A DNA stretch of 64,000 bases from Oceanicaulis sp. HTCC2633 (GTDB taxonomy: Bacteria; Pseudomonadota; Alphaproteobacteria; Caulobacterales; Maricaulaceae). A program made the position numbers and the translations under genes. Location of the stretch: positions 2,323,425 to 2,387,424 of the forward strand of contig NZ_CH672428.1 of NCBI RefSeq assembly GCF_000152745.1, written 5' to 3'. Below the pieces are notes generated by a model that was not told the DNA's origin, did not search any database, and saw nothing but the letters and a program-made list of their open reading frames with translations. This document shows positions 1 to 64,000 of this stretch, piece after piece. Every line of letters begins with the position of its first letter. Positions within the stretch are counted from its first letter, which is position 1.

Positions 1-1004
1 ACGTGCCGGATGACGCCCACTTCAAGCAATCGCTGGTGACCTATTTCCCGGACAAGCTGGAGAAATTCTCCGACGCGATGGACGGTCACCGCCTCAAGCG
101 CGAGATCATCGCCACGCGTCTCGCCAACGACATGATCAATCTGGGCGGTCCGACCTTCGTGAACCGGGCCATCGAGAGCACCAGCGCGGATGTGGCCGCG
201 GTGGCGCGGGCCTTCGAAGCGGGACGCAATATCTTCCGCTTCAACGAGTATAGCGACCGGATCAACGCGCTCGACAACAAGGCCCCGGCCGAGGTCCAGA
301 TCGCGCTGCATGACGAGGTGATCCGCCTGCTGCGCCGTCAGAGCTACTGGCTTTCGCGCCGGACCCTGGGTCAGGACGCCCTACCGATCGCGGATGTGAT
401 CGCGGCCTATCAGCCGGGTGTGGATGAGCTCAAGCCGCTGGTCACCGAGATTGCGAGTCCGTTTGATTGCGAAGCGGTCGAGCATCGCTTCCAGGCCTAT
501 GTGGAGGCCGGGGCGCCCGAGGACATCGCTCGCGATGTGGCGCGTTTGCGCCCGCTGACCTCGTCGTCTGACGTGATCGATCTCGCAAAGGCTGTGGACT
601 GGCCGCTGGCGGCGGTGGGGCGTCTGTATCACGCCGTGGGGGCGCGCTTCCTGTTCGACCGCTTGCGCGCGGCGGGCAATCAGCTCTCCTCGACCCTGCA
701 CTGGGACCGTCTGGCCATGCGCCGCCTGATCGAGGACCTGTATGGCAGCCAGCAGGCGATCTGTGAGGGCATGATGGCCTACGCCAAGTCCGAGCGCGCC
801 GATCTGCTCAAGGATCTGGGCTCCGCCGATGCGGCATGGGCTGATGAGGTGGTCTCGGCCTGGACGGACTCCCAGAGCGTCATGGTCAAGCGCGCCGACC
901 GCGCGCTGGAGGAAATCTCCTCCACCGGCGGATGGACCCTGTCCAAAGTGGCGATCAGCTCCACGCAGTTGCGGGAGCTGGCGGCCGTGGTCGACCGCGG
1001 CTAG
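1..1004 (+). CDS. gdh2: NAD-specific glutamate dehydrogenase, C-terminal part (5' partial)
   Basis: This is the C-terminal end of the very large (about 180 kDa) NAD-dependent glutamate dehydrogenase, which deaminates glutamate to 2-oxoglutarate and ammonia in the cytoplasm. The frame is open from the first base, so the gene begins outside the window; the GTG at position 3 is an internal codon. About 333 residues are visible, ending at the TAG at 1002-1004. The stretch LKREIIATRLANDMINLGG followed by a helical C-terminal region is typical of this family. The catalytic domain is not in the window. The neighbour downstream is convergent, only 16 bases away. Family assignment is from recognised sequence; I am fairly sure. 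Confidence 0.85.
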   Translation, partial: VPDDAHFKQSLVTYFPDKLEKFSDAMDGHRLKREIIATRLANDMINLGGPTFVNRAIESTSADVAAVARAFEAGRNIFRFNEYSDRINALDNKAPAEVQIALHDEVIRLLRRQSYWLSRRTLGQDALPIADVIAAYQPGVDELKPLVTEIASPFDCEAVEHRFQAYVEAGAPEDIARDVARLRPLTSSSDVIDLAKAVDWPLAAVGRLYHAVGARFLFDRLRAAGNQLSSTLHWDRLAMRRLIEDLYGSQQAICEGMMAYAKSERADLLKDLGSADAAWADEVVSAWTDSQSVMVKRADRALEEISSTGGWTLSKVAISSTQLRELAAVVDRG

Positions 1005-1020
1005 GGCGCAGGCTGACGGG

Positions 1021-1623
1021 TCAGAGCCAACCGTTTTCGCGGGCGATCTGGAACGCCTCGATCCGGTTGGCCGCCCCCAGCTTCTGGGTGGCTTCGGCGA
1101 GATAGTTTCTCACCGTGCCCGGCGACAGATTGAGAAGGCGGGCGATCTCCTTGTTGGACTTGCCCTCTTCCACCAGTCTCAGAATATCGCGCTCGCGGGC
1201 GGTCAGCACGACCGGCGCGCTCCAGGCGGTTTCGGCGAGTTCCGAGGCGATGGCGCGCTGGCCCTGCGCCACGCGGCGCACGGCGTCCGCGAGTTCCTCA
1301 CTTGGCGCATCCTTGAGCACATAGCCCAGCACCCCTGCCTGCAGCGCGCGCTGCAGATAACCGGGGCGGGCGAAGGTTGTCACGATCAGCACGCGCGTGT
1401 CGCTGCCGGACTGACGCAGGGCTTCGGACGCCTCGATCCCGGTCAGGCCGGGCATCTCGATATCGGTGACCAGAACGTCGGGCTTGAGTTCGTGGACGAG
1501 GCGAACGGCTTCTTCGCCATCCTGGGCCTGCGCCAGAAGCTCGATATCGGGCTCGAGCGTCAGAAGGGCGGCCAGCGCGCCGCGCAGCAGCGACTGGTCC
1601 TCAGCGATGACAATGGAAATCAT
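1021..1623 (-). CDS. DesR/NarL-type response regulator
   Basis: A 200-residue cytoplasmic response regulator: an N-terminal receiver with acidic residues in IAEDQ, the phospho-acceptor Asp in DVLVTDIEMPG, then a LuxR-type helix-turn-helix at about 135-195 (LTARERDILRLVEEGKSNKEIARLL). Its start overlaps the end of the upstream histidine kinase by four bases, so the two are translationally coupled. With the kinase and the two ABC genes further upstream it forms one minus-strand operon, an arrangement known for DesK/DesR-like systems beside ABC exporters. It probably controls that operon itself; two TGAC-N4-GTCA palindromes upstream of the first gene are candidate targets. The ligand or stress sensed is not visible. 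Confidence 0.9.
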   Translation of the reverse strand: MISIVIAEDQSLLRGALAALLTLEPDIELLAQAQDGEEAVRLVHELKPDVLVTDIEMPGLTGIEASEALRQSGSDTRVLIVTTFARPGYLQRALQAGVLGYVLKDAPSEELADAVRRVAQGQRAIASELAETAWSAPVVLTARERDILRLVEEGKSNKEIARLLNLSPGTVRNYLAEATQKLGAANRIEAFQIARENGWL

Positions 1624-2798
1624 GGGTGGGACTCAAGGCTCTCGGTATCAGGCTGGGGCGGGGGCAGGCTGAGGGTGACGCGAACGCCGGTGTCCCGGCT
1701 TTCGATCTCCATTTCGCCGCCGAGGGATTCAATCCGGCGGCGCATGCCCATGAGGCCGGTGCCGGCGTTCAGCTCGCCGCCCTGTCCGTCATCCTCGATC
1801 ACGAGGACTCCCTCGGGGGCGAAGCGGATCAGCGCCGCCTCCGCGCCGGAATGGCGAATGATGTTGGTGACCGCTTCGCGCAAGGCGAGGCCGAGCGCCG
1901 CATGGGCGGCCTGGTCCAGATCGGGCGGTTCTCCCTCGACCCTCAGGCCTATATCCGCCGCTGACAGCGCAGATCGCGCCCGCGCCAGCTCCTGATGCAG
2001 GGTGGTGACATGCATGCCCGCGACGGCCGCGCGCACATCCTTGAGCGTGATGCGGGCGGCGTCTCGGATCTCGATGATTTCAGAGCGCGCCCGGTCCGCA
2101 TCCGCATCCAGAAGGCGTGCTGCAAGCTCGGATTTGACGGCGATCGTGGTCAGGGTGTGGCCCAGAAGGTCATGCAGATCCTGGGCGATGCGTTCGCGTT
2201 CGCGCAGGGCGGCGAGCTCGGCCTCCATGCGCAGATTGCGCTCCCGCACGGACACGCGCTGGGCGGATTCAAACCCGGCGAGGGTCGCCATCCCCGCCAT
2301 AACGGCGATGAACTGGGACAGCACCATTTCAAAGATCGTCACGCCCAGCAGCCAGGAGGCGCACAGATAGAAGGCGCTCAGCCCGGCCATGGCCAGCAGC
2401 GCGACTCTCTGGGGGCGCAGGCCCGCCAGCAGGGTCACCGCATAGATGTGGAAATTGCCGCTCATGCCCACGACCGGGATCAGGGCGAGCGAGAGGGCCG
2501 AGGCGTAGCCCGCCGCCATCAGCGTCCGGACGGGTTTGACGCCGTTGCGATAGGGGTCGCCGGCATTGACGTACAGATAGACCGGGATGAAGCTGCCCAC
2601 GGCGGCGAAACCGATCAGCGCATCCCTCAGGCCCGGGAGCTGGAAGAACCAGGGCGTGAAATAGAAAACGAGATAGATCAGATAGAAGGCAGGCGTCTCT
2701 GACAGGCCGCGCAGGCGGTTCGCCCGTGTGGGCGGAGCGCTTTCCGGTCCGGCGCGCTCCGAGGCGCTGTCGGGTTTGTAAAGAGGGTCTGACGCCAT
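1620..2798 (-). CDS. DesK-like sensor histidine kinase
   Basis: A 392-residue membrane histidine kinase of the HisKA_3 class. Residues about 35-180 form roughly five or six membrane segments with short loops, so sensing probably occurs in the membrane. The phosphorylated His lies in RIAQDLHDLLGHTL at about 208. An N-box (LREAVTNIIRHS) and a G-box (GTGLMGMRRR) follow in the HATPase domain. A proline-rich tail ends the protein. It is coupled by a four-base overlap to the response regulator and lies 77 bases after the ABC permease. DesK family members often sense membrane state or cell-envelope-active compounds; which applies here cannot be read from sequence. Confidence 0.9.
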   Translation of the reverse strand: MASDPLYKPDSASERAGPESAPPTRANRLRGLSETPAFYLIYLVFYFTPWFFQLPGLRDALIGFAAVGSFIPVYLYVNAGDPYRNGVKPVRTLMAAGYASALSLALIPVVGMSGNFHIYAVTLLAGLRPQRVALLAMAGLSAFYLCASWLLGVTIFEMVLSQFIAVMAGMATLAGFESAQRVSVRERNLRMEAELAALRERERIAQDLHDLLGHTLTTIAVKSELAARLLDADADRARSEIIEIRDAARITLKDVRAAVAGMHVTTLHQELARARSALSAADIGLRVEGEPPDLDQAAHAALGLALREAVTNIIRHSGAEAALIRFAPEGVLVIEDDGQGGELNAGTGLMGMRRRIESLGGEMEIESRDTGVRVTLSLPPPQPDTESLESHP

Positions 2799-2875
2799 GG
2801 GAGAGGGGTTTCCGTAGTGTGGCGGGCGGAGCGCGAGCGGATACCCTGCCCTGCTCCGCCTTCCAGAACCAGACC

Positions 2876-3604
2876 CTAGCGCTGGCGCGCCCAGGCCAGC
2901 AGCGCCAGCCCGGCGGCGATGGCCGTGATCGCCAGCGCGGCGAGGATATGGCCCAGAAGGGCCGTCTCACCGCCCGCGCCGCTGACCCCGAGCGCGATTT
3001 CAGCCAGATGATAGCTGGGCAGGACTTGCGCGATCTGGCCCATGATCTTCGGGAAGACGCTGATCGGCATCCACAGGCCGCCCAGCACCGCCATGCCCAG
3101 ATAGGCGATATTGGCGACCGCTACGGCGGCGTTGGCGCCAAAGACAAAACCGAGCGCCAGACCCAGCAGGACAAAGGGGATGGCCGACAGGACATGGACC
3201 AGCAGAAGGCCCAGCCAGACCTGAGGGGACAGCTCCACCCCGGCGGCGAAGGCGGCGACGGCGTAGATGGCGCCCAGCGACACGCTGGCGATCAGCACGG
3301 TCGCGGTGGTCTTGGCCACCAGCAGGGCGGCGGCGGGCGCCGGCACGGCGCGCTTGAGGGTCAGCCAGCCGCGTTCGCGTTCCTGCGCCACTCCCGCGCC
3401 AAAGCCGAACAAAGCGGGGCCCATCACGGCGAAGACGCCGAAGGTGGACAGAAGATAGGCGGCGTTGTCCCGGCTGCCCGGAATGATCACTCCGAACAGG
3501 GTGAAGAACATCACCGGCAGGATCAGCGTCGGGATGGCGAATTCGGGCATGCGCGAGAGCTTGAGGACTTCGGCCTTGATTTCAGCAAGATAGGCGTTCG
3601 CCAT
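2876..3604 (-). CDS. ABC-2 type transporter permease
   Basis: A 242-residue integral membrane protein with about six hydrophobic segments and the usual ABC-2 layout, beginning MANAYLAEIKAEVLKLSRMP, where the amphipathic N-terminal helix precedes the first membrane segment. It starts two bases after the ATPase gene ends, so the pair should make one exporter (two ATPases and two permeases). Substrate is unknown; similar pairs linked to DesKR-type regulators export lipids, sodium or antimicrobial compounds. Normal length for the family and no break seen. Confidence 0.88.
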   Translation of the reverse strand: MANAYLAEIKAEVLKLSRMPEFAIPTLILPVMFFTLFGVIIPGSRDNAAYLLSTFGVFAVMGPALFGFGAGVAQERERGWLTLKRAVPAPAAALLVAKTTATVLIASVSLGAIYAVAAFAAGVELSPQVWLGLLLVHVLSAIPFVLLGLALGFVFGANAAVAVANIAYLGMAVLGGLWMPISVFPKIMGQIAQVLPSYHLAEIALGVSGAGGETALLGHILAALAITAIAAGLALLAWARQR

Positions 3605-3606
3605 GA

Positions 3607-4524
3607 TCAGGCTCCCTCGGTTTGCGGTTGGCCGGTCAGCGCCTCGAAGGCGTCTTCCAGCGTGGGCTGGGCGACGCCGAGATCGCTCAGCTCCGGGTCC
3701 AGCTCGAACAGCGCCTTGAGCGCCGGGACGGCGTTGCTGACCTGCAGGCGCAGCTTGCGACCCGACCGGCTGAGCGCGATCAGGCCGGGCAGGGCGTTGA
3801 GGGCGTCATCGTCCAGGGCCGTCACACATTCGATGATGGCGCCGCCCATGCGGGTGCGCAGGCCGTCGGCCGTGTCATCCGCGATGACGCGCCCGTCCTT
3901 GAGCACCACGACCCGGTCTGCGAGCGCATCCGCCTCTTCCAGATAGTGGGTGGTGAGGATGACCAGCGTCCCGCTCGCCGCCACATCGCGCACGATCGCC
4001 CAGAGCGCGCGTCGCGCTTCGGTGTCGAGCCCGGTCGTGGGTTCGTCGAGAAACAGGAGGTCGGGCTGGCCCACAAGCGCCAGGGCGAACTGGATGCGCC
4101 GCTTCTGGCCGCCCGAGAGCTTGCCATAGCGTTGCCGGATGAAGCTCCCGAGGGCGCAGCGCTCGATCAGGGCGTCGAGATCGGCGGGGTCCGGATAATA
4201 GCTCGCGAACAGCTCCAGCAATTCGCGCCCGGTCAGGGTGTGCGCCAGATCGGTGTCCTGCATCATCACGCCGATGCGGGTCCGGATGGCGCGATCCCCG
4301 GGACGGGCGCCGAACACGCTCAGGCGGCCGCTGCTGGGGCGGGTGAGGCCGAGGGCGGTCTGGACAAAGGTGGTCTTGCCCGCGCCGTTGGGGCCCAGCA
4401 GGGCCAGCACGCCGGGCTCTGACAGGGAGAGTTCAAGCCCGTCCAGCGCCGTCTTGCGGCCATAGCGTCGGGTCAGCGCATCCGCCTTGAGAATGGGCGG
4501 CGCAAGATCATCGGAAACAGTCAT
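3607..4524 (-). CDS. ABC transporter ATP-binding protein
   Basis: A 305-residue ABC ATPase. Visible motifs are Walker A GPNGAGKTT (about residue 44), the signature LSGGQKRRIQFALAL, Walker B LLFLDEPTTGLD and the H-loop TTHYLEEA. The C-terminal 80 residues form the extra domain seen in DrrA/NatA-like drug or ion exporter ATPases. It is the first gene of the operon ATPase-permease-kinase-regulator, and its upstream region holds two TGAC-N4-GTCA palindromes. It powers export by the adjacent permease; substrate unknown. Confidence 0.92.
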   Translation of the reverse strand: MTVSDDLAPPILKADALTRRYGRKTALDGLELSLSEPGVLALLGPNGAGKTTFVQTALGLTRPSSGRLSVFGARPGDRAIRTRIGVMMQDTDLAHTLTGRELLELFASYYPDPADLDALIERCALGSFIRQRYGKLSGGQKRRIQFALALVGQPDLLFLDEPTTGLDTEARRALWAIVRDVAASGTLVILTTHYLEEADALADRVVVLKDGRVIADDTADGLRTRMGGAIIECVTALDDDALNALPGLIALSRSGRKLRLQVSNAVPALKALFELDPELSDLGVAQPTLEDAFEALTGQPQTEGA

Positions 4525-4585
4525 CAGCCCTCACAGCCTGGCGATCAAGGCTGCAAGCATGCCGGATGGGGCCAGGGGAGAGGAG

Positions 4586-4620
4586 TGACGCGCGTCACAT
4601 GGGCGGGATGACAGATGTCA
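4586..4620. promoter_or_regulatory. Two tandem TGAC-N4-GTCA palindromes, candidate operator
   Basis: Two 12-bp inverted repeats, TGACGCGCGTCA at 4586-4597 and TGACAGATGTCA at 4609-4620, lie 62-96 bases upstream of the ABC ATPase start. Their centres are 23 bp apart, close to two helical turns, so two dimers would bind the same face of DNA. The first is a perfect palindrome extending to 14 bp. The simplest reading is autoregulation of the ABC/two-component operon by its own LuxR-type regulator; the divergent direction holds no gene that starts here. Confidence 0.5.
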
Positions 4621-4630
4621 CCCCGAGCGG

Positions 4631-4918
4631 TCAGCCGAAGAAATGGATCGCGCCGCCGATCATGGCGCCCCAGAAGACGCCGCAGGAAAAGACCAGGAAG
4701 GCGAGGGTCTGACGCGGGCTCCAGCGATTTTCCACCACGGGCGCGGCAAAGGCGGATTCAAGCCGCTCCTGCAGGGCGTGCGCCGGGGAGGGAATGGACG
4801 GCGCTTCGCCGCTCGCGCCAATGGTCGGGAAGGGCGGCGGCGCCACGCGCGCTTCAGGCTCCGGCGTCTGGGCCGGGGCGGGCATCGCGTTCATTTCAGT
4901 CTTGCGTTGGGCCTGCAT
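4631..4918 (-). CDS. Small single-span membrane protein, unknown function
   Basis: A 95-residue protein I do not recognise. The N-terminal 65 residues are rich in Pro, Ala and Glu and probably disordered. A single membrane segment lies at the very C-terminus (about 70-93, TLAFLVFSCGVFWGAMIGGA), so it is probably tail-anchored with the N-terminus in the cytoplasm. It stands alone between the ABC operon and the sulfur operon on the same strand. Codon use looks like the neighbours, which argues for a real gene. Confidence 0.6.
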   Translation of the reverse strand: MQAQRKTEMNAMPAPAQTPEPEARVAPPPFPTIGASGEAPSIPSPAHALQERLESAFAAPVVENRWSPRQTLAFLVFSCGVFWGAMIGGAIHFFG

Positions 4919-5013
4919 GACATCCCTCCATGATCACCGAAGGTAGCAGGAAAAGCTGAACAAAGACCCAACCAGCGTTGTAAACAAAGTGTTAACAGGT
5001 TCTAAACGACTGG

Positions 5014-5045
5014 CGCGGCCGGCGCGGATTTCCGGTCCGGCCGCG
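5014..5045 (-). terminator. GC-rich hairpin after the sulfur operon
   Basis: A 9-bp stem (GCGGCCGG at 5015-5022 pairing with CCGGCCGC at 5037-5044 plus one outer C-G pair) with a 14-base loop sits just beyond the stop of the ferredoxin reductase gene. No long T-run follows on the minus strand, so it may slow or help end transcription rather than act as a classical terminator. Confidence 0.35.
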
Positions 5046-5058
5046 GGCCCGACGCGCC

Positions 5059-5874
5059 TCAGACACCTTCGCCCGCGAAGGCTTTCTCGACAACGAAGTC
5101 ACCGGGCTTGGCGTTCGAGCCTTCCTCGAAACCGCGCGCCTCGAGCATGGTCTTGAGCTCCTCAAGCATCGCCATGGAGCCGCAGATCATCACGCGGTCA
5201 GTCTCGGGGTTCAAAGCGGGCCGGTCGATCATCTCGAACAGCCTGCCGGTCTCGATCAGCGTGGTGATGCGGCCCGTGCGCGGTCCGTCCTCGCGGGTGA
5301 CGCTGTCAAAATAGACCAGCCGTCCCTCCGCCGCCTCGCCCACCAGCGGATCGGTCTTGATCGCTTCCACGAGGCCGCGCGAATAGGTCAGTTCGGCCTG
5401 GGTGCGGCAGGTATGGGTGAACACCACCTCGTCAAACTGCTCATAGACGCCCGGCTCCCGGATCAGGCTCGCAAAGGGCGCCGCCCCGGTGCCGGTGGAG
5501 AGCATGTAGAGCCGCTTGCCGGGCTTGAGCGCATCGGTGACGAGCGTGCCGGTGGGCTTGCGGCCCACCAGAACCCGGTCACCGGGCTGGATATGGCGCA
5601 GGCGCGAGGTCAGGGCCCCGTTCTCCACCTTGATGGAGTAGAATTCGAGCGTATCGTCCCAGCTCGGGCTCGCCACCGAATAGGCGCGCAGCACCGGTTT
5701 CTTCTCGCCCTCAAGCCCGATCATCAGGAATTCGCCCGGCCGGAAGCGCAGCGTCGCCGGGCGCGCCGTGCGGAAGCGGAACAGGTCGTCGGTGAAGTGT
5801 TCGACCTCGGTGACCTTGCAGGCGAAGAAGGCGCCCTGATCGATCACGTCCAGGTCTTGAGCCGTATCCAGCAT
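5059..5874 (-). CDS. fpr: Ferredoxin--NADP+ reductase
   Basis: A 271-residue FAD enzyme that passes electrons between NADPH and ferredoxin or flavodoxin. The FAD-binding part shows RAYSVASPSWDD and the NADP part shows STGTGAAPFASLIREP. It ends in VEKAFAGEGV, close to the VE(R/K)AF terminus usual for bacterial-type Fpr. The start is supported by GGAG six bases upstream. It is the last gene of the sulfate-assimilation operon, 11 bases after cysteine synthase. Since the sulfite reductase here is the ferredoxin-type single subunit, Fpr probably supplies its electrons from NADPH. Confidence 0.93.
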   Translation of the reverse strand: MLDTAQDLDVIDQGAFFACKVTEVEHFTDDLFRFRTARPATLRFRPGEFLMIGLEGEKKPVLRAYSVASPSWDDTLEFYSIKVENGALTSRLRHIQPGDRVLVGRKPTGTLVTDALKPGKRLYMLSTGTGAAPFASLIREPGVYEQFDEVVFTHTCRTQAELTYSRGLVEAIKTDPLVGEAAEGRLVYFDSVTREDGPRTGRITTLIETGRLFEMIDRPALNPETDRVMICGSMAMLEELKTMLEARGFEEGSNAKPGDFVVEKAFAGEGV

Positions 5875-5885
5875 GAAAATCTCCG

Positions 5886-6893
5886 TCAGGCGCTCAGGCC
5901 CGCACTGGCGTCGGCGTCCGTCCAGGGCGGAACCGGCAGCCCGCGGGCGCGTAGAAATTCGGGGTTGAAGAGCTTGGCGGCATAGCGCGCGCCGGAATCA
6001 CACAGAAGGGTGACGATGGTCCTGCCCGGACCCAGGGTTTTGGCGAGCCGGATGGCCCCGGCGATATTTACGCCTGCCGAGCCGCCCAGCGACAGGCCTT
6101 CGGTCTGCACCAGATCGAACAGGAGCGGCAGGAATTCGGCATCCTCGATCCGGTAGGCGTGATCGACACTGAGCCCTTCGAGCTGGCCGGTGATCCGGCC
6201 CACGCCAATGCCTTCGGTGATCGAGCCGCCCTCGGATTTGAGCGCGCCTTCAGTGAAGTACGAGTAGAGCGCGCCGCCGGCCGGATCAGCGAGGCCGATC
6301 TTCACGTCCGGCGTGGCGGCCCGAAGCGCGGAGGCGATGCCCGCCAGCGAGCCGCCCGTACCCGCCGCGCAGATGAAGCCGTCGATCTTTCCGTCTGTCT
6401 GCTCAAGGATCTCCCGGCCCGTGGTGGCCGCGTGGAACGCCTTGTTGGCGGGATTGTCGAACTGGTTGGCCCAGACCGCATTGGGCAGGCTCTCGGCGAT
6501 TCGGCGCGAGGCGTGGACGAAATGGTGCTCGCTGGAATAGGGGGCGGGGTCGACCTCGATGATCTGTGCGCCGGCCGCGATCAGGGCTTCGCGCTTGCCG
6601 GCGCTTTGCCCGCGCGGCATCACGATTAGCGCCTTGTATCCCAAGGCGCCGGCGACCAGCGCCAGCCCGATCCCGGTATTGCCCGCCGTGCCCTCGACGA
6701 TCACGCCGCCGGGCCTGAGCGAGCCGTCGGCTTCCGCGGCCCGGATGAGGCCCAGCGCGGTGCGATCCTTGACCGAGCCGCCGGGATTGAGAAACTCGGC
6801 CTTGCCGAATATCTCGCAGCCCGTGGCCTCTGACGCGGCTTTGAGGCGGATCAGCGGCGTATCGCCGATCAGCTCCACGATCGGTGCGGTCAT
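5886..6893 (-). CDS. cysK: Cysteine synthase A (O-acetylserine sulfhydrylase)
   Basis: A 335-residue PLP enzyme making cysteine from O-acetylserine and sulfide. The PLP lysine is in GGSVKDRTALG (about residue 42) and the substrate loop is EGTAGNTGIG, an Ala variant of the common TSGNTG loop found in a known subgroup. The phosphate-binding loop is GTGGSLAG. A GAGG ribosome site lies seven bases before the ATG. It lies 25 bases downstream of cysH, so sulfide made by the operon is used at once. The C-terminal extension after about 310 is longer than in E. coli CysK. A cystathionine-beta-synthase-like activity is a less likely alternative. Confidence 0.9.
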   Translation of the reverse strand: MTAPIVELIGDTPLIRLKAASEATGCEIFGKAEFLNPGGSVKDRTALGLIRAAEADGSLRPGGVIVEGTAGNTGIGLALVAGALGYKALIVMPRGQSAGKREALIAAGAQIIEVDPAPYSSEHHFVHASRRIAESLPNAVWANQFDNPANKAFHAATTGREILEQTDGKIDGFICAAGTGGSLAGIASALRAATPDVKIGLADPAGGALYSYFTEGALKSEGGSITEGIGVGRITGQLEGLSVDHAYRIEDAEFLPLLFDLVQTEGLSLGGSAGVNIAGAIRLAKTLGPGRTIVTLLCDSGARYAAKLFNPEFLRARGLPVPPWTDADASAGLSA

Positions 6894-6918
6894 GACAAAT
6901 CCTCTTTGATCAGCCGCC

Positions 6919-8019
6919 TCAGATCAGGCGGATGGCGCCAGCGCGTTTGGCGCGCTCGGCGCGGGCCGGATCAAAGATGCCGCACTCATCCCGGTCCTGA
7001 CCAGCCCAGCGACCATCGCGAGAGCCGGGCTCGTCCGCCGGGGCGGTGCAGGGCCAGCAGCCGATTGAGGCGTAGCCATCCTCCGCCAGCGGGTGGCGGG
7101 GCAGGTCGAGCGCCTTGTACCGATCCGCCACATCCTGCGGGCTGAGGAAGGCGAACGGATTGATCTTCACGCGTTCACCATCAAACTCGACGGCGGCAAT
7201 ATCGCCGCGCTGGCCGCCATGGTAGCGCTTGCGCCCGGTGATCAAGGCATCGAACGGGTCCAGCGCGCGTCCCAGAGGGCGCACCTTGCGCAGATCACAG
7301 CACGCCACGCCATCACGGTCATAGAGCCTGTTGTCGGGATCCTCGTTGCGCAGCTCGGCTTCATCAGGCTTGAGGATGTGCAGGTTCGTCAGGCCCAGAT
7401 GCTTCACCAGACGGTCGCGATAGCTCAGCGTCTGGGGGAAATGCATGCCGGTGTCCAGAAACAGGATCGGCGTGTCCGATGCGATCTCCGCCACGAGCGC
7501 GAGCCCCAGCGCCGCTTCCGCACCGAAGGAGGACAGCATGGCCATGCGCCCGCCATAGACCTGGGCGGCGCGGCAGAGAATGGCTTCAGGCGTTGCGCCA
7601 TCAAGTTCTTTCGCCAGCGCTTCTGCGGTCGCCTTACGCGCCGCCAGCGCCCGGATTTGCAGCGCCGTCGGGCGGGCGGTCACAGCGCCGGGGTCGGGCT
7701 GATAGATATAGGGGGCCCCGCCGGTATTGCGGTTGCGGGCCGGGCCGTCGGGACGTTCGATGTCGACCGCGTCAAACCCCATGCGCAACAGGTCATCGAC
7801 CTGATCGGGCAAGAGCGGGCCTGCGGCGCGCAACTCGCCCTCATAGCCCGAGCGGCGCAGAAGGGCAGCGAGCGAGAAGCCGCGCCCATCCTTGAAGGTG
7901 GGAAAGCGGATCACGACCCGGTCCGCGCCCTTGATGGCGGCTTCGGCGTCGGCTGGTGCGGCGTCGCCCGGCAATTCCACGGCCTGCGGTTCGATCCGGC
8001 GTAGGGCATCAAGCGCCAT
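6919..8019 (-). CDS. cysH: DUF934-CysH fusion: APS/PAPS reductase
   Basis: A 366-residue fusion. Residues 1 to about 115 match DUF934, a small protein normally encoded separately beside sulfite reductase (FPTFKDGRGFSLAALLRRSG). Residues about 125-366 are an adenylyl-sulfate reductase that makes sulfite. The CysH part has SSFGAEAAL, DTGMHFPQT, and two cysteine pairs, CC in VACCDLRKVRPL and CWPC in SIGCWPCT, as in [4Fe-4S] APS reductases. The C-terminal catalytic motif reads ECGIF where ECG(I/L)H is usual, so the His is Phe. A strong GGAGG site precedes the ATG, and the gene overlaps the end of sulfite reductase by 11 bases. APS is the likelier substrate because the cluster cysteines are present. 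Confidence 0.88.
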   Translation of the reverse strand: MALDALRRIEPQAVELPGDAAPADAEAAIKGADRVVIRFPTFKDGRGFSLAALLRRSGYEGELRAAGPLLPDQVDDLLRMGFDAVDIERPDGPARNRNTGGAPYIYQPDPGAVTARPTALQIRALAARKATAEALAKELDGATPEAILCRAAQVYGGRMAMLSSFGAEAALGLALVAEIASDTPILFLDTGMHFPQTLSYRDRLVKHLGLTNLHILKPDEAELRNEDPDNRLYDRDGVACCDLRKVRPLGRALDPFDALITGRKRYHGGQRGDIAAVEFDGERVKINPFAFLSPQDVADRYKALDLPRHPLAEDGYASIGCWPCTAPADEPGSRDGRWAGQDRDECGIFDPARAERAKRAGAIRLI

Positions 8020-9640
8020 AGACGGCCTCCTTGAACGGGTCTGTGCCCAGACGGTTCAGCGTCTGGGTGAAGCTTTCCTGAGGCTGGGCCTGTTCGGCGT
8101 AGACCCGCACGCAGGCGATGACGGCGGTCACCGCATCGTCGGCGGACAGGCCCGGACCCAGAATTTTACCAATAGCCGCCTGACCGTCGCCAACCCCTCC
8201 GAGGGTGAGCTGGTAGACTTCCTCGCCCGCCTTATCGACGCCGAGAAGGCCGATATTGGCCACATGGTGGTGGCCACAGGCATTGATGCAGCCGGAAATC
8301 TTGATGGTCAGATCGCCGGTGGCGTCATCCAGCCCCGCTTCGTGCAGGCCGGTCGAAATGGCCTGGGCGATGGGAATGGAGCGCGCATTGGCGAGATTGC
8401 AGTAATCAAGCCCCGGGCAGGCGACGATATCGCTGGCGCGGCCATGATTGGGCGTCGCCAGCCCGGCGCCGTCGAGGGCGCGGAACAGATCGCCCAGAGC
8501 CGCCTTGTCCGCATGCGGAAGGACGAGATTCTGCTCCTTGCTGACGCGGATCTCGCTCAGGGCGTAACGATCCGCCAGGTCGGCGATCAGGTCCATTTGC
8601 TCGGCGCTGGCGTCGCCCGGCGTGGCGCCCGGCGCCTTGAGGGGGATCACCACGACGGCGCGGTTCTTCACCTTGTGCGGCTTCACATTCACTGCGCGCC
8701 AGCGGGCGAAGGCCGTGCCGGTCGGAATGTCGGTCAGCGGCTCGCCTTCCGCCGGCGGCGCGAAATGGCTGCTGACGCGCTCGATCTCTTCGACCGGAAG
8801 GGTCAGGGCGCGACCCCGGCTGGCGTCATACTCGGCCTCGACCGCATCGCGGAATTCGTCCGGAGCCATGGCGTCGACCAGGATCTTGATGCGCGCCTTG
8901 TACAGATTGTCCCGGCGTCCCGCGAGATTGTAGACGCGCAGGATCGAGGTCAGATAGGCCAGCAGTTCGCGCTGGGGCAGGAAGTCGCGAATGATTTTCG
9001 CCACGATGGGCGTACGGCCCTGACCGCCGCCCACATGCACTTCAAACCCGGTTTCGCCAGCGTCATTCTTCACCAGACGCAGGCCGATATCGTGCACGCC
9101 GATGGCGGCGCGATCGGCGGGCGAGCCGGTGACCGCGATCTTGAACTTGCGCGGCAGCCAGGTGAATTCGGGGTGGGTGGTGGACCATTGCCGGATCAGC
9201 TCGCACCAGGGGCGCGGATCGGCGATCTCGTCCGCCGCCGCGCCTGCAAACGGATCTGTCGTGGTATTGCGGATCGTATTGCCCGAGGTCTGGATGGCGT
9301 GCATCTGCACGCCCGCCAGATGGTCGAGCGCATCGGGAATATCCACCAGCGCGGGCCAGTTGTACTGGATGTTCTGGCGGGTGGTGAAATGGCCATAGCC
9401 GCGGTCATAGGTGCGCGCCACATAGGCCAGCGAGCGCAATTGTTCCGAGGACAGAACGCCATAGGGAATGGCCACGCGCAGCATGTAGGCGTGCAGCTGC
9501 AGATAGACGCCATTCATCAGGCGCAAAGGCTTGAACTCGTCCTCGCTCAAGGCGCCCGAGAGGCGAGCCTGCACCTGTTCGCGGAATTCAGCCGTGCGCG
9601 CGTCCAGAACCGCGCGGTCGATCTCGTCATACTTATACAT
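8009..9640 (-). CDS. cysI: Siroheme-dependent sulfite (nitrite/sulfite) reductase
   Basis: A single-chain siroheme/[4Fe-4S] reductase of about 543 residues that takes sulfite to sulfide. Cluster and siroheme ligands are visible as CPGLDYC (C-x5-C) and GCINACG (C-x3-C), with the siroheme-binding TSGNTIRNTTTDPFAG. I take ATG at 9640 rather than the TTG at 9652 because it overlaps the DUF2849 stop by eight bases and gives the usual MYKYDE start. No flavoprotein subunit (CysJ) is nearby, so ferredoxin via the operon's Fpr is the likely donor. Family members may also reduce nitrite, but the sulfur gene neighbours argue for sulfite. Confidence 0.9.
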   Translation of the reverse strand: MYKYDEIDRAVLDARTAEFREQVQARLSGALSEDEFKPLRLMNGVYLQLHAYMLRVAIPYGVLSSEQLRSLAYVARTYDRGYGHFTTRQNIQYNWPALVDIPDALDHLAGVQMHAIQTSGNTIRNTTTDPFAGAAADEIADPRPWCELIRQWSTTHPEFTWLPRKFKIAVTGSPADRAAIGVHDIGLRLVKNDAGETGFEVHVGGGQGRTPIVAKIIRDFLPQRELLAYLTSILRVYNLAGRRDNLYKARIKILVDAMAPDEFRDAVEAEYDASRGRALTLPVEEIERVSSHFAPPAEGEPLTDIPTGTAFARWRAVNVKPHKVKNRAVVVIPLKAPGATPGDASAEQMDLIADLADRYALSEIRVSKEQNLVLPHADKAALGDLFRALDGAGLATPNHGRASDIVACPGLDYCNLANARSIPIAQAISTGLHEAGLDDATGDLTIKISGCINACGHHHVANIGLLGVDKAGEEVYQLTLGGVGDGQAAIGKILGPGLSADDAVTAVIACVRVYAEQAQPQESFTQTLNRLGTDPFKEAVYGA

Positions 9641-9923
9641 GGGCGCCCCCAAGCTTGGTCGATCCCGCGCTGGGGCCGGTCAGGCGAATGGTCTCGCGCA
9701 CATGCTTGCGACCCGCGGGCGCAAAGCCGTCGCGATCCGCATCAATCTCGATGGGGTAGGGGCCGACAACGGTCAGCACATCGCGCAGCGCGGTCTCCAG
9801 CGCCGCATCCGTGGCGTCATCCTCGAGACGGACAGCCTGATCGGCGTCTTCCGTCCAGCTCTTTTCAGGCGTCAGATAGACCACGCGGCCATCGGTCAGA
9901 CGGTTTGCCGTGATGGTTTTCAT
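9633..9923 (-). CDS. DUF2849 family protein
   Basis: A 96-residue soluble protein of the DUF2849 family, recognised by the start MKTITANRLTDGRVVYL and its position between siroheme synthase and sulfite reductase, which is where this family is usually found in Alphaproteobacteria. Function is unknown; the constant neighbourhood suggests a part in sulfite reduction or siroheme handling. It overlaps cysG by 59 bases and cysI by 8 bases, so all three are probably made in fixed ratio. Confidence 0.85.
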   Translation of the reverse strand: MKTITANRLTDGRVVYLTPEKSWTEDADQAVRLEDDATDAALETALRDVLTVVGPYPIEIDADRDGFAPAGRKHVRETIRLTGPSAGSTKLGGAHV

Positions 9924-11319
9924 GCGGCGTGCTCCAGTGCTGTTGGCTCAGGCTTGCAAGGTGTTCGGGGGCATGGGCGACCACATCGCCGATCACGAGG
10001 ACGGCGGGGCCGGTGACGGCTTCATAGGAGATCGTGTGCGCCAGGGCGTCGAGCGTGGTGAAGACCCGGCGCTCGGTGCTCAGGCTGGCGTTCTCGATGA
10101 TCCCCACAGGGGTGGCGGGGGAGCGGCCGGCTTCGACCAGACGGCGCGCCAGGGTCGCGGCCACCGCGACGCCCATATAGACGACGAGGGTGTGGGTGGC
10201 GGCGGCGAGGGCTGTGTAATCGAGATCGGGACCGCCCAACTTGGGACGGCCGGTGACGAAGGTCACGGCCTGCGCGGCGTCGCGATGGGTCAGCGGGATT
10301 TGCGCTTGCGCGCCCGCGGCCAGCGCGGCGGAAATCCCGGGGGTGACATGGACTTCAATGCCCGCCGCGCGCACGGCGTCGACTTCTTCGCCGCCACGCC
10401 CGAAGATGAAGCTGTCGCCGCCTTTCAGGCGCACGACTCGGCGGCCCAGCTTGGCCTGTTCGATCAGGATTTCGCAAATGCGTTCCTGCGGCACGGGATG
10501 GTCGCCCTGGCGCTTGCCCACATCGATGCGGTGGGCGTCGCGGCGGGCGCGGTCGATGATTTCGGGCGAGACCAGGCGGTCATGCACGATCACATCCGCA
10601 TCGCGGATCAGGCGCGCGGCTTTGACGGTCAGAAGCTCGGGGTCGCCAGGGCCGGCGCCCACGAGATGCACCACGCCCTTGCTGGCGGGGGCGTCGTCTT
10701 TCAGGGCGTCGATCAGGGCGGCGCGCACCCCGTCTTCATCGCCCGCATCGGCCAGCTGGGCGGCGGGGCCGCGCAGCGCGCGCTCCCAGTATTTGCGACG
10801 GGCGTCCACGCTGGGGAAGGCATCCATGACGCGCTGGCGCAGGCCGCGGGCGGTTTCCGCTAGCAGGCCAATGCCCGGCGCGATGACGGTCTCGATCGCG
10901 CTGCGAAGATCGCGCACCAGGATCGGTCCGGCGCCGCCCGAGGACAGGGCGATGGTGATGGCGCCGCGATCCACAAGGGCGGGGGTGTAAAAATCGCAGA
11001 GCGGCAGATTGTCGACCACATTGACCAGCGCGCCAGCCTTGCGGGCTTTCGCAGCCAGCTTGATCGCGCGCTTCTCATCCTCGATCCCGATGAAGACGAG
11101 GCGGGCGCCCCTGAACACGTCATGGGGGCGGGCGCGGGTGTCGATCCGGGTGTTCGGGTTGAGATCCGACGGCAGGGTCGGGGAGACGCCCAGCGTGCAC
11201 CAGACCAGCTCGCACGGGGCGGTGCGGAAAAGGCGCAGCTTGTTCAGCGCGGGCTCTCCGGCGCCCAGAACGACCACGCGGGCGTCCTTCAGGGGGATGG
11301 CGGGCAGGAACTGATCCAT
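9865..11319 (-). CDS. cysG: Siroheme synthase, trifunctional
   Basis: About 484 residues. The N-terminal third is the precorrin-2 dehydrogenase/ferrochelatase (VVVLGAGEPALNKLRLF, a Rossmann start). The C-terminal two thirds is uroporphyrinogen-III methyltransferase (HLVGAGPGDPELLTVKAARLI, VRLKGGDSFIFGRGGEE). It makes the siroheme used by the sulfite reductase downstream. I choose ATG at 11319 (MDQFLPAIPL) instead of the GTG at 11352, because family members begin there and a -10-like TATACT at 11363-11368 would put the transcript start only a few bases before the GTG. First gene of the operon, and it overlaps the next gene by 59 bases. Confidence 0.92.
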   Translation of the reverse strand: MDQFLPAIPLKDARVVVLGAGEPALNKLRLFRTAPCELVWCTLGVSPTLPSDLNPNTRIDTRARPHDVFRGARLVFIGIEDEKRAIKLAAKARKAGALVNVVDNLPLCDFYTPALVDRGAITIALSSGGAGPILVRDLRSAIETVIAPGIGLLAETARGLRQRVMDAFPSVDARRKYWERALRGPAAQLADAGDEDGVRAALIDALKDDAPASKGVVHLVGAGPGDPELLTVKAARLIRDADVIVHDRLVSPEIIDRARRDAHRIDVGKRQGDHPVPQERICEILIEQAKLGRRVVRLKGGDSFIFGRGGEEVDAVRAAGIEVHVTPGISAALAAGAQAQIPLTHRDAAQAVTFVTGRPKLGGPDLDYTALAAATHTLVVYMGVAVAATLARRLVEAGRSPATPVGIIENASLSTERRVFTTLDALAHTISYEAVTGPAVLVIGDVVAHAPEHLASLSQQHWSTPHENHHGKPSDRWPRGLSDA

Positions 11320-11352
11320 AACACTAAGGCCTTCTCGTAATGCGGCCCGCAC

Positions 11353-11428
11353 TCTCGCTGTCAGTATAGCTTTTTACAAATCAGTATTTTTGCGTCATAT
11401 AGAAAGAAATTCTTTTCGATGGTGATCC
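11353..11428. promoter_or_regulatory. Divergent promoter region of cys operon and LysR gene
   Basis: An AT-rich 76-base gap between the divergent cysG and LysR genes. On the minus strand TATACT (plus-strand positions 11363-11368) is a fair -10 without a good -35, as expected for an activator-dependent promoter. A palindrome AAAGAA-A-TTCTTT at 11403-11415 is centred about 50 bases upstream of the inferred start, the usual place for a LysR-type activator site. Confidence 0.45.
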
Positions 11429-12295
11429 ATGGCCGGTCTGGCTCCGCTCAATGCCCTGCGCGCTTTCGAGGCCGCCGCCCGTCAGGGCGGATTTGTCGGC
11501 GCGGCGGAGGAACTCAATGTCACGCCCGCCGCCGTGGGCCAGCAGGTGCGCCAGCTCGAAGCCCTGATTGGCGAAGCGCTGTTTGAACGGCAGGGCAAGA
11601 CGCTGATCCTGACCGAGCGCGGCGCGGCGGCGTTGGAGCCCTTGCGGCGCGGTTTCGAGCTGATGGGAGAGGCCAGCGCCGCCCTGCGTGCGGTGCAGGC
11701 GACCCCGACGCTGACCCTTGCCGCGGATCACGATGTGATGATCGCCTGGCTTGGCCGGGACCTGGCCTCGACGGACGCCGCCATAAGGCTGGTGGCGCGC
11801 GGTGAAGAGACGGAGCTGACCCTGACGCGCTCCTCTGTCGCTACGGCGCCGGCGGGCGCGGATCGCATCATGGACGAGGTGCTGACCCCGCTCGCGCGGC
11901 CCGGTCTGGTCGCGCCGGATGCGGGTTTGGCGGTGCTTGAAACCCTGCCCCTGATCGAGGACAGCGCCAGCGGATTGAGCTGGGCGCAATGGCTCAGCGC
12001 GCGGGGCGGCTATGGCCTTGAAGCGCAGCCGCGCCTGCGGGCGGCGGACTCGCTGGCGGCGCTGGCGCTGGCCGAAGAGGGCGCAGGCATCGTGCTGGGA
12101 CGCAAGCCGCTCGCCTATGACGCCATCCGCGCCGGGCGCCTCGCGCCCGTATTTGCCGACGGGGATCAGCCGACGGACCAGGCGTATTTCCTGCAAGGCG
12201 TTGCGGGGCGGTCGCCGTCGGCCGCCGCGACCCGTCTGGCCCAGCATCTGAAGGCCTGCGCAGCGGCGCGTCAGGATCTCGCGGGCGAGCTCTGA
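11429..12295 (+). CDS. LysR-family regulator (GcvA-like), probable regulator of the cys operon
   Basis: A 288-residue LysR-type regulator. The N-terminal winged helix-turn-helix begins LNALRAFEAAARQGGFVGAA, with the recognition helix in the TPAAVGQQVRQLEAL region. The effector domain fills residues about 95-288 and resembles the GcvA branch. It is divergent from the sulfate-assimilation operon with only a short shared promoter region, which for this family usually means control of the divergent operon; a role like CysB/Cbl is inferred, not shown. It ends one base before the convergent BtuF-like gene. Confidence 0.85.
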   Translation: MAGLAPLNALRAFEAAARQGGFVGAAEELNVTPAAVGQQVRQLEALIGEALFERQGKTLILTERGAAALEPLRRGFELMGEASAALRAVQATPTLTLAADHDVMIAWLGRDLASTDAAIRLVARGEETELTLTRSSVATAPAGADRIMDEVLTPLARPGLVAPDAGLAVLETLPLIEDSASGLSWAQWLSARGGYGLEAQPRLRAADSLAALALAEEGAGIVLGRKPLAYDAIRAGRLAPVFADGDQPTDQAYFLQGVAGRSPSAAATRLAQHLKACAAARQDLAGEL

Positions 12296-13228
12296 TCAGG
12301 CGTCGAGCCGAGACAGCGGGTGAACCGGGCCCATCTCCGGCTCGATATCGGGCGCGGGATGGTGATCGGGCCACAGCCAGTGGGCCAGCGCTTCGAGGCT
12401 GTCGACAATGCGCGGGCTCGATCGGCTGAACAGGCGATTGCCGTCAAACACAACGAGCTGACAGCCCCGGGCTCCGAGCTGGCGCAGCGCAGCGACAGCC
12501 TCCAGATCGCCGGCGATGTCCTCAAGCGTGCGCGCGGCGGGGAAGCCGCATGGCGCGATCACCAGACGCTCAGGATTGAGAGCGTGCAGATTGTTCCAGC
12601 TCGTCATCCAGCTGGGCCGGTCCGCGGTATTGCCCGCATCCTCGGCGCCCGCCAGCGTCAGGAGTTCATGCATCCAGTGGCCGCCAATGAAGGGCGGGCT
12701 GGTCCAGTCCAGCAGCACGGTGCGCGGGCGCGGACCGGGGAGCGCCTGACTGCGCGCGGCCACCGCGTCGATGCGCGCCTGAAGGCTGGCGCGAAGCTCG
12801 GCCGCGCGATCAGCAACGCCCGCCGCCACGCCGATCATGGTGATCGTCTCGAGAATGTCGCGCAGCGAATAGGGTTCGAGATTGACGAGGGTCGGCTGCG
12901 GATCGAGATCGCTCAGGACCGTGCTGACCTCCGCGCCGGAGACGGCGCACACATCACAGAGCGCCTGACTGATCACGAGATCGGGCTTGAGCGCGGCCAG
13001 CGCCTGCGCATCGAGCGCGTAGATCGCATCCTGTCCCTGCAGTTTGGCGCGCACCGCCTCATCAATGTCGCGGGCGGTCTGCGCTTCAAAGAGGGCGCTC
13101 GTCAGCGCGGGCAGGTCCCTGACTTGCGGCGGCCAGTCACAGCAATGGGAGACGGCGACCAGATCATCGGTCAGGTCCAGAGCGGCGACGATTTCGGTCG
13201 AGCTGGCGAGGAGGGAGGCGATGCGCAT
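12296..13228 (-). CDS. BtuF-like cobalamin-binding protein without a clear signal peptide
   Basis: A 310-residue protein of the BtuF/FecB periplasmic-binding fold: the start RIASLLASSTEIVAALDL and later KPDLVISQALCDVCAVS and LVVFDGNRLFSR are typical of cobalamin-binding proteins. The N-terminus goes straight into the first beta strand of the fold with no charged-hydrophobic-cleavage pattern, so export by Sec is not evident. No BtuC or BtuD lies beside it. It may be a cytoplasmic corrinoid-binding member of the family, or the start may have been trimmed; only about 15 bases separate it from the next gene upstream, leaving little room for a signal peptide. Confidence 0.75.
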   Translation of the reverse strand: MRIASLLASSTEIVAALDLTDDLVAVSHCCDWPPQVRDLPALTSALFEAQTARDIDEAVRAKLQGQDAIYALDAQALAALKPDLVISQALCDVCAVSGAEVSTVLSDLDPQPTLVNLEPYSLRDILETITMIGVAAGVADRAAELRASLQARIDAVAARSQALPGPRPRTVLLDWTSPPFIGGHWMHELLTLAGAEDAGNTADRPSWMTSWNNLHALNPERLVIAPCGFPAARTLEDIAGDLEAVAALRQLGARGCQLVVFDGNRLFSRSSPRIVDSLEALAHWLWPDHHPAPDIEPEMGPVHPLSRLDA

Positions 13229-13245
13229 GCCGCGAAAGGCTCGGA

Positions 13246-15363
13246 TCAGGATTTGGGCGGGGCGACGAAAGGCGCGATGCCGGTCATCAGATGATAGACC
13301 ATGCTGGCGGGCACATGATCGACAGCGGGTTCGAACTCCGCGTCGAGACGGTCAACCCAGCCATGGGCGGGGCCCTTCTGCAGATAGCGGGCGTTGATCT
13401 CGTCGATCATCGCCTTCACCGGCGCCTGGGGCGAGCCCAGGGTGATATAGGTGCGCAGGCGTTCCAGCTGGGGCCACAACCGATAGGTGGTTGCGCCATT
13501 GCCCAGAACGTCCAGCGCCAGGCCGTTGCGAATGCCCTCACGCTCGGCGAAGGCGTAGATGCGGCGCAGCCAGCTGCCGCAATCGCGGCCGATCAACCGG
13601 TCCGTCTCGCTCAGCAGATAGATCCATTCATAACAATGGCCGGGCTCGATCCGGTCATCCCGGACCCGGGTCCAGTCCGGACCGAAGCGCTCCAGAACCG
13701 CGCCGGTTTCCGGCGCGAACATGAAGCGTTCAAACAGGGTGGCGATCGTCTGGATGCGCGCGGCCGACGCCGGATCGCCCATCACCTCGTAATGACGCAG
13801 GCTGGCTTCCAGAAGATGCATGTGCGGATTGGACAGCTTGCCGCCGCCGCCGGTCTCGTGATCGACCCAGCCGCCATAGATGTCGTCGGCGAACAATTCG
13901 TCGATCAGGGTGAAGGCTTCCTCGGCCAGCGCTTCGCCTCGCGCATCGCCCAGGGCGGCGAGCTCGGAACCCGCCAGCGCCACAAAGGCGTGATCATAGA
14001 GATCGCGGCGCGGATCATTGATCTTGCCCTGACCGTCAAAGCCATGCGCCCAGCCGCCCTGGGGCGCGCGGGCCGGACCATTGAGAAAGGCGACCGCCGC
14101 ATCGATGACCTGATCAGCGAGTCCGTCCGGATTCCAGCCCAGGGATTTGGCGCGGGCGAAGCTGAACAGCTGGCGCTGGGCGACCCGTCCGCGCCGGTGG
14201 AGATTCGGCGCGGCTTCGCCGCTCAGATCGAGCCCCTCGACAAACCCGCCCGAAGCCGGATCGACGGCGCGTGCAGCCCAGCCCGGCATCACCGTGTTCC
14301 AGAGCCAGTCGCCCAGGGATTTGCGCTGATCAGCGCGCAACAGGGTCTGGCCCAGGGTCTGGATGGCGGAAACGGCGGGCTTGATCCCCGCCGCGCCGTC
14401 CAGGCTCGACACCAGCACGGCGTCGCGGGTGGCGATGACGGCGATGGCGTCCAGCCCGTGGACGGCCACCTTCGGGCCTGAAGACTGGATGAAGACGCGT
14501 TCGGCGCCGGGCGCGACCACGGCCCCGCGCAGAACCTTGGGGTCGTGCGTGGCTTCGGCGTGCAGGGCGTGCACGGCGCGGAAATCGCCCACATCGCTCC
14601 AGCCCATCGATACGGGCAGGACGGCGATATTGTTCGCCGCTTCCATCACCGCATAGTCGATGGATTCAGAGCGGCATCTGGCGAACAGGGTGCGATCGAG
14701 CTGGCCGTGTTCGTCCAGGGCCGCCTCGACGCTCTGAAGAATGTCGGGCGCATGGGCCTCAAGCGCCTCGCGCATCACACGCGCGGTGAACATGAAGACG
14801 CCGGCGTTCCAGTAAAAGCGTCCGGTCTCGATATAGGTGCGCGCGGTTTCAACGTCGGGCTTCTCGACAAAGCGCGCGACAGGCTTGGCGGCGCTGTCGG
14901 CGGGGAGCGCCTCGATATAGCCATAGCCGGTGGCCGGGAAGTCGGGATTGATCCCGAAGGTCACGATCTGGCCTTCGCAGGCGGCGGGCTGGGCGTTGCG
15001 GATGGCGCGGTGAAAGGCCGCCACGTCCTTGATGTGATGGTCGGCCGGCAGGATCAGGAGGATCTCGTCCGGCTCGGCCAGCAAGGTGGCGGCGGCGATG
15101 GCCGGCGCGGAATTGCGGCCCATGGGCTCCAGCACCAGCTTCACGCCCGGAAGCTCGGCCTGCAGCTGATCCTTGTGCCGGAAGGAACCCACGGCCATGG
15201 CGGGGTTGAACAGGCCTTCATCGCTGACGCGCGACAGGGTTTCGGCCACCATGGATTGCGGGCCGGTCAGGGGCAGGAATTGTTTCGGGGTGCGCGGGGT
15301 GGACAGGGGCCATAACCGGGTGCCGCCGCCGCCGCACAGAATGACGGGCGTGACTTTGGTCAT
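13246..15363 (-). CDS. Fused mannose-1-phosphate guanylyltransferase / AGE-type mannose-6-phosphate isomerase
   Basis: A 705-residue two-domain enzyme. Residues 1 to about 340 are GDP-mannose pyrophosphorylase with GGGGTRLWPLSTPRTPKQFL, FVEKPD and GWSDVGDF. Residues about 350-700 are an alpha/alpha-barrel of the N-acylglucosamine 2-epimerase (AGE) superfamily, a class that includes mannose-6-phosphate isomerases. It differs from the common bifunctional enzyme, whose isomerase half is a cupin. Together the halves would take fructose-6-phosphate towards mannose-1-phosphate and GDP-mannose, apart from the phosphomannomutase step. This fits capsule or exopolysaccharide supply, as do the UDP-sugar genes a few kb away. 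It is 17 bases from the BtuF-like gene, probably by chance. Confidence 0.85.
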   Translation of the reverse strand: MTKVTPVILCGGGGTRLWPLSTPRTPKQFLPLTGPQSMVAETLSRVSDEGLFNPAMAVGSFRHKDQLQAELPGVKLVLEPMGRNSAPAIAAATLLAEPDEILLILPADHHIKDVAAFHRAIRNAQPAACEGQIVTFGINPDFPATGYGYIEALPADSAAKPVARFVEKPDVETARTYIETGRFYWNAGVFMFTARVMREALEAHAPDILQSVEAALDEHGQLDRTLFARCRSESIDYAVMEAANNIAVLPVSMGWSDVGDFRAVHALHAEATHDPKVLRGAVVAPGAERVFIQSSGPKVAVHGLDAIAVIATRDAVLVSSLDGAAGIKPAVSAIQTLGQTLLRADQRKSLGDWLWNTVMPGWAARAVDPASGGFVEGLDLSGEAAPNLHRRGRVAQRQLFSFARAKSLGWNPDGLADQVIDAAVAFLNGPARAPQGGWAHGFDGQGKINDPRRDLYDHAFVALAGSELAALGDARGEALAEEAFTLIDELFADDIYGGWVDHETGGGGKLSNPHMHLLEASLRHYEVMGDPASAARIQTIATLFERFMFAPETGAVLERFGPDWTRVRDDRIEPGHCYEWIYLLSETDRLIGRDCGSWLRRIYAFAEREGIRNGLALDVLGNGATTYRLWPQLERLRTYITLGSPQAPVKAMIDEINARYLQKGPAHGWVDRLDAEFEPAVDHVPASMVYHLMTGIAPFVAPPKS

Positions 15364-15492
15364 GTTGGCTCTCCCCCGTTGATCCGTATCCGTCCAGACC
15401 GTGCGTCAGCTATCGCAGCTCGCCTTAAGCCTTGCAATGTTTTGTGTGAGTGTCCGTCACTCAGTAAGGGCTTCAATCCGGAGCGCCGCCCA

Positions 15493-17214
15493 TCAGCGCT
15501 CGTGTCGGGTCAGCGCTGTCCACGCATCATGCTGGGACAGGAAGACCTCGCCCGTCAGCGCGGTCAGGAAATGGGTGTGCTTGAGCTTGTCCATGACAGG
15601 TCCTTTCACCTCGGACAGGTGCAGGCGCACGCCCATGTCGCGAAGACGCGCGTTGAGCGCCTCCAGGGTTTCAAGCGCGGAGTAATCCACCTCGTTCACC
15701 GCCGAGCACATCAGCACGACGTCCCGGACCGCCTCGGCATTCTGGCTGAGTCGCTTGAGCAGCATGTCCTCGAGGAAGTTGGCGTTGGCGAAATACAGGC
15801 TCTCATCGATCCGCAGGGTGAGCAGCGAGGGCGTGGTTTCAACCTGGTGGCGGTGGATGTTGCGGAAGTGCTCGCTCCCCGGCACGCGGCCCACCTCGGC
15901 GATATGGGGTTTGAACGTCTTGGTGACGTGCAGGAGCATGGACAGGCCGACCCCGGCTGCAACGCCCGCCTCGACGCCCAGGGAGAGGGTCAATGCGATG
16001 GTGGCGAAGACCGCGATGAAATCGGACGTGGAATACCGCCAGGTGGCCTTCAGGATCGAGAAGTCCACCAGGCTCAGCACCGCCACGATGATGGTGGCGG
16101 CGAGCGTCGCCTTGGGCAGATAGTAGATCAGGGGCGTCAGGGTCAGGGCGGCGAGCGCCAGCCCGAGGGCGGTGAAGGCTCCTGCGGCGGGCGTGCGCGC
16201 GCCGGCATCGAAATTGACGACCGAGCGAGCGAAGCCGCCCGTCACGGGATAGCCGCCGGTGAACGCCGCGCCCAGATTGGCCGCGCCCAGTCCGATCAGT
16301 TCCTGGTCGGCGTCGATGCGCTGGCGCTTTTTCGCGGCGAGGGTCTTGGCGACCGAGACCGACTCCACGAACCCGATGATCGAGATCAGGACGGCGGGAA
16401 TGAACAGGGCGCGGATCAGGTCTGGCGACCAGTCCGGCGCGGTCAGGGGCGGCAGGGTCTGGGGCACGACGCCGACCACGGCGACGCCGCGCGCCTCAAG
16501 GTCCAGCCCCCAGGTCAGGGCCGTTGTCACAAGCACCGCGAAGACCGGACCGGTCTTTGTGATGAAGCCCGCAATCCGGTCCGGCAGGCCCAGCGTGGTC
16601 AGGACGGTTTTCAGACTGGTGCGCACAAAGAACAGGAACGCCATGGCGCCCGCGCCGATCGCGAGAGTCGGCGCATGGATGTCGCCCGCATGCCGGACCA
16701 GGGAGATCGTCATCTCGATCAGCGAATGACCCGAGGCCTCGACGCCCAGCACATGCTTGAGCTGGCTGGCGGCGATGAGAACCCCGGAGGCGGTGATGAA
16801 ACCGGCGATCACCGGATGACTGAGAAAATTCGCCAGAAAGCCCAGTCGCAACACGCCCAGCACCAGCAAGATTGCGCCGGACAGAAAGGCCAGCGTCAGC
16901 GCCGCCGCGGCGTAGCTCGCGGTTCCCGGTTCGATCACCTGTCCGATCGCGGATGCGGTCAGCAGCGAGACCACGGCGACCGGACCCACGGCCAGCGCCC
17001 GGCTGGTGCCGAACACGGCATAGAGCAGGATGGGCGCGATCGAGGCGTAGAGCCCGGTCTCGGGCGGCAAACCGGCCAGCATGGCGTAGGCCAGCGATTG
17101 CGGGATCAGCATCAGGGTGACGATCACCGCCGCTGTCAGATCCTCGCTCAGGGCCGCTCTGTCATAGTCGCGACCCCAATCCAGAACCGGGAAATAGCGT
17201 TTGAAGCGGTCCAT
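15493..17214 (-). CDS. SulP-family inorganic anion transporter with STAS domain (core copy)
   Basis: About 573 residues from the ATG at 17214 (MDRFKRYFPVLDWGR). Residues about 25-430 are membrane-spanning, with the SulP signature region PQSLAYAMLAGLPPETGLYAS. A cytoplasmic STAS domain follows (about 440-570, VRDVVLMCSAVNEVDYSALE). It probably carries sulfate, bicarbonate or a related anion. A longer reading from 17298 exists, but the island paralogue at 42909-44636 shares the MDRF start, so I use that. The nearby sulfate assimilation genes make sulfate a reasonable substrate, though many marine SulP proteins carry bicarbonate. Confidence 0.87.
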   Translation of the reverse strand: MDRFKRYFPVLDWGRDYDRAALSEDLTAAVIVTLMLIPQSLAYAMLAGLPPETGLYASIAPILLYAVFGTSRALAVGPVAVVSLLTASAIGQVIEPGTASYAAAALTLAFLSGAILLVLGVLRLGFLANFLSHPVIAGFITASGVLIAASQLKHVLGVEASGHSLIEMTISLVRHAGDIHAPTLAIGAGAMAFLFFVRTSLKTVLTTLGLPDRIAGFITKTGPVFAVLVTTALTWGLDLEARGVAVVGVVPQTLPPLTAPDWSPDLIRALFIPAVLISIIGFVESVSVAKTLAAKKRQRIDADQELIGLGAANLGAAFTGGYPVTGGFARSVVNFDAGARTPAAGAFTALGLALAALTLTPLIYYLPKATLAATIIVAVLSLVDFSILKATWRYSTSDFIAVFATIALTLSLGVEAGVAAGVGLSMLLHVTKTFKPHIAEVGRVPGSEHFRNIHRHQVETTPSLLTLRIDESLYFANANFLEDMLLKRLSQNAEAVRDVVLMCSAVNEVDYSALETLEALNARLRDMGVRLHLSEVKGPVMDKLKHTHFLTALTGEVFLSQHDAWTALTRHER

Positions 17215-17452
17215 GGGGTCGGGGGCCTTTCTGATTTGCGGCGGGATCTGCAAACCGTCGCTAACCCTTACTGGGACTGAGCTGATCTTTGTTTGCAATC
17301 TGCTTGCTTAAGAGAATCAAACTGGATTTCTGTTCAGCTTTGCTAGCCAAGTGCTTTAAGGTTGTAAGAGTGCTGCTCTATTGTCTTGCCAACTCTGCGT
17401 AGCGCGCACGTAGGATTGTACCAATGACAATGATTTAAAAAATAATAGGAGT

Positions 17453-17472
17453 AATTCAATCATGATTGAATT
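17453..17472. repeat. Perfect 20-bp palindrome
   Basis: AATTCAATCA at 17453-17462 is followed directly by its exact reverse complement, just downstream of the phage-like 173-residue gene and next to TCATTTTT. It could be the terminator hairpin of that gene (the nearest T-rich run on the minus strand is about 10 bases further) or a protein-binding site. The surrounding 17,300-17,470 is AT-rich compared with its neighbours. Confidence 0.45.
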
Positions 17473-17478
17473 TCATTT

Positions 17479-18000
17479 TTAGGCGGATTGGGCGACGAGA
17501 TAGTAAACTGTTAGGTGCCTTCCAATAATATTTGTCTCCGGCCCAACCGCGATAAACTCCACCCCCTCCGCCTGACACTCATACCTCAGCACCAGGTCGG
17601 CGCTGCCGTCCGGCAGGGCGGTGTTGGAGACAAGGGTCAGGGGGCCGATCTGTTCGCGGGTGACCTCCAGATTGGAGAGCGGTCCGGTGAGGAGGCTCGC
17701 AAGGCTGCCCGGACCCATCGGGCCGATCCGGCGGTTCTGGCTGGTCCCGTCCGCCGTGCGGACGCGGATCCACACCGTCTCCCCGATCCTCAGCGGTCGT
17801 TTCAGTTCGACATTGCAGCGATGCCAGGTCTCCCCGCCCGTATTGATGAGGCGGGCGGGCGTGAAGGGGGCGGGCAGCGGATCGGGCTCGACCCTGACGC
17901 CATTGCGCGGCCACAGATCGGGGCGCAGCCCGTTCACATCGAGCCGCACCGGCCCGTCGGCCGGGGCGCCGCTGAGCAGTTCGGGCCCGAAGCCGATCAT
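17479..18000 (-). CDS. Phage/GTA-like protein downstream of a spike-base-like gene
   Basis: A 173-residue protein with no membrane segment or signal peptide, beginning MIGFGPELLSGAPADGPVRL and apparently beta-rich. I do not recognise it with certainty. It starts within the stop of the upstream spike-base-like frame (ATGA overlap), so the two formed one unit. In Rhodobacter capsulatus the spike base protein gene (rcc01079) is paired with a second head-spike gene, so a virion-surface role is a reasonable guess. No other phage genes are near, so this is an orphan remnant or a satellite locus of a gene transfer agent. Confidence 0.5.
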   Translation of the reverse strand: MIGFGPELLSGAPADGPVRLDVNGLRPDLWPRNGVRVEPDPLPAPFTPARLINTGGETWHRCNVELKRPLRIGETVWIRVRTADGTSQNRRIGPMGPGSLASLLTGPLSNLEVTREQIGPLTLVSNTALPDGSADLVLRYECQAEGVEFIAVGPETNIIGRHLTVYYLVAQSA

Positions 18001-18260
18001 GCCAGCACCGTGATGCTGGCCGCGGTGGTGCCGGCCTCATGGATATGGGTGAGGGCGAGGGGGTAGAGCACGCCCTCGCGCAGGGCGGGCAGGGTCAGGC
18101 TGTCGCCGCCCGCGAGGGTGACGCTGAGATCGCCGCCCAGGCCCAGCAGCACGGCGCGGCTTTCAAAGGGCAGGTCGGTCGTCTGGCCGGGGGTGAGGGC
18201 GAGGTTGGCGGCGCGGCGCAGCGGGTCGGTGGCGCGTTAGGCGGGGACAGCTTGGGTCAT
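17997..18260 (-). pseudogene. Spike base protein (RCAP_rcc01079-like) with in-frame stop at codon 8
   Basis: The frame from ATG at 18260 has a fair ribosome site (AAAGG, 8 bases upstream) and reads MTQAVPA, then TAA at 18237-18239. It stays open in the same frame for 79 codons, including ATDPLRRAANLALTPG and LPALREGVLYPLALTHIHEA, to the TGA at 17997-17999. The open part matches the small spike base protein of gene transfer agents (about 90 residues; DLP, GDLSVTLAGGD and a final short strand). No ATG restarts it. It is thus broken by a single stop, unless that codon is a sequencing error or is read through. Confidence 0.6.
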
Positions 18261-18419
18261 GGCAAGGCCTTTCAGCTTGGCTTGGGTGAGCGCTGAAAGC
18301 CTAGGCGCAATGCGGGCGCCCGCGGACAGGGGCTGGCGCGGAGCGGCGGGCCGCGACGGTCATGGCCGGGGCGCGGCGGGCCGGGCTCCGGGTGTTTGGG
18401 CGGGGATAACCGGCGGGGT

Positions 18420-19394
18420 CTAGTGGCCGTAATAGGCCTTCCACCAGGCGGCGAAACGCTCAAGCCCCTCGGCCAGCATGACTTTGGGCTTGTAGCCGGT
18501 CAGGGCGCGCAGCTTGCTCACATCGGCATAGGTGGCGGTGACGTCGCCGGGCTGCATGGGGCGCATGATCTTCTCCGCCTCAAGGCCCAGGGCCTGTTCC
18601 AGCGTGGATATCATGTCCATCAGGCCGACCGGATGGCTGTCGCCGATATTGTAGACCTCGTGCCCGCCGGTGGGGGGCGGGTTGTCCAGAACGCCGATCA
18701 CGCCGTCCACGATGTCGTCGATATAGGTGAAGTCGCGCGCCATCTTGCCTTCGCCATAGACCTCGATGGCCTGGCCGCGCGCCATCATCTGGCTGAACTT
18801 GAAATACGCCATGTCCGGCCGGCCCCAGGGGCCATAGACCGTGAAGAAGCGCAGGCCGGACAGCGGGAAGCCGTAAAGATGCGCATAGCTCTGGCTCAGG
18901 AGCTCGCACGAACGCTTGGTGGCGGCGTAGAGCGAGACCGGGGTGACGGTGGGGTCGTCCTCGCTGAAGCACTTGCCGTCGAGCGGGCGGTCGCCATAGA
19001 CCGAGCTCGAGGAGGCGTAGACCATGTGGGTGACGCCGTTATGGCGCGCCGCCTCCAGCAAAGACAGGTGCCCGGCGAGGTTGGAGCGCTCATAGGCGAA
19101 CGGGTTCTCCAGCGAATAGCGCACCCCCGCCTGGGCGGCGAGATGGACGATCCGCTTCACGCCATGCTGCTTCACCAGCGCGCCGATCATGGCGTGGTCG
19201 GCAATGTCTCCGCGCACCATCTCGAAGGCCGTATGCTGGGACAGCTCGGCCGCGCGCGCCTCCTTCAGGCCGGGATCGTAGTAGTCGTTGTAGTTGTCGA
19301 CTCCCACCACACGCTCACCCCGTTCGAGCAAGCGCTGGGCGACGTGCATGCCGATAAAGCCGGCGGCGCCGGTGACCAGGACGGGCGTGCTCAT
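18420..19394 (-). CDS. UDP-glucuronate 4-epimerase (NAD-dependent sugar epimerase)
   Basis: A 324-residue extended short-chain dehydrogenase. It has the NAD site GAAGFIGMHVAQRL, the catalytic Ser/Tyr/Lys with YAATK at about 151, and VDNYNDYYDPGLKEAR, which is characteristic of UDP-glucuronate 4-epimerases (LspL/GAE type). It converts UDP-glucuronate to UDP-galacturonate in the cytoplasm. It follows UDP-glucose dehydrogenase by three bases, so the pair turns UDP-glucose into UDP-galacturonate for capsule or lipopolysaccharide. Confidence 0.9.
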   Translation of the reverse strand: MSTPVLVTGAAGFIGMHVAQRLLERGERVVGVDNYNDYYDPGLKEARAAELSQHTAFEMVRGDIADHAMIGALVKQHGVKRIVHLAAQAGVRYSLENPFAYERSNLAGHLSLLEAARHNGVTHMVYASSSSVYGDRPLDGKCFSEDDPTVTPVSLYAATKRSCELLSQSYAHLYGFPLSGLRFFTVYGPWGRPDMAYFKFSQMMARGQAIEVYGEGKMARDFTYIDDIVDGVIGVLDNPPPTGGHEVYNIGDSHPVGLMDMISTLEQALGLEAEKIMRPMQPGDVTATYADVSKLRALTGYKPKVMLAEGLERFAAWWKAYYGH

Positions 19395-19397
19395 GAC

Positions 19398-20699
19398 CTA
19401 TCGCCCCACGCTGACATAATTGAAGCCGCGGCCCTTCATGTCTGCGGGGTCGTAGATATTGCGCAGGTCCACGAGGATGGAGCCCTTCATGGACTCCTTC
19501 ACACGATCGAGATCGAGCGCGCGGAACTCGTTCCATTCGGTGATGATCACCAGAACGTCCGCATCCTCCGCACACAGATAGGCGCCCGAGGTCATCTCCA
19601 CATCGCTCAGAAGCTTCTCCGCCTCCAGCGCGCCGGCCGGGTCATACGCCTTGATCCTCGCCCCCGCCTTCTGGAGCGCGGGAATGATGTCGAGCGAGGG
19701 CGCATCGCGCATGTCGTCGGTATTGGGCTTGAAGGTCAGCCCCAGCACCGCCACCGTCTTGCCCGACACATCGCCGTCGCATGCCTTGATGACCTTGTCC
19801 GCCATCGCCGCCTTGCGCCGGTCATTGATGTCGACCACCGTCTCCACCAGACGCACCGGGCTGTCATGCTCCTGCGCCGTGCGCGTCAGCGCCAGCGTGT
19901 CTTTCGGGAAGCACGAGCCGCCATAGCCCGGACCGGCATGCAGGAACTTGTTGCCGATCCGGTTGTCCAGGCCGATCCCCTTGGCCACCTGCTGCACGTC
20001 CGCGCCCACCGCCTCGCACAGATCCGCCATCTCGTTGATGAAGGTGATCTTCATCGCCAGGAACGCGTTCGCCGCGTACTTGATCAGCTCCGACGTGCGC
20101 CGCGCCGTGAACACGATCGGGGTCTCGTTGAGAAACAGCGGACGATAGAGCTCGCGCATCACCTCGCGCGCGGTGTCGTTCTCAACGCCCACGACGACAC
20201 GGTCAGGGCGCTTGAAGTCCTCGATCGCCGCGCCCTCGCGCAGGAATTCGGGATTGGACACCACCGCGAACTGCGCATCCGGACGGGTCTTGCGGATCAC
20301 CGCCTCAACCTCGTCGCCCGTCCCGACCGGCACGGTGGACTTGGTCACCACAACCGTGAACCCGTCCATGGAGCGCGCGATCTCTTCAGCCGCCGCGTAC
20401 ACATAGCTCAGATCCGCATGACCATCGCCCCGCCGCGACGGCGTGCCCACCGCGATGAACACCACATCCGCCGCCTTCACCGCATCGGTCAGATCCGTCT
20501 CGAAATCCAGCCGACCCTCGCGCACATTGCGCTCGATCAGAAGATCAAGGCCCGGCTCGTAGATCGGAACCCCGCCCGAGCGAAGCTGATCGATCTTCTC
20601 CGAATTCTTGTCGATGCAGGTCACATGGTGACCAAAATCAGCAAAACACGCCCCCGAAACCAGACCCACATATCCAGTCCCGATCATCGCTACGCGCAT
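19398..20699 (-). CDS. ugd: UDP-glucose 6-dehydrogenase
   Basis: A 433-residue enzyme oxidising UDP-glucose to UDP-glucuronate with two NAD+. The NAD fold starts MRVAMIGTGYVGLVSG, and the catalytic Cys lies in GYGGSCFPKDT at about 260. A C-terminal UDP-binding domain follows. It is cotranscribed with the 4-epimerase downstream and is the last core gene before the tRNA-derived island boundary, about 240 bases away. Confidence 0.95.
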   Translation of the reverse strand: MRVAMIGTGYVGLVSGACFADFGHHVTCIDKNSEKIDQLRSGGVPIYEPGLDLLIERNVREGRLDFETDLTDAVKAADVVFIAVGTPSRRGDGHADLSYVYAAAEEIARSMDGFTVVVTKSTVPVGTGDEVEAVIRKTRPDAQFAVVSNPEFLREGAAIEDFKRPDRVVVGVENDTAREVMRELYRPLFLNETPIVFTARRTSELIKYAANAFLAMKITFINEMADLCEAVGADVQQVAKGIGLDNRIGNKFLHAGPGYGGSCFPKDTLALTRTAQEHDSPVRLVETVVDINDRRKAAMADKVIKACDGDVSGKTVAVLGLTFKPNTDDMRDAPSLDIIPALQKAGARIKAYDPAGALEAEKLLSDVEMTSGAYLCAEDADVLVIITEWNEFRALDLDRVKESMKGSILVDLRNIYDPADMKGRGFNYVSVGR

Positions 20700-20937
20700 C
20701 TGATCCCCCTCACGCTGTGCCTGTCACAGGGTTTACCGCACCTGCACAATTTCAACAACTCCGGCGGCGCGGGGCGGGCCGGATTTCAGGCTCGGGACAG
20801 GGTCGGGCGGGTCCGCGAGTGGGTCCGCCAATGCTTGCAAATATGTCCCCGGACAAGAGAAGGAGATCTGACGCCGCGCCTCGAGGGCTCGATTGGGCGA
20901 ACGCCCGTCCGCACATTCAACGAGAATATTCCGGGAA

Positions 20938-20988
20938 AATGGCGCACCCATGAGGATTCGAACCTCAGACCTCTGCCTTCGGAGGGCA
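20938..20988. repeat. attL: 51-bp direct repeat containing the 3' half of tRNA-Arg
   Basis: These 51 bases are identical to 51794-51844, which form the 3' half (anticodon, T-arm, acceptor and CCA) of the intact tRNA-Arg gene. The copy here lacks the 5' half and is not a functional tRNA. It marks the distal junction of the island. The 20,700-20,937 interval between it and ugd holds no gene I can support. The bases just inside carry short direct repeats GTTTCCCT at 20999-21006 and 21009-21016, possible integrase arm sites. Confidence 0.92.
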
Positions 20989-21103
20989 AGGGAAGAGTGT
21001 TTCCCTGAGTTTCCCTCCCTACCATCGAGCCCATTAATCACATACAGATAAGTCTGGTAGTTAGCATGGGGTGTCTGCGGGTTTCCCGCAATTTACCCGC
21101 ACT

Positions 21104-21121
21104 GTGCTGGAAATGTGCTGG
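21104..21121 (+). repeat. Candidate integrase arm-type site, left end
   Basis: GTGCTGGAAATGTGCTGG, itself a repeat of GTGCTGG, matches 16 of 18 bases with 51729-51746 near the other end of the island, in the same orientation. Position just inside each junction fits arm-type binding sites of a tyrosine integrase. Confidence 0.5.
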
Positions 21122-21136
21122 ATATTTGAGGTGGTT

Positions 21137-22387
21137 ATGTCAGCGGGCAAAGTGAGACTTTCAAAACGTACGATCGATGCAGCTGTACCGGGACCCTCTT
21201 CATACAGGCTTTGGGATAGTGACCTTTCCGGGTTCGGACTTCGAGTGTCTCCCAAGGGGAAGAAGGTATACATAATCGGCTATCGTCTCGGGCACGGTGG
21301 GCGAGGTGCTCCTTGGCAGGAATACACGATTGGGCAGCATGGAAAACTGACACCTGATGAGGCCAGGACCGAGGCGAAACGTCTCCTTGGTCAGGCTCAA
21401 TTGGGTGTGGATCCGCGCGAAGAGCGAAACCGTGCCAGAACCGAGCTTACGGTCTCCCAGCTTTGTGATCTTTATCTTACTGAGGGCGCAACGACGAAAA
21501 AAGAGTCAACTCTTGCGACTGACCGGTTAAGGATCGAGCGCCACATAAAACCACTGCTTGGCAAGCAGTCCATCTCTGCTGTGACATCTGCCGATATTGA
21601 GCGCTTTATTCGAGACGTGGCGGATGGAAAGACTGCAGTTAAAGGATCAGAGTCCCGGCGTCGCACCGATCCTGTTGCCCGTGGGGGTAAAGGCACAGCC
21701 ACGAGAACGACAGGTCTTCTGGGGGCGATATTCACATTCGCGATGAAGCGAAAAATGCGCACCGACAACCCGGTCCATGGCGTGAAGCGTTTTAAGGACG
21801 GCAGCTCACAACGATATCTATCATCTGAAGAACTAGCTCGTGTAGGCGCAGCGCTTCTGCAGCAGGACCTTAGCGCTAAAGGGCGTGCGGTCATTCGGCT
21901 CTTAATTCTAACGGGTGCGCGAAAAAGCGAAATCGAGGGTTTGCGATGGAGTGAGGTTGATGTCTCTGGAAGTCGCTTGTTGCTTCAGGACTCCAAGACT
22001 GGTGCAAAAGTGGTTCCTATCGGGCCGGCCGCGCTGGAAGTGCTTCAGGGTGTCGAACGGGAACCGACATCACCTTTTGTCTTTCCAGCTGAGCGCCAGC
22101 TCATAGAAAACCCGAGAGAGGCTCATCGACACTATGTCGGTACGCCAAAGGTTTGGAATCGAGTGCGTGAACAGGCGGGTTTGCCGGAGGTGAGGCTGCA
22201 CGACTTGCGGCACACATATGCCAGCCTTGCAGCCGCTGGCGGACAGTCTCTGCCTCTGATTGGCAAGTTGCTCGGACATAAGGATGTTAAAACTACGGCT
22301 CAGTATGCTCACTTGGCTGACGACCCCGTCAGACAGGCCGCGCAAGCAACTTCAGACGCTGCCGCTGCAGCGCTCGCTGGAAAGTGA
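21137..22387 (+). CDS. int: Tyrosine integrase (P4/DUF4102 type) of the island
   Basis: About 416 residues from ATG at 21137, preferred over the GTG at 21071 because GAGG lies six bases before it and the family begins with an arm-binding domain (KVRLSKRTIDAAVPG). The catalytic domain shows the Arg of TGARKSEI, HDLRHTYASLA and LGHKDVKTTAQYAHL with the nucleophilic Tyr. It would integrate the island at tRNA-Arg. It reads inward from the left junction, 148 bases from the 51-bp repeat. Base composition is less GC-rich than the core genes, as expected for an acquired element. Confidence 0.95.
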   Translation: MSAGKVRLSKRTIDAAVPGPSSYRLWDSDLSGFGLRVSPKGKKVYIIGYRLGHGGRGAPWQEYTIGQHGKLTPDEARTEAKRLLGQAQLGVDPREERNRARTELTVSQLCDLYLTEGATTKKESTLATDRLRIERHIKPLLGKQSISAVTSADIERFIRDVADGKTAVKGSESRRRTDPVARGGKGTATRTTGLLGAIFTFAMKRKMRTDNPVHGVKRFKDGSSQRYLSSEELARVGAALLQQDLSAKGRAVIRLLILTGARKSEIEGLRWSEVDVSGSRLLLQDSKTGAKVVPIGPAALEVLQGVEREPTSPFVFPAERQLIENPREAHRHYVGTPKVWNRVREQAGLPEVRLHDLRHTYASLAAAGGQSLPLIGKLLGHKDVKTTAQYAHLADDPVRQAAQATSDAAAAALAGK

Positions 22388-22459
22388 CATTGAGCACGGC
22401 TTCATCAAGACAGCTTAACTTCCCAAGCTATCGACTGATTGCTCAAAGAGAACGATTGA

Positions 22460-23551
22460 ATGGATGACGACGCACCCAGGGTCCTGATCGGTCGCGAGGA
22501 CGAGTTTGATGCTGAATGGCATGAGACACGTACTGCTGTAGAAACAACGCTGAAGATGCCACCACCGCCTGGGGCGGAACTGTCTCTAAATAATGGCGAG
22601 TATGGCTGGTTGCTGGACGATTTCAAACAGGTTCGCTCGCGATCTGACAGGCTGGTCATGGGGAAGGGCTTTGACCAGGTAGGCGCTCATCTCAACGCCG
22701 ATGCTGATGGCGTCCAAGTTTTACAATTGATGTATCAACAATGGGAGTTCGCAGACTTTCAGAGCGTGGAGGGTCGCGCCGAAGCTTCAGATGCGATCAA
22801 TACCATTTTCCAAGCTTATAATTTCCCTAGCTTTGGCAATGCATCCCAGAAGCTGGCTTTAGCGTGGGTTTGGCGGAGTGAGGCATTATGTTGGGCGTAT
22901 GTGCCGAAAGGCGCTCGTATAGCGGCTCATTTCCCAGGAGATCCGCTTTATACGATCGCACGCGCGATTCTAACAGAAGGTGAGACCTTTCAAAAGCCGG
23001 TCAGTGATACTTGGGGAAGTGTAAAATCTAACCCCAAATTCTATGAACATTTTCCTCCGGGAGCCCCTATTCACTGGGCCCTTGCTGTGAGTGCGCTTTT
23101 GCGCTCCCTAGAAGTAGTCAGAGAGACTTTTGAGAGTGGTTCCGCCAGAGACTTTGTTCTGGATTCGCTAAGAGCGTCGTACGATGCAGGTGCAGTTTCA
23201 GCAGAGTTTGTAGCGCGTCGTTTCGCATCCCACGTTGAACGGTGGGACCAAACTCAAGAAATTCGCCAGCTCAAAGGCAAATTTGAGGGGCAGCTTCGTA
23301 GAGAGGAAGCGGAAGCCCGTTGGTATGGTGCCGCTATCAGTTGGCTTGAAGAAAACATGCCGACAATGCGCAACCTAGGGATCGAGAAGATTTATAACGC
23401 CATTATTGAGGCCCAACGTAATGGGGAGCTCTCTGCCTCACTCCCCGGGTACGAGCACTTTCGTAACAAATTTGTAGAGTGGGAAGATGAGGGTCGTTTT
23501 ATGGCTCGGAGCCGTAAGGGTAAGCCAGGGCGTCCGCCGAAAAAAAGCTAG
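22460..23551 (+). CDS. Unknown island protein with C-terminal AT-hook-like tail
   Basis: A 363-residue protein that I do not recognise. It is predicted soluble, with an acidic N-terminus (MDDDAPRVLIGREDEFDAEW), a mixed central region containing LALAWVWRSEALCWAYVPKG, and a charged helical stretch near 275-300 (ETQEIRQLK-like spacing). The last residues, KGKPGRPPKK, resemble an AT-hook (GRP core flanked by Lys/Arg), so it may touch DNA. It follows the integrase by 72 bases on the same strand. Confidence 0.65.
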   Translation: MDDDAPRVLIGREDEFDAEWHETRTAVETTLKMPPPPGAELSLNNGEYGWLLDDFKQVRSRSDRLVMGKGFDQVGAHLNADADGVQVLQLMYQQWEFADFQSVEGRAEASDAINTIFQAYNFPSFGNASQKLALAWVWRSEALCWAYVPKGARIAAHFPGDPLYTIARAILTEGETFQKPVSDTWGSVKSNPKFYEHFPPGAPIHWALAVSALLRSLEVVRETFESGSARDFVLDSLRASYDAGAVSAEFVARRFASHVERWDQTQEIRQLKGKFEGQLRREEAEARWYGAAISWLEENMPTMRNLGIEKIYNAIIEAQRNGELSASLPGYEHFRNKFVEWEDEGRFMARSRKGKPGRPPKKS

Positions 23552-23680
23552 TGCCCCATTTGGAGCATGTCCGGGAAATACCTAAGCCAGTTTATTGAAG
23601 GGATAATAAGAGGCTGAAAATTGAGCTTATTTCCTCTCTGCCGATCGCGTTGCCTGCGATTGCAAGGAATAGGATGATCA

Positions 23681-23893
23681 ATGACTGTCTCACCCCCCAT
23701 TTTGCTCAACACGGCGCAAGTCGCCGAACGTTTCAATCTCAGCGCCAGCTATTTAAACAAACTTCGCCTTACTGGTGGCGGGCCTCGCTTCGTCAAGATC
23801 GGGCGCCGTGTCGCTTACGATATCGTTGACCTTTTGGAGTGGGTCGAAGCCCAAAAACGCGTCTCTACGTCTGAGTGTCCATTCCTCGATTAA
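23681..23893 (+). CDS. AlpA/excisionase-like helix-turn-helix protein
   Basis: A 70-residue MerR-like DNA-binding protein (HTH_17 class): NTAQVAERFNLSASYLNKLR forms the helix-turn-helix and RFVKIGRRVAYDIVDLLEWV the wing and dimer strand. Such proteins near integrases act as AlpA-type activators or excision factors. It ends two bases before the stop of the convergent 188-residue gene. Confidence 0.82.
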   Translation: MTVSPPILLNTAQVAERFNLSASYLNKLRLTGGGPRFVKIGRRVAYDIVDLLEWVEAQKRVSTSECPFLD

Positions 23894-23894
23894 G

Positions 23895-24461
23895 TTAATC
23901 GTCTGAAATGTGGACGGTAAAAAGCGGCTGCCCTGCAAACCGCACAAGCCTCGCCCCCACCCCTGGAAGGCTGATTTGGCGAAAAGTCACGTCAAAGCCT
24001 TCAACGAGGCCTGAGTTTGGCGTTTGTAGAAATCTGGGTGAATCGTTGTCGTGCCAGCATATCGCCGACGATGGTTGTTGAGGTTCGAGCCCGGAGATGA
24101 ACCCGGCATGATCCGTACTGCCTTCGAATTCCTGCCAGAATGCTTTCTTTTTGTGGGGGGATCCGATCAGCTGAATAGCGGCTTGAGGAAAGTTTAAGAG
24201 CGCTGAGTAGAGAACGCTTGGTCCTGCTGTTTCGCCTAAAGAGGCACTCTCCTTGGCGGGAACGCCTAGATCAGCAGCAAGCGAACGGACTGCCAAGGCT
24301 GCGACTGCCGAACTTGTCATTTTCCCTCTCGGGCCGTCGCTGGGCGGGAGGTGGCCGCGCAGTCGCCAGTTCCTCTGTCCGTCCATAGAGAGTCCAGTCA
24401 TCTCGGCGATACGTGCCGGCCCGTGGATGCTCTGTTCGAATTGAAAAATCACAGGCGCCAA
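23895..24461 (-). CDS. Putative MerR-like regulator with unknown C-terminal domain
   Basis: A 188-residue protein. The N-terminal 60 residues (ARIAEMTGLSMDGQRNWRLRGHLPPSD) look like a MerR-type winged helix; the rest, about 90-188, is unassigned. Its gene diverges from the small gene at 24584, and a perfect palindrome TGATACGTATCA lies between them, a natural place for autoregulation. Family membership is tentative. Confidence 0.55.
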   Translation of the reverse strand: MAPVIFQFEQSIHGPARIAEMTGLSMDGQRNWRLRGHLPPSDGPRGKMTSSAVAALAVRSLAADLGVPAKESASLGETAGPSVLYSALLNFPQAAIQLIGSPHKKKAFWQEFEGSTDHAGFISGLEPQQPSSAICWHDNDSPRFLQTPNSGLVEGFDVTFRQISLPGVGARLVRFAGQPLFTVHISDD

Positions 24462-24503
24462 ACCCTCACTCGCTTTTGAGACGCTAAGCAGTTAGCAGAA
24501 GGA

Positions 24504-24515
24504 TGATACGTATCA
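24504..24515. promoter_or_regulatory. Perfect palindrome TGATACGTATCA, candidate operator
   Basis: A 12-bp perfect inverted repeat 43 bases upstream of the minus-strand MerR-like gene and about 70 bases upstream of the plus-strand recombinase unit. It is suited to a dimeric repressor controlling both directions. Confidence 0.4.
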
Positions 24516-24531
24516 AAATCTAAGTTGACGA

Positions 24532-24567
24532 CTTTTCATCGAGAAAATAGAATTTCTCAATGAAAAG
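24532..24567. promoter_or_regulatory. 36-bp inverted repeat before the recombinase unit
   Basis: CTTTTCAT, one base, GAGAAA, a 6-base centre, TTTCTC, one base, ATGAAAAG: 14 of 15 arm positions pair. It ends just before the GGAG ribosome site of the small gene starting at 24584. It could be an operator in DNA or, in the transcript, a hairpin beside the ribosome site. Confidence 0.5.
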
Positions 24568-24583
24568 CACGGAGACAAAAACA

Positions 24584-24784
24584 ATGGCATCCGAACTCGA
24601 ACTCAGCAGTCACCACATCCTCACAACGCTTCAACGAAACCGTCGTCAGCGCCAAGAGGCTGAATTGAGCAGGTCTATGGATCCGCTCGCTGCGAGTCTG
24701 ATGCCGCTATCAGTCTCAATAGCTCGCCTATCAGCGAGGACTTATGTCGTCTCCGCAAATGGCGATGAACCCCAGAAGGAATAG
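24584..24784 (+). CDS. Small charged protein preceding the serine recombinase
   Basis: A 66-residue soluble protein from ATG at 24584 (MASELELSSHHILTTLQ); GGAG lies about 9 bases upstream, whereas an ATG at 24560 has no ribosome site and sits inside an inverted repeat. It has an Arg/Gln-rich helix (RNRRQRQEAELSR). Its stop is five bases before the recombinase start, so the two are cotranscribed. Not recognised; an accessory or directionality factor is only a guess from position. Confidence 0.55.
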   Translation: MASELELSSHHILTTLQRNRRQRQEAELSRSMDPLAASLMPLSVSIARLSARTYVVSANGDEPQKE

Positions 24785-24789
24785 GTTCT

Positions 24790-26835
24790 ATGCAAAGCAT
24801 GCCGCCAAGCGGCAGTCGGGTCGCGTTCTACAGCCGTTACTCGACTGACAGGCAGAACCAGAACTCAATTGATGGCCAAGAGCGCCTTTGTGCGAATTAC
24901 GCCTCTGAACGTGGCTGGCGGGAGGTTGGGCGCTATAGCGATGCCGAACGATCTGGTACCACAACCCACGGCCGTGCTGGTTTGTTCAAGATGCTGCAGG
25001 CTGCCGAATTGGGTGAGTTCGATGTGCTCCTTGTCGAGGATATTGACCGTGCCAGTCGCGATGCAGCTGATATGCATTTTATCGCAAAGCAGCTCGAAGA
25101 GCTCGAAGTGGTGCTGTGTACGGTCAGTGGGGGTGTCGTCTCTGACATCGAACTCGCCTTTAAAGCCGTACAGAACCAGCAGTTCATCAAGCAGAACGTT
25201 GCGAAATCCAAACGCGGCCAAGAGCTCGCTATTAGCCAAGGGCGTATGTCAGGCTCAGTGGCTTACGGTTATCGCAAGGTGGCAAAATTCGATGATCGAG
25301 GAGAGCCCATTAATGGCCTCCGTGAAATAGACCCTGATAAGGCTGAAATTGTTCAGAGAATTCACCATGAGTTCGACGCAGGACGAACCACGTTCGAGAT
25401 TTGCAAGACCCTGAATGCTGAAGGCGTTCCGAGTCCCAAAGGTAAACTCTGGAGGCCAGGCGCTCTCCTTGGCAATCGCCAGGGTGGGATCGGGATTCTT
25501 AGAAATCCAATTTACATCGGACAATTTCAGTTCAGGAAAACGCACCGTCGCTTCCGCAAGGGCGAAGTAAAAATGACGTTCAAGTCCGAAACTGAAAGAC
25601 TGATATCGGATCACCCGGAGCTTAGGATCATCGATCAAGAGCTCTGGGATCGAAATCAGGCGCGTCTCGCAGAACATCTGGATCGGCCATTCTTCCGAAA
25701 AAAGCGCAATCGCTTCGCATTCAGTGGCATGGTGTTCTGTGGCGAGTGCGGCTCAACAGCGATCGTGTCTGGTGGGAAGTATCTGTGTACTGGGCGGCGT
25801 GATAAGGGTATCTGTACAAATACGCGGCGAGTTTTCCGTGAAGCCGTTGAAGAAACCGTCTTTCAAAAAATCAAGCAGCATATCCTGGACACGGCAGTGC
25901 TCGGGCCAGCGCTTGATGCGTTCCGCGATGAAGTCCAGCGCGCGCATGCGGACCAAGCCGAAAAACTCGAGAGCCAGACCGCCGCTCTTCAGGATGTCGA
26001 AGCTCGTATCAGCAACCTGACCGACCAGCTCTCTAACGCGAGCGAATCTGTATATGCGAGCCAAATGCTAATCAAAAAGCTGGATCAACTTGGCGCAGAA
26101 AAGCGACAATTGGAAACCCAGATCCAGCGCACGCCGCCACCTGTGCCTATTGGTGAGACCGATGAGATTATCGCTGCAATCTCAGACACAATCGATGAGC
26201 TCAGTGCAAACCTCCAAGCGGATGAGGCGGAGGCGGCTCGCGCTAAAGAACTGCTGCGCGGGCTCGTCAGTCGCATTGTACTGACACCCATTGGCCCTCA
26301 GAAAGATGGTCGAGGCTCTGGTGATTTAAGGGTGACGGTTGAAGGGCCGATCGCCAATTTGATCGACTTGTCCGATTTGAGCACCGATCGCGTTACGAAG
26401 AATGGACATCGGCCGATGTTCGAACTTGATAACGCGAACTTCGTTTGGACCTTCTCATACGAGCTGCAATGGGAGGATACGCGCCTGGATACGGTGCGGT
26501 CAGACCTGGAGATCATTGGTCGCTTGCTCGATGAAGCTGACGTTCCGGTATCCATGGATGTCATAGTGGAGGCGTTGGCGGAAGAGGATGAAAGTCAGGG
26601 AGTGGTTGCAGATCGTTCCCCTGCCCATCGTGCTCGCAATGCCGTAGCCTACCTCCAGGACCAGGCATTGACCCGTTGTATCAATGTGCGCAGTGCGGAT
26701 ACGGGTTATGTCTGGAACGAACGGCATCTGACGGATGCTGAGTGGAAAGCTCGCATTGCTGAGCCTCCAGTAACCCGGACAATTCCGGTAATACGCGTGC
26801 TGCCGCCGGAGGCCGTTGTGGTATTGGTAAGTTGA
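24790..26835 (+). CDS. Large serine recombinase
   Basis: A 681-residue recombinase. The resolvase-like catalytic domain holds the serine in AFYSRYSTDRQNQNSI and the conserved arginines in EDIDRASRDAADM. A recombinase domain follows, then a zinc ribbon (CGECGSTAIV ... CTGRRDKGIC) and a coiled coil (about 375-470). Such enzymes integrate and excise elements by site-specific strand exchange. Its presence inside an island that already has a tyrosine integrase suggests a second element nested in the first. The C-terminal extension after about 560 is longer than average. Its own att sites were not identified. Confidence 0.92.
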   Translation: MQSMPPSGSRVAFYSRYSTDRQNQNSIDGQERLCANYASERGWREVGRYSDAERSGTTTHGRAGLFKMLQAAELGEFDVLLVEDIDRASRDAADMHFIAKQLEELEVVLCTVSGGVVSDIELAFKAVQNQQFIKQNVAKSKRGQELAISQGRMSGSVAYGYRKVAKFDDRGEPINGLREIDPDKAEIVQRIHHEFDAGRTTFEICKTLNAEGVPSPKGKLWRPGALLGNRQGGIGILRNPIYIGQFQFRKTHRRFRKGEVKMTFKSETERLISDHPELRIIDQELWDRNQARLAEHLDRPFFRKKRNRFAFSGMVFCGECGSTAIVSGGKYLCTGRRDKGICTNTRRVFREAVEETVFQKIKQHILDTAVLGPALDAFRDEVQRAHADQAEKLESQTAALQDVEARISNLTDQLSNASESVYASQMLIKKLDQLGAEKRQLETQIQRTPPPVPIGETDEIIAAISDTIDELSANLQADEAEAARAKELLRGLVSRIVLTPIGPQKDGRGSGDLRVTVEGPIANLIDLSDLSTDRVTKNGHRPMFELDNANFVWTFSYELQWEDTRLDTVRSDLEIIGRLLDEADVPVSMDVIVEALAEEDESQGVVADRSPAHRARNAVAYLQDQALTRCINVRSADTGYVWNERHLTDAEWKARIAEPPVTRTIPVIRVLPPEAVVVLVS

Positions 26836-26860
26836 GGGCAGGGCGTGCGGCGGAAGCGCC

Positions 26861-26880
26861 GGCTGCGCTAGTCCGCAGCC
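26861..26880. terminator. Hairpin between convergent genes
   Basis: GGCTGCG, six-base loop, CGCAGCC, lying between the stop of the serine recombinase and spanning the stop of the convergent minus-strand gene. It would form in both transcripts; there is no T-run, so the terminator role is uncertain. Confidence 0.35.
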
Positions 26881-27224
26881 GCGCTTGGGCTGAGGGGCAT
26901 ATAACCTTCCGCCCTTGCGCCTTCGCGCCAGCTCGGGGCGGCCTTCAGTGAGGCAGCAAGGCGCCAGCGATGCTTGCGCTTGGTGCCGATGTTCCGGACG
27001 GTCGGTCGATTGGAGGCGCTTAGCGCATTCATGGACGCCTCGAGCATCCGTTTGCTCGGGGTCGCCGGAACCACATGCAAAGATCGGCTTTCAAGATGCT
27101 CCAGGAAGAACCGAGCGACGTAAGCCAGATCATCCTCTGACAGCTCAACTTTGCGATCCTGCAGAGCCTTGCCCAAGGATTTTACAATCATCCGCCAGTG
27201 CGAAATATCGACTTGGTCAGTCAT
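26868..27224 (-). CDS. Small unknown island protein
   Basis: A 118-residue soluble protein from ATG at 27224 (MTDQVDISHWRMIVKSLG). An acidic helical first half (ELSEDDLAYVARFFLEHLE) is followed by a basic region (IGTKRKHRWRLAASLK). Not recognised. It is convergent with the serine recombinase. A longer reading from 27272 has less typical sequence. Confidence 0.5.
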   Translation of the reverse strand: MTDQVDISHWRMIVKSLGKALQDRKVELSEDDLAYVARFFLEHLESRSLHVVPATPSKRMLEASMNALSASNRPTVRNIGTKRKHRWRLAASLKAAPSWREGARAEGYMPLSPSAAAD

Positions 27225-27416
27225 TGGGAAATGATCTCGCTGTTCGTGTTTCTCAGCCCTGTCCAGACGCAATGAGCTAAACCGCGTGGAGGTGAAGACC
27301 GGATTTGAGTGAGCCGTCCTTTCATGAAGCAGCTCACCTTAGAAGTGTCTTTCCAGGTGAGGCGGCAACGATGATATCGTGTGCTGGGGAGCGGACTAGA
27401 GTCAAGTCAATTAATT

Positions 27417-28076
27417 GAAAAGGTTGCTATTTTTCGTTCTGTCAGCGCCGCGTTGACGGAGCGAAAGCGTTCTGGAAATGAGCTCGTGAACCGCCATGGA
27501 GCGCGCATCTGGCTGCCGCATGGATAGATGTACGGCCGTTTGCGCGTGATTTGATCAAATGAGGGCGAAAACAGTTTGCTTTTCCGGTCACTTTAGCGCG
27601 CAATCTATAAGGACGAGACCAGCCGGCGCATTACAGATCGAACGGCCGGCCCCCTATTTGGTGACGCTCTGGAGGAAGAGGATCTCGCGAGCGGAATAAT
27701 CTATGTCCTACGCAGCAAGTCGACCAATCCAGTGGTCGCAGAGAACCGTGAGGTGCTCCACAAGATCGGCGTGACGTGAGGCAGCGAGGAGGCGCGTATC
27801 GCTGGTGCGACCTCTCTATTGGCAGAGGTCGAAGTCGTCGCGACCTATGAGTTGTTCAACATCAATCGCAAGAAGTTCGAGCGCTTGATGCACCGCGTCT
27901 TTGAGCCCGCTCGGCTCGAGATTTCCATCCCGGATCGGTTTGGAAATCCCGTTGAGCCGCGCGAGTGGTTCCAGGTACCACTGTTTGTGATCGACCAGGG
28001 TATTGAGAAGTTCAGGGAAGGGAGCAGAGACGACTTCGTCTATGATCCCTCAAAAGGCTTGCTGATTGAGAGATAA
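27417..28076 (+). pseudogene. Decayed GIY-YIG nuclease gene
   Basis: The segment reads as pieces of a GIY-YIG family protein with several lesions. It is open through NELVNRHGARIWLP, then a TAG at 27525; it continues in another frame as DVRPFARDLIK with a TGA, shifts frame near 27,600 into YKDETSRRITDRTAG and ASGIIYVLRSKS, hits TGA at 27777, then is open as VEVVATYELFNINRKK, PREWFQVPLFVIDQ and VYDPSKG to 28076. IIYVLRS is the GIY motif region. At least two stops and two frame changes make it non-functional. The last 85 codons look like a small gene on their own but are just the tail. A palindrome TCAATTAATTGA at 27407-27418 lies at its upstream edge. Confidence 0.75.
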
Positions 28077-28128
28077 GGCTGTTTGAGCCTATCTCTGTTG
28101 CAGTGCCCTTATGCGTGCTGTCCCAGGT

Positions 28129-28716
28129 TTAGGCGAACTGCTCAGTCTTACCGAACTGGAAAAACCCAAATGCTCGGCCTTTGAGGTCGAAATCCGGGTT
28201 GTGCCATGGGTTAAGCCATTGCTGTGCTTGGTGTGGATCGATGAAGAGGGGCTCCCAATAGCTTACGTGTCCGAGGCCGTCACTTGAGCGAACCAATTTC
28301 GGGTAGAAACAATCTGGTTCCATAGAGCCAGGTTTAAGGTCGTAGGTTCCGGCGATGTAAAAGACATCTCGCCCATTGCCCGGCCTTACTGTCCTGTAAG
28401 GGTCAGAGGGTTTGCGGCTCAAATGGTCATAGACGAAGCTGGCTATCGGCAGAATGCCGCGCTTCTGATTGTGCACATCGATGTCTGTGTTCAGCCGCGG
28501 CATTACATTTAACCCGGGCAACCCTGAAACTGTAAGGAACCTACGGTATACGCCGCCCGACTCCCTAATTATGGTAGGCACCGGCTGATCTGCGGTGACC
28601 TTGCGCCCCGTGATCCACTCAGGTTTCCGGCGGGGGTTCAGCTTATCCCAGAGGTGGGGTTGTAGCGAAGCGAGGACGTGGCCCTCATCAGGGTATTGGT
28701 AGCCTATAATTTTCAT
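28129..28716 (-). CDS. Unknown protein with faint similarity to SOS-associated peptidases (SRAP/HMCES)
   Basis: A 195-residue soluble protein. The order of several short blocks resembles the SRAP fold: ADQPVPTIIR, then LNTDIDV, then ILPIASFVYDH, then DVFYIAGTYD, then EPLFIDPHQAQQWLNPW. In SRAP proteins these places hold QPVPVVR, INARAET, CLVPADGFYEW, FAGLWE and MPVIL...WL. However, the key residues are not there: no Cys at position 2, no FYEW Glu and no HxRMP His. If related, it is a catalytically dead or repurposed member. It stands alone in the island beside the R-M operon. Treat the family link as a hypothesis. Confidence 0.5.
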   Translation of the reverse strand: MKIIGYQYPDEGHVLASLQPHLWDKLNPRRKPEWITGRKVTADQPVPTIIRESGGVYRRFLTVSGLPGLNVMPRLNTDIDVHNQKRGILPIASFVYDHLSRKPSDPYRTVRPGNGRDVFYIAGTYDLKPGSMEPDCFYPKLVRSSDGLGHVSYWEPLFIDPHQAQQWLNPWHNPDFDLKGRAFGFFQFGKTEQFA

Positions 28717-28910
28717 ATTTCTCTCTTGCGAGTTATGAGCACACTGGATCGATGACCGGTGGTCATAGATTTTGGTGCTAAGATTTTTGGTGGGATTTTG
28801 TCAGCATGTACGATGCGCTGCATTGAAAGCGAATTGTCATGCTGCGGACGATTTACCGAAACCTGGGCAGGCTAAACACGGCCTGCTCTTAACTTGAACA
28901 GCATCATTAA

Positions 28911-29206
28911 GCACACGTGATGTCGCGCACGTGCGATGTGTGCTAAAATCAAGCTAAATTTTCGGAGAGAAATGCACCCCGTGCATTCATTTTGTCTTTA
29001 TACTTCAAATTTTTTAAAATTGCAAGAAAAACAGCTTTCTCGCTGCATTTTTTATCAGCTTGAAACTGATTTGCCTGCTTCACAATTCGTGGCTGGGAAA
29101 GAGATTGGGTGCATGCGCGCAACCCAATAAAGGTAGTTAAAGGCGCTGTTTGTTAAACTACCCAATGCGATGGCACATAAGAGTCCGCTTTGGCGCAAAA
29201 GCGGAC
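28911..29206. other. Gene-free stretch with a cluster of hairpins
   Basis: Between the 28716 gene start and the R-M operon end at 29300 there are about 580 bases with no convincing gene. Within them are: GCACAC/GTGTGC (28911-28943) around CGCACGTGCG; AATGCAC-CCC-GTGCATT (28971-28987) followed by a T-rich run; ATTGGGT/ACCCAAT (29104-29128); GGTAGTT/AACTACC (29132-29162); and GTCCGCTTT-6 bases-AAAGCGGAC (29183-29206), a perfect 9-bp stem. The region is AT-rich between the hairpins. It may hold terminators of the R-M operon, a structured RNA, or an end of an older element. Confidence 0.45.
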
Positions 29207-29299
29207 ATTAGCTCGTGGTGAAAGTTCGGGTGCTCACAGCGGTGACGGGTACGCAATGCGCTCACATTATACGACTTTGTGTAGGATTGATCTCGGCGC

Positions 29300-31300
29300 T
29301 CATTCCTTGTCAGGAGGGGAGAAGTTATCGATAGCTTCGAACACCCCCCAAAGCTTATCGACCTTTACGTGCTCCGTCAGATAATCGGCATACGCGCGCT
29401 GTGAATTGGTGAGGAGTTGGTCGTAAAAAACGATCCGGGCATCTACGTTTTTCAGCGCATCGATTACACCTTGCGGCCCTGTGCCATCGACATCGTCCCA
29501 TTCCGGTGGGGGTTTTCCGATTAGACAAATGATTTCAATGGGCCAGCCGGCATAATCTGTGGTGCGCAGCAATCGTCTCGCACCATCGCGATACTTCCGA
29601 ACCTGCTTAGTCAAATCGTCTAGTGGTACAGAAACGGAAGCACGCTTTAGCTCAATGATGACGTGCTTGCCTCCCGCTGTCCGATAGCCAATGTCAATAC
29701 GGCCTGTCTTCTCATTGCCCTTCAAGGCTGCTGAGTCCTCTTTGAGAAACTTGTTTATGAGCGTCTCAGCGTGCTCCGTGCCCTTTGCTCGCTCCCAAGA
29801 TGGATCAAGGAGCCAAAGATGCTCGAATATATAATCCCTTAAGACCAATTCTTTATCATTTTGCTTGAGTTTTTCCTGAAGCGCTCGAACAACCCCGATT
29901 CTAAGCTTTACAATTTGACCGTAGTAGCTGAGTTCTAAGTCATCTATATTCTTGAATATATCAAGAATTTGCTCCATGGATTCGTCTTTGATGTCATCCA
30001 GACGATCCAATTCTTCCTTGCGTCGATAGCTCTCAAAGGCAAGTATCGACGCCTTGAGCAGCTCTTTTTTGTCCGTATCGCCTTGCGAGCGAATCGTGTT
30101 GAGCCGGCCAATCCAACGCTCGGCTTTCTTCTTCGTGTCGCCTTTTAGGCTGCTGAGCCAATTCGACACTGCTGGCACAGTCATCGCGACCTTGGCTCCA
30201 TCGCTCCGCCGCCAATCACTCCAGCGGCTTGCGATATAACGAAGTTCGGACAGAACGATGCGGCGCAGCGCCTCGAAGCGCGGATCGTCTTCCTTGAGTG
30301 ATTGGCGGCTACTCGTCGCAATGTCACCTTTCTCGTCGACATCCAATTCTTCGCAATGAAGCTCGCCAATGACGTAGTCGGCGTAAATTTCCTTCTGACC
30401 GAAAATATCAAGAATGTCCTCTTGGGCCATCTTCCCGCGCATGAAAATCGCGACCCTGTTGAGATTGTCGCCCTCCTCATCTTTAAGCTGGCTTGGACTG
30501 GAGACCGTCCCGATCCAACCCGTGAGGCTGATGCCTGCCTTATTCAATTCGTCGTTGATGGCGGTCAGTCTCGGCTCTGCAGGCCGTTCTAGGTTGCTGC
30601 ATGAACTGGCGAATGTATTCTGATCCCCATACGTCCAAAGGTATTGGAGCGCGTTGTGATAACCACGGTCATCCGGGCCGACCGCGTTGCCGTTGATCTC
30701 TACGACGAAATTGTTCTTCGGCCCAATTACCGAAAACCGGCGAGCAACCCTTCGCTTCAACCCTTCGACCGTCATTCCTGACAAGGACTTGGAGATCTTC
30801 GACAACACGATTCTTGTGCCGGCCTGTAAGTCGGAAGGCCAGTCGGTCAGTTCATCTGGCTTGTAGGTATTGTCTCCCTTGCCGGCGATCGCCTTCCGTA
30901 TGACTTCCCTGTCCATGCGAAAGGCGGTTCGGTCGCCGTCCAGCGTCGTGAAGACTTCGGCCACCTGAGCGACAGAGAAGATGGACAGTTTCCCGATGCC
31001 CTTGCGTCCCATTGGCTTTCGCCCAAGAGCCGTGACATCTCCTAGCTCGTCGCGCCGTTTAAATCCTACCGTCAAGAAGCGGTCGATGACGCCATCGCGA
31101 TCCATCCCCGTGCCGTCATCTTCAATGGTGATGGTCTCGGCCACCTTGTCGATCGTGACCTGAACCTTCTTTGCGTCAGCATCCCATGCGTTGGCGACGA
31201 CTTCCGATAGAACCGCAGGAATGTTGCTATAAAGATTGATCCCCAAGTGCTCCAACGCATTGAGGCTGATCGTCATGACCAGTTCCCGTGGCTCCGTCAT
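29300..31300 (-). CDS. MORC/MutL-like GHKL ATPase with C-terminal PD-(D/E)XK nuclease domain
   Basis: A 666-residue protein. The N-terminal GHKL ATPase shows the Mg-binding Asn box LSEVVANAWDADA, the Asp box IEDDGTGMDRD and the lid KPMGRKGIGKLSIFS, as in MORC and MutL-like proteins. The middle is helical. Near residues 545-565, RIDIGYR ... VIIELKRA gives the D-x(n)-ExK pattern of a PD-(D/E)XK nuclease. It overlaps the cytosine methyltransferase gene by four bases. MORC-type ATPases next to C5 methyltransferases were described as restriction-modification systems (Iyer, Abhiman and Aravind), so it is probably the ATP-dependent restriction component. Confidence 0.85.
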   Translation of the reverse strand: MTEPRELVMTISLNALEHLGINLYSNIPAVLSEVVANAWDADAKKVQVTIDKVAETITIEDDGTGMDRDGVIDRFLTVGFKRRDELGDVTALGRKPMGRKGIGKLSIFSVAQVAEVFTTLDGDRTAFRMDREVIRKAIAGKGDNTYKPDELTDWPSDLQAGTRIVLSKISKSLSGMTVEGLKRRVARRFSVIGPKNNFVVEINGNAVGPDDRGYHNALQYLWTYGDQNTFASSCSNLERPAEPRLTAINDELNKAGISLTGWIGTVSSPSQLKDEEGDNLNRVAIFMRGKMAQEDILDIFGQKEIYADYVIGELHCEELDVDEKGDIATSSRQSLKEDDPRFEALRRIVLSELRYIASRWSDWRRSDGAKVAMTVPAVSNWLSSLKGDTKKKAERWIGRLNTIRSQGDTDKKELLKASILAFESYRRKEELDRLDDIKDESMEQILDIFKNIDDLELSYYGQIVKLRIGVVRALQEKLKQNDKELVLRDYIFEHLWLLDPSWERAKGTEHAETLINKFLKEDSAALKGNEKTGRIDIGYRTAGGKHVIIELKRASVSVPLDDLTKQVRKYRDGARRLLRTTDYAGWPIEIICLIGKPPPEWDDVDGTGPQGVIDALKNVDARIVFYDQLLTNSQRAYADYLTEHVKVDKLWGVFEAIDNFSPPDKE

Positions 31301-32388
31301 CCCACATTCTCCAAATGCGTCCGCACCGCGCGCGCGATAGCTGCCGCCAGCTTGACGGGCACGGCATTTCCGATCAACCGACCAACGGCCTTGAATTGAA
31401 TCCGTTCTCCAGGGGGCACGAACTCGTAGTCACGAGGAAACCCTTGCAGCATCGCTCCCTCGCGCAACGACAACGCCCTCGGCTGTTCGGGATGGCCGAA
31501 ACGACCATTGCCGAAGCCGAAGAACTGTGTGGTGATTGTAGGTGACGGTTCGTCCCACTTCATGCGTCCATAGACTGAAGAATAGCCTCGACCTGTTTCT
31601 GCTTTATGGCACTTGGCGATCAGGTCGTCGTCCCAATCCCTCCACGTTCCTCCAGGCTTGGACGCGCTGATTCTGCGGACGTTAATTTCCGACAAGCGAC
31701 TAGAGCAATGAAGCGGGTCAACGTCATTCGCTTCGCCATGGCCGAGCGGTGGTAAAGCACCGATTTCGTCCCTGACCGTGCGTGGTCTATCCTCGTGCGT
31801 AGGCACAGGCAGTGCGATAGGGCCTACCTGAGACGCCAATAGGACCAGTCTGTGTCTCGTTTGCGCTAGGCCGAAATCTGGGCCGTAGAGAACTTTCCAG
31901 ACGACGTGATAGCCGGCCGCTTCGAGGCGCCCCACGAACTGCCGAAAGACGGCACCTTCTTTGAAGTTCAGAAGTCGTGGGACGTTCTCCATGGAAACGA
32001 CGTCAGGTCGAACCTGATCGATAAGATCGCCGAAATACGAAAGCAGCTTCCACTTCGGATCGTCGTTTTTCTGGTTGTATGTCGAGAACGGCTGACAAGG
32101 CGCGCAGCCCACCAAAACACGACGTTTGCCCGGAATGAACAATCCTTCGATTTCTGGCCCTGTTAATTTCGCAACGTCGCGTCTGATGAATGGCGCATCA
32201 TTGTTGTGCTCAAAAGCATATCGGCACGCTTCGTCGGTATCGATACCTCCGACGATGTCGAATCCTTCAGAGTGAAAGCCGTGCGACAGACCGCCGGCAC
32301 CGCAAAACAGGTCGACGACAGTGGCACTCGGTTTCGTTGTAAGGTGATGGCCCACTTGGGCCTCTGTCGTGGTGCTCGCAGTCGTCAT
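31297..32388 (-). CDS. DNA (cytosine-5-)-methyltransferase
   Basis: A 363-residue C5 methyltransferase with the standard motifs in order: SAM site DLFCGAGGLSHGFHSEGF, catalytic Cys in GCAPCQPFS, ENV in SMENVPRL, QTRHRLVLL, and the final GNAVPVKLAAAIARAV. The target-recognition region lies about 225-290; the sequence it recognises cannot be read. It overlaps the ATPase gene and the small upstream gene by four bases each, so all three are coupled. It presumably protects host DNA from the ATPase/nuclease partner. Confidence 0.93.
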   Translation of the reverse strand: MTTASTTTEAQVGHHLTTKPSATVVDLFCGAGGLSHGFHSEGFDIVGGIDTDEACRYAFEHNNDAPFIRRDVAKLTGPEIEGLFIPGKRRVLVGCAPCQPFSTYNQKNDDPKWKLLSYFGDLIDQVRPDVVSMENVPRLLNFKEGAVFRQFVGRLEAAGYHVVWKVLYGPDFGLAQTRHRLVLLASQVGPIALPVPTHEDRPRTVRDEIGALPPLGHGEANDVDPLHCSSRLSEINVRRISASKPGGTWRDWDDDLIAKCHKAETGRGYSSVYGRMKWDEPSPTITTQFFGFGNGRFGHPEQPRALSLREGAMLQGFPRDYEFVPPGERIQFKAVGRLIGNAVPVKLAAAIARAVRTHLENVG

Positions 32389-32576
32389 TTTACCTTCCTC
32401 CGATCCTTCAGCTCCTCTTCAGGAACCTCAATACCAGCGGCAGCAAGGGCTTTCAGGACGATCACCCTCATAGGATCGCCAGTTTCCGCCGATCGTATTT
32501 TCAGGCTTTTCTTCGTGGAGTGAGGAACGGAGATTTGAAGGTTCTCTTCGTGCTCCGTTGATGACGCAATTGGCAT
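32385..32576 (-). CDS. Small ribbon-helix-helix-like protein, first gene of the R-M operon
   Basis: A 63-residue protein from ATG at 32576. NLQISVPHSTKKSLKIRSAETG followed by RVIVLKALAAAGI looks like a ribbon-helix-helix repressor (one strand, two helices), with a charged tail EELKDRRKVK. I choose this start because a likely promoter at 32603-32630 places the transcript start near 32596, which excludes the longer reading from 32723. A run of nine G on this strand (plus-strand 32581-32589) sits just before the start and may serve as the ribosome site. Position suggests a controller of R-M expression. Confidence 0.6.
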   Translation of the reverse strand: MPIASSTEHEENLQISVPHSTKKSLKIRSAETGDPMRVIVLKALAAAGIEVPEEELKDRRKVK

Positions 32577-32580
32577 ATTG

Positions 32581-32589
32581 CCCCCCCCC
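32581..32589. repeat. Nine-base C/G homopolymer at the R-M operon start
   Basis: A run of nine C (nine G on the coding strand) between the probable promoter and the first start codon. Tracts of this length can slip in replication; here a change would alter the ribosome site or leader spacing. Confidence 0.5.
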
Positions 32590-32602
32590 ATGGCATGGAA
32601 CC

Positions 32603-32630
32603 ATGATAGCATGGTATTCATTTTGGGCAA
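32603..32630 (-). promoter_or_regulatory. Probable promoter of the R-M operon
   Basis: On the minus strand TTGCCC (32625-32630), 16 bases, then TATCAT (32603-32608) preceded by TG one base away, an extended -10. The start would be near 32596, about 20 bases before the ATG at 32576. Further upstream, 32702-32717 holds an imperfect palindrome (CTTTCA/TGAAAG). No gene is supported in 32,640-33,020. Confidence 0.5.
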
Positions 32631-33023
32631 ATGAAGGCTTGCATTCCGCTTGGGGCTCAGAACGCTGCTAACTACATAATTATTAATCGCTATCTGGCGA
32701 TCTTTCATATGTGAAAGTCGCAAAAATAAGCTTCTTCAATTGTAGGGGCAGTCCTTCGGCTTGATACAATCGCTACTAGGCGATTGCCTCAGCGCAGCAG
32801 CATCACCCAGCTCATAATTTTCAAGAGAAGGCCATGTATGAAGTTGGGATTTCACGCTTAGCGCATCCGGAAATATGCCTAATTCAAGAACGATTATTCG
32901 TAAGAAAGCTCTTCTCTTGTGCTGCAACACGTCAAACTAAATAACGCCCGCTATCTGCTAAGTCAGCTTCCGGGATGAACCGGCAGTAGGCCCCATCAGC
33001 TTAGGTATTGATGAAGTGATGAT

Positions 33024-34253
33024 TCAGCCATCGACACTTAGAATGCATCCTAAACGAATGGCGGTCAGCAATTGAGTTTTGAGCCTGTCCGAACTTGCCG
33101 CGATTTCCGCCTCACGAGCGCCCCAAAAAGCGCTACGAGCTTCGAGCGTGTCGAGAACCGTCACCGCTTCCAGATCGCGCCCGCGTTCCAGCCGAGCCAG
33201 AACCCGTTCCGCCGCGGTGACAGCCTCCCGCGTCTGCTCCACCTGGCGCTCACTGCGGATAGTGCGGGCAATCAGCTCCAGCGCCTGACGACGGATAGCC
33301 GCCTCAGCCACAGCGAGACTTGCGACCCGCCCGCCTTGGGCGCTGGCCGCCTCAGAAAGACGCGCGGCTCTCAGCCCGCCTGTAATCGGCAAGGACACGC
33401 CAACGCCCACGCCGGTCTCACGACCATCTTGTTCACTGAAGACCTGAAGACCAAGTTGAAGGTCCGCTCGCCGGTCATATTCAGCGCGTTGACGCATCAA
33501 CTCAGCATGGTTCAGCTCCAGACGCGCGACATGCAATTGCGGGTTCGCCGCCAATATGGCGGACAGAGCGCCTTCGGTGTCTTGTGAAAGCGTGCATGTT
33601 TCAGAGAGCAGCCCTTGCCCCAGTTCTGGACGCGCTGTGCCCGGGAAACGCGCCTCAAGCGCCAAACGGGTGAGTTCTTGGTCCGTTTGCGCGCCCTGCA
33701 GGGCTGCGGCGGCCAGGGACAGATCGCGTTCCAATCGGTCAAGATCGACACCCCGCCCCCGGTTCTGATCGACCCTGATCGCTTCTGCGTCGCGTCGCGC
33801 GCGGGCATCCTCGAGCCGACGGGCCATGATCGCTTCCAGAGCGCGCGCCTGATCCCACTGGCCCCAGAGACTGACCCATTCAAGCGCTTCGCCTTGCCAG
33901 GCCGCCTCATAGGACGCATCCGCCATAGCCATTTCCGTGCGGGCCAGCTCATGGTCCAGGCGGCGTTTCTGGGGCCACCGAAAACTGCGCGTCACGCCCA
34001 CCTGCCACTCACTGGTGTCAGAAGCGGATTCGGCCTGACGCCGGGCGAAGCCTGCATCGAGACTGGTTTCATACTCGCCGATATCGCGCTGCTCGGCCCG
34101 AGCCAAGGCGACCTCCCGCTCTGATCGGGCGACCGCAACCGAAGGCGCCGCCTCCAATGCAGCGCGCACCTGCTCTTCTGCAGACTGGGCCTGAGCCAGC
34201 GGCGATAGGAACAATGCACCGACGAGCAACAGGGCGGGAAAGGCATAGCTCAT
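33024..34253 (-). CDS. Outer-membrane efflux protein (TolC/CzcC type)
   Basis: A 409-residue outer-membrane factor with a signal peptide (MSYAFPALLLVGALFLSPLAQAQ, cleaved after about residue 22) and the long coiled helices of two OEP repeats. It would form the outer channel for the RND pump encoded upstream. It is last in the operon; its start overlaps the DUF3240 gene by four bases. The order adaptor-pump-DUF3240-outer channel differs from classical czcCBA, where the channel gene comes first. Confidence 0.87.
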   Translation of the reverse strand: MSYAFPALLLVGALFLSPLAQAQSAEEQVRAALEAAPSVAVARSEREVALARAEQRDIGEYETSLDAGFARRQAESASDTSEWQVGVTRSFRWPQKRRLDHELARTEMAMADASYEAAWQGEALEWVSLWGQWDQARALEAIMARRLEDARARRDAEAIRVDQNRGRGVDLDRLERDLSLAAAALQGAQTDQELTRLALEARFPGTARPELGQGLLSETCTLSQDTEGALSAILAANPQLHVARLELNHAELMRQRAEYDRRADLQLGLQVFSEQDGRETGVGVGVSLPITGGLRAARLSEAASAQGGRVASLAVAEAAIRRQALELIARTIRSERQVEQTREAVTAAERVLARLERGRDLEAVTVLDTLEARSAFWGAREAEIAASSDRLKTQLLTAIRLGCILSVDG

Positions 34254-34561
34254 ATCAGTCGTCCAAACTCTTCAACAGGTTCAATCCAGTAAGCGATTTG
34301 TCGACGCGGACAGCGCGCAGCGACTGTATCGAGAATGGTCTCAACGTCTCCGCGCGGCAGGATCATCAGGAACTGCACGGCCTGCATCGCGCCGCGCACG
34401 CGTTCGCCCGCGCTGGCGAGATGCATGTCAGCACCCCGCCCTTCACAGGGCAGCATGGTGTAGCCGGGGACGGCGTCTGTCAGATCATCCAGAATGTCAG
34501 CCAGGGCTGTTTTGATGTCGCGTGGACAGACAAGGCTTAGCTTGCATAGGGACGGACCCAT
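34250..34561 (-). CDS. DUF3240 family protein
   Basis: A 103-residue soluble protein of DUF3240, a small PII-like fold family found beside heavy-metal RND pumps. Family traits seen are the start KLSLVCPRDIKTALADILDD and the later VQFLMILPRGDVETILDTV. Its start lies inside the end of the pump gene (25-base overlap), so expression is coupled. Probable role: cytoplasmic metal or nucleotide sensing for the pump; not shown for this protein. Confidence 0.8.
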   Translation of the reverse strand: MGPSLCKLSLVCPRDIKTALADILDDLTDAVPGYTMLPCEGRGADMHLASAGERVRGAMQAVQFLMILPRGDVETILDTVAARCPRRQIAYWIEPVEEFGRLI

Positions 34562-37500
34562 CGGGCGACCTCCGTAGGTTCGACGTCCAGACCCGTCTCA
34601 ACGCCGAAACGGCGATAGAGCAGAGGCAGGAGGTAAAGGGTCAGAAGTGTGGAGGAGACGAGCCCCCCAATGACAACCACAGCCAGAGGGCGCTGGATCT
34701 CGGCCCCGGGGCCCGAGGCGAACAACAAAGGCGCCAGGCCGAAAGCGGCGGTTGTCGCTGTCATCAAAACAGGGCGCAGGCGTCGTCGCGTCCCTTTCAG
34801 GACGATCTCTTCAACAGCCCTGCCCTGAGCGCGCAGATCATTGAAATGGGTAATCAGCACGAGGCCATTCAACACCGCGATGCCCAAAAGTGCGATGAAA
34901 CCGACAGAAGCGGGAACCGAGAGGTATTCCCCGGACAGACGCAATGCGATGACGCCGCCCACCAGCGCGAAAGGGATATTGGCCAGGATCAACAGCGACT
35001 GGCGCACCGAGCGCAGCGTCACGAAGAGGACGATGAAGATCAGCACCAGCGCGACGGGCACCATCAGGCTCAGGCGCGCCGCCGCCCGACGCTGGTTCTC
35101 GAACTCACCGCCCCATTCAATCCGATAGCCGGCCGGCAACGCCCCCAACGCCTCGACCGCTGTCTGTGCATCCTCGACAAAGCCCACAAGGTCCCGGCCT
35201 GACACAAATGCCTGCACCACGGCATAGCGTGACCCGTTCTCACGGTCGACGACCGCCAGTCCCTCGGCTCGTTCAACACGGGCGATATCGCTCAGCCGCA
35301 CCTCGCCGCCATCTGGCGCAGCGATGCGCAAATCCTCGAACCCCCAGGGCGTGTCACGATAACGCCGATCGGATCGGATCATGATCGGCGTCCGGCGTCC
35401 CGGCTCGATGACCTCGCCAGCGCCCAGACCTTCCAGACGACTGCGCAACTCATTTTGCGTGCTGATGACGTCGAAGCCGTAACGCCCCGCCCGTTCCGGA
35501 TCGATCGAGACCTGCAGATACTCCGCCAGATCATTGGAGGTGGTGAAGACATCAGCGGCGCCTTCGACTTCAGCCACTGCGGTTTCCACCTCCCCGGCGA
35601 TCCTGGCCAGAGTGTCTGCGTCCGGACCGAAAATCTTGATCGCCAGATCCCCGCGAGAGCCGGTGAGCATCTCGGACACGCGCATCTCGATAGGTTGGGT
35701 GAAGGAGGATTCAATGCCGGGAAAATCGTCCAGAACCGCCCTCATTTCCCCGACCAGCCAGTCCGTATCCGGCCCGCGCCAGTCTTCACGCGGGGCCAGC
35801 TGCAGAAAAGCGTCGCTTTCGTTCAGGCTCATGGGATCAAGGCCAAGCTCGTCCGATCCGACACGCGCGATGACATGGCGCACTTCCGGCACGCGCTCGA
35901 TCAAGGCCGCTTCAATGCGCAAATCATCCGCTTGGCTCTGGTCGAGATTGATGGACGGCAGACTCGCGAGCTGCATCACCACAGCGCCTTCGTTCATGGT
36001 GGGCATGAATATCTTGCCGGCGCTGAGATAACTGATCGCAGCGAGCCCGACGCCCAGAGCGGTGATTACATAAATGATGATGGGCGCTTTCAGAGCGCGT
36101 CCCAGCGACCATTCAAAAGCCGGCCCCAAGACGCGCATGATGAACGCCTCATCGCCGCGTCCCGCCTTGAGCGTGAAAGCGGCGAGCACCGGGATCAGCG
36201 TCATCGCCAAGAGCATGGCGCCGCCCAGCGCAAACACGATGGTTAGCGCCACCGGAGAGAACAGCTTGCCCTCAAGCCCTTGCAACGAGATCAAGGGAAT
36301 AAAGACCAGGCAGATAATCAGCGTGCCTGCGGCCGTAGGCGTCGCTACCTCGCTCGCGGCGCGATAGACGGTATGAAGCCGGTTCTCAGACTGTCGCTCA
36401 TTCAGGCGTTCGACAGTGTTTTCCGTCACCACTATCGCGCCGTCCACAATCATGCCGATGGCGATGGCGAGGCCGCCAAGGCTCATCAAATTGGCGGAAA
36501 GTCCCACCATCTGCATCAGCAGAAACGTCATCAGCGCCGAGAAGGGCAGGATCAGCGTCACGACCAGCGCAGCGCGCAGATTGCCCAGGAACAACACCAG
36601 AATGGCCACAACCAATGCACTGGCGATCAGCAGGGCTTCAGACACCGTGCCCACCGCCCGTTCAATCAGATCCGAGCGGTCGTAGAACGGAACAACCCGC
36701 AATCCGTCCGGGAAACTTTGTTCAAGATCGGTCAGACGTTCTTGGACGCGGCTCACCACGGCGCGCGCATCTGCACCGCGCAACGCCACGACAATGCCCT
36801 GGACAGCCTCGCCTTCGCCATCCTTGGTCACAGACCCATAGCGTGTCAGCGAACCAATCCGCACCTGCGCAATATCGCTCACCCTGACCGGCGCCTCGAC
36901 ATCGCTGCGCACCACAAGCGCGGCGATGTCTTCAAGGCTTTCCGTGGCGCCCAGGCTTCTTACGACCAGCGCTTCCTCGCCGTCATTGATGCGCCCTGCG
37001 CCGTCATTGCGGTTATTCGCTTGCAGAACATCGCGCAGTTGGGAGACGCTGACCCCTGCGGCAGCCATGGCGGCTTCATCGGGCACTATTTCAAAGGTCC
37101 GCACCCGCCCGCCCAGCGCATTGACATCTGCAACGCCGGGCAAGGTGCGCAGGCTGGGTCGGATTACCCAGTCCAGGATGGAGCGTCGCTCTTCCAGAGA
37201 CAGCCCCCCGCCCTCCAGCGTGAACATATACAGCTCGGACAGGGCCGTTGAGATCGGCGCCAGCCCGCCCTCCACAGTGTCGGGCATGCTGGCCCGCACA
37301 GAGGCCAGGCGTTCGGAAACCTGCTGACGCGCCCAATAGACGTCCGTGCCGTCTTCAAAATCAATCGTGATGTCGGCAATGGCGTATTTCGCCTTGGCGC
37401 GCATGACGGTCTGGTTCGGTATGCCCAGCAATTCCATTTCCAAGGGCGTGACCACCCGGGCCTCGACCTCTTCCGGAGTCATGCCGGGCGCTTTGAGGAT

Positions 37501-37647
37501 AATCTTGACCTGGGTCGGAGCGATTTCAGGGAAGGCATCAATCGGCAAGCGCAGGCCGGCAATGGCGCCCGCGACGGCGAGCGCGAAAGCTGCGCCCAGA
37601 ATGAAAAGGCGCTGGCTCAGGGCGAAGGCGATCAAACGGTTCAACAT
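34537..37647 (-). CDS. Heavy-metal RND efflux pump (CusA/CzcA family)
   Basis: A 1036-residue inner-membrane RND pump, complete: TM1 at the start, two large periplasmic loops, and two groups of membrane helices. The proton-relay segment in TM4 reads GGLAIAIGMIVDGAIVVTEN: the Asp and Glu of the relay are present, but the first Asp of the CzcA pattern DFGxxxDG is replaced, as in CusA-like and HME3-type pumps. This argues against a classical Zn/Co/Cd CzcA, but does not fix the metal. It starts two bases after the adaptor gene ends. Works with the adaptor and outer channel of the same operon. Confidence 0.92.
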   Translation of the reverse strand: MLNRLIAFALSQRLFILGAAFALAVAGAIAGLRLPIDAFPEIAPTQVKIILKAPGMTPEEVEARVVTPLEMELLGIPNQTVMRAKAKYAIADITIDFEDGTDVYWARQQVSERLASVRASMPDTVEGGLAPISTALSELYMFTLEGGGLSLEERRSILDWVIRPSLRTLPGVADVNALGGRVRTFEIVPDEAAMAAAGVSVSQLRDVLQANNRNDGAGRINDGEEALVVRSLGATESLEDIAALVVRSDVEAPVRVSDIAQVRIGSLTRYGSVTKDGEGEAVQGIVVALRGADARAVVSRVQERLTDLEQSFPDGLRVVPFYDRSDLIERAVGTVSEALLIASALVVAILVLFLGNLRAALVVTLILPFSALMTFLLMQMVGLSANLMSLGGLAIAIGMIVDGAIVVTENTVERLNERQSENRLHTVYRAASEVATPTAAGTLIICLVFIPLISLQGLEGKLFSPVALTIVFALGGAMLLAMTLIPVLAAFTLKAGRGDEAFIMRVLGPAFEWSLGRALKAPIIIYVITALGVGLAAISYLSAGKIFMPTMNEGAVVMQLASLPSINLDQSQADDLRIEAALIERVPEVRHVIARVGSDELGLDPMSLNESDAFLQLAPREDWRGPDTDWLVGEMRAVLDDFPGIESSFTQPIEMRVSEMLTGSRGDLAIKIFGPDADTLARIAGEVETAVAEVEGAADVFTTSNDLAEYLQVSIDPERAGRYGFDVISTQNELRSRLEGLGAGEVIEPGRRTPIMIRSDRRYRDTPWGFEDLRIAAPDGGEVRLSDIARVERAEGLAVVDRENGSRYAVVQAFVSGRDLVGFVEDAQTAVEALGALPAGYRIEWGGEFENQRRAAARLSLMVPVALVLIFIVLFVTLRSVRQSLLILANIPFALVGGVIALRLSGEYLSVPASVGFIALLGIAVLNGLVLITHFNDLRAQGRAVEEIVLKGTRRRLRPVLMTATTAAFGLAPLLFASGPGAEIQRPLAVVVIGGLVSSTLLTLYLLPLLYRRFGVETGLDVEPTEVARWVRPYAS

Positions 37648-37649
37648 GT

Positions 37650-38744
37650 CTAGCCGCCTTCAAGCTGGTTCTTGAGCGCCGCCAGCCCTGAAACGGCGAC
37701 CTGATCGCCTTCAGTCACCGGTCCCGGTTCAACCGTCACAGCGTCGCGCGTTCTGGTCAGAACCCGAACAGCGACGGCCTGGAAGGCTTCGCCCCGGTCA
37801 ACAAACACATGATCTTCGCCCGCCAGCCTGACGATGGCTCGGGCGGGAAGGCTCAGCCCCTGGCGCTCCCCGGCCACAGGCAGCAGCACATCAATCAAAG
37901 AGCCGGGGCGTCCGTTCACGCCTGTGGGCAAGGCCACATGCACCGTCACAGCCCGGCGGGCGGGATCGATCATGGTATCAACCGCCACGATCTGACCGGT
38001 CCCTGATTGGCCGGGGACGCGAACTCCCCCCCCTTCAGACAAACCATCAGACAGGCGGGCAGGCACATGAAGCCGCGCCCAGACTGCATCGTCGGTATTG
38101 ATCGCGAAAATGACGGCGCCTTCTTCCAGGCGAAAACCGGGCTCTGTGTTGATCTCGGCCAGCACGCCATCTGCAGGCGCGCGCACCAGAAACTGACCAG
38201 CCACCGAGCGAGCCTCGAAAGCGCCAAAGCGGGCGCGCATTGCATCCAGTTCCAGGCGGGTCGAGGTCGCCGTCAGACGACGCTCATGCAGGTCCTCGCC
38301 TGTTGTCAGGCCGGCTTCGAGCAGCGCTTCAGCGCGCTGCGCCAGCTCCTGCGCATGCTCGGCTTCCAGTCCGAGAACGTCCAGCTGCGCGCGGAGCTCC
38401 TCAAGACCCGGGCTGGAGAGGACCTGGACAGGATCGTCAGCCGACACCCTTTGCCCAGGCAGGACCAATGTCTCGGCGACAATCATTGTCGCCGGCGCAA
38501 CGACAGCGCGCCGCGATTGCGGCGGCACAACAATCTCCCCTGTCAGGATCACGCCGTCGGCCGTCATGGCGGATCTCGCTTCCACCGTTTCGATGCCGAG
38601 GCCCAGACGAGACGCCGGAGAAATCGGGACGGAGTTTGACGGGGCTTGCGCATGTGCGGTGATTGAAACCGGCGCCAGCACAACAGCGACAATCAGCCCG
38701 CGCAAAGTTCGTCCAGAACAAGCCAGAACGCTAGCAAGGCACAT
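37650..38744 (-). CDS. RND periplasmic adaptor (CzcB/CusB type)
   Basis: About 364 residues from ATG at 38744, preferred over the GTG at 38762 because a GGAG-rich stretch precedes it. An N-terminal signal (LRGLIVAVVLAPVSITAHA, cleaved near AHA/QA), a lipoyl half-motif (VLPGQRVSADDPVQV), a helical hairpin (about 115-185), the second lipoyl half (VRAPADGVLAEIN) and beta-barrel domains are visible. First gene of the pump operon, 106 bases after the histidine kinase stop. No His-rich metal-binding N-terminus is seen. Confidence 0.87.
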   Translation of the reverse strand: MCLASVLACSGRTLRGLIVAVVLAPVSITAHAQAPSNSVPISPASRLGLGIETVEARSAMTADGVILTGEIVVPPQSRRAVVAPATMIVAETLVLPGQRVSADDPVQVLSSPGLEELRAQLDVLGLEAEHAQELAQRAEALLEAGLTTGEDLHERRLTATSTRLELDAMRARFGAFEARSVAGQFLVRAPADGVLAEINTEPGFRLEEGAVIFAINTDDAVWARLHVPARLSDGLSEGGGVRVPGQSGTGQIVAVDTMIDPARRAVTVHVALPTGVNGRPGSLIDVLLPVAGERQGLSLPARAIVRLAGEDHVFVDRGEAFQAVAVRVLTRTRDAVTVEPGPVTEGDQVAVSGLAALKNQLEGG

Positions 38745-38850
38745 GAAACTTCTTCTCCACACCGCTCAAGCGCGACCCGTCCTTTGACGGGCGACACACC
38801 CAGCGTGCGACGCGGAGCTGACGCGAAGCTGACAGGTCTGATTTCGAGGA

Positions 38851-39852
38851 TCAGTCTTGAGGCGGGAGGCTGCGATTGAACCGGATTCTGAGCCCCGTTT
38901 CTTCAGGGCGGCAAGTTTCAAGCTCGCCGTCATGGGCTTCTGCAATCCGGTCCGCAATCGCCAACCCGAGGCCGGCGCTGCCTGTAGCCCCCTGGTCCGC
39001 GCGGACTCCACGGGCCTTGAAGCGCTCAAGCGCGGACGCATCAAGTCCGGCGCCGCCATCGAGCACCGTGACTTGCGCCCCGGGGCCCGCTCGGACGACA
39101 ACCTCTCCACCAGCCGGGGTTTCGCGCAAAGCGTTGTCCACCAGGGTTCTCAAGGCGCTGGCAAGCGCTTCCTCAAGGCCACAGATTCGCACCGGCCCCG
39201 CATCTTCATAGGAAAGCGATTTCCCGTCATGGATGGCGCGGGGCGCAAGATCGGCGACAACTCGCTTGCCCAGTGCATCCAGATCAACCGGATTTTGGCC
39301 GCCCGGATTATTGGATCGGGCGAGCAGCAGAAGCTGGTCAATCAGTGCAGACAATGCATGGACCTGCGCCTTCAGGGCGACCGCGGTGTCCTGGGGCAGA
39401 CGGTCAAGCTCCAGCGCCAGAACCGAAAGCGGCGTCTTGAGCTCATGCGCCGCGTCTGCCGCGAAGGCTTCCTGCTGGCGCGCATGGCGGTCCAAACGGT
39501 CTGTCAAACGATTGACCGCTTCAGCGAAAGGGTGGATTTCACGTGGCAACGCCTCGAGCGGCGCCTGAAAAGCTTCGCCGCGCGTGCTGGCTTCATTGGC
39601 CAGGTCCGCCACCGTCTTGAGCCGCCGCGCCGCCGCGTTGATCACAAGAATGCTGCCCGCCATGGACAGGCCGACAAAGACCAGCAGCGGGATCACGACA
39701 TGCTCCAGGATCTCGGTCAATGTGGCGTTCAACGGCGGCGGCGTGCGGGAGAAAAACCCGTACTCCAATCCCACAAGCACAATGAGCACCAGCGCCCCAA
39801 TGAAGGCGCTGACCAGGAAACCGGAAACGAGCATGCGGCGCACAGAGGTCAA
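38851..39852 (-). CDS. OmpR-group sensor histidine kinase (metal efflux regulator)
   Basis: A 333-residue kinase with two membrane segments (about 10-32 and 50-75), a short periplasmic loop between them, a HAMP-like linker, the phosphorylated His in FAADAAHELKTPLSVL, an N-box (LRTLVDNALRETP) and a G-box (GSAGLGLAI). The likely start is a TTG overlapping the regulator's TGA by four bases; GTG or ATG slightly downstream are alternatives. The small sensor loop and neighbouring genes suggest it senses periplasmic metal. Confidence 0.88.
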   Translation of the reverse strand: MTSVRRMLVSGFLVSAFIGALVLIVLVGLEYGFFSRTPPPLNATLTEILEHVVIPLLVFVGLSMAGSILVINAAARRLKTVADLANEASTRGEAFQAPLEALPREIHPFAEAVNRLTDRLDRHARQQEAFAADAAHELKTPLSVLALELDRLPQDTAVALKAQVHALSALIDQLLLLARSNNPGGQNPVDLDALGKRVVADLAPRAIHDGKSLSYEDAGPVRICGLEEALASALRTLVDNALRETPAGGEVVVRAGPGAQVTVLDGGAGLDASALERFKARGVRADQGATGSAGLGLAIADRIAEAHDGELETCRPEETGLRIRFNRSLPPQD

Positions 39853-40520
39853 TTTGCGACCTCCCCGAGATAATAGCCCACGCCGCGCACCACATGGATC
39901 AGTCCTCCCGCCCCGGCGTCCGCGAGGCGACGGCGCAGGCGTGAAGCCGTGGCTTCCAGAGCATTCGCACTGACAGCATCATCCCAGCTGTAAAGCGCGG
40001 TCTCGATCGCTTCCCGCGGGACCACCGCATCGGGTCGTTTCATGAGGACTTCAAGCAAGGCCGCTTCCCGCCGCCCCAGGCGCAAGGGCGCGTCCTTGAA
40101 CCGGGCCTCGCGCGCCGCCGGATCAAACGTCAGCTCGCCCACCTCGATCCGTGCAGGCTCTCGAGCGCCGGGCCGCCGCAACAAGGCGCGCAGCCGGGCG
40201 GCGATCTCATCAGGATCTGCCGGTTTGACCATGTAGTCATCCGCCCCGGCGTCGAGGCCGATGATCCGCTCGCCCACACTGGCGCGCGCCGTCAGCACCA
40301 GCACCGGCGCATGAAGGGCCGGCAAAGATTTCAGCCAGTCCACTCCATCGCCGTCCGGCAGGCCAAGATCCAATACAAGGACATCGTATGCGGTCACGGC
40401 GATGTGGTCCGCCGCGCTGGTCAAAGACCCCGCCACATCACAACTGAACCCACGTCGGGTCAGCCCCTCTGCGAGCAGGAGTGACAGCCGGTCATTATCT
40501 TCGATTATCAACACCCGCAT
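39849..40520 (-). CDS. OmpR-family response regulator (metal efflux regulator)
   Basis: A 223-residue regulator: receiver with Asp in VLVLDLGLPDGDG (about 51), Lys in MVKPADPDE, and a C-terminal winged helix (LGRREAALLEVLMKRP ... HVVRGVGYYLGE). It is the first gene of the regulator-kinase pair ahead of the RND pump genes, similar in layout to CusRS and CzcRS, and is expected to activate the pump operon. Confidence 0.9.
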   Translation of the reverse strand: MRVLIIEDNDRLSLLLAEGLTRRGFSCDVAGSLTSAADHIAVTAYDVLVLDLGLPDGDGVDWLKSLPALHAPVLVLTARASVGERIIGLDAGADDYMVKPADPDEIAARLRALLRRPGAREPARIEVGELTFDPAAREARFKDAPLRLGRREAALLEVLMKRPDAVVPREAIETALYSWDDAVSANALEATASRLRRRLADAGAGGLIHVVRGVGYYLGEVAN

Positions 40521-40640
40521 CAGACCATCCTACAGGGCTAACTGTAAAACGCGTAATGTGTGCAGACTAGCTGACGCGAACCTGACTTTGGGTATTTCCC
40601 GGAGAGAGCCGAGCACCACTCGGCTCATGATTGGAGCCGG

Positions 40641-41270
40641 TCACGGTTTGCGCCCCACATAATCGATGAGGGCGGACATTCCAGAGTGCCCCATACCTTC
40701 GTGGATGACGCAATCATGCGCGCTCAGCATGAGGACGTCCAAGCCTGACAGCTCTGACTTGAGCAATTGCTCGGTATAGAGGTTCTCTTCTTGTGGCGGG
40801 CCGCCGGTGCCATACGCTAATTGTTCCGTCCTGTAGCCTTGAACCACCAAAAGCCCACCGGGTTTCAGAGACGCAATCGCGTCCTTAAACAGTCGCCGTC
40901 TCACCTCTGGTCCCGCAAACTGGATGAAGATCGCAACAACGGCGTCATACTGGTTTTGCGGCCAGCGCCAGTTGATTAAATCGGCCTGCTCAAACTCAAT
41001 GGAAACATCAGCTTGCTCCGCCAAGACTCTCGCCTTCTCTAGGGCGATCTTGGATCCATCCACCGAGTGAACATGATGGCCCTGTTTTGCGAGCCAAACC
41101 CCATTTCGCCCTTCACCATCGGCGAGCGCCAAGATCCTGGATTGCTCGGGCAACTGGTCGGCGACGCGAACCAGGAAGTCATTCGGCGCAGTCCCATAGA
41201 CATACTCGTCTGTTCTGAAACGTTCGTCCCACATGCGAATAGCTTGAGACATTTGAGAGTTTTCTGACAT
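40641..41270 (-). CDS. Class I SAM-dependent methyltransferase (TehB-like)
   Basis: A 209-residue cytoplasmic methyltransferase. ILALADGEGRNGVWLAKQGH is the SAM-binding motif I, followed by VDGSKIALEKA and, later, LKPGGLLVVQGY. The start MWDERFRTDEYVYGTAPNDFL is typical of a group related to tellurite/thiol methyltransferases. The acceptor is unknown; among metal and sulfur genes, methylation of a metalloid or thiol is a reasonable guess. Confidence 0.75.
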   Translation of the reverse strand: MSENSQMSQAIRMWDERFRTDEYVYGTAPNDFLVRVADQLPEQSRILALADGEGRNGVWLAKQGHHVHSVDGSKIALEKARVLAEQADVSIEFEQADLINWRWPQNQYDAVVAIFIQFAGPEVRRRLFKDAIASLKPGGLLVVQGYRTEQLAYGTGGPPQEENLYTEQLLKSELSGLDVLMLSAHDCVIHEGMGHSGMSALIDYVGRKP

Positions 41271-41304
41271 TGCTTGGCAGTCTAGCTGTTGGAATGAGGG
41301 GTGA

Positions 41305-41757
41305 TCAGTCTTCTGACGGTGTCACGCGATAGCTGCCGTGACAGCTTGTGCAATTGCTGAGCGTCATGGCCAACTGATCCAGAGCAACACCCATAGGAGT
41401 CTCGTCGGAGAGTTCTGACAGAGAAGCGAGATCGCGATTGAGAGACCGGCTGATCTGCCGGAACCCATCCGGCATATGAGTTTGCATGGACCGTGTCGCT
41501 GGGTCATGCGCGGTGCTGCTGAGCTGGTCCGCCACTTCCCTAAACCAATCGAGATCGTCATTGGCCGCCGCTTCGGTCATCGCCTGAACGCCCGACAGCA
41601 AGTCCAGCATACGAGATCTGACATGGGCTTGCTCCGCTTGTGTCAGATCAATCGCTATTCTGGGGTCTGAGTAATCATCTTGCGCCACAGCGTATTGGGG
41701 ACTGATAGCGACCAGGGTCAGTGCGCTCAGCAGACCATATGCCAGATGGATTTTCAT
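41305..41757 (-). CDS. Periplasmic cytochrome c'-like protein
   Basis: A 150-residue exported haem protein: signal peptide (cleaved near YAVA/QDD), a four-helix-like body, and one haem site CTSCH near the C-terminus (LSNCTSCHGSYRV), the layout of cytochrome c'. Such proteins bind NO in the periplasm. It follows the DsrE-like gene by 17 bases in one unit, behind a putative NsrR-type site. An electron-carrier role in sulfide oxidation is an alternative. Confidence 0.75.
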   Translation of the reverse strand: MKIHLAYGLLSALTLVAISPQYAVAQDDYSDPRIAIDLTQAEQAHVRSRMLDLLSGVQAMTEAAANDDLDWFREVADQLSSTAHDPATRSMQTHMPDGFRQISRSLNRDLASLSELSDETPMGVALDQLAMTLSNCTSCHGSYRVTPSED

Positions 41758-41774
41758 GTTTCGGCTCCGCTCGG

Positions 41775-42215
41775 TCAGAATGTGAACAAGCGGGTGTTTG
41801 GCGCCATCATCACATTAGAGATCTCAGGCGGAGTGGCGACGCTTACGCCTTCGAGCAAGTCGTCTTGGGTCGCTTCACTATTGGGCAGGTAGATCGCACA
41901 CACCTGTACTTGGACTCCATCGGCCATAAGCCCTTCCAGCATTGAGCGCGGCGAAAACCCTCGAGGCTGCATGGGTTGTGTAGAGGTTTCAGGGGCTTCA
42001 CGCAGCGCCAGATCGCCCGCACTATCGCACAGAAGAATACGCGCTTGAGATCCTTCAGCGAGGCTGGCACGTGTGAGGATCAGAGACATAAGCTGTGTCT
42101 GGGGCTGATCGCTCGTCAGAATGGTCAACAAATCAGGCGCTAAAGACTCTGATTGAGCTTGGGTGGGCATTGCGACGCCCAGCATGGCGATGGCGGCGAT
42201 TACAAGTGTGCGCAT
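41775..42215 (-). CDS. Exported DsrE/DsrF-like protein
   Basis: A 146-residue protein with a signal peptide (MRTLVIAAIAMLGVAMPTQAQ) and a DsrE/peroxiredoxin-like fold (ILTSDQPQTQLMSLILTRASL; MLEGLMADGVQVQVCAIYLPN). The Cys in VCAIYLP is in the place of the active Cys of the family. Probable role in handling sulfur or persulfide in the periplasm. First gene of the unit with the cytochrome c'-like gene; a 23-bp inverted repeat lies 85-107 bases upstream. Confidence 0.7.
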   Translation of the reverse strand: MRTLVIAAIAMLGVAMPTQAQSESLAPDLLTILTSDQPQTQLMSLILTRASLAEGSQARILLCDSAGDLALREAPETSTQPMQPRGFSPRSMLEGLMADGVQVQVCAIYLPNSEATQDDLLEGVSVATPPEISNVMMAPNTRLFTF

Positions 42216-42299
42216 GACGCAGCTCCATTGAGATTGAGAAGCTCCAAATTCGCAATGGGATGCAGGAGCTTATTTGAGGGTTACAAAGTACCACATAAT

Positions 42300-42322
42300 A
42301 AGTAGTATTCAATATACGAGTT
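42300..42322. promoter_or_regulatory. NsrR-like inverted repeat, site A
   Basis: Half-sites AAGTAGTAT and (reverse) AACTCGTAT around a 5-base centre, 23 bp in all, in the divergent region between the DsrE-like gene (minus) and the ferritin-like gene (plus). It matches sites at 50015-50037 and 50908-50930. Confidence 0.6.
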
Positions 42323-42438
42323 TATGGTATGAACCGTTGCTTGCAGGTATAACGGCGCTCGAGCAGGCTCGGCCGCTTCCGTGAAGAGCAAGACCCAAGG
42401 TTCCAAATATTAACCGCCGCTACATAAGGATAAGCACA

Positions 42439-42912
42439 ATGAATGAGACTGATCTGGGCCAGTCTGTTCCGCCCCCTCATCAAGCTCGGGAGCATCTGAC
42501 ACCGCTTCAAATAAACGCGCTTTCGTTCGCACTGGAAGATGAGCGCAAAGCTTATAAAACTTACGGGCTCATACTTGATCGGTTTCCTGGCCAGCGTCCT
42601 TTTGTGAATATTATTGAGGCTGAGAACCGCCACATCGAAGCGCTTCTTAGGCTTTATCAAAAATTTGATCTGGAAGTTCCGGTCGATAGGACGCAACCAG
42701 ACCCTTCGGCCCTTACGGCCTCATTGCAGGATTTATGCGCCATAGGCGTCAAATCAGAGCGCGATAATGTCAGGCTCTTTGATACGGTGTTGATCCCTGC
42801 AGCAGGCGACAATCATGAGATTGTCGGGGTGTTCACAAAGTTGCGTGACGCCTCAGCGCATAGACATCTGCCCGCATTTGAGCGTTGTTTAGAGCGACGA
42901 AACTGCCGCTAA
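42439..42912 (+). CDS. Ferritin-like domain protein (DUF2202-like)
   Basis: A 157-residue soluble protein, probably a helical bundle. FALEDERKAYKTYGLIL and IIEAENRHIEALLRLYQKF give the E and ExxH spacing of the first half of a ferritin-like di-iron site; a His-containing helix (ASAHRHLPAFERCL) is near the end. AAGGA lies eight bases before the ATG. It diverges from the DsrE-like gene, with site A between them, and its end overlaps that of the convergent SulP gene by four bases. Iron or peroxide handling is the family-level guess. Confidence 0.65.
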   Translation: MNETDLGQSVPPPHQAREHLTPLQINALSFALEDERKAYKTYGLILDRFPGQRPFVNIIEAENRHIEALLRLYQKFDLEVPVDRTQPDPSALTASLQDLCAIGVKSERDNVRLFDTVLIPAAGDNHEIVGVFTKLRDASAHRHLPAFERCLERRNCR

Positions 42913-44636
42913 TCCACTGCCTGAGCCGTCGTCAACGCATCCCAGGCGTCAAACTGAGACAGATAGATCTTTCCTGAGAGCGCCTCTAGGAAATGGCTTG
43001 AGCGCATCTTGTCCATGACAGGTCCCTTCACCTCGGACAGATGCAGGCGCACTCCCATACCCTTTAAACGCGCATCAAGCGCTTCAAGTGTCTCCATTGC
43101 CGAGTAATCGAGATCATTGACGGCGGAAAACATCAAGACGATGTCACGAATATCGTCGCCGTCGCGTGCGAGGCGGTCAAGAACCAGTGACTCCAGAAAG
43201 TTCGCATTGGCAAAGTACAGGCTCTCATCAACCCGCAGCGTCAGAAGCGACGGTGATGTTTCGACCTCATGGCGCAGTATATTGCGGAAATGATGCGTGC
43301 CTGGAACCAGCCCCACTTCGGCGATATGCGGTTTGGAGGTCTTGGTGATGTGCAGCAATAGAGAGAGTATGACGCCAGAAGCCACCCCGACCTCAACGCC
43401 CAGTCCCAGTGTTAGAATGATCGTGACGGCAACAGCCAAGAAGTCTGATTTTGAGTAGCGCCAGGTCGACTTCAGGATTGAAAAATCAACCAGGCTGAGG
43501 ACCGCAACAATAATCGTCGCCGCCAAGGTGGCCTTGGGCAGGAAGTACACAAGAGGCGTCAAAGAGACCGCGGCGATAGCGAGGCCAATGGCGGTAAAGG
43601 CGCCGGCGGCCGGTGTCTCTGCGCCTGCATCAAAATTGACCACAGAGCGGGCGAAGCCACCCGTCACGGGATACCCGCCAGTAAACGCAGCGCCGAGATT
43701 GGCGGCGCCGAGCCCGATGAGTTCCTGATCGGGATCTATGCGCTGACGTTTCTTAGCCGCCAGCGTCTTGGAGACCGAGACAGACTCCACAAAGCCGATA
43801 ATCGAAATCAGGACAGCCGGTATGAACAAAGCGCGAATGATCTCCGGGGACCAGTCCGGCAAGGTCAGCGGTGGCAGCGCTTGAGGAACGGCGCCCACCA
43901 GATCGACGCCCTTGTCCTCGAAGTTTAGCCCCCACGCCAGACCTGTCGTCGCTGCGACAGCTAAAACCGGCCCGGCCTTGGTCAGGATGTCAGACAAACG
44001 CGCATTGAGACCCAAGGCTCGCAGGGCGGGTTTCATGCCCTTTCGGACCCAGAACAAAAAACCGATCCCAAAGACGCCAATCGCCAAGGTGATCAGGTTG
44101 GTCTCATGAAGGTGGCTGATCAAAGACGCGCCCAGTTCAAGCAGCGAATGCCCCTCCGCCGAGACGCCCAGGACGTGCTTGAACTGACTGGCGGCGATCA
44201 GAATCCCCGATGCTGTGATGAAGCCGGAAATCACAGGGTGGCTTAGAAAGTTTGCAAGAAAGCCAAGCCTGAAAAGGCCCATAATCACCAGAAAGGTGCC
44301 AGACAAAAACGCCAAGGTGAGGGCTGCAGCGGCGTATCCCGCGGTCCCTTGTTCGACCACCTGCCCGATGGCGGACGCGGTCAGAAGTGAGACGACAGCC
44401 ACCGGTCCCACGGCTAGGGCGCGGCTGGTTCCAAAAACAGCATAGAGCATAATGGGAACGATGGACGCGTAGATCCCGGCTTCTGGCGGGAGGCCCGCCA
44501 GAAGCGCATAGGCGAGCGATTGCGGGATGAGCATGATCGTGACGATCACAGCCGCAATCAGATCATTTGAGAGCGCTGTGCGGTTATATGCACGCCCCCA
44601 GCTCAGGATCGGGAAATACTGCTTGAAACGGTCCAT
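42909..44636 (-). CDS. SulP-family anion transporter with STAS domain (island copy)
   Basis: About 575 residues from ATG at 44636 (MDRFKQYFPILSWGR), with the same architecture as the core copy at 15493-17214 and long identical stretches, for example ASAIGQV, LIGLGAANLGAAFTGGYPV and LHLSEVKGPVMDK. A GTG at 44663 would add nine residues. Membrane domain about 25-430, STAS about 440-570. It lies downstream of the sulfide-oxidation-like genes on the same strand, where export or uptake of sulfate, sulfite or thiosulfate is plausible. Confidence 0.87.
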   Translation of the reverse strand: MDRFKQYFPILSWGRAYNRTALSNDLIAAVIVTIMLIPQSLAYALLAGLPPEAGIYASIVPIMLYAVFGTSRALAVGPVAVVSLLTASAIGQVVEQGTAGYAAAALTLAFLSGTFLVIMGLFRLGFLANFLSHPVISGFITASGILIAASQFKHVLGVSAEGHSLLELGASLISHLHETNLITLAIGVFGIGFLFWVRKGMKPALRALGLNARLSDILTKAGPVLAVAATTGLAWGLNFEDKGVDLVGAVPQALPPLTLPDWSPEIIRALFIPAVLISIIGFVESVSVSKTLAAKKRQRIDPDQELIGLGAANLGAAFTGGYPVTGGFARSVVNFDAGAETPAAGAFTAIGLAIAAVSLTPLVYFLPKATLAATIIVAVLSLVDFSILKSTWRYSKSDFLAVAVTIILTLGLGVEVGVASGVILSLLLHITKTSKPHIAEVGLVPGTHHFRNILRHEVETSPSLLTLRVDESLYFANANFLESLVLDRLARDGDDIRDIVLMFSAVNDLDYSAMETLEALDARLKGMGVRLHLSEVKGPVMDKMRSSHFLEALSGKIYLSQFDAWDALTTAQAVD

Positions 44637-44742
44637 GGTCCTAAAGGCCTTATAGTCCGACACGCGAGCCGCCGGTGTCGGGCCCAGCGGCTCTGTCTGC
44701 GGTCAGACGAATGGGTATGGGGATTGGCGGAGCATTCGCCGC

Positions 44743-46422
44743 TCAGCTTTCGGAGACCAGTAGCGGCTCGGGCTTGGCCAGCCATTCCTTGCCCTTGAGC
44801 ATGGCTTGCCAATAGATCGGCGGAAGCATCTTTTCTTTCAGGAACCAGGCGCCGCGGGTCGGCTTGGTTCCATCGAGCGCCCAGGCAGGAAATGATGGCT
44901 TTAACACGCCGCCATAGCCGAACTCGGCGAGGACGATCTTGCCCCGTTCAACGGTGAGTGGGCATGAGCCGTAGCCGTCATACGCCGCGGTGGGCGACCG
45001 ACCGGCAATATCCGCCATGATGTTCTCCGCCACTGTCGGCGCCTGCTTGCGCGCGGCGGCAGCCGTCTTCGCGTTGGGCGCATTCATCACATCGCCCAGC
45101 GACCAGATGTTCTCATAGGTCTTATGGCGCAGCGTCGCCTGATCCACATCAACCCAACCCGCAGCGTCCGCCAGGGGAGACACACGGATAAAGTCGGGCG
45201 CCACTTGAGGCGGACAGACATGAAGCATGTCGAAATCCTTGGTGACTTCATGCGCTTCTATATCTGGACCGGTGACCTTGAACGTCGCTGTTTTCTGAGG
45301 GCCATCGACGGATATGAGCTGGTGGAAGAAATTCAGGCTTGCGCGGTATTTCTCGACGTATTCCATCAAGGCCGGCACATAGTCCTTCACGCCGAAGAGC
45401 ACGCCTCCGGCCGTCATGAACTCAATGTCGATAGTGTTCAAAACGCCCCGCCGGAACCAGGCGTCGCTCGATAAATACATCGCCTTTTGAGGCGCGCCGG
45501 CGCATTTGATCGGCATGGGCGGTTGCGTTAAGATCGCCCGCCCCTTGTCGAGCGCTTTCACGAGCTGCCACGTATAGGGCGCGAGATCGTACCGATAGTT
45601 TGAGGTCACGCCATTACGGCCCAGCGTCTCCTCAAGGCCGTCTATCTGAGCCCAGTCGAGTTTCAGTCCGGGGCAAACGACGAGCCGATCATACTTCACG
45701 ACCCGGCAGCCATCGAGAATGACGGCATTGTTGTCGGGCTCAAAGGCGGCGACAGCGGCCTTGATCCATGTCACGCCTTTGGGGATCAGGCTGCCCATGG
45801 TCTTGGCGGTTTGGTTCGCCTTGAAGACGCCGCCGCCCACCATGGTCCAGCCAGGCTGGTAATAATGGATGTCGGCGGGATCAATGATGGCGATGGAGAG
45901 ATCTGATGAGCGCGCCTTCAAACTGGCCGCCACAGAAATCCCGCCCGCTCCGGCTCCCACAATCACGACATCATATTGCGCGTCACCGGTCTCAGTTGGC
46001 GTTTTGCCATTGTTCAAGATGCGGCGCGCCACGCCGTTCATGTCGTAGCCAGCTGCCTTGGTGGCGGCCAGTATTTCAGGTAAGGGTCGCTTCTTGGCTT
46101 CGTGAAAGGACCACAAGCTGGCCGATCGCGTGCCTGTGCGGCAATAGGCCAGAACCGGTCGTGGCAAATCCTTCAGTGCTGCGCCAAAGTCGGCGACGTC
46201 CGTGTCCGTTACCAGCCCCGCTTTGACGGGCACATATTGCGCCATGATGCCCTGCGCCGCTGCAGCAGCTTGGATTTCCTCAAATCCAGGTTGATCAACG
46301 CCCTCACCATCGGGGCGATTGCAGATGATGGCCCGGAATCCTGCTTCCTTGATGGCGGGGATATCTGTAGCCAGGATTTGAGGGCTGACCGCGAACTTCT
46401 CTGTTATTTTGTTGATTTGCAT
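44743..46422 (-). CDS. Fusion of DUF442 (TIGR01244) phosphatase-like domain and sulfide:quinone-oxidoreductase-like flavoprotein
   Basis: A 559-residue fusion. Residues 1-110 are the DUF442/TIGR01244 domain with a phosphatase-like loop YCRTGTRSASLW. Residues about 148-559 are an FAD enzyme of the SQR family (YDVVIVGAGAGGISVAASL; later WSLGDVMNAPNAKTAAA). One SQR cysteine is present in PIKCAGAPQKAMYLSS. The second, usually in the GDxC/GDAC region, is not there (GDVMNAPN), while extra cysteines occur in VVCPGLKLDW and HVCPPQVAP. It may oxidise sulfide to persulfide with quinone, feeding the hydrolase encoded 12 bases upstream. Activity needs testing because of the missing cysteine. Confidence 0.85.
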   Translation of the reverse strand: MQINKITEKFAVSPQILATDIPAIKEAGFRAIICNRPDGEGVDQPGFEEIQAAAAAQGIMAQYVPVKAGLVTDTDVADFGAALKDLPRPVLAYCRTGTRSASLWSFHEAKKRPLPEILAATKAAGYDMNGVARRILNNGKTPTETGDAQYDVVIVGAGAGGISVAASLKARSSDLSIAIIDPADIHYYQPGWTMVGGGVFKANQTAKTMGSLIPKGVTWIKAAVAAFEPDNNAVILDGCRVVKYDRLVVCPGLKLDWAQIDGLEETLGRNGVTSNYRYDLAPYTWQLVKALDKGRAILTQPPMPIKCAGAPQKAMYLSSDAWFRRGVLNTIDIEFMTAGGVLFGVKDYVPALMEYVEKYRASLNFFHQLISVDGPQKTATFKVTGPDIEAHEVTKDFDMLHVCPPQVAPDFIRVSPLADAAGWVDVDQATLRHKTYENIWSLGDVMNAPNAKTAAAARKQAPTVAENIMADIAGRSPTAAYDGYGSCPLTVERGKIVLAEFGYGGVLKPSFPAWALDGTKPTRGAWFLKEKMLPPIYWQAMLKGKEWLAKPEPLLVSES

Positions 46423-46434
46423 CAGATATGCCCC

Positions 46435-47316
46435 CTAAAGCCCGTTAACGGGAAGTTTGAGCATAGGTCTGCCATCCTTATCTGTGGGCATCTCACCGGC
46501 CCGCATATTGACCTGCAAAGACGGCAGAATGAGTTGCGGAACCGCAAGAGTTGCATCGCGTTCGGTCCGAAACTTGACGAAATCCTCCTTCGTCTTGCCG
46601 CCTCCCACATGGATGTTATGGGCTTTCTGGTCCGCGACCGTGCTTTCCCAAAGAATCTCGCGACCATTCGGGCCATAATCATGACACATGAAGAGCCGCA
46701 TCTCGTCGGGCAGGCTCAGGATGCGCTGAATGGAATCATAAAGCGTGCCTGCATCGCCGCCCGGAAAATCCGCGCGTGCAGAACCCGCGTCCGGCATGAA
46801 GATCGTGTCGCCTACAAACGCGGCGTTTCCGAAAACATGGACAGTACAGGCTGGCGTGTGGCCAGGGGTATGCATGACGAAGGCTTGCAGGCCGCCAACC
46901 TGGTAGGTGTCGCCATCTTCGAAGAGAGCATCGAACTGGCTGCCATCGCGCTCAAACTCGGTGCCTTCGTTGAAGACCTTTCCGAAGGTCTCCTGCACAA
47001 TCTTGATGTCAGCGCCTATGCCAATTTTACCGCCCAGTCGCTCTTGCAGATAAGGGGCTGCAGACAGATGGTCGGCGTGAACATGGGTCTCGATGATCCA
47101 CTCAACTTTTAGCCCTTGAGATTGAACATAGTACGCAATCTGATCCGCATGCTCATAGGCGATGCGGCCCGATGCCTGATCGAAATCCATGACGCTGTCG
47201 ATAATCGCGCAAGCGGATGACGTGGGGTCTTTGACGACATAGCTGATGGTGTTGGTCGCCTCATCAAAGAACGCTTTGACGTCTGGCTTGACCTCCAGCT
47301 TTACAGGGTACTGCAT
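46435..47316 (-). CDS. Metallo-beta-lactamase-fold hydrolase (persulfide dioxygenase / Blh-like)
   Basis: About 293 residues from ATG at 47316, which has a perfect GGAGG five bases upstream; a reading from 47334 adds six residues but loses this. Metal ligands are clear: THVHADH, HTPGHTPA, VGDTIF and CHDYGP. The length and the insertion before the last His resemble persulfide dioxygenases (ETHE1/Blh group), which oxidise glutathione persulfide to sulfite. It lies just before the SQR-like gene; the two would convert sulfide to sulfite. Blh proteins are also linked to biofilm and H2S control with BigR. Confidence 0.88.
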   Translation of the reverse strand: MQYPVKLEVKPDVKAFFDEATNTISYVVKDPTSSACAIIDSVMDFDQASGRIAYEHADQIAYYVQSQGLKVEWIIETHVHADHLSAAPYLQERLGGKIGIGADIKIVQETFGKVFNEGTEFERDGSQFDALFEDGDTYQVGGLQAFVMHTPGHTPACTVHVFGNAAFVGDTIFMPDAGSARADFPGGDAGTLYDSIQRILSLPDEMRLFMCHDYGPNGREILWESTVADQKAHNIHVGGGKTKEDFVKFRTERDATLAVPQLILPSLQVNMRAGEMPTDKDGRPMLKLPVNGL

Positions 47317-47395
47317 TGCTTCCTCCGATTTCATGCGCCTGGTTTTTCACAAGGCTTTGCATGGCATTTAGGGTTTTGAACTTGGACACCGGGCG

Positions 47396-47539
47396 CTAGA
47401 GAAAGAGTTTGATGATCCCGCCCAGGACCGTCACAGTGAGCACGCCAGCGGCCCAGAGCCCGACGAACCAGGCGAGTTCACGCAATCCGGTTTGCCTCAC
47501 GCCCGTGTCCTGAGCATTGCGCGTTGGATCTTTGAGCAT
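47396..47539 (-). CDS. DUF2474 small membrane subunit of CioAB-type oxidase
   Basis: A 47-residue peptide (start MLKDPTRNAQDTGVRQTG) with one membrane segment (LAWFVGLWAAGVLTVTVLGG). Its ATG overlaps the TGA of the bd oxidase subunit II gene (TGATG). DUF2474 peptides sit after cyanide-insensitive oxidase genes and are thought to stabilise the complex, as CydX does in E. coli. Easily missed because of size. Confidence 0.85.
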   Translation of the reverse strand: MLKDPTRNAQDTGVRQTGLRELAWFVGLWAAGVLTVTVLGGIIKLFL

Positions 47540-48540
47540 CAGTGATACCCCTCCGCCGGATCGACCTTGCCGCGGAACACCCAGTAAGCGTACGCGGTGT
47601 AAGCCAGGATCATGGGCAGCAGGATGAGCGCCCCTACCAGCATGAACATCAAGCTTGAGTCCGGCGCTGCTGCCTCACGAATGGTAATGGCGCGGGGCAC
47701 CACATAAGGGGCAATTCCGATGCCCAGCCCACCAAAGCACAATCCGAAAAGAGCAATCGCGCTAGGGAACGGCGCCCAGTCCTTTTTGGACCACAGACCC
47801 CAGAGCAGGATCGCAGCCGCGAGAGCGGTGAGCGTTGGAACAGGCAGGACGTAGAGTAAGCGCGGGAAGGTGAACCAGCGCTCCGCGATGTCGGGAGAGA
47901 GAAAGGGCGTCCACAGGCTCACAAGACCAATAAAACCCAAAGTCGCTAAGGCTGCCAGTCTGGCGAGGCGATAGGCTTGGTCGCGCAACTCGCCTTCGGT
48001 TTTCATCACAAGCCAGGTCGAGCCCAGCAAGCCGTAGCCGGCGGTCAGCGCGACACCGCAGGCCAGCGAGAAGGGCGTGAACCAGTCAAACCATCCGCCT
48101 GCATAGGCCCGGCCCTCAACTTCGATGCCCTGAACGAACGCCCCAAGCACAACGCCTTGAGAAAAGGTTGCAAGCAAAGATCCGAAGAAGAAGGCGCGAT
48201 CCCAGATTTTTTGATGGGCCACGTCCCGCCAGCGGTACTCAAATGCGACCCCGCGAAAGACAAGCGCAAGGATCATCGCGATGAATGGGGCGTAAAGCGC
48301 CGGCATAACGATGGAGTAGGCCAGCGGGAAGGCGGCGAAGAGGCCGCCGCCGCCCAAGATCAGCCAGGTTTCATTTCCGTCCCAGACAGGCGCGACGGAA
48401 TTCATCGCCACATTGCGATCCTGATCGGTCTTCAGGAAGGGGAATGACAGCCCAACGCCCAAGTCAAAACCGTCAAGCACGATGTAGATAAAGATGGCGA
48501 GCGCAAGAAGTCCCGCCCAGATTTCAGGTAATCCAATCAT
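47539..48540 (-). CDS. cydB: Cytochrome bd-type quinol oxidase subunit II
   Basis: A 333-residue membrane protein with about eight or nine helices. Characteristic stretches are YIVLDGFDLGVG at the start and VWDGNETWLILGGGGLFAAFPLAY. It pairs with subunit I (gene ends nine bases upstream) to reduce oxygen with quinol. With the DUF2474 peptide this marks the CioAB branch, which resists cyanide, sulfide and NO. That fits the sulfide- and NO-related neighbours. Confidence 0.93.
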   Translation of the reverse strand: MIGLPEIWAGLLALAIFIYIVLDGFDLGVGLSFPFLKTDQDRNVAMNSVAPVWDGNETWLILGGGGLFAAFPLAYSIVMPALYAPFIAMILALVFRGVAFEYRWRDVAHQKIWDRAFFFGSLLATFSQGVVLGAFVQGIEVEGRAYAGGWFDWFTPFSLACGVALTAGYGLLGSTWLVMKTEGELRDQAYRLARLAALATLGFIGLVSLWTPFLSPDIAERWFTFPRLLYVLPVPTLTALAAAILLWGLWSKKDWAPFPSAIALFGLCFGGLGIGIAPYVVPRAITIREAAAPDSSLMFMLVGALILLPMILAYTAYAYWVFRGKVDPAEGYH

Positions 48541-48549
48541 GATGACCTC

Positions 48550-49953
48550 CTACTCGGCCGGGAATGCTTTGGGGTCGAGACCAGCCGCTGGCGTGGTGCC
48601 CGCAGAGCGGATGGGTTTGCCGTGCTGCTCTTCAGCCTGAGCCGGTCCTGCCCTCATCAGTCTGAGGATGTACAGCGTGCCGGCGCCAAAGATCGCGAAG
48701 TAGACGATTACGAAGGCGATTAGAGAGGCTGCGACCGCTGGCGCCGCCACTGGCGCGATCGACTCGCCCGTCGTGAGCAGGCCATAGACCGTGAAGGGCT
48801 GACGCCCGACTTCTGTAGTCACCCAACCCGCTAGCACCGCGATAAACCCGCTGGGACCCATCACAAGGGCGGCTTTGTGAAACAGGCTGTTCTCGTAAAA
48901 CTTGCCACGCCAGCGCAGGAAGAGGCTGATCGCACCCAGAGCCGCCATAGCGAGACCGATCCCAACCATGATCCGGAAGCTCCAGAAGACGATCACCACG
49001 GGAGGGCGTTGATCGGCGGGCACATCGGTCAAGCCTGGTGTTTCGCCATCCCAATGGTGAGTCAGGATCAAGGCGGACAATCCTGGAATGCCGATTTCAA
49101 AATGATTTTCCTCGGCTTCTTGGTCCGGGATGCCGAACAAGATGAGGGGGGCTCCGGTCTGGCGCTCCCAATGGCCTTCCATCGCCGCCACTTTGATCGG
49201 CTGATGTTCGAGCGTGTTAATGCCGTGCATGTCGCCGGCGAAGATCTGGATGGGAGCCACGATCGCCGCCATCCACATGGCCATTGAGAACATTTTTCTC
49301 GCTTCGGCGTTGGCGCGATCACGCAGGAGGTGGAATGCGCCCACAGCCCCCACGACAAAAGCCGTGGTGAGGTACGCTGCCAAGGTCATATGGACGAGGC
49401 GATAGGGGAAGGACGGGTTGAAGACGATTTCAAACCAGTTCTCGGGAATGAACTGACCAACCTCATTGATGCTGTAGCCTGCCGGGGTCTGCATCCAGGA
49501 GTTCACCGACAAGATCCACGTCGCAGAGATCAGTGTGCCGAGCGCGACCATGCCTGTGGCGAACAGGTGCAACTTGCGTGACACGCGCTCCATCCCAAAA
49601 AGCATCACGCCCAGGAATCCGGCTTCCAGGAAGAAGGCTGTGAGTACTTCATAGGCCATGAGCGGGCCAATGATCGGTCCGGCTTTGTCAGAGAAGACCG
49701 ACCAGTTCGTACCGAACTGATAAGACATCACAATCCCGGACACGACGCCCATGCCGAAGGCGACAGCGAAAATCTTCATCCAGAATTTGAAAAGGTTGAG
49801 ATAAACCCGATTACCGGTTCTGAGCCATTGAACTTCCAGTACGAACAGGAAGCTCGCGAGCCCGATTGAAAAGGCTGGGAAGATGATATGGAACATCACC
49901 GTGAACGCGAATTGCACGCGCGCGAGGATGGTGGCGTCTAGGGATTCAAACAT
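48550..49953 (-). CDS. cydA: Cytochrome bd-type quinol oxidase subunit I
   Basis: A 467-residue haem-bearing subunit. The N-terminal FAFTVMFHIIFP-like region holds a haem ligand His, and GWVTTEVGRQPFTVYGLLTT is the GRQPF/W signature of subunit I. The protein is shorter than E. coli CydA, fitting a short Q-loop, CioA type. A 23-bp NsrR-like site lies 62-84 bases upstream (50015-50037), so it is probably induced with the stress genes of the island. Confidence 0.93.
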   Translation of the reverse strand: MFESLDATILARVQFAFTVMFHIIFPAFSIGLASFLFVLEVQWLRTGNRVYLNLFKFWMKIFAVAFGMGVVSGIVMSYQFGTNWSVFSDKAGPIIGPLMAYEVLTAFFLEAGFLGVMLFGMERVSRKLHLFATGMVALGTLISATWILSVNSWMQTPAGYSINEVGQFIPENWFEIVFNPSFPYRLVHMTLAAYLTTAFVVGAVGAFHLLRDRANAEARKMFSMAMWMAAIVAPIQIFAGDMHGINTLEHQPIKVAAMEGHWERQTGAPLILFGIPDQEAEENHFEIGIPGLSALILTHHWDGETPGLTDVPADQRPPVVIVFWSFRIMVGIGLAMAALGAISLFLRWRGKFYENSLFHKAALVMGPSGFIAVLAGWVTTEVGRQPFTVYGLLTTGESIAPVAAPAVAASLIAFVIVYFAIFGAGTLYILRLMRAGPAQAEEQHGKPIRSAGTTPAAGLDPKAFPAE

Positions 49954-50014
49954 CGCTGCGAACTCCGCTTGATGTCGGTTGGGTGAACAAGTGTCTCATG
50001 AACTAGAGCCAATT

Positions 50015-50037
50015 AAGTGGCATTCCATATACAACTT
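50015..50037. promoter_or_regulatory. NsrR-like inverted repeat, site B
   Basis: Half-sites AAGTGGCAT and (reverse) AAGTTGTAT around a 5-base centre, 62-84 bases upstream of cydA. Same spacing as sites A and C. The rest of 49,954-50,199 holds no gene I can support. Confidence 0.6.
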
Positions 50038-50199
50038 TCGGCCATAGTGTCGCAGGCCTTGACGGTTTGAAGCTGACAGGACCAGCCCCAGAAGAAGCGT
50101 GCGCATGGCCCCTGTCAGGGCAGGGACATTGTGACTTAGGGCCATGCGCGCCCGGTAGCGGTTCAATCGAGCGGACCTTCGATTGAACCGCCCTCGAGA

Positions 50200-50847
50200 T
50201 CAGCCGAGAGATTTGGTGGAGAAGTACCAATCCACCGTTTCATAGCCTTCAGAGGCGCGGCTCTCGGCGGCGTCGGCGGTGGCCGGCGGCGGCACGATCA
50301 CCTTGTCGCCCGGGGTCCAGGCTTCAGGGGTCGCCACGCCTTCGCTGTCAGAGGTTTGAAGCGCCTGGATGAGGCGAACAAATTCCTCGATCGAGCGGCC
50401 ATTACTCATCGGGTAATAGACCATGGCGCGCAGCACGCCCTCAGGGTCAATGATAAAGGTTGCTCGCACCGCAGCAGTGTTAGAGGCGCCAGGCTGGATC
50501 ATGCCATAAGCGCTCGCCACTTGCATGGAGAGGTCGGCGATAATGGGGAAGCGGACATCAACGCCGAACTTCTCCTTGATGTTCCGCACCCAGGCGATGT
50601 GGGCGTAATGACTGTCGATGGACAGTCCCAGAAGTTCGGTGTTAAGGGCGGCGAACCGGTCCTGAGCCTTGGCGAACGCCATGAACTCTGTGGTGCACAC
50701 CGGGGTGAAATCTGCCGGGTGTGAAAACAGGATCAGCCATTTGCCGCGGTAGTCGGACAAGGACCGCTCACCATGGGTCGTCGGGGCGGTGAAATCGGGC
50801 GCTTTCTCATTCAGGCGCGGGAAGGTGCAGGTTTCAATCTCAGTCAT
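50200..50847 (-). CDS. 1-Cys peroxiredoxin (Prx6 type)
   Basis: About 215 residues from ATG at 50847 (MTEIETCTFPRL), with GGAG six bases upstream; the longer reading from 50880 has none. The peroxidatic Cys is in HPADFTPVCTTEFMAF at about residue 48, and the long C-terminal domain matches the Prx6 subgroup. It removes peroxides or peroxynitrite. A 23-bp NsrR-like site lies 61-83 bases upstream, and the Rrf2 regulator gene is next upstream on the same strand. Confidence 0.92.
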   Translation of the reverse strand: MTEIETCTFPRLNEKAPDFTAPTTHGERSLSDYRGKWLILFSHPADFTPVCTTEFMAFAKAQDRFAALNTELLGLSIDSHYAHIAWVRNIKEKFGVDVRFPIIADLSMQVASAYGMIQPGASNTAAVRATFIIDPEGVLRAMVYYPMSNGRSIEEFVRLIQALQTSDSEGVATPEAWTPGDKVIVPPPATADAAESRASEGYETVDWYFSTKSLG

Positions 50848-50907
50848 TGGGAACTCCATTGTTTGACGCGTTTGGCTCAAAGCCAGTGCGTTATGACGTA
50901 TCCCTTA

Positions 50908-50930
50908 AAGTCGCATATGTCATACTACTT
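50908..50930. promoter_or_regulatory. NsrR-like inverted repeat, site C
   Basis: Half-sites AAGTCGCAT and (reverse) AAGTAGTAT around a 5-base centre, between the peroxiredoxin gene and the end of the Rrf2 regulator gene. It is the most symmetrical of the three sites: both halves match AAGTNGYAT. Confidence 0.65.
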
Positions 50931-50983
50931 ATTTTGATGCAACCTATAGACCCTCTCTATGCCGACCCTAAAGTCTATAAATG

Positions 50984-51427
50984 TTACTGGATTTCGGCGT
51001 CGTTCAAGCGAGAAAGCAGGACGCTGCGGTTGGCGGCGATATCGGCGATCGTGACATCATCTAATACAGCCAGGAAGGCGCGTGTCGCTGTCTGGATAGA
51101 TGCTGAAAGATGGCATACGCCAATGAGCGGGCAGGTGTTTGTTTCTGCATTAAAGCACTCAACAAGCTCCAAAGGCGCTTCAGTAATCCGGATGACCTCT
51201 CCAACCGTGACATCCTCGGCCGGCCTGTTGAGGGTGATCCCACCATTGCGCCCTCGAACAGCCTTGATGAACCCTTCTTTTTCGAGCGTGTTCACTGCTT
51301 TGAGCAAATGATGACGCGAGATGCCATGAGCGCGCGCAACATCCTCGGTACGGATCAGGTTTGGAGCGTGAAGGGCGGCAAACTGTAAAAGTCGCAATGC
51401 AAAATTGGAAAAATTCGTAAGCCTCAA
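50984..51427 (-). CDS. NsrR-like Rrf2-family regulator
   Basis: About 147 residues from a TTG start at 51427 (MRLTNFSNFALRLL, the standard Rrf2 beginning, with AAAGG seven bases before); ATG or GTG readings further upstream lack this fit. It has a winged helix (ISRHHLLKAVNTLEKEGF, VRGRNGGITLNRP) and three cluster cysteines in CFNAETNTCPLIGVC, spacing C-x7-C-x5-C as in Bacillus NsrR. The end LDDVTIADIA also matches NsrR. Residue 8 is Asn where NsrR proteins have the cluster-ligand Asp. It probably senses NO or another reactive species and binds the three 23-bp repeats in the island. Confidence 0.85.
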   Translation of the reverse strand: MRLTNFSNFALRLLQFAALHAPNLIRTEDVARAHGISRHHLLKAVNTLEKEGFIKAVRGRNGGITLNRPAEDVTVGEVIRITEAPLELVECFNAETNTCPLIGVCHLSASIQTATRAFLAVLDDVTIADIAANRSVLLSRLNDAEIQ

Positions 51428-51728
51428 TGGGCAACCTTTCACATGGAGATTGTGTGTCGATAGCGGGGCGTTGAACACAGGGCTTCAACAACAGTACACG
51501 CTTTAGTCAGATGTCGCATTACCGACACTGATCCGCTTCATTCGATATCCTCTGCTCATAACCATACGCGCCCTGGTGAGAGCGAACCGCATCCAATAGG
51601 CCGAGGCGGCTTTTCATACTCCAAGCATTTGGCGGGCGATCTAGGAGGGGCGGAAGTATCGTAGGGGCTTAGGAGTAGATCGCGCTTTGAGATTTTGTGG
51701 GAAAGCTGCCGTGAGTCTTTATGCGCAC

Positions 51729-51746
51729 GTGCTGGGTATGTGCTGG
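51729..51746 (+). repeat. Candidate integrase arm-type site, right end
   Basis: GTGCTGGGTATGTGCTGG, 16 of 18 bases as at 21104-21121, about 50 bases inside the right junction. The interval 51,430-51,795 otherwise holds only the upstream region of the Rrf2 gene; no further gene is supported. Confidence 0.5.
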
Positions 51747-51793
51747 AAAGTGTCAGCGCGCTCGGGCGGATTTGATGTTATGTCATTGAAAAG

Positions 51794-51844
51794 AATGGCG
51801 CACCCATGAGGATTCGAACCTCAGACCTCTGCCTTCGGAGGGCA
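51794..51844. repeat. attR: 51-bp direct repeat inside tRNA-Arg
   Basis: Identical to 20938-20988. This copy is part of the intact tRNA-Arg gene and marks the tRNA-proximal junction of the island. Confidence 0.92.
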
Positions 51845-51872
51845 GCGCTCTATCCAGCTGAGCTATGGGTGC
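51796..51872 (-). tRNA. tRNA-Arg (anticodon CCG)
   Basis: A 77-base tRNA with encoded CCA. The acceptor stem GCACCCA pairs with TGGGTGC, the D-arm contains AGCTCAGCTGGATAGAGC, the anticodon stem CTGCC/GGCAG holds the loop CTCCGAA (anticodon CCG), and the T-arm contains GGTTCGAATCC. The island uses the 3' half of this gene as its attachment site and restores it on integration. Confidence 0.97.
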
Positions 51873-52069
51873 CTGATAGGGCGCTCTGTTTAACTTGCTC
51901 TGCGGCCAAGTTCAATCATGACAGCGCAGCGGGTGTGGCGCCTGGGTGAGTGTGAAAACTGAATCCGAATTGTTAATATTAATCAAAGGTTGACACGCAA
52001 GCATAGGCGTGCGCGGATAGCGTGTATTGTCCTTTATAACCCGTCGTGGGAATGAAAAGGGGTGATGGA

Positions 52070-52492
52070 ATGACACATTACACGCCCCGGCTCTTGCTGG
52101 TGGAAGATGATCCGCAAGACGCTTTTCTGGTCGGACGCTATCTGTCCGATCTGCCCTATGGCGGGCAGGTTTCGCAAGTGGACTCCCTGCATAACGCCCG
52201 CGCTCAACTCGAGCAGAGCACCGACATTGCTTGCGTGATGGTGGACCTCAAGCTTGCAGACGGGTCAGGCGCCACACTCATTGAGTGGATGTTGTCTGAC
52301 GATGTCTTGCGGGAAATCCCGATCATCGTCTTCAGCGGAGACCGGTCCACCCACCCCGAGCTTGATACCTTCGCCAATGTCGCCTGCCTGATCCAGAAAC
52401 CGGCTTCGGCGGAGGGGTATGAGGCGCTGGCCAAGGCCCTGCGTCCGATCGTCGAGAGCGCCCTGGCGCGCGCGGTCTACGCGGCGCAATAG
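52070..52492 (+). CDS. Stand-alone response-regulator receiver protein
   Basis: About 140 residues from ATG at 52070, with AAGGGG eight bases upstream. A single receiver domain: acidic pair in LLVEDDPQD, the phosphorylated Asp in CVMVDLKLADGSG, Thr/Ser in VFSGDRS and Lys in LIQKPASAEG. No output domain. Such proteins are phosphorylated by hybrid kinases, but no kinase is adjacent. First gene after the island boundary; partner unknown. Confidence 0.85.
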   Translation: MTHYTPRLLLVEDDPQDAFLVGRYLSDLPYGGQVSQVDSLHNARAQLEQSTDIACVMVDLKLADGSGATLIEWMLSDDVLREIPIIVFSGDRSTHPELDTFANVACLIQKPASAEGYEALAKALRPIVESALARAVYAAQ

Positions 52493-52494
52493 CG

Positions 52495-53607
52495 CTATTT
52501 CAATTCCCCGGTCACGTGGAGACGGATCTTCAGACCGCCATGGTCGATGGGCGCGCTCGTCCGTTCAAAGGCGAGCCCGGTCGCCTTCGCCATCTTCTCA
52601 TCGGTGGTGATGAAGGCGGCGCGCCAGCCGCTGAACTGGTCGCGCATCACCGCGCCAAAGGTCTTGTAGACCCCGAAGACGGCGGACTTGTCTCCGACCC
52701 GGGCGCCATAGGGCGGATTGGCGACCACCCAGCCGGGCGCGCAATCGGGACGCTTGAGGTCTTTCAGACCTCCTTCGCTGAACGTGACACGGTCAGACAC
52801 TTCAGCCCGTTCGGCGTTCTCTTTCGCCATGCGCACGGCGCCGGGGTCGCGGTCAAAGCCGAAACAGGGCGCGTCTGAGCGGGCATGGGGCGCGCGGTTG
52901 CGCAACGCCATGAAGGCGTCGCGGTCAAAACTGGCGAAGCGTTCAAAGGCAAAGCCGCGCGCGCGTCCGGGCGCCAGCCCCGCCGCCAGCTGGGCGGCCT
53001 CGATCACGAAGGTTCCCGAGCCGCACACCGGATCCAGCAGCGGTGCGCGGCCGTCATAGCCCATCTCGCGCAGCAGGAGCGCCGCCATTGTCTCGCGCAG
53101 GGGCGCCTTGGCGACGGCCTGCTTGTATCCGCGCTTGTGCAAGGGCTCGCCAGAGGAATCCACGCTCAGGGTCACCACGTCATGATCAATGCGTACGCGC
53201 ACGGTGATCTCCGCATCGTCGCGGATCGCCACCAGCGCCGTACGGGCGATGGCGTTCGCCACGCGCTCGGCGGCGGCGCCGTCATGATAGATGCGCGACT
53301 TGCGGCAACTCGCCTCGACCTTGACCGGCGTGCCCGCATGAAAAAGCTCTGGCCAGGGCGTCTGGCGCGCCAGCTGTTCAAGCTGGTTCAGATGCTGACA
53401 CTTGAACCGGTCCAGCACCGCCAGCACCCGTGTGGCGCCCCGGATCTGGAGGTTCGCCCGCCAGACCTCCGCCCAGCCGCCCTTGATGGTGACGCCGCCC
53501 TGTTCGGGGCGGCATTTGGCGAAACCGTTCTCGGCCAGCTCGCTGGCCAGGGCGGATTCAAGCCCGGGCGGGCAGGCGAGGAAAATGTCAAAGCGGGTCT
53601 GGGTCAT
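52495..53607 (-). CDS. THUMP-domain class I RNA methyltransferase (RlmL-like)
   Basis: About 370 residues from ATG at 53607, with AAGG five bases upstream. An N-terminal ferredoxin-like/THUMP region (FDIFLACPPGLESALASELAENGF) binds RNA; the C-terminal Rossmann domain has LLDPVCGSGTFVIEAA and the catalytic WVVANPPYGARVG. This matches the family methylating guanine N2 in 23S rRNA (position 2445 in E. coli). It has only the RlmL part, without the RlmK half of the E. coli fusion. It ends two bases after the convergent receiver gene. Confidence 0.88.
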   Translation of the reverse strand: MTQTRFDIFLACPPGLESALASELAENGFAKCRPEQGGVTIKGGWAEVWRANLQIRGATRVLAVLDRFKCQHLNQLEQLARQTPWPELFHAGTPVKVEASCRKSRIYHDGAAAERVANAIARTALVAIRDDAEITVRVRIDHDVVTLSVDSSGEPLHKRGYKQAVAKAPLRETMAALLLREMGYDGRAPLLDPVCGSGTFVIEAAQLAAGLAPGRARGFAFERFASFDRDAFMALRNRAPHARSDAPCFGFDRDPGAVRMAKENAERAEVSDRVTFSEGGLKDLKRPDCAPGWVVANPPYGARVGDKSAVFGVYKTFGAVMRDQFSGWRAAFITTDEKMAKATGLAFERTSAPIDHGGLKIRLHVTGELK

Positions 53608-53741
53608 CGCGCCTTCATAAGCGAAGTCCGCTGCTGTGGCGACACGATTGCGCCGCACTCTTCCACCGCTTTCTGCCGCCCGGCTCTGGCCAGTCCGGCG
53701 CGCTTGCCGTACATCGCTGGCCTTGCAAGCACGAGGGCAAG

Positions 53742-54410
53742 ATGAGCCGGCTGATTGTCTTTGACGTGGATTCCACGCTGTTGAAGGTCGAGAGCCTCGA
53801 CTTCGCCGTCGAGCATGCGCTCTCGAGCGCGCCTGATGGCGCGGAGCGGACGGCGCGACTGAAGGCGCTGACCGATCAGGGCATGGCCGGCCAGCTCGAT
53901 TTCAGAAGCTCGCTTGAACAGCGTCTGGCGATCGCCGGACTGACGCGCCCGGCGGTCGAGGCCGCGCGGGAGCGGCTTCGGACCCAGCTGACAGAGGGCA
54001 TGGTCGAGCTTCTGAACGCCCTGCGCACGCGCGGAAATGACGTGGCGGCGGTGTCGGGCGGATTTGTGGACCTGGTCGAGCCTGCGCTCTCCGATCTCGG
54101 CTTCGCCAATGGCGAAATCCGCGCCAACCGGTTCGTCTATGAGGGGGATGAGGTCATCGGATTCGATCGCCAGAATCCGCTGTCGCGTTCGGGCGGAAAG
54201 GCGCCGGTCGTGGCCTCTCTCAAGACCCTGTTCGGCAAGCCGCTGGCCATCATGGTCGGCGATGGGATGACCGATTACGAGGCCTTCGACAAGGGCGCGG
54301 CGGATAGCTTTATCGGCTTTGGCGGCGTCGCCCTGCGCGCGCCCGTCCGGGCGAAGGCCCCGGCCTATGCCGAGAGCGTTGCGGCGCTTCATGCGCTTCT
54401 TCTGGGCTAG
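53742..54410 (+). CDS. serB: Phosphoserine phosphatase (HAD family)
   Basis: A 222-residue HAD phosphatase: nucleophile Asp in VFDVDSTLLK, SGG in AAVSGGFVDLVEPAL, Lys in SRSGGKAPV and GDGMTDYEAF. It makes serine from phosphoserine, the last step of serine synthesis. It lacks the N-terminal ACT-like domain of E. coli SerB, so is of the short type. Serine feeds O-acetylserine for the cysteine synthase elsewhere in this window. Confidence 0.87.
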   Translation: MSRLIVFDVDSTLLKVESLDFAVEHALSSAPDGAERTARLKALTDQGMAGQLDFRSSLEQRLAIAGLTRPAVEAARERLRTQLTEGMVELLNALRTRGNDVAAVSGGFVDLVEPALSDLGFANGEIRANRFVYEGDEVIGFDRQNPLSRSGGKAPVVASLKTLFGKPLAIMVGDGMTDYEAFDKGAADSFIGFGGVALRAPVRAKAPAYAESVAALHALLLG

Positions 54411-54489
54411 GCTGCAGCTTTCAGATTTGACTTGCCAAGACGGGGTTCCGGGTTCAAAAGCGCGCACCTTTTGAACGGAGCCGCCGGAT

Positions 54490-55233
54490 TTGGACGCTGT
54501 CGTCTGCCCGAAGCCATTCTTCTCTGACAATCTGACCGCCAGCCTGCTTGCGGATCTGGAAACGCGCGGCTGGGCCCATGCGCCCGGTGCGCTTGATCCC
54601 GAGCTGGTCGCGGCCCTGCGTCTGGAAGCTGAAGCGCTGGAAGAGGCGGGCGAGACCCATATGGGGCGGGTCGGGCGGGCGCAGAACGAGACGAAGGCGC
54701 TGTCCATCCGCAAGACCCATATCGCCTGGCTTGATGGCGCCAGCGCGGCGCAGCAGCGCTTCATGGAAGGCGCGGACGCCCTGCGCATCGCGATGAACCG
54801 CCGCCTGTTCCTGGGCCTGTTCGAATTCGAGGCGCACTTCGCCGTCTATCCGCCGGGCGGGTTTTACGCGCGCCATATGGACGCCTTCACCCTGCCCACC
54901 GCCAGCGCAGGCGCCTTTACCGGGCGCCGGGCCGAACGCGCGCGTGTGGTGTCCATGGTGGCGTATCTGAACAGGGACTGGGCAAGCGCGGATGGCGGCC
55001 AGCTGGCTGTGTGGGAGCATGCACCGCTGGATGAACACGGTCGTCCGGATATGAGCCGGCTCGACGACGTGCCGCCTGTGGCGGAGCTGGAGCCTGAAGG
55101 CGGCGGGCTGGTGCTAATGCTGTCCGAAGTCATCCCGCACGAGGTGCGCCGGTCGCTGGCGACCCGCTACGCCATCCCCGGCTGGTTCCGCGTCAATACC
55201 AGCGTCGGCGGCGCGCTCGATCCGCTGCGCTAG
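54490..55233 (+). CDS. 2-oxoglutarate/Fe(II)-dependent oxygenase
   Basis: A 247-residue enzyme of the 2OG-Fe(II) superfamily (prolyl-hydroxylase-like). Fe ligands are visible as HMD in FYARHMDAFTLP and a later His in EVIPHEVRRS, with the 2-oxoglutarate Arg eight residues on. The likely start is TTG at 54490; the next ATG is far inside the domain. Similar proteins are annotated as SM-20-like or protein hydroxylases; substrate unknown. It is 80 bases after serB on the same strand. Confidence 0.8.
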   Translation: MDAVVCPKPFFSDNLTASLLADLETRGWAHAPGALDPELVAALRLEAEALEEAGETHMGRVGRAQNETKALSIRKTHIAWLDGASAAQQRFMEGADALRIAMNRRLFLGLFEFEAHFAVYPPGGFYARHMDAFTLPTASAGAFTGRRAERARVVSMVAYLNRDWASADGGQLAVWEHAPLDEHGRPDMSRLDDVPPVAELEPEGGGLVLMLSEVIPHEVRRSLATRYAIPGWFRVNTSVGGALDPLR

Positions 55234-55256
55234 GGCTTGCACGGCGGCGCTTCAGA

Positions 55257-55288
55257 GAATATACGAAACATATATGTTTCATATATTC
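55257..55288. promoter_or_regulatory. 32-bp near-perfect palindrome before the parD-like/map pair
   Basis: GAATATAC-GAAACATA followed by TATGTTTC-ATATATTC; 15 of 16 base pairs match. It ends 15 bases before the ATG of the ParD-like gene, in AT-rich DNA that stands out from the GC-rich surroundings. It is an excellent candidate operator for autoregulation. Confidence 0.7.
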
Positions 55289-55303
55289 GCGCGAGGGCTA
55301 GTG

Positions 55304-55510
55304 ATGGGCATTGTGAAAATTGATGATGAGCTGCACGAAGATATCCGCCGCGGCAGCAAGGCCATGTGCCGGTCCATCAATGCGCAGGCGGAATTCTGGC
55401 TGAAGATCGGCATGTTGGCCGAAGCTCATCCCACCCTGACCTTCAACGAGATCGTGCGGATGCAGTATGAGGCCGCCGAACTGGATCTGACGCGTCGAAG
55501 CGTCGCCTGA
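55304..55510 (+). CDS. ParD-like antitoxin-family protein
   Basis: A 68-residue protein from ATG at 55304, with GAGG eight bases upstream (an ATG at 55274 lies inside the palindrome). MGIVKIDDELHEDIRRGSKAM resembles the ribbon-helix-helix start of the ParD-like family PF11903. No ParE toxin follows; instead its stop is one base before the methionine aminopeptidase start. This family often sits before a map gene. It may repress the pair through the 32-bp palindrome. Confidence 0.82.
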   Translation: MGIVKIDDELHEDIRRGSKAMCRSINAQAEFWLKIGMLAEAHPTLTFNEIVRMQYEAAELDLTRRSVA

Positions 55511-55511
55511 C

Positions 55512-56282
55512 ATGGTCAAGACAGCGGACGAGCTCGCGCTGATGCGTCATTCGGGACGGCTTCTGGCGTCGGTCTTTGAAATGCTGGACGGGCTGACGCT
55601 CGAAGGGATGAGCACGCTGGCGGTCAATGATTGCGTGGAGCGGTTCATTGTCGACACGCTTGAGGCGCGCCCGGCCAGCCTGGGCCAGTATGGCTATCAG
55701 TATGTGTTGAACTGTTCGCTCAACAGCGTGGTCTGCCATGGCATGCCGGATGCCGGGACGATCATCCGGGACGGCGACATCCTCAATCTCGACATCACGT
55801 TGGAAAAGAACGGCTTTATCGCCGATTCCAGCAAGACCTACATGATCGGAACGCCGTCCGCCGCCGCCCGGCGTCTGGTGAAGGCGACCGAAGCCGCCAT
55901 GTGGAAGGGCATCGCCGCGGTGCGGCCCGGCGCGCATCTCGGGGATGTCGGCCACGCGATTTCACGGCACGCCAAGAAGACCGGCTATTCGGTGGTGCGC
56001 GAGTATTGCGGTCACGGCATCGGGCGCGAGATGCATGAAGAGCCGTCGGTGCTGCACTATGGCAAGCCCGGCTCCGGCATGCGCTTGCGGGAAGGCATGG
56101 TCTTCACCATCGAGCCCATGCTCAATCAGGGCAGCCGACACGTCTATACCGAGGACGATGACTGGACGGTCGTCACCCGGGATGGAAAGCTTTCCGCCCA
56201 GTTCGAGCACACAGTCGCCGTCACCGCGACCGGCGTTGAGGTCTTGACCCTGCGACCGGGCGAAGCGCTGCGCCTGAGCTGA
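55512..56282 (+). CDS. map: Methionine aminopeptidase, type I
   Basis: A 256-residue enzyme that removes N-terminal methionine. Metal ligands are visible: Asp in LDITLEKNGFIADSSK (two), His in CGHGIGREMHEE, Glu in VFTIEPML and Glu in QFEHTVAV. The substrate-site Cys/His region is VVCHGMPD. Complete length for type I without an N-terminal extension. Cotranscribed with the ParD-like gene, which is unusual for a housekeeping map; it may be a second, regulated copy. Its stop is one base before that of convergent polA. Confidence 0.93.
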   Translation: MVKTADELALMRHSGRLLASVFEMLDGLTLEGMSTLAVNDCVERFIVDTLEARPASLGQYGYQYVLNCSLNSVVCHGMPDAGTIIRDGDILNLDITLEKNGFIADSSKTYMIGTPSAAARRLVKATEAAMWKGIAAVRPGAHLGDVGHAISRHAKKTGYSVVREYCGHGIGREMHEEPSVLHYGKPGSGMRLREGMVFTIEPMLNQGSRHVYTEDDDWTVVTRDGKLSAQFEHTVAVTATGVEVLTLRPGEALRLS

Positions 56283-56283
56283 T

Positions 56284-59058
56284 CTAGTGCGCCTGGCCCC
56301 AGGTGCTGGCGGCCTTGGCTTCCACTTCCAGCGGCACGGACAGGTTCTGGGCGGGCAGGGCTGCGGTGCTCATCACTTCGGTGACCAGCTTGATGACCTG
56401 ATCGGCCTCGCTCTCGGGCGCCTCAAACACCAATTCGTCATGCACCTGCAGCAACATGCGGGTCTTCAGGCCCGCATCGCTGAGCGCGCCCGGCATGCGC
56501 ACCATGGCGCGGCGGATGATGTCCGCGGCCGCGCCCTGAATGGGAGCATTGATCGCCTGACGTTCCGTGAACTGACGCACGGACGGATTCTTGTCCTTGA
56601 TGCCGGGCAGATGGATGCGGCGGCCGAAGATGGTGCTCACGCAGCCCTTGGCCTTCGCCTCGTCCTTCATGGCGTCCATATAGTCCTTGATGCCCGGGAA
56701 CTTCTTGAAATAGCTGTCGATATAGCTTTTTGCCTCATCGCGCCCGATGCCGAGATTGTTGGCGAGGCCGAAGGCGGAAATGCCGTAGATGATGCCGAAA
56801 TTGATCGCCTTGGCGTTCCGGCGCGTGGTCGGGTCCATGTTCTCGAGCGGCACGCCGAACATTTCGGACGCCGTCAGGGCGTGAATGTCCTGGCCCTCGC
56901 GGAAGGCCTGTTTGAGCGCTTCCACATCCGCGATATGGGCCAGCAGCCGCAATTCGATCTGGGAATAGTCGGCCGCGACGATGACATGGCCGGGCTCGGC
57001 GGTGAAGGCTTCGCGGATCTTGCGGCCTTCCTCTGTCCGTATGGGGATGTTCTGAAGATTGGGTTCCGAGCTCGACAGGCGTCCGGTGGTGGTTGCGGCC
57101 AGCGAAAAGCTGGTATGGACCCGGCCTGTGTTCGGATTGATCGCGTCTTTCAGGGCGTCCGAATAGGTGGATTTGAGCTTGGAGAATTGCCGCCAGGTCA
57201 GAAGCGCCTTGGGCAGGTCATGGCCCTGGGCGGCCAGCTCGTCGAGCACGGCGGCGTCGGTCGACCAGGCGCCGGACTTGGTTTTCTTGCCGCCGGGCAG
57301 GCCCATCTCGCCAAACAGGATTTCCCCGATCTGCTTGGGGCTGCCCAGATTGAACTTTGTTCCCGCCAGCTTATGGGCGGTCTCTTCGGCCTCGGCCATT
57401 TTCTGCGCGAAGTCCGACGACAGACGCGAGAGCTGGGCCACATCCACCTTGACGCCCGCCAGCTCCATATCGGTCAGCACCTGCGGCAGCGGGCGTTCCA
57501 GAGTTTCGTAGACAGTGGACAGACCCTTGCCTGCAAGGCCGGCCTTCAAGAGCTCCCACAGGCGCAGGGTGATGTCCGCGTCCTCGGCGGCGTATTCGGT
57601 GGCGGTCTTGAGATCGATCTCGGAGAAGCGCTTCTGGGACTTGCCTGTGCCGCACACCTCCTTGAACGAGATACACGTGTGGCCGAGATGGCGCTCCGCG
57701 AGCTCGTCCATGCCATGGTTATGCAGGCCCGCCGCCTGCACATAGCTGATCAGCATGGTGTCGTCATAGGGCGCGACGCGGACGCCATAACGCTGGAATA
57801 CCGCCAGATCGTACTTGAAGTTCTGACCGACCTTCAGGATGGCGTCGTTCTCCAGGATCGCCTTGAGCCGTCCGAGCGCTTCGCTCTCGTCGATCTGGTC
57901 GGGCTTCATGCCGCCATCGGCCAGATCACCGCCTTCATGACCCAGCGGGATGTAGCAGGCCTCATTCGGCGCGGTAGCGAGGGACACGCCCACAAGGCGC
58001 GAGGCGACGGCGGAGAGGGCGTCGGTCTCCACGTCCACGGCGATAACGCGGGCGTGCTTGGCCTTCTCGATCCATTTCTCTAGCGCCTCGACGGTCTGGA
58101 CGGTCTCGTATTTGGAGCGGTCCACGGGCGCTGTGGCGTCGCCGGTCTCATCGGCAACCGGCCCTCCCAGCCCTTCCTCGACCCGGCGGGTCAGGGTGCG
58201 AAATTCCATGGATTTGAGAAAGCCCACGAGCTTTTCCGCATCCGGGTCCGCCGCGCCGAACACATCCAGTTCATCCGTGATCGGAACATCGGGCTTCAAC
58301 GTCACCAGAAGACGCGAAACGCGGGCGTTCTCGGCGTTCTCGATCAGCTTTTCGCGGCGCTTGGGCTGTTTGATCTCGCCCGCGCGCTCCAGCAGGGTAT
58401 CGAGATCGCCATATTCGTGGATCAGCTGGGCGGCGGTCTTGATGCCGATGCCGGGCACGCCGGGCACATTGTCGACGCTGTCACCGGCGAGTGATTGCAC
58501 ATCGACCACCTTGTCGGGCGCGACGCCGAATTTCTCGATGACCTCGTCATGGCCGATGCGCTTGGACTTCATGGGGTCCAGCAGGGTCACCTGATCATTG
58601 ACCAGTTGCATCAGATCCTTGTCAGAGCTGGCCACGGTGACGCGCGCGCCCTTGTCGGCGGCAAGGCGGGCATAGGTCGCGATCAGATCGTCCGCCTCAA
58701 AGCCTTCCATCTCGATACACGGCAGCTCGAACGCCTGGGTGGCTTCGCGGATTAGGGAAAACTGGGGAACCAGGTCTTCGGGCAGGTCGGGCCGGTTGGC
58801 CTTGTACTGGTCATAGATCTCGTTGCGGAAGGTTTTCGACGAATGGTCGAAAATCACCGCCAGGTGCGTCGGCTGGTCCTCGCCTTTGAGGTCTTCGAGC
58901 AGCTTCCACAGCATGTTGCAGAAGCCCTGAACCGCGCCCACGGGCGTGCCGTCCGACCGGGTCAGCGGCGGCAGGGCGTGATAGGCGCGAAAGATATAGC
59001 CCGACCCGTCCACCAGATAGACATGGCTGGAAGAATCAACAGGACGAGTAACGGCCAT
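56284..59058 (-). CDS. polA: DNA polymerase I
   Basis: A 924-residue complete family A polymerase. Residues 1 to about 300 are the 5'-3' flap nuclease (VYLVDGSGYIFRAYHALPPL); about 330-520 the 3'-5' proofreading domain with its DxE motif intact (IAVDVETDAL); and 550-924 the polymerase with motif A DYSQIELRLLAHI, motif B RRNAKAINFGIIYG and motif C LLQVHDELVFE. It fills gaps in replication and repair. Nothing odd seen. Confidence 0.97.
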   Translation of the reverse strand: MAVTRPVDSSSHVYLVDGSGYIFRAYHALPPLTRSDGTPVGAVQGFCNMLWKLLEDLKGEDQPTHLAVIFDHSSKTFRNEIYDQYKANRPDLPEDLVPQFSLIREATQAFELPCIEMEGFEADDLIATYARLAADKGARVTVASSDKDLMQLVNDQVTLLDPMKSKRIGHDEVIEKFGVAPDKVVDVQSLAGDSVDNVPGVPGIGIKTAAQLIHEYGDLDTLLERAGEIKQPKRREKLIENAENARVSRLLVTLKPDVPITDELDVFGAADPDAEKLVGFLKSMEFRTLTRRVEEGLGGPVADETGDATAPVDRSKYETVQTVEALEKWIEKAKHARVIAVDVETDALSAVASRLVGVSLATAPNEACYIPLGHEGGDLADGGMKPDQIDESEALGRLKAILENDAILKVGQNFKYDLAVFQRYGVRVAPYDDTMLISYVQAAGLHNHGMDELAERHLGHTCISFKEVCGTGKSQKRFSEIDLKTATEYAAEDADITLRLWELLKAGLAGKGLSTVYETLERPLPQVLTDMELAGVKVDVAQLSRLSSDFAQKMAEAEETAHKLAGTKFNLGSPKQIGEILFGEMGLPGGKKTKSGAWSTDAAVLDELAAQGHDLPKALLTWRQFSKLKSTYSDALKDAINPNTGRVHTSFSLAATTTGRLSSSEPNLQNIPIRTEEGRKIREAFTAEPGHVIVAADYSQIELRLLAHIADVEALKQAFREGQDIHALTASEMFGVPLENMDPTTRRNAKAINFGIIYGISAFGLANNLGIGRDEAKSYIDSYFKKFPGIKDYMDAMKDEAKAKGCVSTIFGRRIHLPGIKDKNPSVRQFTERQAINAPIQGAAADIIRRAMVRMPGALSDAGLKTRMLLQVHDELVFEAPESEADQVIKLVTEVMSTAALPAQNLSVPLEVEAKAASTWGQAH

Positions 59059-59137
59059 GACAGCGCTCCGGCGGCAGTTCAGCGAGGGAGCGCTAACCTA
59101 GGCGGCGTCGGGTGAGGGGGCAATCGGAAGCCCCACC

Positions 59138-60664
59138 CTAACCCGGAAACGCCACCCCACTAATCAGGCTGCTCACCAGCGCGATCAGAGGCGCGGCGAC
59201 CAGATTGATGCGGAAGCCGGCCTTGATCATCTGGGTCATGCTGGCCGCGCCAGACGCGTAGACAATGGCGTTGGGCGCGGTGGCGACCGGCAGCATGAAG
59301 GCGCAGCTCGCCGACAGGGCCACGGGCACGATCAGGTGTTCGGGCGGCACGCCGGCCGAGATGGCGACCGCGCCCAGCACCGGCAGGAAGCCCGAGATCG
59401 TCGCGACGTTCGAGGTCAGCTCGGTCAGGAACACCACGATGAAGGCGAGGATCAGAACGGTCAGCGGCAGGGGCAGGCTGGCCACCCACTCAAGGTGTGA
59501 GCCGATCCATTCCGCGAGCCCTGTCGCCTGAATGGCCGCGGCCAGTGACAGGCCGCCGCCGAACAAGAGGATCACTTCCCAAGGCAGCCGCTTGGCGCTC
59601 TCCCAGTCCATCAGGGCCTGACCCTTGCCGGACTTGCCGCCGGCGGGGATCAGGAACATGGCGAGCGCGCCCGCCATCGCGATCTGGGCATTGCCCAGGC
59701 TCAGCGTGATCGGAAATTCAAGCTGGGTGCTGATCCAGGCCAGCAGGGGATTCCAGCCAAAGCTGATATCGGGCTGGCCGATCAGAAAACCGGGCAGCAC
59801 CCGGCCCATCCACAGGATCGCCACCACGCCAAAGGCCAGCGCGACCCGCAGCTCGGGCGTGGTCATGCGGCCCAGTTCCGCCTTGTGCTGGAGGATGATC
59901 TCGCGCCCGGCCTCATTGGGGGCGTGGCCATCGACCCGGAACACCCATTTGGTGAGGATCAGCCACATGGACGGGATGATCAGAAGGGCGGCGGGCAGGC
60001 CGAGCATCATCCATTGGGGAAAGCTGATGACCGAGCCGTATTCGCGCTGCATGAAGCCCATGGCGATCAGGTTTGTGGGCGTGCCGACCGGCGTCATGAT
60101 CCCACCGACCGACGCCGAATAGGCGACAGCGAGCGCTAGCGCCGGGGCGAACTGGCCTGCATCCACGCCTTCATCCTTGAGCGCGTCAGCCACCTTGAGG
60201 GCGATCGGGATCATCATGAGCGTGGTCGCAGTATTTGAGATCCACATCGAGAGGATCGCGGTGGCGGTCATGAAACCGAGCATCATCAGCGCGGGGCGCG
60301 AGCCGAAGGCGGCGACGATATTGAGCGCGATGCGGGTATGCAGATTCCACCGCTCGATGGCGAGGGCGACGATAAATCCGCCCAGCAGCAACATGACGAT
60401 CGGGTCGGCATAAGGGGCGGAGGCGTCGCGCATCCCTAGGATGCCAAAGACGGGAAACAGCGCCAGCGGGACGAGCGCGGTCGCCGCGATGGGAATGGCT
60501 TCACTGGCCCACCAGGCGCCCATCATCAGGGCCAGACTGGCCAGCAGCCAGGCGGACCGGTCCAGCCCTTCGGGCACGGGCAGGAGTTGCAATCCCACCG
60601 CGATCACAAGGCCTGTGATCAGTCCGATCCGTTGACGCATCGCCGACGTGTTCGCCTGGCTCAT
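59138..60664 (-). CDS. DASS-family (SLC13) anion/dicarboxylate symporter
   Basis: About 508 residues from ATG at 60664, with GGAG five bases upstream. Around 12 membrane segments; SNTATTLMMIPIALKVAD and TELTSNVATISGFLPVL are the two SNT-type helix hairpins that bind sodium and carboxylate in VcINDY-like transporters. The segment SASVGGIMTPVGTPTNLIAMG is also typical. Probable substrate: succinate, fumarate or another C4 acid; sulfate is possible for some members. Confidence 0.9.
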   Translation of the reverse strand: MSQANTSAMRQRIGLITGLVIAVGLQLLPVPEGLDRSAWLLASLALMMGAWWASEAIPIAATALVPLALFPVFGILGMRDASAPYADPIVMLLLGGFIVALAIERWNLHTRIALNIVAAFGSRPALMMLGFMTATAILSMWISNTATTLMMIPIALKVADALKDEGVDAGQFAPALALAVAYSASVGGIMTPVGTPTNLIAMGFMQREYGSVISFPQWMMLGLPAALLIIPSMWLILTKWVFRVDGHAPNEAGREIILQHKAELGRMTTPELRVALAFGVVAILWMGRVLPGFLIGQPDISFGWNPLLAWISTQLEFPITLSLGNAQIAMAGALAMFLIPAGGKSGKGQALMDWESAKRLPWEVILLFGGGLSLAAAIQATGLAEWIGSHLEWVASLPLPLTVLILAFIVVFLTELTSNVATISGFLPVLGAVAISAGVPPEHLIVPVALSASCAFMLPVATAPNAIVYASGAASMTQMIKAGFRINLVAAPLIALVSSLISGVAFPG

Positions 60665-60761
60665 CGCGCTCCCCCCTTTGCGGTCTTTCACACAGGTATA
60701 GGGAGGGCGCTTCCGGGATCAATCGAAACCGGAATATCGCCATGACATTTGAGAAAAGGGC

Positions 60762-60962
60762 TTACGCCTTGGGGTCAGCTTTCGAACCGCGCAGCACGAA
60801 GCGACGGTCGCAATAGCCGCACTCGACGAAATCCTCGTCGCCCATTTCATACCAGGTGCGCGGATGGCCCAGAGCGCCGCCGCCGCCGTCGCACATGACG
60901 CGCTTCTGGTCGACCACGATCACTTCGGGGGCGGGCAGGGAGGAGGCGTTGGTGTCGGTCAT
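60762..60962 (-). CDS. Small CHCC zinc-finger protein
   Basis: A 66-residue protein from ATG at 60962 (MTDTNASSLPAPE). Zinc ligands: Cys in VMCDGGGG, His in ALGHPRTWY and two Cys in ECGYCDRRF, the CHCC pattern of the family related to the mitochondrial complex I subunit NDUFS6. Common in Alphaproteobacteria as a small conserved gene; bacterial role unclear. Confidence 0.85.
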   Translation of the reverse strand: MTDTNASSLPAPEVIVVDQKRVMCDGGGGALGHPRTWYEMGDEDFVECGYCDRRFVLRGSKADPKA

Positions 60963-61137
60963 GATGCGCTCTGCCGGTCTGTAAAGAGGGTCCGGTTGAA
61001 GAAGATAGACGGCGTTGCGACATGGACGAGGCCCGCGCACGCCGCTAGGGTCCGCTCCGTCTTAAGACGCGCTGTGTGCAGGCGTCAATTGCGCACGCGC
61101 TCTCCTCCCGTTCCGCTTGCAGACCGTGAGCCCGCCC

Positions 61138-62100
61138 ATGTCACACGCCCAGCCCGAATTCGCCCTTGAAGCCTATGGCCTGAAGAAGACCTATCCCGGC
61201 GGCAAGGGCGCGCCTGCGAAAGAGGCGCTCAAGGGGGTGGACCTGCAGATCCCGCGCGGCTCGATCTTCGGGCTTCTGGGGCCGAACGGGGCGGGCAAAT
61301 CCACCTTCATCAATATCTTTGCGGGCCTTGTGACCAAGTCCTCCGGCACGGCGAAGATCTGGGGCCTGGATATCGACAAGGATCCGCGCCGCGCCCGCGC
61401 CGCGATCGGCGTGGTGCCGCAAGAGCTGAATATGGACGTGTTCTTCACGCCCTATGAGACGCTGGAGCTGATGGCGGGCTTTTACGGCGTGCCGAAAGCC
61501 GAGCGCCGGACCGAGGAAATCCTCGCCGCGCTGGGGCTCGAGGACAAGCGCAACGCCTATGTGCGTCAGCTCTCGGGCGGGATGAAGCGCCGCCTTCTGG
61601 TTGGCAAGGCGCTGGTGCACAACCCGCCTGTGCTGGTGCTTGATGAACCAACAGCCGGCGTGGATATCGAGCTGCGCCGCCAGCTCTGGGATTATGTGGT
61701 CGAACTCAACAAGCTCGGCGTCACCATCGTCCTGACCACGCACTATCTCGAGGAAGCGCAGGAGCTGTGCGACCAGATCGCCATCGTCAATCATGGCGAA
61801 GTCGTCGCCTGCGAGCCCAAGGCGGATCTTCTCAAGCGCATGGACAAGAAGACCCTGGTGATCGAGCCGGTGGAGCCCCTCAAGGCCGTCCCGGCAGGCT
61901 TTGAACAGCAGGAGGCGGTGATCCGCCCTGACGGCTCTCTGGCCATCACCTATCGCTTCGGCGAAGCCTCGGTGGCGGACATGATCGAGACCTATCGCGC
62001 CTCGGGCCAGCGGATCGCCGACCTGCGCACCGAAGAGCCGGATCTTGAGGATGTCTTCCTGGCGCTGACCTATCAGGCGGACGCGAAACAAAGCGCCTGA
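61138..62100 (+). CDS. ABC transporter ATP-binding protein (YadG-like), no adjacent permease
   Basis: About 320 residues from ATG at 61138 (a TTG at 61117 is an alternative). Walker A GPNGAGKST, signature LSGGMKRRLLVGKAL, Walker B VLVLDEPTAGVD and H-loop TTHYLEEAQE are all present. The C-terminal region after 225 is typical of ABC-2 exporter ATPases. The gene that follows is a small two-span protein, not a permease, so the membrane partner must be encoded elsewhere. Substrate unknown. Confidence 0.9.
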   Translation: MSHAQPEFALEAYGLKKTYPGGKGAPAKEALKGVDLQIPRGSIFGLLGPNGAGKSTFINIFAGLVTKSSGTAKIWGLDIDKDPRRARAAIGVVPQELNMDVFFTPYETLELMAGFYGVPKAERRTEEILAALGLEDKRNAYVRQLSGGMKRRLLVGKALVHNPPVLVLDEPTAGVDIELRRQLWDYVVELNKLGVTIVLTTHYLEEAQELCDQIAIVNHGEVVACEPKADLLKRMDKKTLVIEPVEPLKAVPAGFEQQEAVIRPDGSLAITYRFGEASVADMIETYRASGQRIADLRTEEPDLEDVFLALTYQADAKQSA

Positions 62101-62161
62101 TCCGCGATTGCGCACATCGAAAAGTGAAGCCATTTCGCGTTAACCGCGTTAGTCTGGCGTC

Positions 62162-62458
62162 ATGTCCAGATTCTTCACCCGCCTTCTCGCGCTGATCCTG
62201 TCCGGCGCCTTGCTGATCGTCCTTCTGGCCGTCCTGCTCCAGATCAAGCCGGTTGGATTGCCGGGCTGGGGGGTGTTCGCGGCCCTCGCTGCGGGCGCTG
62301 TTCTGGCGCCTTGGGCGTTGTACAAGTTCCTGATGCGCGGCACGCGTCCGAAGGTGACCCCGCGCGACGCCGCCGGCGCGGGCATTGCGGTGGGCATGGG
62401 GCTCGAACATGAGCGTCAGCGTCGGGATGAGGACGATGCGGATCTCGATCTCGACTAG
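62162..62458 (+). CDS. Small two-span membrane protein
   Basis: A 98-residue protein with two membrane segments (about 8-30 and 36-58), a short cytoplasmic part and a very acidic tail (RRDEDDADLDLD). Not recognised. It lies 61 bases after the ABC ATPase on the same strand; codon use is like the neighbours. Confidence 0.6.
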   Translation: MSRFFTRLLALILSGALLIVLLAVLLQIKPVGLPGWGVFAALAAGAVLAPWALYKFLMRGTRPKVTPRDAAGAGIAVGMGLEHERQRRDEDDADLDLD

Positions 62459-62611
62459 TCGTCGGCCACGATGCCGATTTGGCTGATCGCGCTCAATTTC
62501 CGGGCTTGAAGAACTGCGAAAAAGAGTCCCCGCCAGTGCAACCAAACTGCAGGGCGTCAATAATTTCTTTTACATTTTAATGCCTTAGCTCTCTTTCGAG
62601 TCGATCAAAAT

Positions 62612-62631
62612 ATCCCCTTATTGGGGATTTT
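62612..62631 (+). terminator. Putative intrinsic terminator
   Basis: ATCCCC, loop TTATT, GGGGAT, followed by TTT, in an AT-rich stretch upstream of the Ig-like protein gene. It probably ends the ABC ATPase/small membrane protein transcript. The stem is short and the T-run weak. Confidence 0.45.
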
Positions 62632-62703
62632 CATGCCCCTAATTAAACTATAGGCTGTGCGCGCCAGCATCAGACAGGGCGCGCTGTGCGCGTTGGGGGA
62701 ACC

Positions 62704-64000
62704 ATGACCAGCAAACTGATTTTGTCCGTGAAGGGGCTTGTGCTTTTCGCATGGCTTTCGCTCTTCAGCGCCACGGCGCTCGCTCAGGATCTGGGGTCAT
62801 CCCAAAGCATTGATTTTAACGCTGCGGGCTTTCCCGATCCGGCGCTGTTACTTGGCAAGCCCTATGCGAATTCAGGGTTCACCTTTGACTATTCCGGTAA
62901 TCTCTACGGTCTTGACGAGAGTGATGCGCGGCAAGGAAAGCTGTGGGTTCAAAGCGCCACTCAAGATGAAACTTTCACTATCGATTACAGTGGAGACAAT
63001 TTTGATCTGAATTCGTTCATCCTCGTGAACGGATTTTCGACATACAACATTACGGTCAGGGGGTATGACGCCAGCAATTCTGTTGTGGAGACGCAATCCT
63101 TTTCAGTCCCCTCAGGAACGCAAACCATCAGCCTGACCAATTCTGGTTTTAACAACGTAAGATACGTCATCATTACCGCCACCTCGGCCAACGGATTTGA
63201 TGGCAGTTTCTTCGACGATTTCGCGGTCGCTCCTCCCACTGTTCCCGACGTGACCGCACCGCGTGTCACCTCCATTGTACGTCAGACGCCGGCGACAGCG
63301 ATCACCAGCGTGGACTCACTGGTCTTCCGGGTCACCTTTGACGAGGCGGTGCAGAATGTCTCGAGTGCTGATTTCACGGTTACGGGCGTTAGCGGCGCTG
63401 CACTCGGCGTATCTGGCAGTTCAGCCGTCTATGACATTACCGTGTCTGGCGGTGATACGGCCAGCTATACGGGTACGGTCAGCCTCGGTTTTAGAGGCAC
63501 GCAAGACATCGCTGATACCCCGGCAGGCAATACGCTCGTCAACACCACGCCGACGGGCGCCAATGAGAGCTATACGCTGGACAACACAGCGCCCGCCGCG
63601 CCATCCACGCCGGATCTGGACGCGGGGTCTGATACGGGCTCCAGCAACACCGACAACATCACCAATGATACGACGCCGACCTTCACCGGTACGGCGGAGG
63701 CCAATGCCACAGTAACGGTATCCTCCACCCTCAGCGGTCCACTGGGCAGCACCACGGCGGATGGCTCCGGCAACTGGAGCTATACGTCAGGGGTTCTGGC
63801 TGAGGGCGCGCATACGATCACTGCGACGGCCACGGACGCCGCCAGCAATGTGTCTGCCGCGTCCAGCGCGCTGTCGATCACGATCGACACCACAGCGCCG
63901 GATATCACTTCGATCACCCGACTCTCGCCCACCGGGCAGACGATCAGCGCGTCGGCGGCGAATGCGGCTTTCCGGGTGACATATTCCGAGGCGATCGCCG
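62704..64000 (+). CDS. Secreted Ig-like repeat protein (3' partial)
   Basis: The frame from ATG at 62704 is open to the last base of the window (432 codons) and continues beyond. GGGGGA lies four bases before the ATG. A signal peptide (KGLVLFAWLSLFSATALA, cleaved before QD) is followed by a domain of about 150 residues with VNGFSTYNITVRGYD and a jelly-roll-like pattern. Then come Ig-like repeats: VTAPRVTSIVRQTP ... FRVTFDEAV, a domain with TPTFTGTAEANATVTV, and TTAPDITSITRLSP ... FRVTYSEAI, a second copy of the first type. Such proteins are surface adhesins or autotransporter passengers; the C-terminal anchor is not in the window. Confidence 0.85.
   Translation, partial: MTSKLILSVKGLVLFAWLSLFSATALAQDLGSSQSIDFNAAGFPDPALLLGKPYANSGFTFDYSGNLYGLDESDARQGKLWVQSATQDETFTIDYSGDNFDLNSFILVNGFSTYNITVRGYDASNSVVETQSFSVPSGTQTISLTNSGFNNVRYVIITATSANGFDGSFFDDFAVAPPTVPDVTAPRVTSIVRQTPATAITSVDSLVFRVTFDEAVQNVSSADFTVTGVSGAALGVSGSSAVYDITVSGGDTASYTGTVSLGFRGTQDIADTPAGNTLVNTTPTGANESYTLDNTAPAAPSTPDLDAGSDTGSSNTDNITNDTTPTFTGTAEANATVTVSSTLSGPLGSTTADGSGNWSYTSGVLAEGAHTITATATDAASNVSAASSALSITIDTTAPDITSITRLSPTGQTISASAANAAFRVTYSEAIA

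Follow-up and report, generated by a model that had tools for sequence, protein, structure and literature searches.

Three 23-bp inverted repeats in the genome of Oceanicaulis sp. HTCC2633 raise the question of which regulator acts at them and in response to which signal. The window analyzed is a stretch of 64,000 nucleotides, and all coordinates are positions within it. The preliminary description had read the repeats as the operators of an island-borne, NsrR-like regulon for defence against NO. The three repeats were found at their coordinates with the spacing and half-sites described, including the count of five exact halves out of six and a single mismatch in the site at 42300-42322. The putative operators, none of which has a strand, are as follows:

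42300-42322, no strand: putative operator 1, AAGTAGTAT-tcaat-ATACGAGTT, one mismatch to AAGTNGYAT-N5-ATRCNACTT
50015-50037, no strand: putative operator 2, AAGTGGCAT-tccat-ATACAACTT, no mismatches to the same consensus
50908-50930, no strand: putative operator 3, AAGTCGCAT-atgtc-ATACTACTT, no mismatches to the same consensus

The genes around these sites are:

50984-51478, minus strand: Rrf2-family regulator, ORF starting with GTG, 164 aa, with Asn8 and C-X7-C-X5-C
50200-50847, minus strand: Prx6-type 1-Cys peroxiredoxin (Pfam/NCBIfam)
48550-49953, minus strand: cydA, cytochrome bd subunit I (Pfam)
47539-48540, minus strand: cydB, cytochrome bd subunit II (Pfam, NCBIfam)
47396-47539, minus strand: 47-codon ORF, identified by eye and placed like the DUF2474 genes 3' of cydB in loci L062 and L065
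46435-47334, minus strand: ETHE1/Blh-type persulfide (sulfur) dioxygenase, MBL fold (NCBIfam Blh, 389 bits)
44743-46422, minus strand: TIGR01244/DUF442-like sulfurtransferase domain fused with a type III-like sulfide:quinone reductase (SQR)
42909-44663, minus strand: SulP-family anion transporter with STAS domain (Pfam, NCBIfam)
42439-42912, plus strand: DUF2202 ferritin/rubrerythrin-like protein (Pfam)
41775-42215, minus strand: DsrE-like protein with a probable signal peptide (by eye), assigned by structure match
41305-41757, minus strand: cytochrome c'-like protein with a C-terminal CxxCH (PF01322)
40641-41270, minus strand: SAM-dependent methyltransferase; several related loci have a homologue close to the regulator

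Some of these labels need qualification. The Blh match covers the dioxygenase half, and its score compares with a cut-off of 625 bits for the two-domain model. In the fusion protein the TIGR01244 match (131 bits) is over its cut-off, and the SQR III match (212 bits) is under its cut-off of 525. The DsrE-like protein had no match in the Pfam search; its AF2 model (pLDDT 83) matched YchN 1jx7 (1.3e-06) and DsrE 3pnx (1.6e-06) in Foldseek. The name cytochrome c' depends on a PF01322 match below threshold (23.0 bits, cut-off 26.5). The genes cydAB-orf-blh-sqr-sulP run in one direction with cydA first, a layout that suggests an operon.

The sites had been described as lying ahead of the DsrE/cytochrome c' unit and the ferritin-like gene, cydA, and the peroxiredoxin gene, and this placement was confirmed at distances of 61-116 bp. 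Operator 1 is located between the divergent DsrE-like/cytochrome c' unit and DUF2202 gene, 85 bp ahead of the DsrE-like gene and 116 bp ahead of the DUF2202 gene. Operator 2 lies 62 bp 5' of cydA, and operator 3 lies between rrf2 and prx6, 61 bp 5' of prx6. A scan of the region found no sigma-70-like promoter, and overlap between operator and promoter is thus unsupported. Three matches with at most three mismatches were found in the window, while 100 dinucleotide shuffles averaged 0.28 and never exceeded 2. The search for equally good random matches was extended to the whole genome (3,172,051 bases), where matches with at most two mismatches occur at these three sites only. Two extra genomic sites with three mismatches are background, since the reversed-pattern control is richer (18 per strand versus 5 for the true pattern). 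A looser pattern with at most one mismatch recovered the same three sites and one other in the genome, and its control gave one. No convincing distant target emerged elsewhere in the genome: C1:2386376, like both three-mismatch sites, is at background level. Taken alone, all of these counts are circular because the consensus was originally drawn from the same three sites.

A blind search for a symmetric motif was carried out in 116 upstream regions of 27 loci, after the near-duplicate loci L042, L045, L050, L055 and L084 had been dropped from training. The log-likelihood was 237.8, compared with a maximum of 99.5 among 100 shuffled controls. The training set included L079 and L080, later recognized as Asp8 paralogues; with both removed, training on 25 loci gave 225.5. 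A motif trained on the 26 other loci, with the window excluded, is an independent test of the sites because it avoids the circular consensus. In a scan of a 19.5-kb stretch of the window it ranked the three sites at the top (23.2, 22.4 and 17.7 bits for operators 1, 2 and 3, respectively), and the runner-up scored 9.4 bits. A loose pattern was also tried for distant regulon members in ten other genomes and rejected as too loose: it matched in 9 of the 10, several times outside the module, missed the known G011 sites and matched in controls.

Across loci, the repeat accompanies the adjacent Rrf2 gene. A module gene is preceded by a site scoring 14 bits or more in 21 of 25 regulator loci, each scored with the tested locus withheld from motif training, and in 3 of 20 SQR loci lacking the regulator (Fisher p = 4e-6); when rrf2 itself is not counted as a target, the figures are 18/25 and 3/20 (p = 2e-4). 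The regulator loci without such a site are L031 (none of at least 10 bits), L030 (13.5), L032 (11.9) and L065 (10.2), and the controls that carry one are L116, L122 and L134. An SQR match was found in 31 genomes, 20 of which lack the regulator and served as controls; G000, G255 and G310 carry it, and eight genomes, matching only in the SQR half or more weakly, were left out. Fewer promoters were offered by some controls, as L117, L129 and L131 show SQR alone and L123 spans only 5.3 kb.

It is very improbable that the sites belong to another regulator and that the Rrf2 gene is a passenger. Of 14 regulator loci scanned, five contain an ArsR-family gene, which adjoins Rrf2 in four (L030, L032, L034 and L062), and a Crp/Fnr gene is present in L063, L064 and L084. 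Nevertheless, the site tracks Rrf2 and not ArsR, as nine of the 20 control loci have an ArsR match, and no ArsR match that could represent a local BigR was found in the window's 19.5-kb stretch. In many related loci the site also precedes rrf2 itself. Moreover, the recognition helix and operator position 6 vary together: this position is G in 20 of 24 half-sites paired with xHLLKA helices versus 2 of 44 paired with other helices. Its pairing partner is C+6, where Thr41 discriminates according to modelling of the ScNsrR-DNA complex (PMC9338935). The repeats are a real, shared operator, most likely bound by the adjacent Rrf2 protein. Their architecture by itself cannot name the binder, because a model derived from promoters of NsrR-type paralogues gives the window sites 17-21 bits.

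The gene beside the last site does encode an Rrf2 protein, as had been described: the Pfam PF02082 match reaches 109 bits (cut-off 30). Homologues read by eye suggest a start at a TTG at 51427, giving 147 aa. It has three cysteines, but the NsrR-type spacing attributed to them is not exact, being X7/X5 here, X5/X5 in Streptomyces coelicolor NsrR and X4/X5 in Escherichia coli NsrR. Cysteine spacing was dropped as a group marker, as X7/X5 is also found in most Asp8 paralogues examined. With three rows missed by the pattern read by eye, 29 of the 30 clade members have Asn at residue 8 and the remaining one has Thr; 24 of the 25 other rows, E. coli NsrR among them, have Asp. The clade has tree support of 97/94. 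On these comparisons the regulator belongs to a distinct clade of Rrf2 proteins, so far uncharacterised and occurring mostly in Alphaproteobacteria.

The preliminary identification as NsrR would make the protein an NO sensor running an NO-defence regulon that includes cytochrome c' and the bd oxidase. The operator is NsrR-like, as had been noted, and the departure described at positions 4-5 was borne out by the published NsrR consensus gATGyAT-N5-ATrCATc (PMC1274295): spacing is equal, but position 4 is T instead of A and position 5 may be any base. The scores of 17-21 bits under the paralogue model, the three cysteines, the presence of bd and cytochrome c'-like genes, which also fit NO, and ScNsrR as the closest solved structure by sequence agree with this reading. 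Asn8 would still be compatible with NO sensing, because the D8A variant of ScNsrR remains NO-sensitive (PMC5411485). However, Asp8 is missing in all 30 clade rows, the NCBIfam NsrR equivalog score is 112.3 bits (cut-off 182), and sulfide genes predominate. None of Hmp, Hcp, YtfE and group III truncated haemoglobin was found in the 30 clade loci, whereas the haemoglobin occurs in 11 of 24 related paralogue loci, nearly all Asp8 (10/23 with the query-source locus removed). The regulator is probably not NsrR, and we regard its control of NO defence as unlikely.

The neighbours conserved around the regulator in related loci, plasmids included, are sulfide and persulfide genes. The content of the regulon is SQR, dioxygenase, SulP and DsrE for sulfide/persulfide, together with cytochrome bd and Prx6, and Blh has a precedent under sulfide stress (PMC5823870). 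From this context, the regulator-plus-operator pair in other bacteria looks tuned to sulfide rather than NO. The plasmid loci L063 and L084 also contain Dps and bacterioferritin; these, like Prx6 and DUF2202 in the window, fit peroxide or iron stress equally.

A general regulator of Fe-S, iron or redox stress, similar to RirA or IscR, could also be considered, with cluster loss reporting iron starvation or oxidants and the sulfide genes being affected indirectly. RirA gives the best score of the characterised NCBIfam subfamilies (132.5 bits), Asn8 is the RirA state (PMC10510648) and occurs here with three cysteines, and the regulon includes Prx6 and a ferritin-like protein, as two plasmid loci include Dps and bacterioferritin. 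On the other hand, the score is under the cut-off of 193, and the RirA motif TGA-N9-TCA (PMC8822346) differs from the operator and was absent, by eye, from the three sites. In six plasmid neighbourhoods the annotated features include no siderophore or iron-uptake gene, and the occurrence of three genomic sites only implies that the regulator is not global. This reading is rather improbable, if less so than NO sensing, and identity with RirA itself was rejected on the equivalog cut-off and the operator. Among 60 genomes of the order and 142 of the class, as well as the control genomes, no protein exceeded the RirA cut-off.

The claim that the regulon travels with an island was upheld, and the island is now bounded:

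20938-20988, no strand: left end, exact 51-bp copy of the tRNA-Arg 3' end
51794-51844, no strand: right end, the identical 51 bp at the 3' end of tRNA-Arg(CCG) (51796-51872)
21071-22387, plus strand: tyrosine integrase (Pfam Phage_integrase, 77 bits)

The 51-bp repeats at its ends delimit 30.9 kb, and the integrase and direct repeat of the tRNA 3' end are those of a tRNA-targeted integrative element. Regulator, module and operators are together on the island here and on plasmids elsewhere. In genome G014 synteny begins exactly at the tRNA and the other flank is unlike the window; a clean empty site was rejected because of this mismatched flank, and the result is limited to the absence of the island from the 44.3 kb examined.

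We consider it probable that the adjacent Rrf2 protein, a putative Fe-S repressor of a mobile sulfide-tolerance module, has the three repeats as its operators. For the DNA binding, repression, cluster and signal, we infer the following scheme. An Rrf2 dimer would bind each 23-bp palindrome ahead of prx6, cydAB-blh-sqr-sulP, and the dsrE/cytochrome c' unit with DUF2202. The precedents of NsrR and RirA suggest that it would probably be a repressor, with DNA binding by the form whose three cysteines hold an Fe-S cluster. Like RirA, the protein has Asn8 and so lacks the fourth NsrR ligand, and its cluster should therefore be labile. The repressor would be inactivated by sulfide or reactive sulfur species (RSS), or by Fe-S/redox damage resulting from them. 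Derepression would then provide SQR and persulfide dioxygenase for sulfide oxidation, SulP for anion transport, bd as a quinol oxidase that resists sulfide, peroxiredoxin and sulfur-carrier proteins.

This proposed regulator shares with NsrR the fold, the three cluster cysteines and a 23-bp 9-5-9 operator with similar ends, but has Asn8 in place of the Asp8 ligand, differs at operator positions 4-6, misses the NCBIfam cut-off and is associated with sulfide instead of NO genes. It resembles RirA, the iron regulator of Rhizobiales, in Asn8, the three cysteines and the best NCBIfam score, yet lies 60 bits under that equivalog cut-off, has an operator other than TGA-N9-TCA and has annotated neighbours without iron-uptake genes. 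CymR, the cysteine regulator, has the Rrf2 fold and a tie to sulfur metabolism, part of its regulon in Staphylococcus aureus being repressed by sulfide (PMC5480029), but scores only 57 bits here (cut-off 195) and has another regulon. Similar genes are controlled by the ArsR-family sulfide/persulfide repressors BigR and SqrR: the bigR operon also includes a Blh-type dioxygenase, a sulfurtransferase domain and anion/sulfite transport. However, protein family and operator are different, cydAB, Prx6 and DsrE are added here, SQR carries the sulfurtransferase domain as a fusion, and the Blh-type dioxygenase lacks it.

The dedicated sulfide/persulfide repressors SqrR, BigR, PigS and CstR are described as members of the ArsR and CsoR families, and OxyR, OhrR and PerR as further sulfur-responsive regulators. 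We tentatively propose, as a possibility falling somewhat short of probable, that the clade is a new Rrf2 subfamily, a three-cysteine Fe-S sensor of sulfide/RSS without the fourth NsrR ligand, serving in Alphaproteobacteria as the self-contained, horizontally mobile switch of a module for sulfide oxidation and sulfide-proof respiration. Each step can be tested directly with the operator model, the criterion of Asn8 and the ends of the island. If true, Rrf2, Fe-S-type control of such a module would be another chemistry for sulfide sensing, and one small mobile regulon would link the detoxification of sulfide with peroxide defence and with the terminal oxidase that is used.

The three 23-bp inverted repeats that a preliminary description had placed before the dsrE-like/DUF2202 genes (42300-42322), cydA (50015-50037) and prx6 (50908-50930) were checked in the window sequence, and both positions and architecture are as claimed. 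The whole-genome scan suggested there, run on 3.17 Mb, showed these three to be the only sites with two mismatches or fewer. At up to three mismatches the true pattern had five matches per strand versus 18 for a reversed control, and a looser pattern found the same three sites plus one more, its control having one match.

Beside the third site lies the gene of an Rrf2 protein (50984-51478, reverse strand). Relatives were found at E ≤ 1e-15 in 20 of 61 genomes, the window's own among the 61, and a further 20 loci were taken from a species genome collection. At 1e-10, 310 plasmid records had a match, and at E ≤ 1e-35 six of 385 genomes of the class did, two of the six being Asp8 paralogues, i.e., related Rrf2 proteins with the NsrR-type Asp at residue 8. 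Often near the regulator are cydAB, Prx6, a Blh/ETHE1-type dioxygenase, a sulfurtransferase-SQR fusion, SulP, a DsrE-like protein and a methyltransferase; the set is incomplete in some loci, with few of these genes present in L035 and L039, for instance. A blind search for a symmetric 23-bp motif in 116 regions upstream of module genes from 27 loci produced AAGttaTAT-N5-ATAtaaCTT with a log-likelihood of 237.8, versus a mean of 72.0 and a maximum of 99.5 in 100 first-order Markov controls. Trained without the window, the motif placed the window sites as the top three in a 19.5-kb stretch (23.2, 22.4 and 17.7 bits; next 9.4). When training excluded all four loci on the window's side of the family (L056, L051, L052, L031), the three sites still came first (21.1, 21.1 and 15.8 bits; next 11.2) and sites were recovered before prx6 in L051 and L052; the best match in L031 scored 8.9 and was not upstream of any module gene.

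The association between site and regulator was assessed against 20 SQR loci without the regulator (of the 385 genomes searched in the class, 31 had an SQR match). The tested locus was left out of training, two Asp8 rows were removed, and a site was counted if it scored 14 bits or more and lay no further than 330 bp upstream of a module gene. Such sites were found in 21 of 25 regulator-bearing loci versus 3 of 20 controls (L116, 14.0; L122, 16.2; L134, 14.0; Fisher p = 4.2e-6), a comparison biased in two ways, since only the positives offer rrf2 as a target and module genes are fewer in some controls; with rrf2 dropped the counts were 18/25 versus 3/20 (p = 2.3e-4), and since the loci share descent both p values overstate independence. 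The regulator loci below the threshold were L031, L030 (13.5), L032 (11.9) and L065 (10.2). In different loci the sites precede different genes, namely rrf2, cydA, prx6, DUF2202 or blh.

The regulator matches Pfam Rrf2 (109 bits) and scores under the NCBIfam cut-offs for RirA (132.5, cut-off 193) and NsrR (112.3, cut-off 182), and far under those for CymR (57.1) and IscR (48.7). Its sequence-nearest solved structure is S. coelicolor NsrR. A single branch (support 97/94; present in 96% of 200 bootstrap trees) sets off the 30 clade rows, which had been labelled beforehand by similarity and gene context, in a 55-row Rrf2 tree that contains no bona fide RirA. The three cysteines (C-X7-C-X5-C) are retained across the clade, and most Asp8 paralogues have this spacing too. 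At residue 8, 29 of the 30 clade rows have Asn and the remaining one, L062, has Thr (three rows of the alignment were read by eye); of the 25 non-clade rows, 24 have Asp and a single one Asn. That one, L016 of genome G043, has a long branch, and 46 bp upstream of its gene lies an operator-like site. As described in PMC5411485 and PMC10510648, Asp8 is the fourth cluster ligand in NsrR and RirA has Asn8, an analogy that argues for a RirA-like labile cluster in the clade regulator. The NsrR D8A variant is described as losing DNA binding and keeping NO sensitivity (PMC5411485), so NO sensing would be compatible with Asn8. One clade member, L033, is on a contig of a Glaciecola MAG labelled gammaproteobacterial and groups with mainly Paracoccaceae proteins, reflecting either horizontal transfer or mis-binning. 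We take the regulator to be a predicted repressor of the Rrf2 family that would bind an NsrR-like operator in a different role.

Recognition helices of the form xHLLKA (L056, L051, L052, L053, L054, L081) go with G at operator position 6 in 20 of 24 half-sites; with other helices the 44 half-sites have G twice and A 33 times, the table covering 22 of 25 loci (L031, L032 and L065 absent) with sites hand-picked from earlier listings and half-sites within a locus not independent. In the drawn tree the xHLLKA rows fall into two groups that are not sisters, with 88/89 support for the fork between them. Work on ScNsrR bound to DNA indicates that Thr41 of the recognition helix would clash with T in place of C+6, the partner of operator position 6 here (PMC9338935). 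At the sequence level this covariation is a correlation, short of proving contact.

The element that carries the sites has the following features:

20938-51844, integrative island at tRNA-Arg, 30.9 kb
20938-20988 and 51794-51844, 51-bp exact direct repeat, the latter copy lying at the tRNA-Arg 3' end
21071-22387, tyrosine integrase, just after the left repeat
24790-26835, serine recombinase, on the island
29300-32388, C5-cytosine methylase adjoining a HATPase protein, on the island
33024-38762, RND efflux genes, on the island
38851-40520, response regulator and histidine kinase, by eye, beside the RND efflux genes
51796-51872, tRNA-Arg(CCG)

G+C per 2-kb step is 0.49-0.64 over 20 to 52 kb versus 0.58-0.68 outside. 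The congener G014 is similar to the window solely from 51795 onward (44.3 kb compared). Genome G007 has 26412-29072 and 32962-51797 at 90-92% identity (79 kb compared), and about 37.6 kb of other DNA separates this conserved core from the tRNA-Arg flank, which suggests tandem integration. At E ≤ 1e-15 the regulator occurs in four (G000, G007, G011, G012) of the genus's 15 genomes, a set that includes the window's own; the G011 and G012 copies cluster with that of Marinicauda salina, a species from a different genus, and not with the window's (97/83). Related modules are plasmid-borne, two of six plasmids examined being typed mobilizable. The earlier proposal that the regulon travels with an island is thus borne out: the repeats, tRNA and integrase delimit the island, and the regulon lies on an element of patchy distribution.

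Hmp, Hcp and YtfE (E. coli queries) and group III truncated haemoglobin were found by tblastn in none of the 30 clade loci (12-24 kb each). Among 24 paralogue loci, most of only 3.4 kb, the haemoglobin was found in 11, one being the query source, and YtfE in one. The Asp8 proteins beside this haemoglobin, from related bacteria, are those of L014, L015, L022, L023, L024, L028, L080, L082, L083, L136 and L137, whose promoters as a set, except L015 and L136, have an NsrR-like box. Paralogue promoters yielded a motif that resembles the NsrR box, its fourth base being A and its sixth G (log-likelihood 158.9 versus a maximum of 53.4 in 40 controls). This model nevertheless gives the window sites 17-21 bits. 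Their architecture is therefore that of NsrR/Rrf2 sites in general, and what sets them apart is positions 4-6, regulator clade and gene context.

Structure prediction for the DsrE-like protein (six sequences, mean pLDDT 83.4) gave a fold that matches those of YchN and DsrE; a profile search gave the DsrE label no Pfam support, and the cytochrome c' match is under its cut-off. In L030, L032, L034 and L062 an ArsR-family gene directly adjoins rrf2, so one module may answer to two sulfur regulators, each from its own family. In the bigR system, Blh is described as sustaining respiration under sulfide (PMC5823870), and a cyanobacterial peroxiredoxin as able to reduce elemental sulfur (PMC9426444). 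YeeE/YedE thiosulfate transporter genes are on four of the six plasmids and rhodanese genes on five. Given this gene context, the Blh and peroxiredoxin precedents, and bd oxidases being resistant to sulfide, our best guess for the regulator's signal is sulfide or reactive sulfur.

Titles and abstract openings among the open-access matches listed included no Rrf2 regulator of a sulfide module, and the word Rrf2 is absent from the main text of a reactive-sulfur review (PMC9774590). In S. aureus, some genes of the CymR regulon are described as changing with sulfide, as is a further Rrf2 gene (PMC5480029). What we rate as new here is that an NsrR-like operator and an Rrf2 repressor, both of known kinds, would serve a different task.
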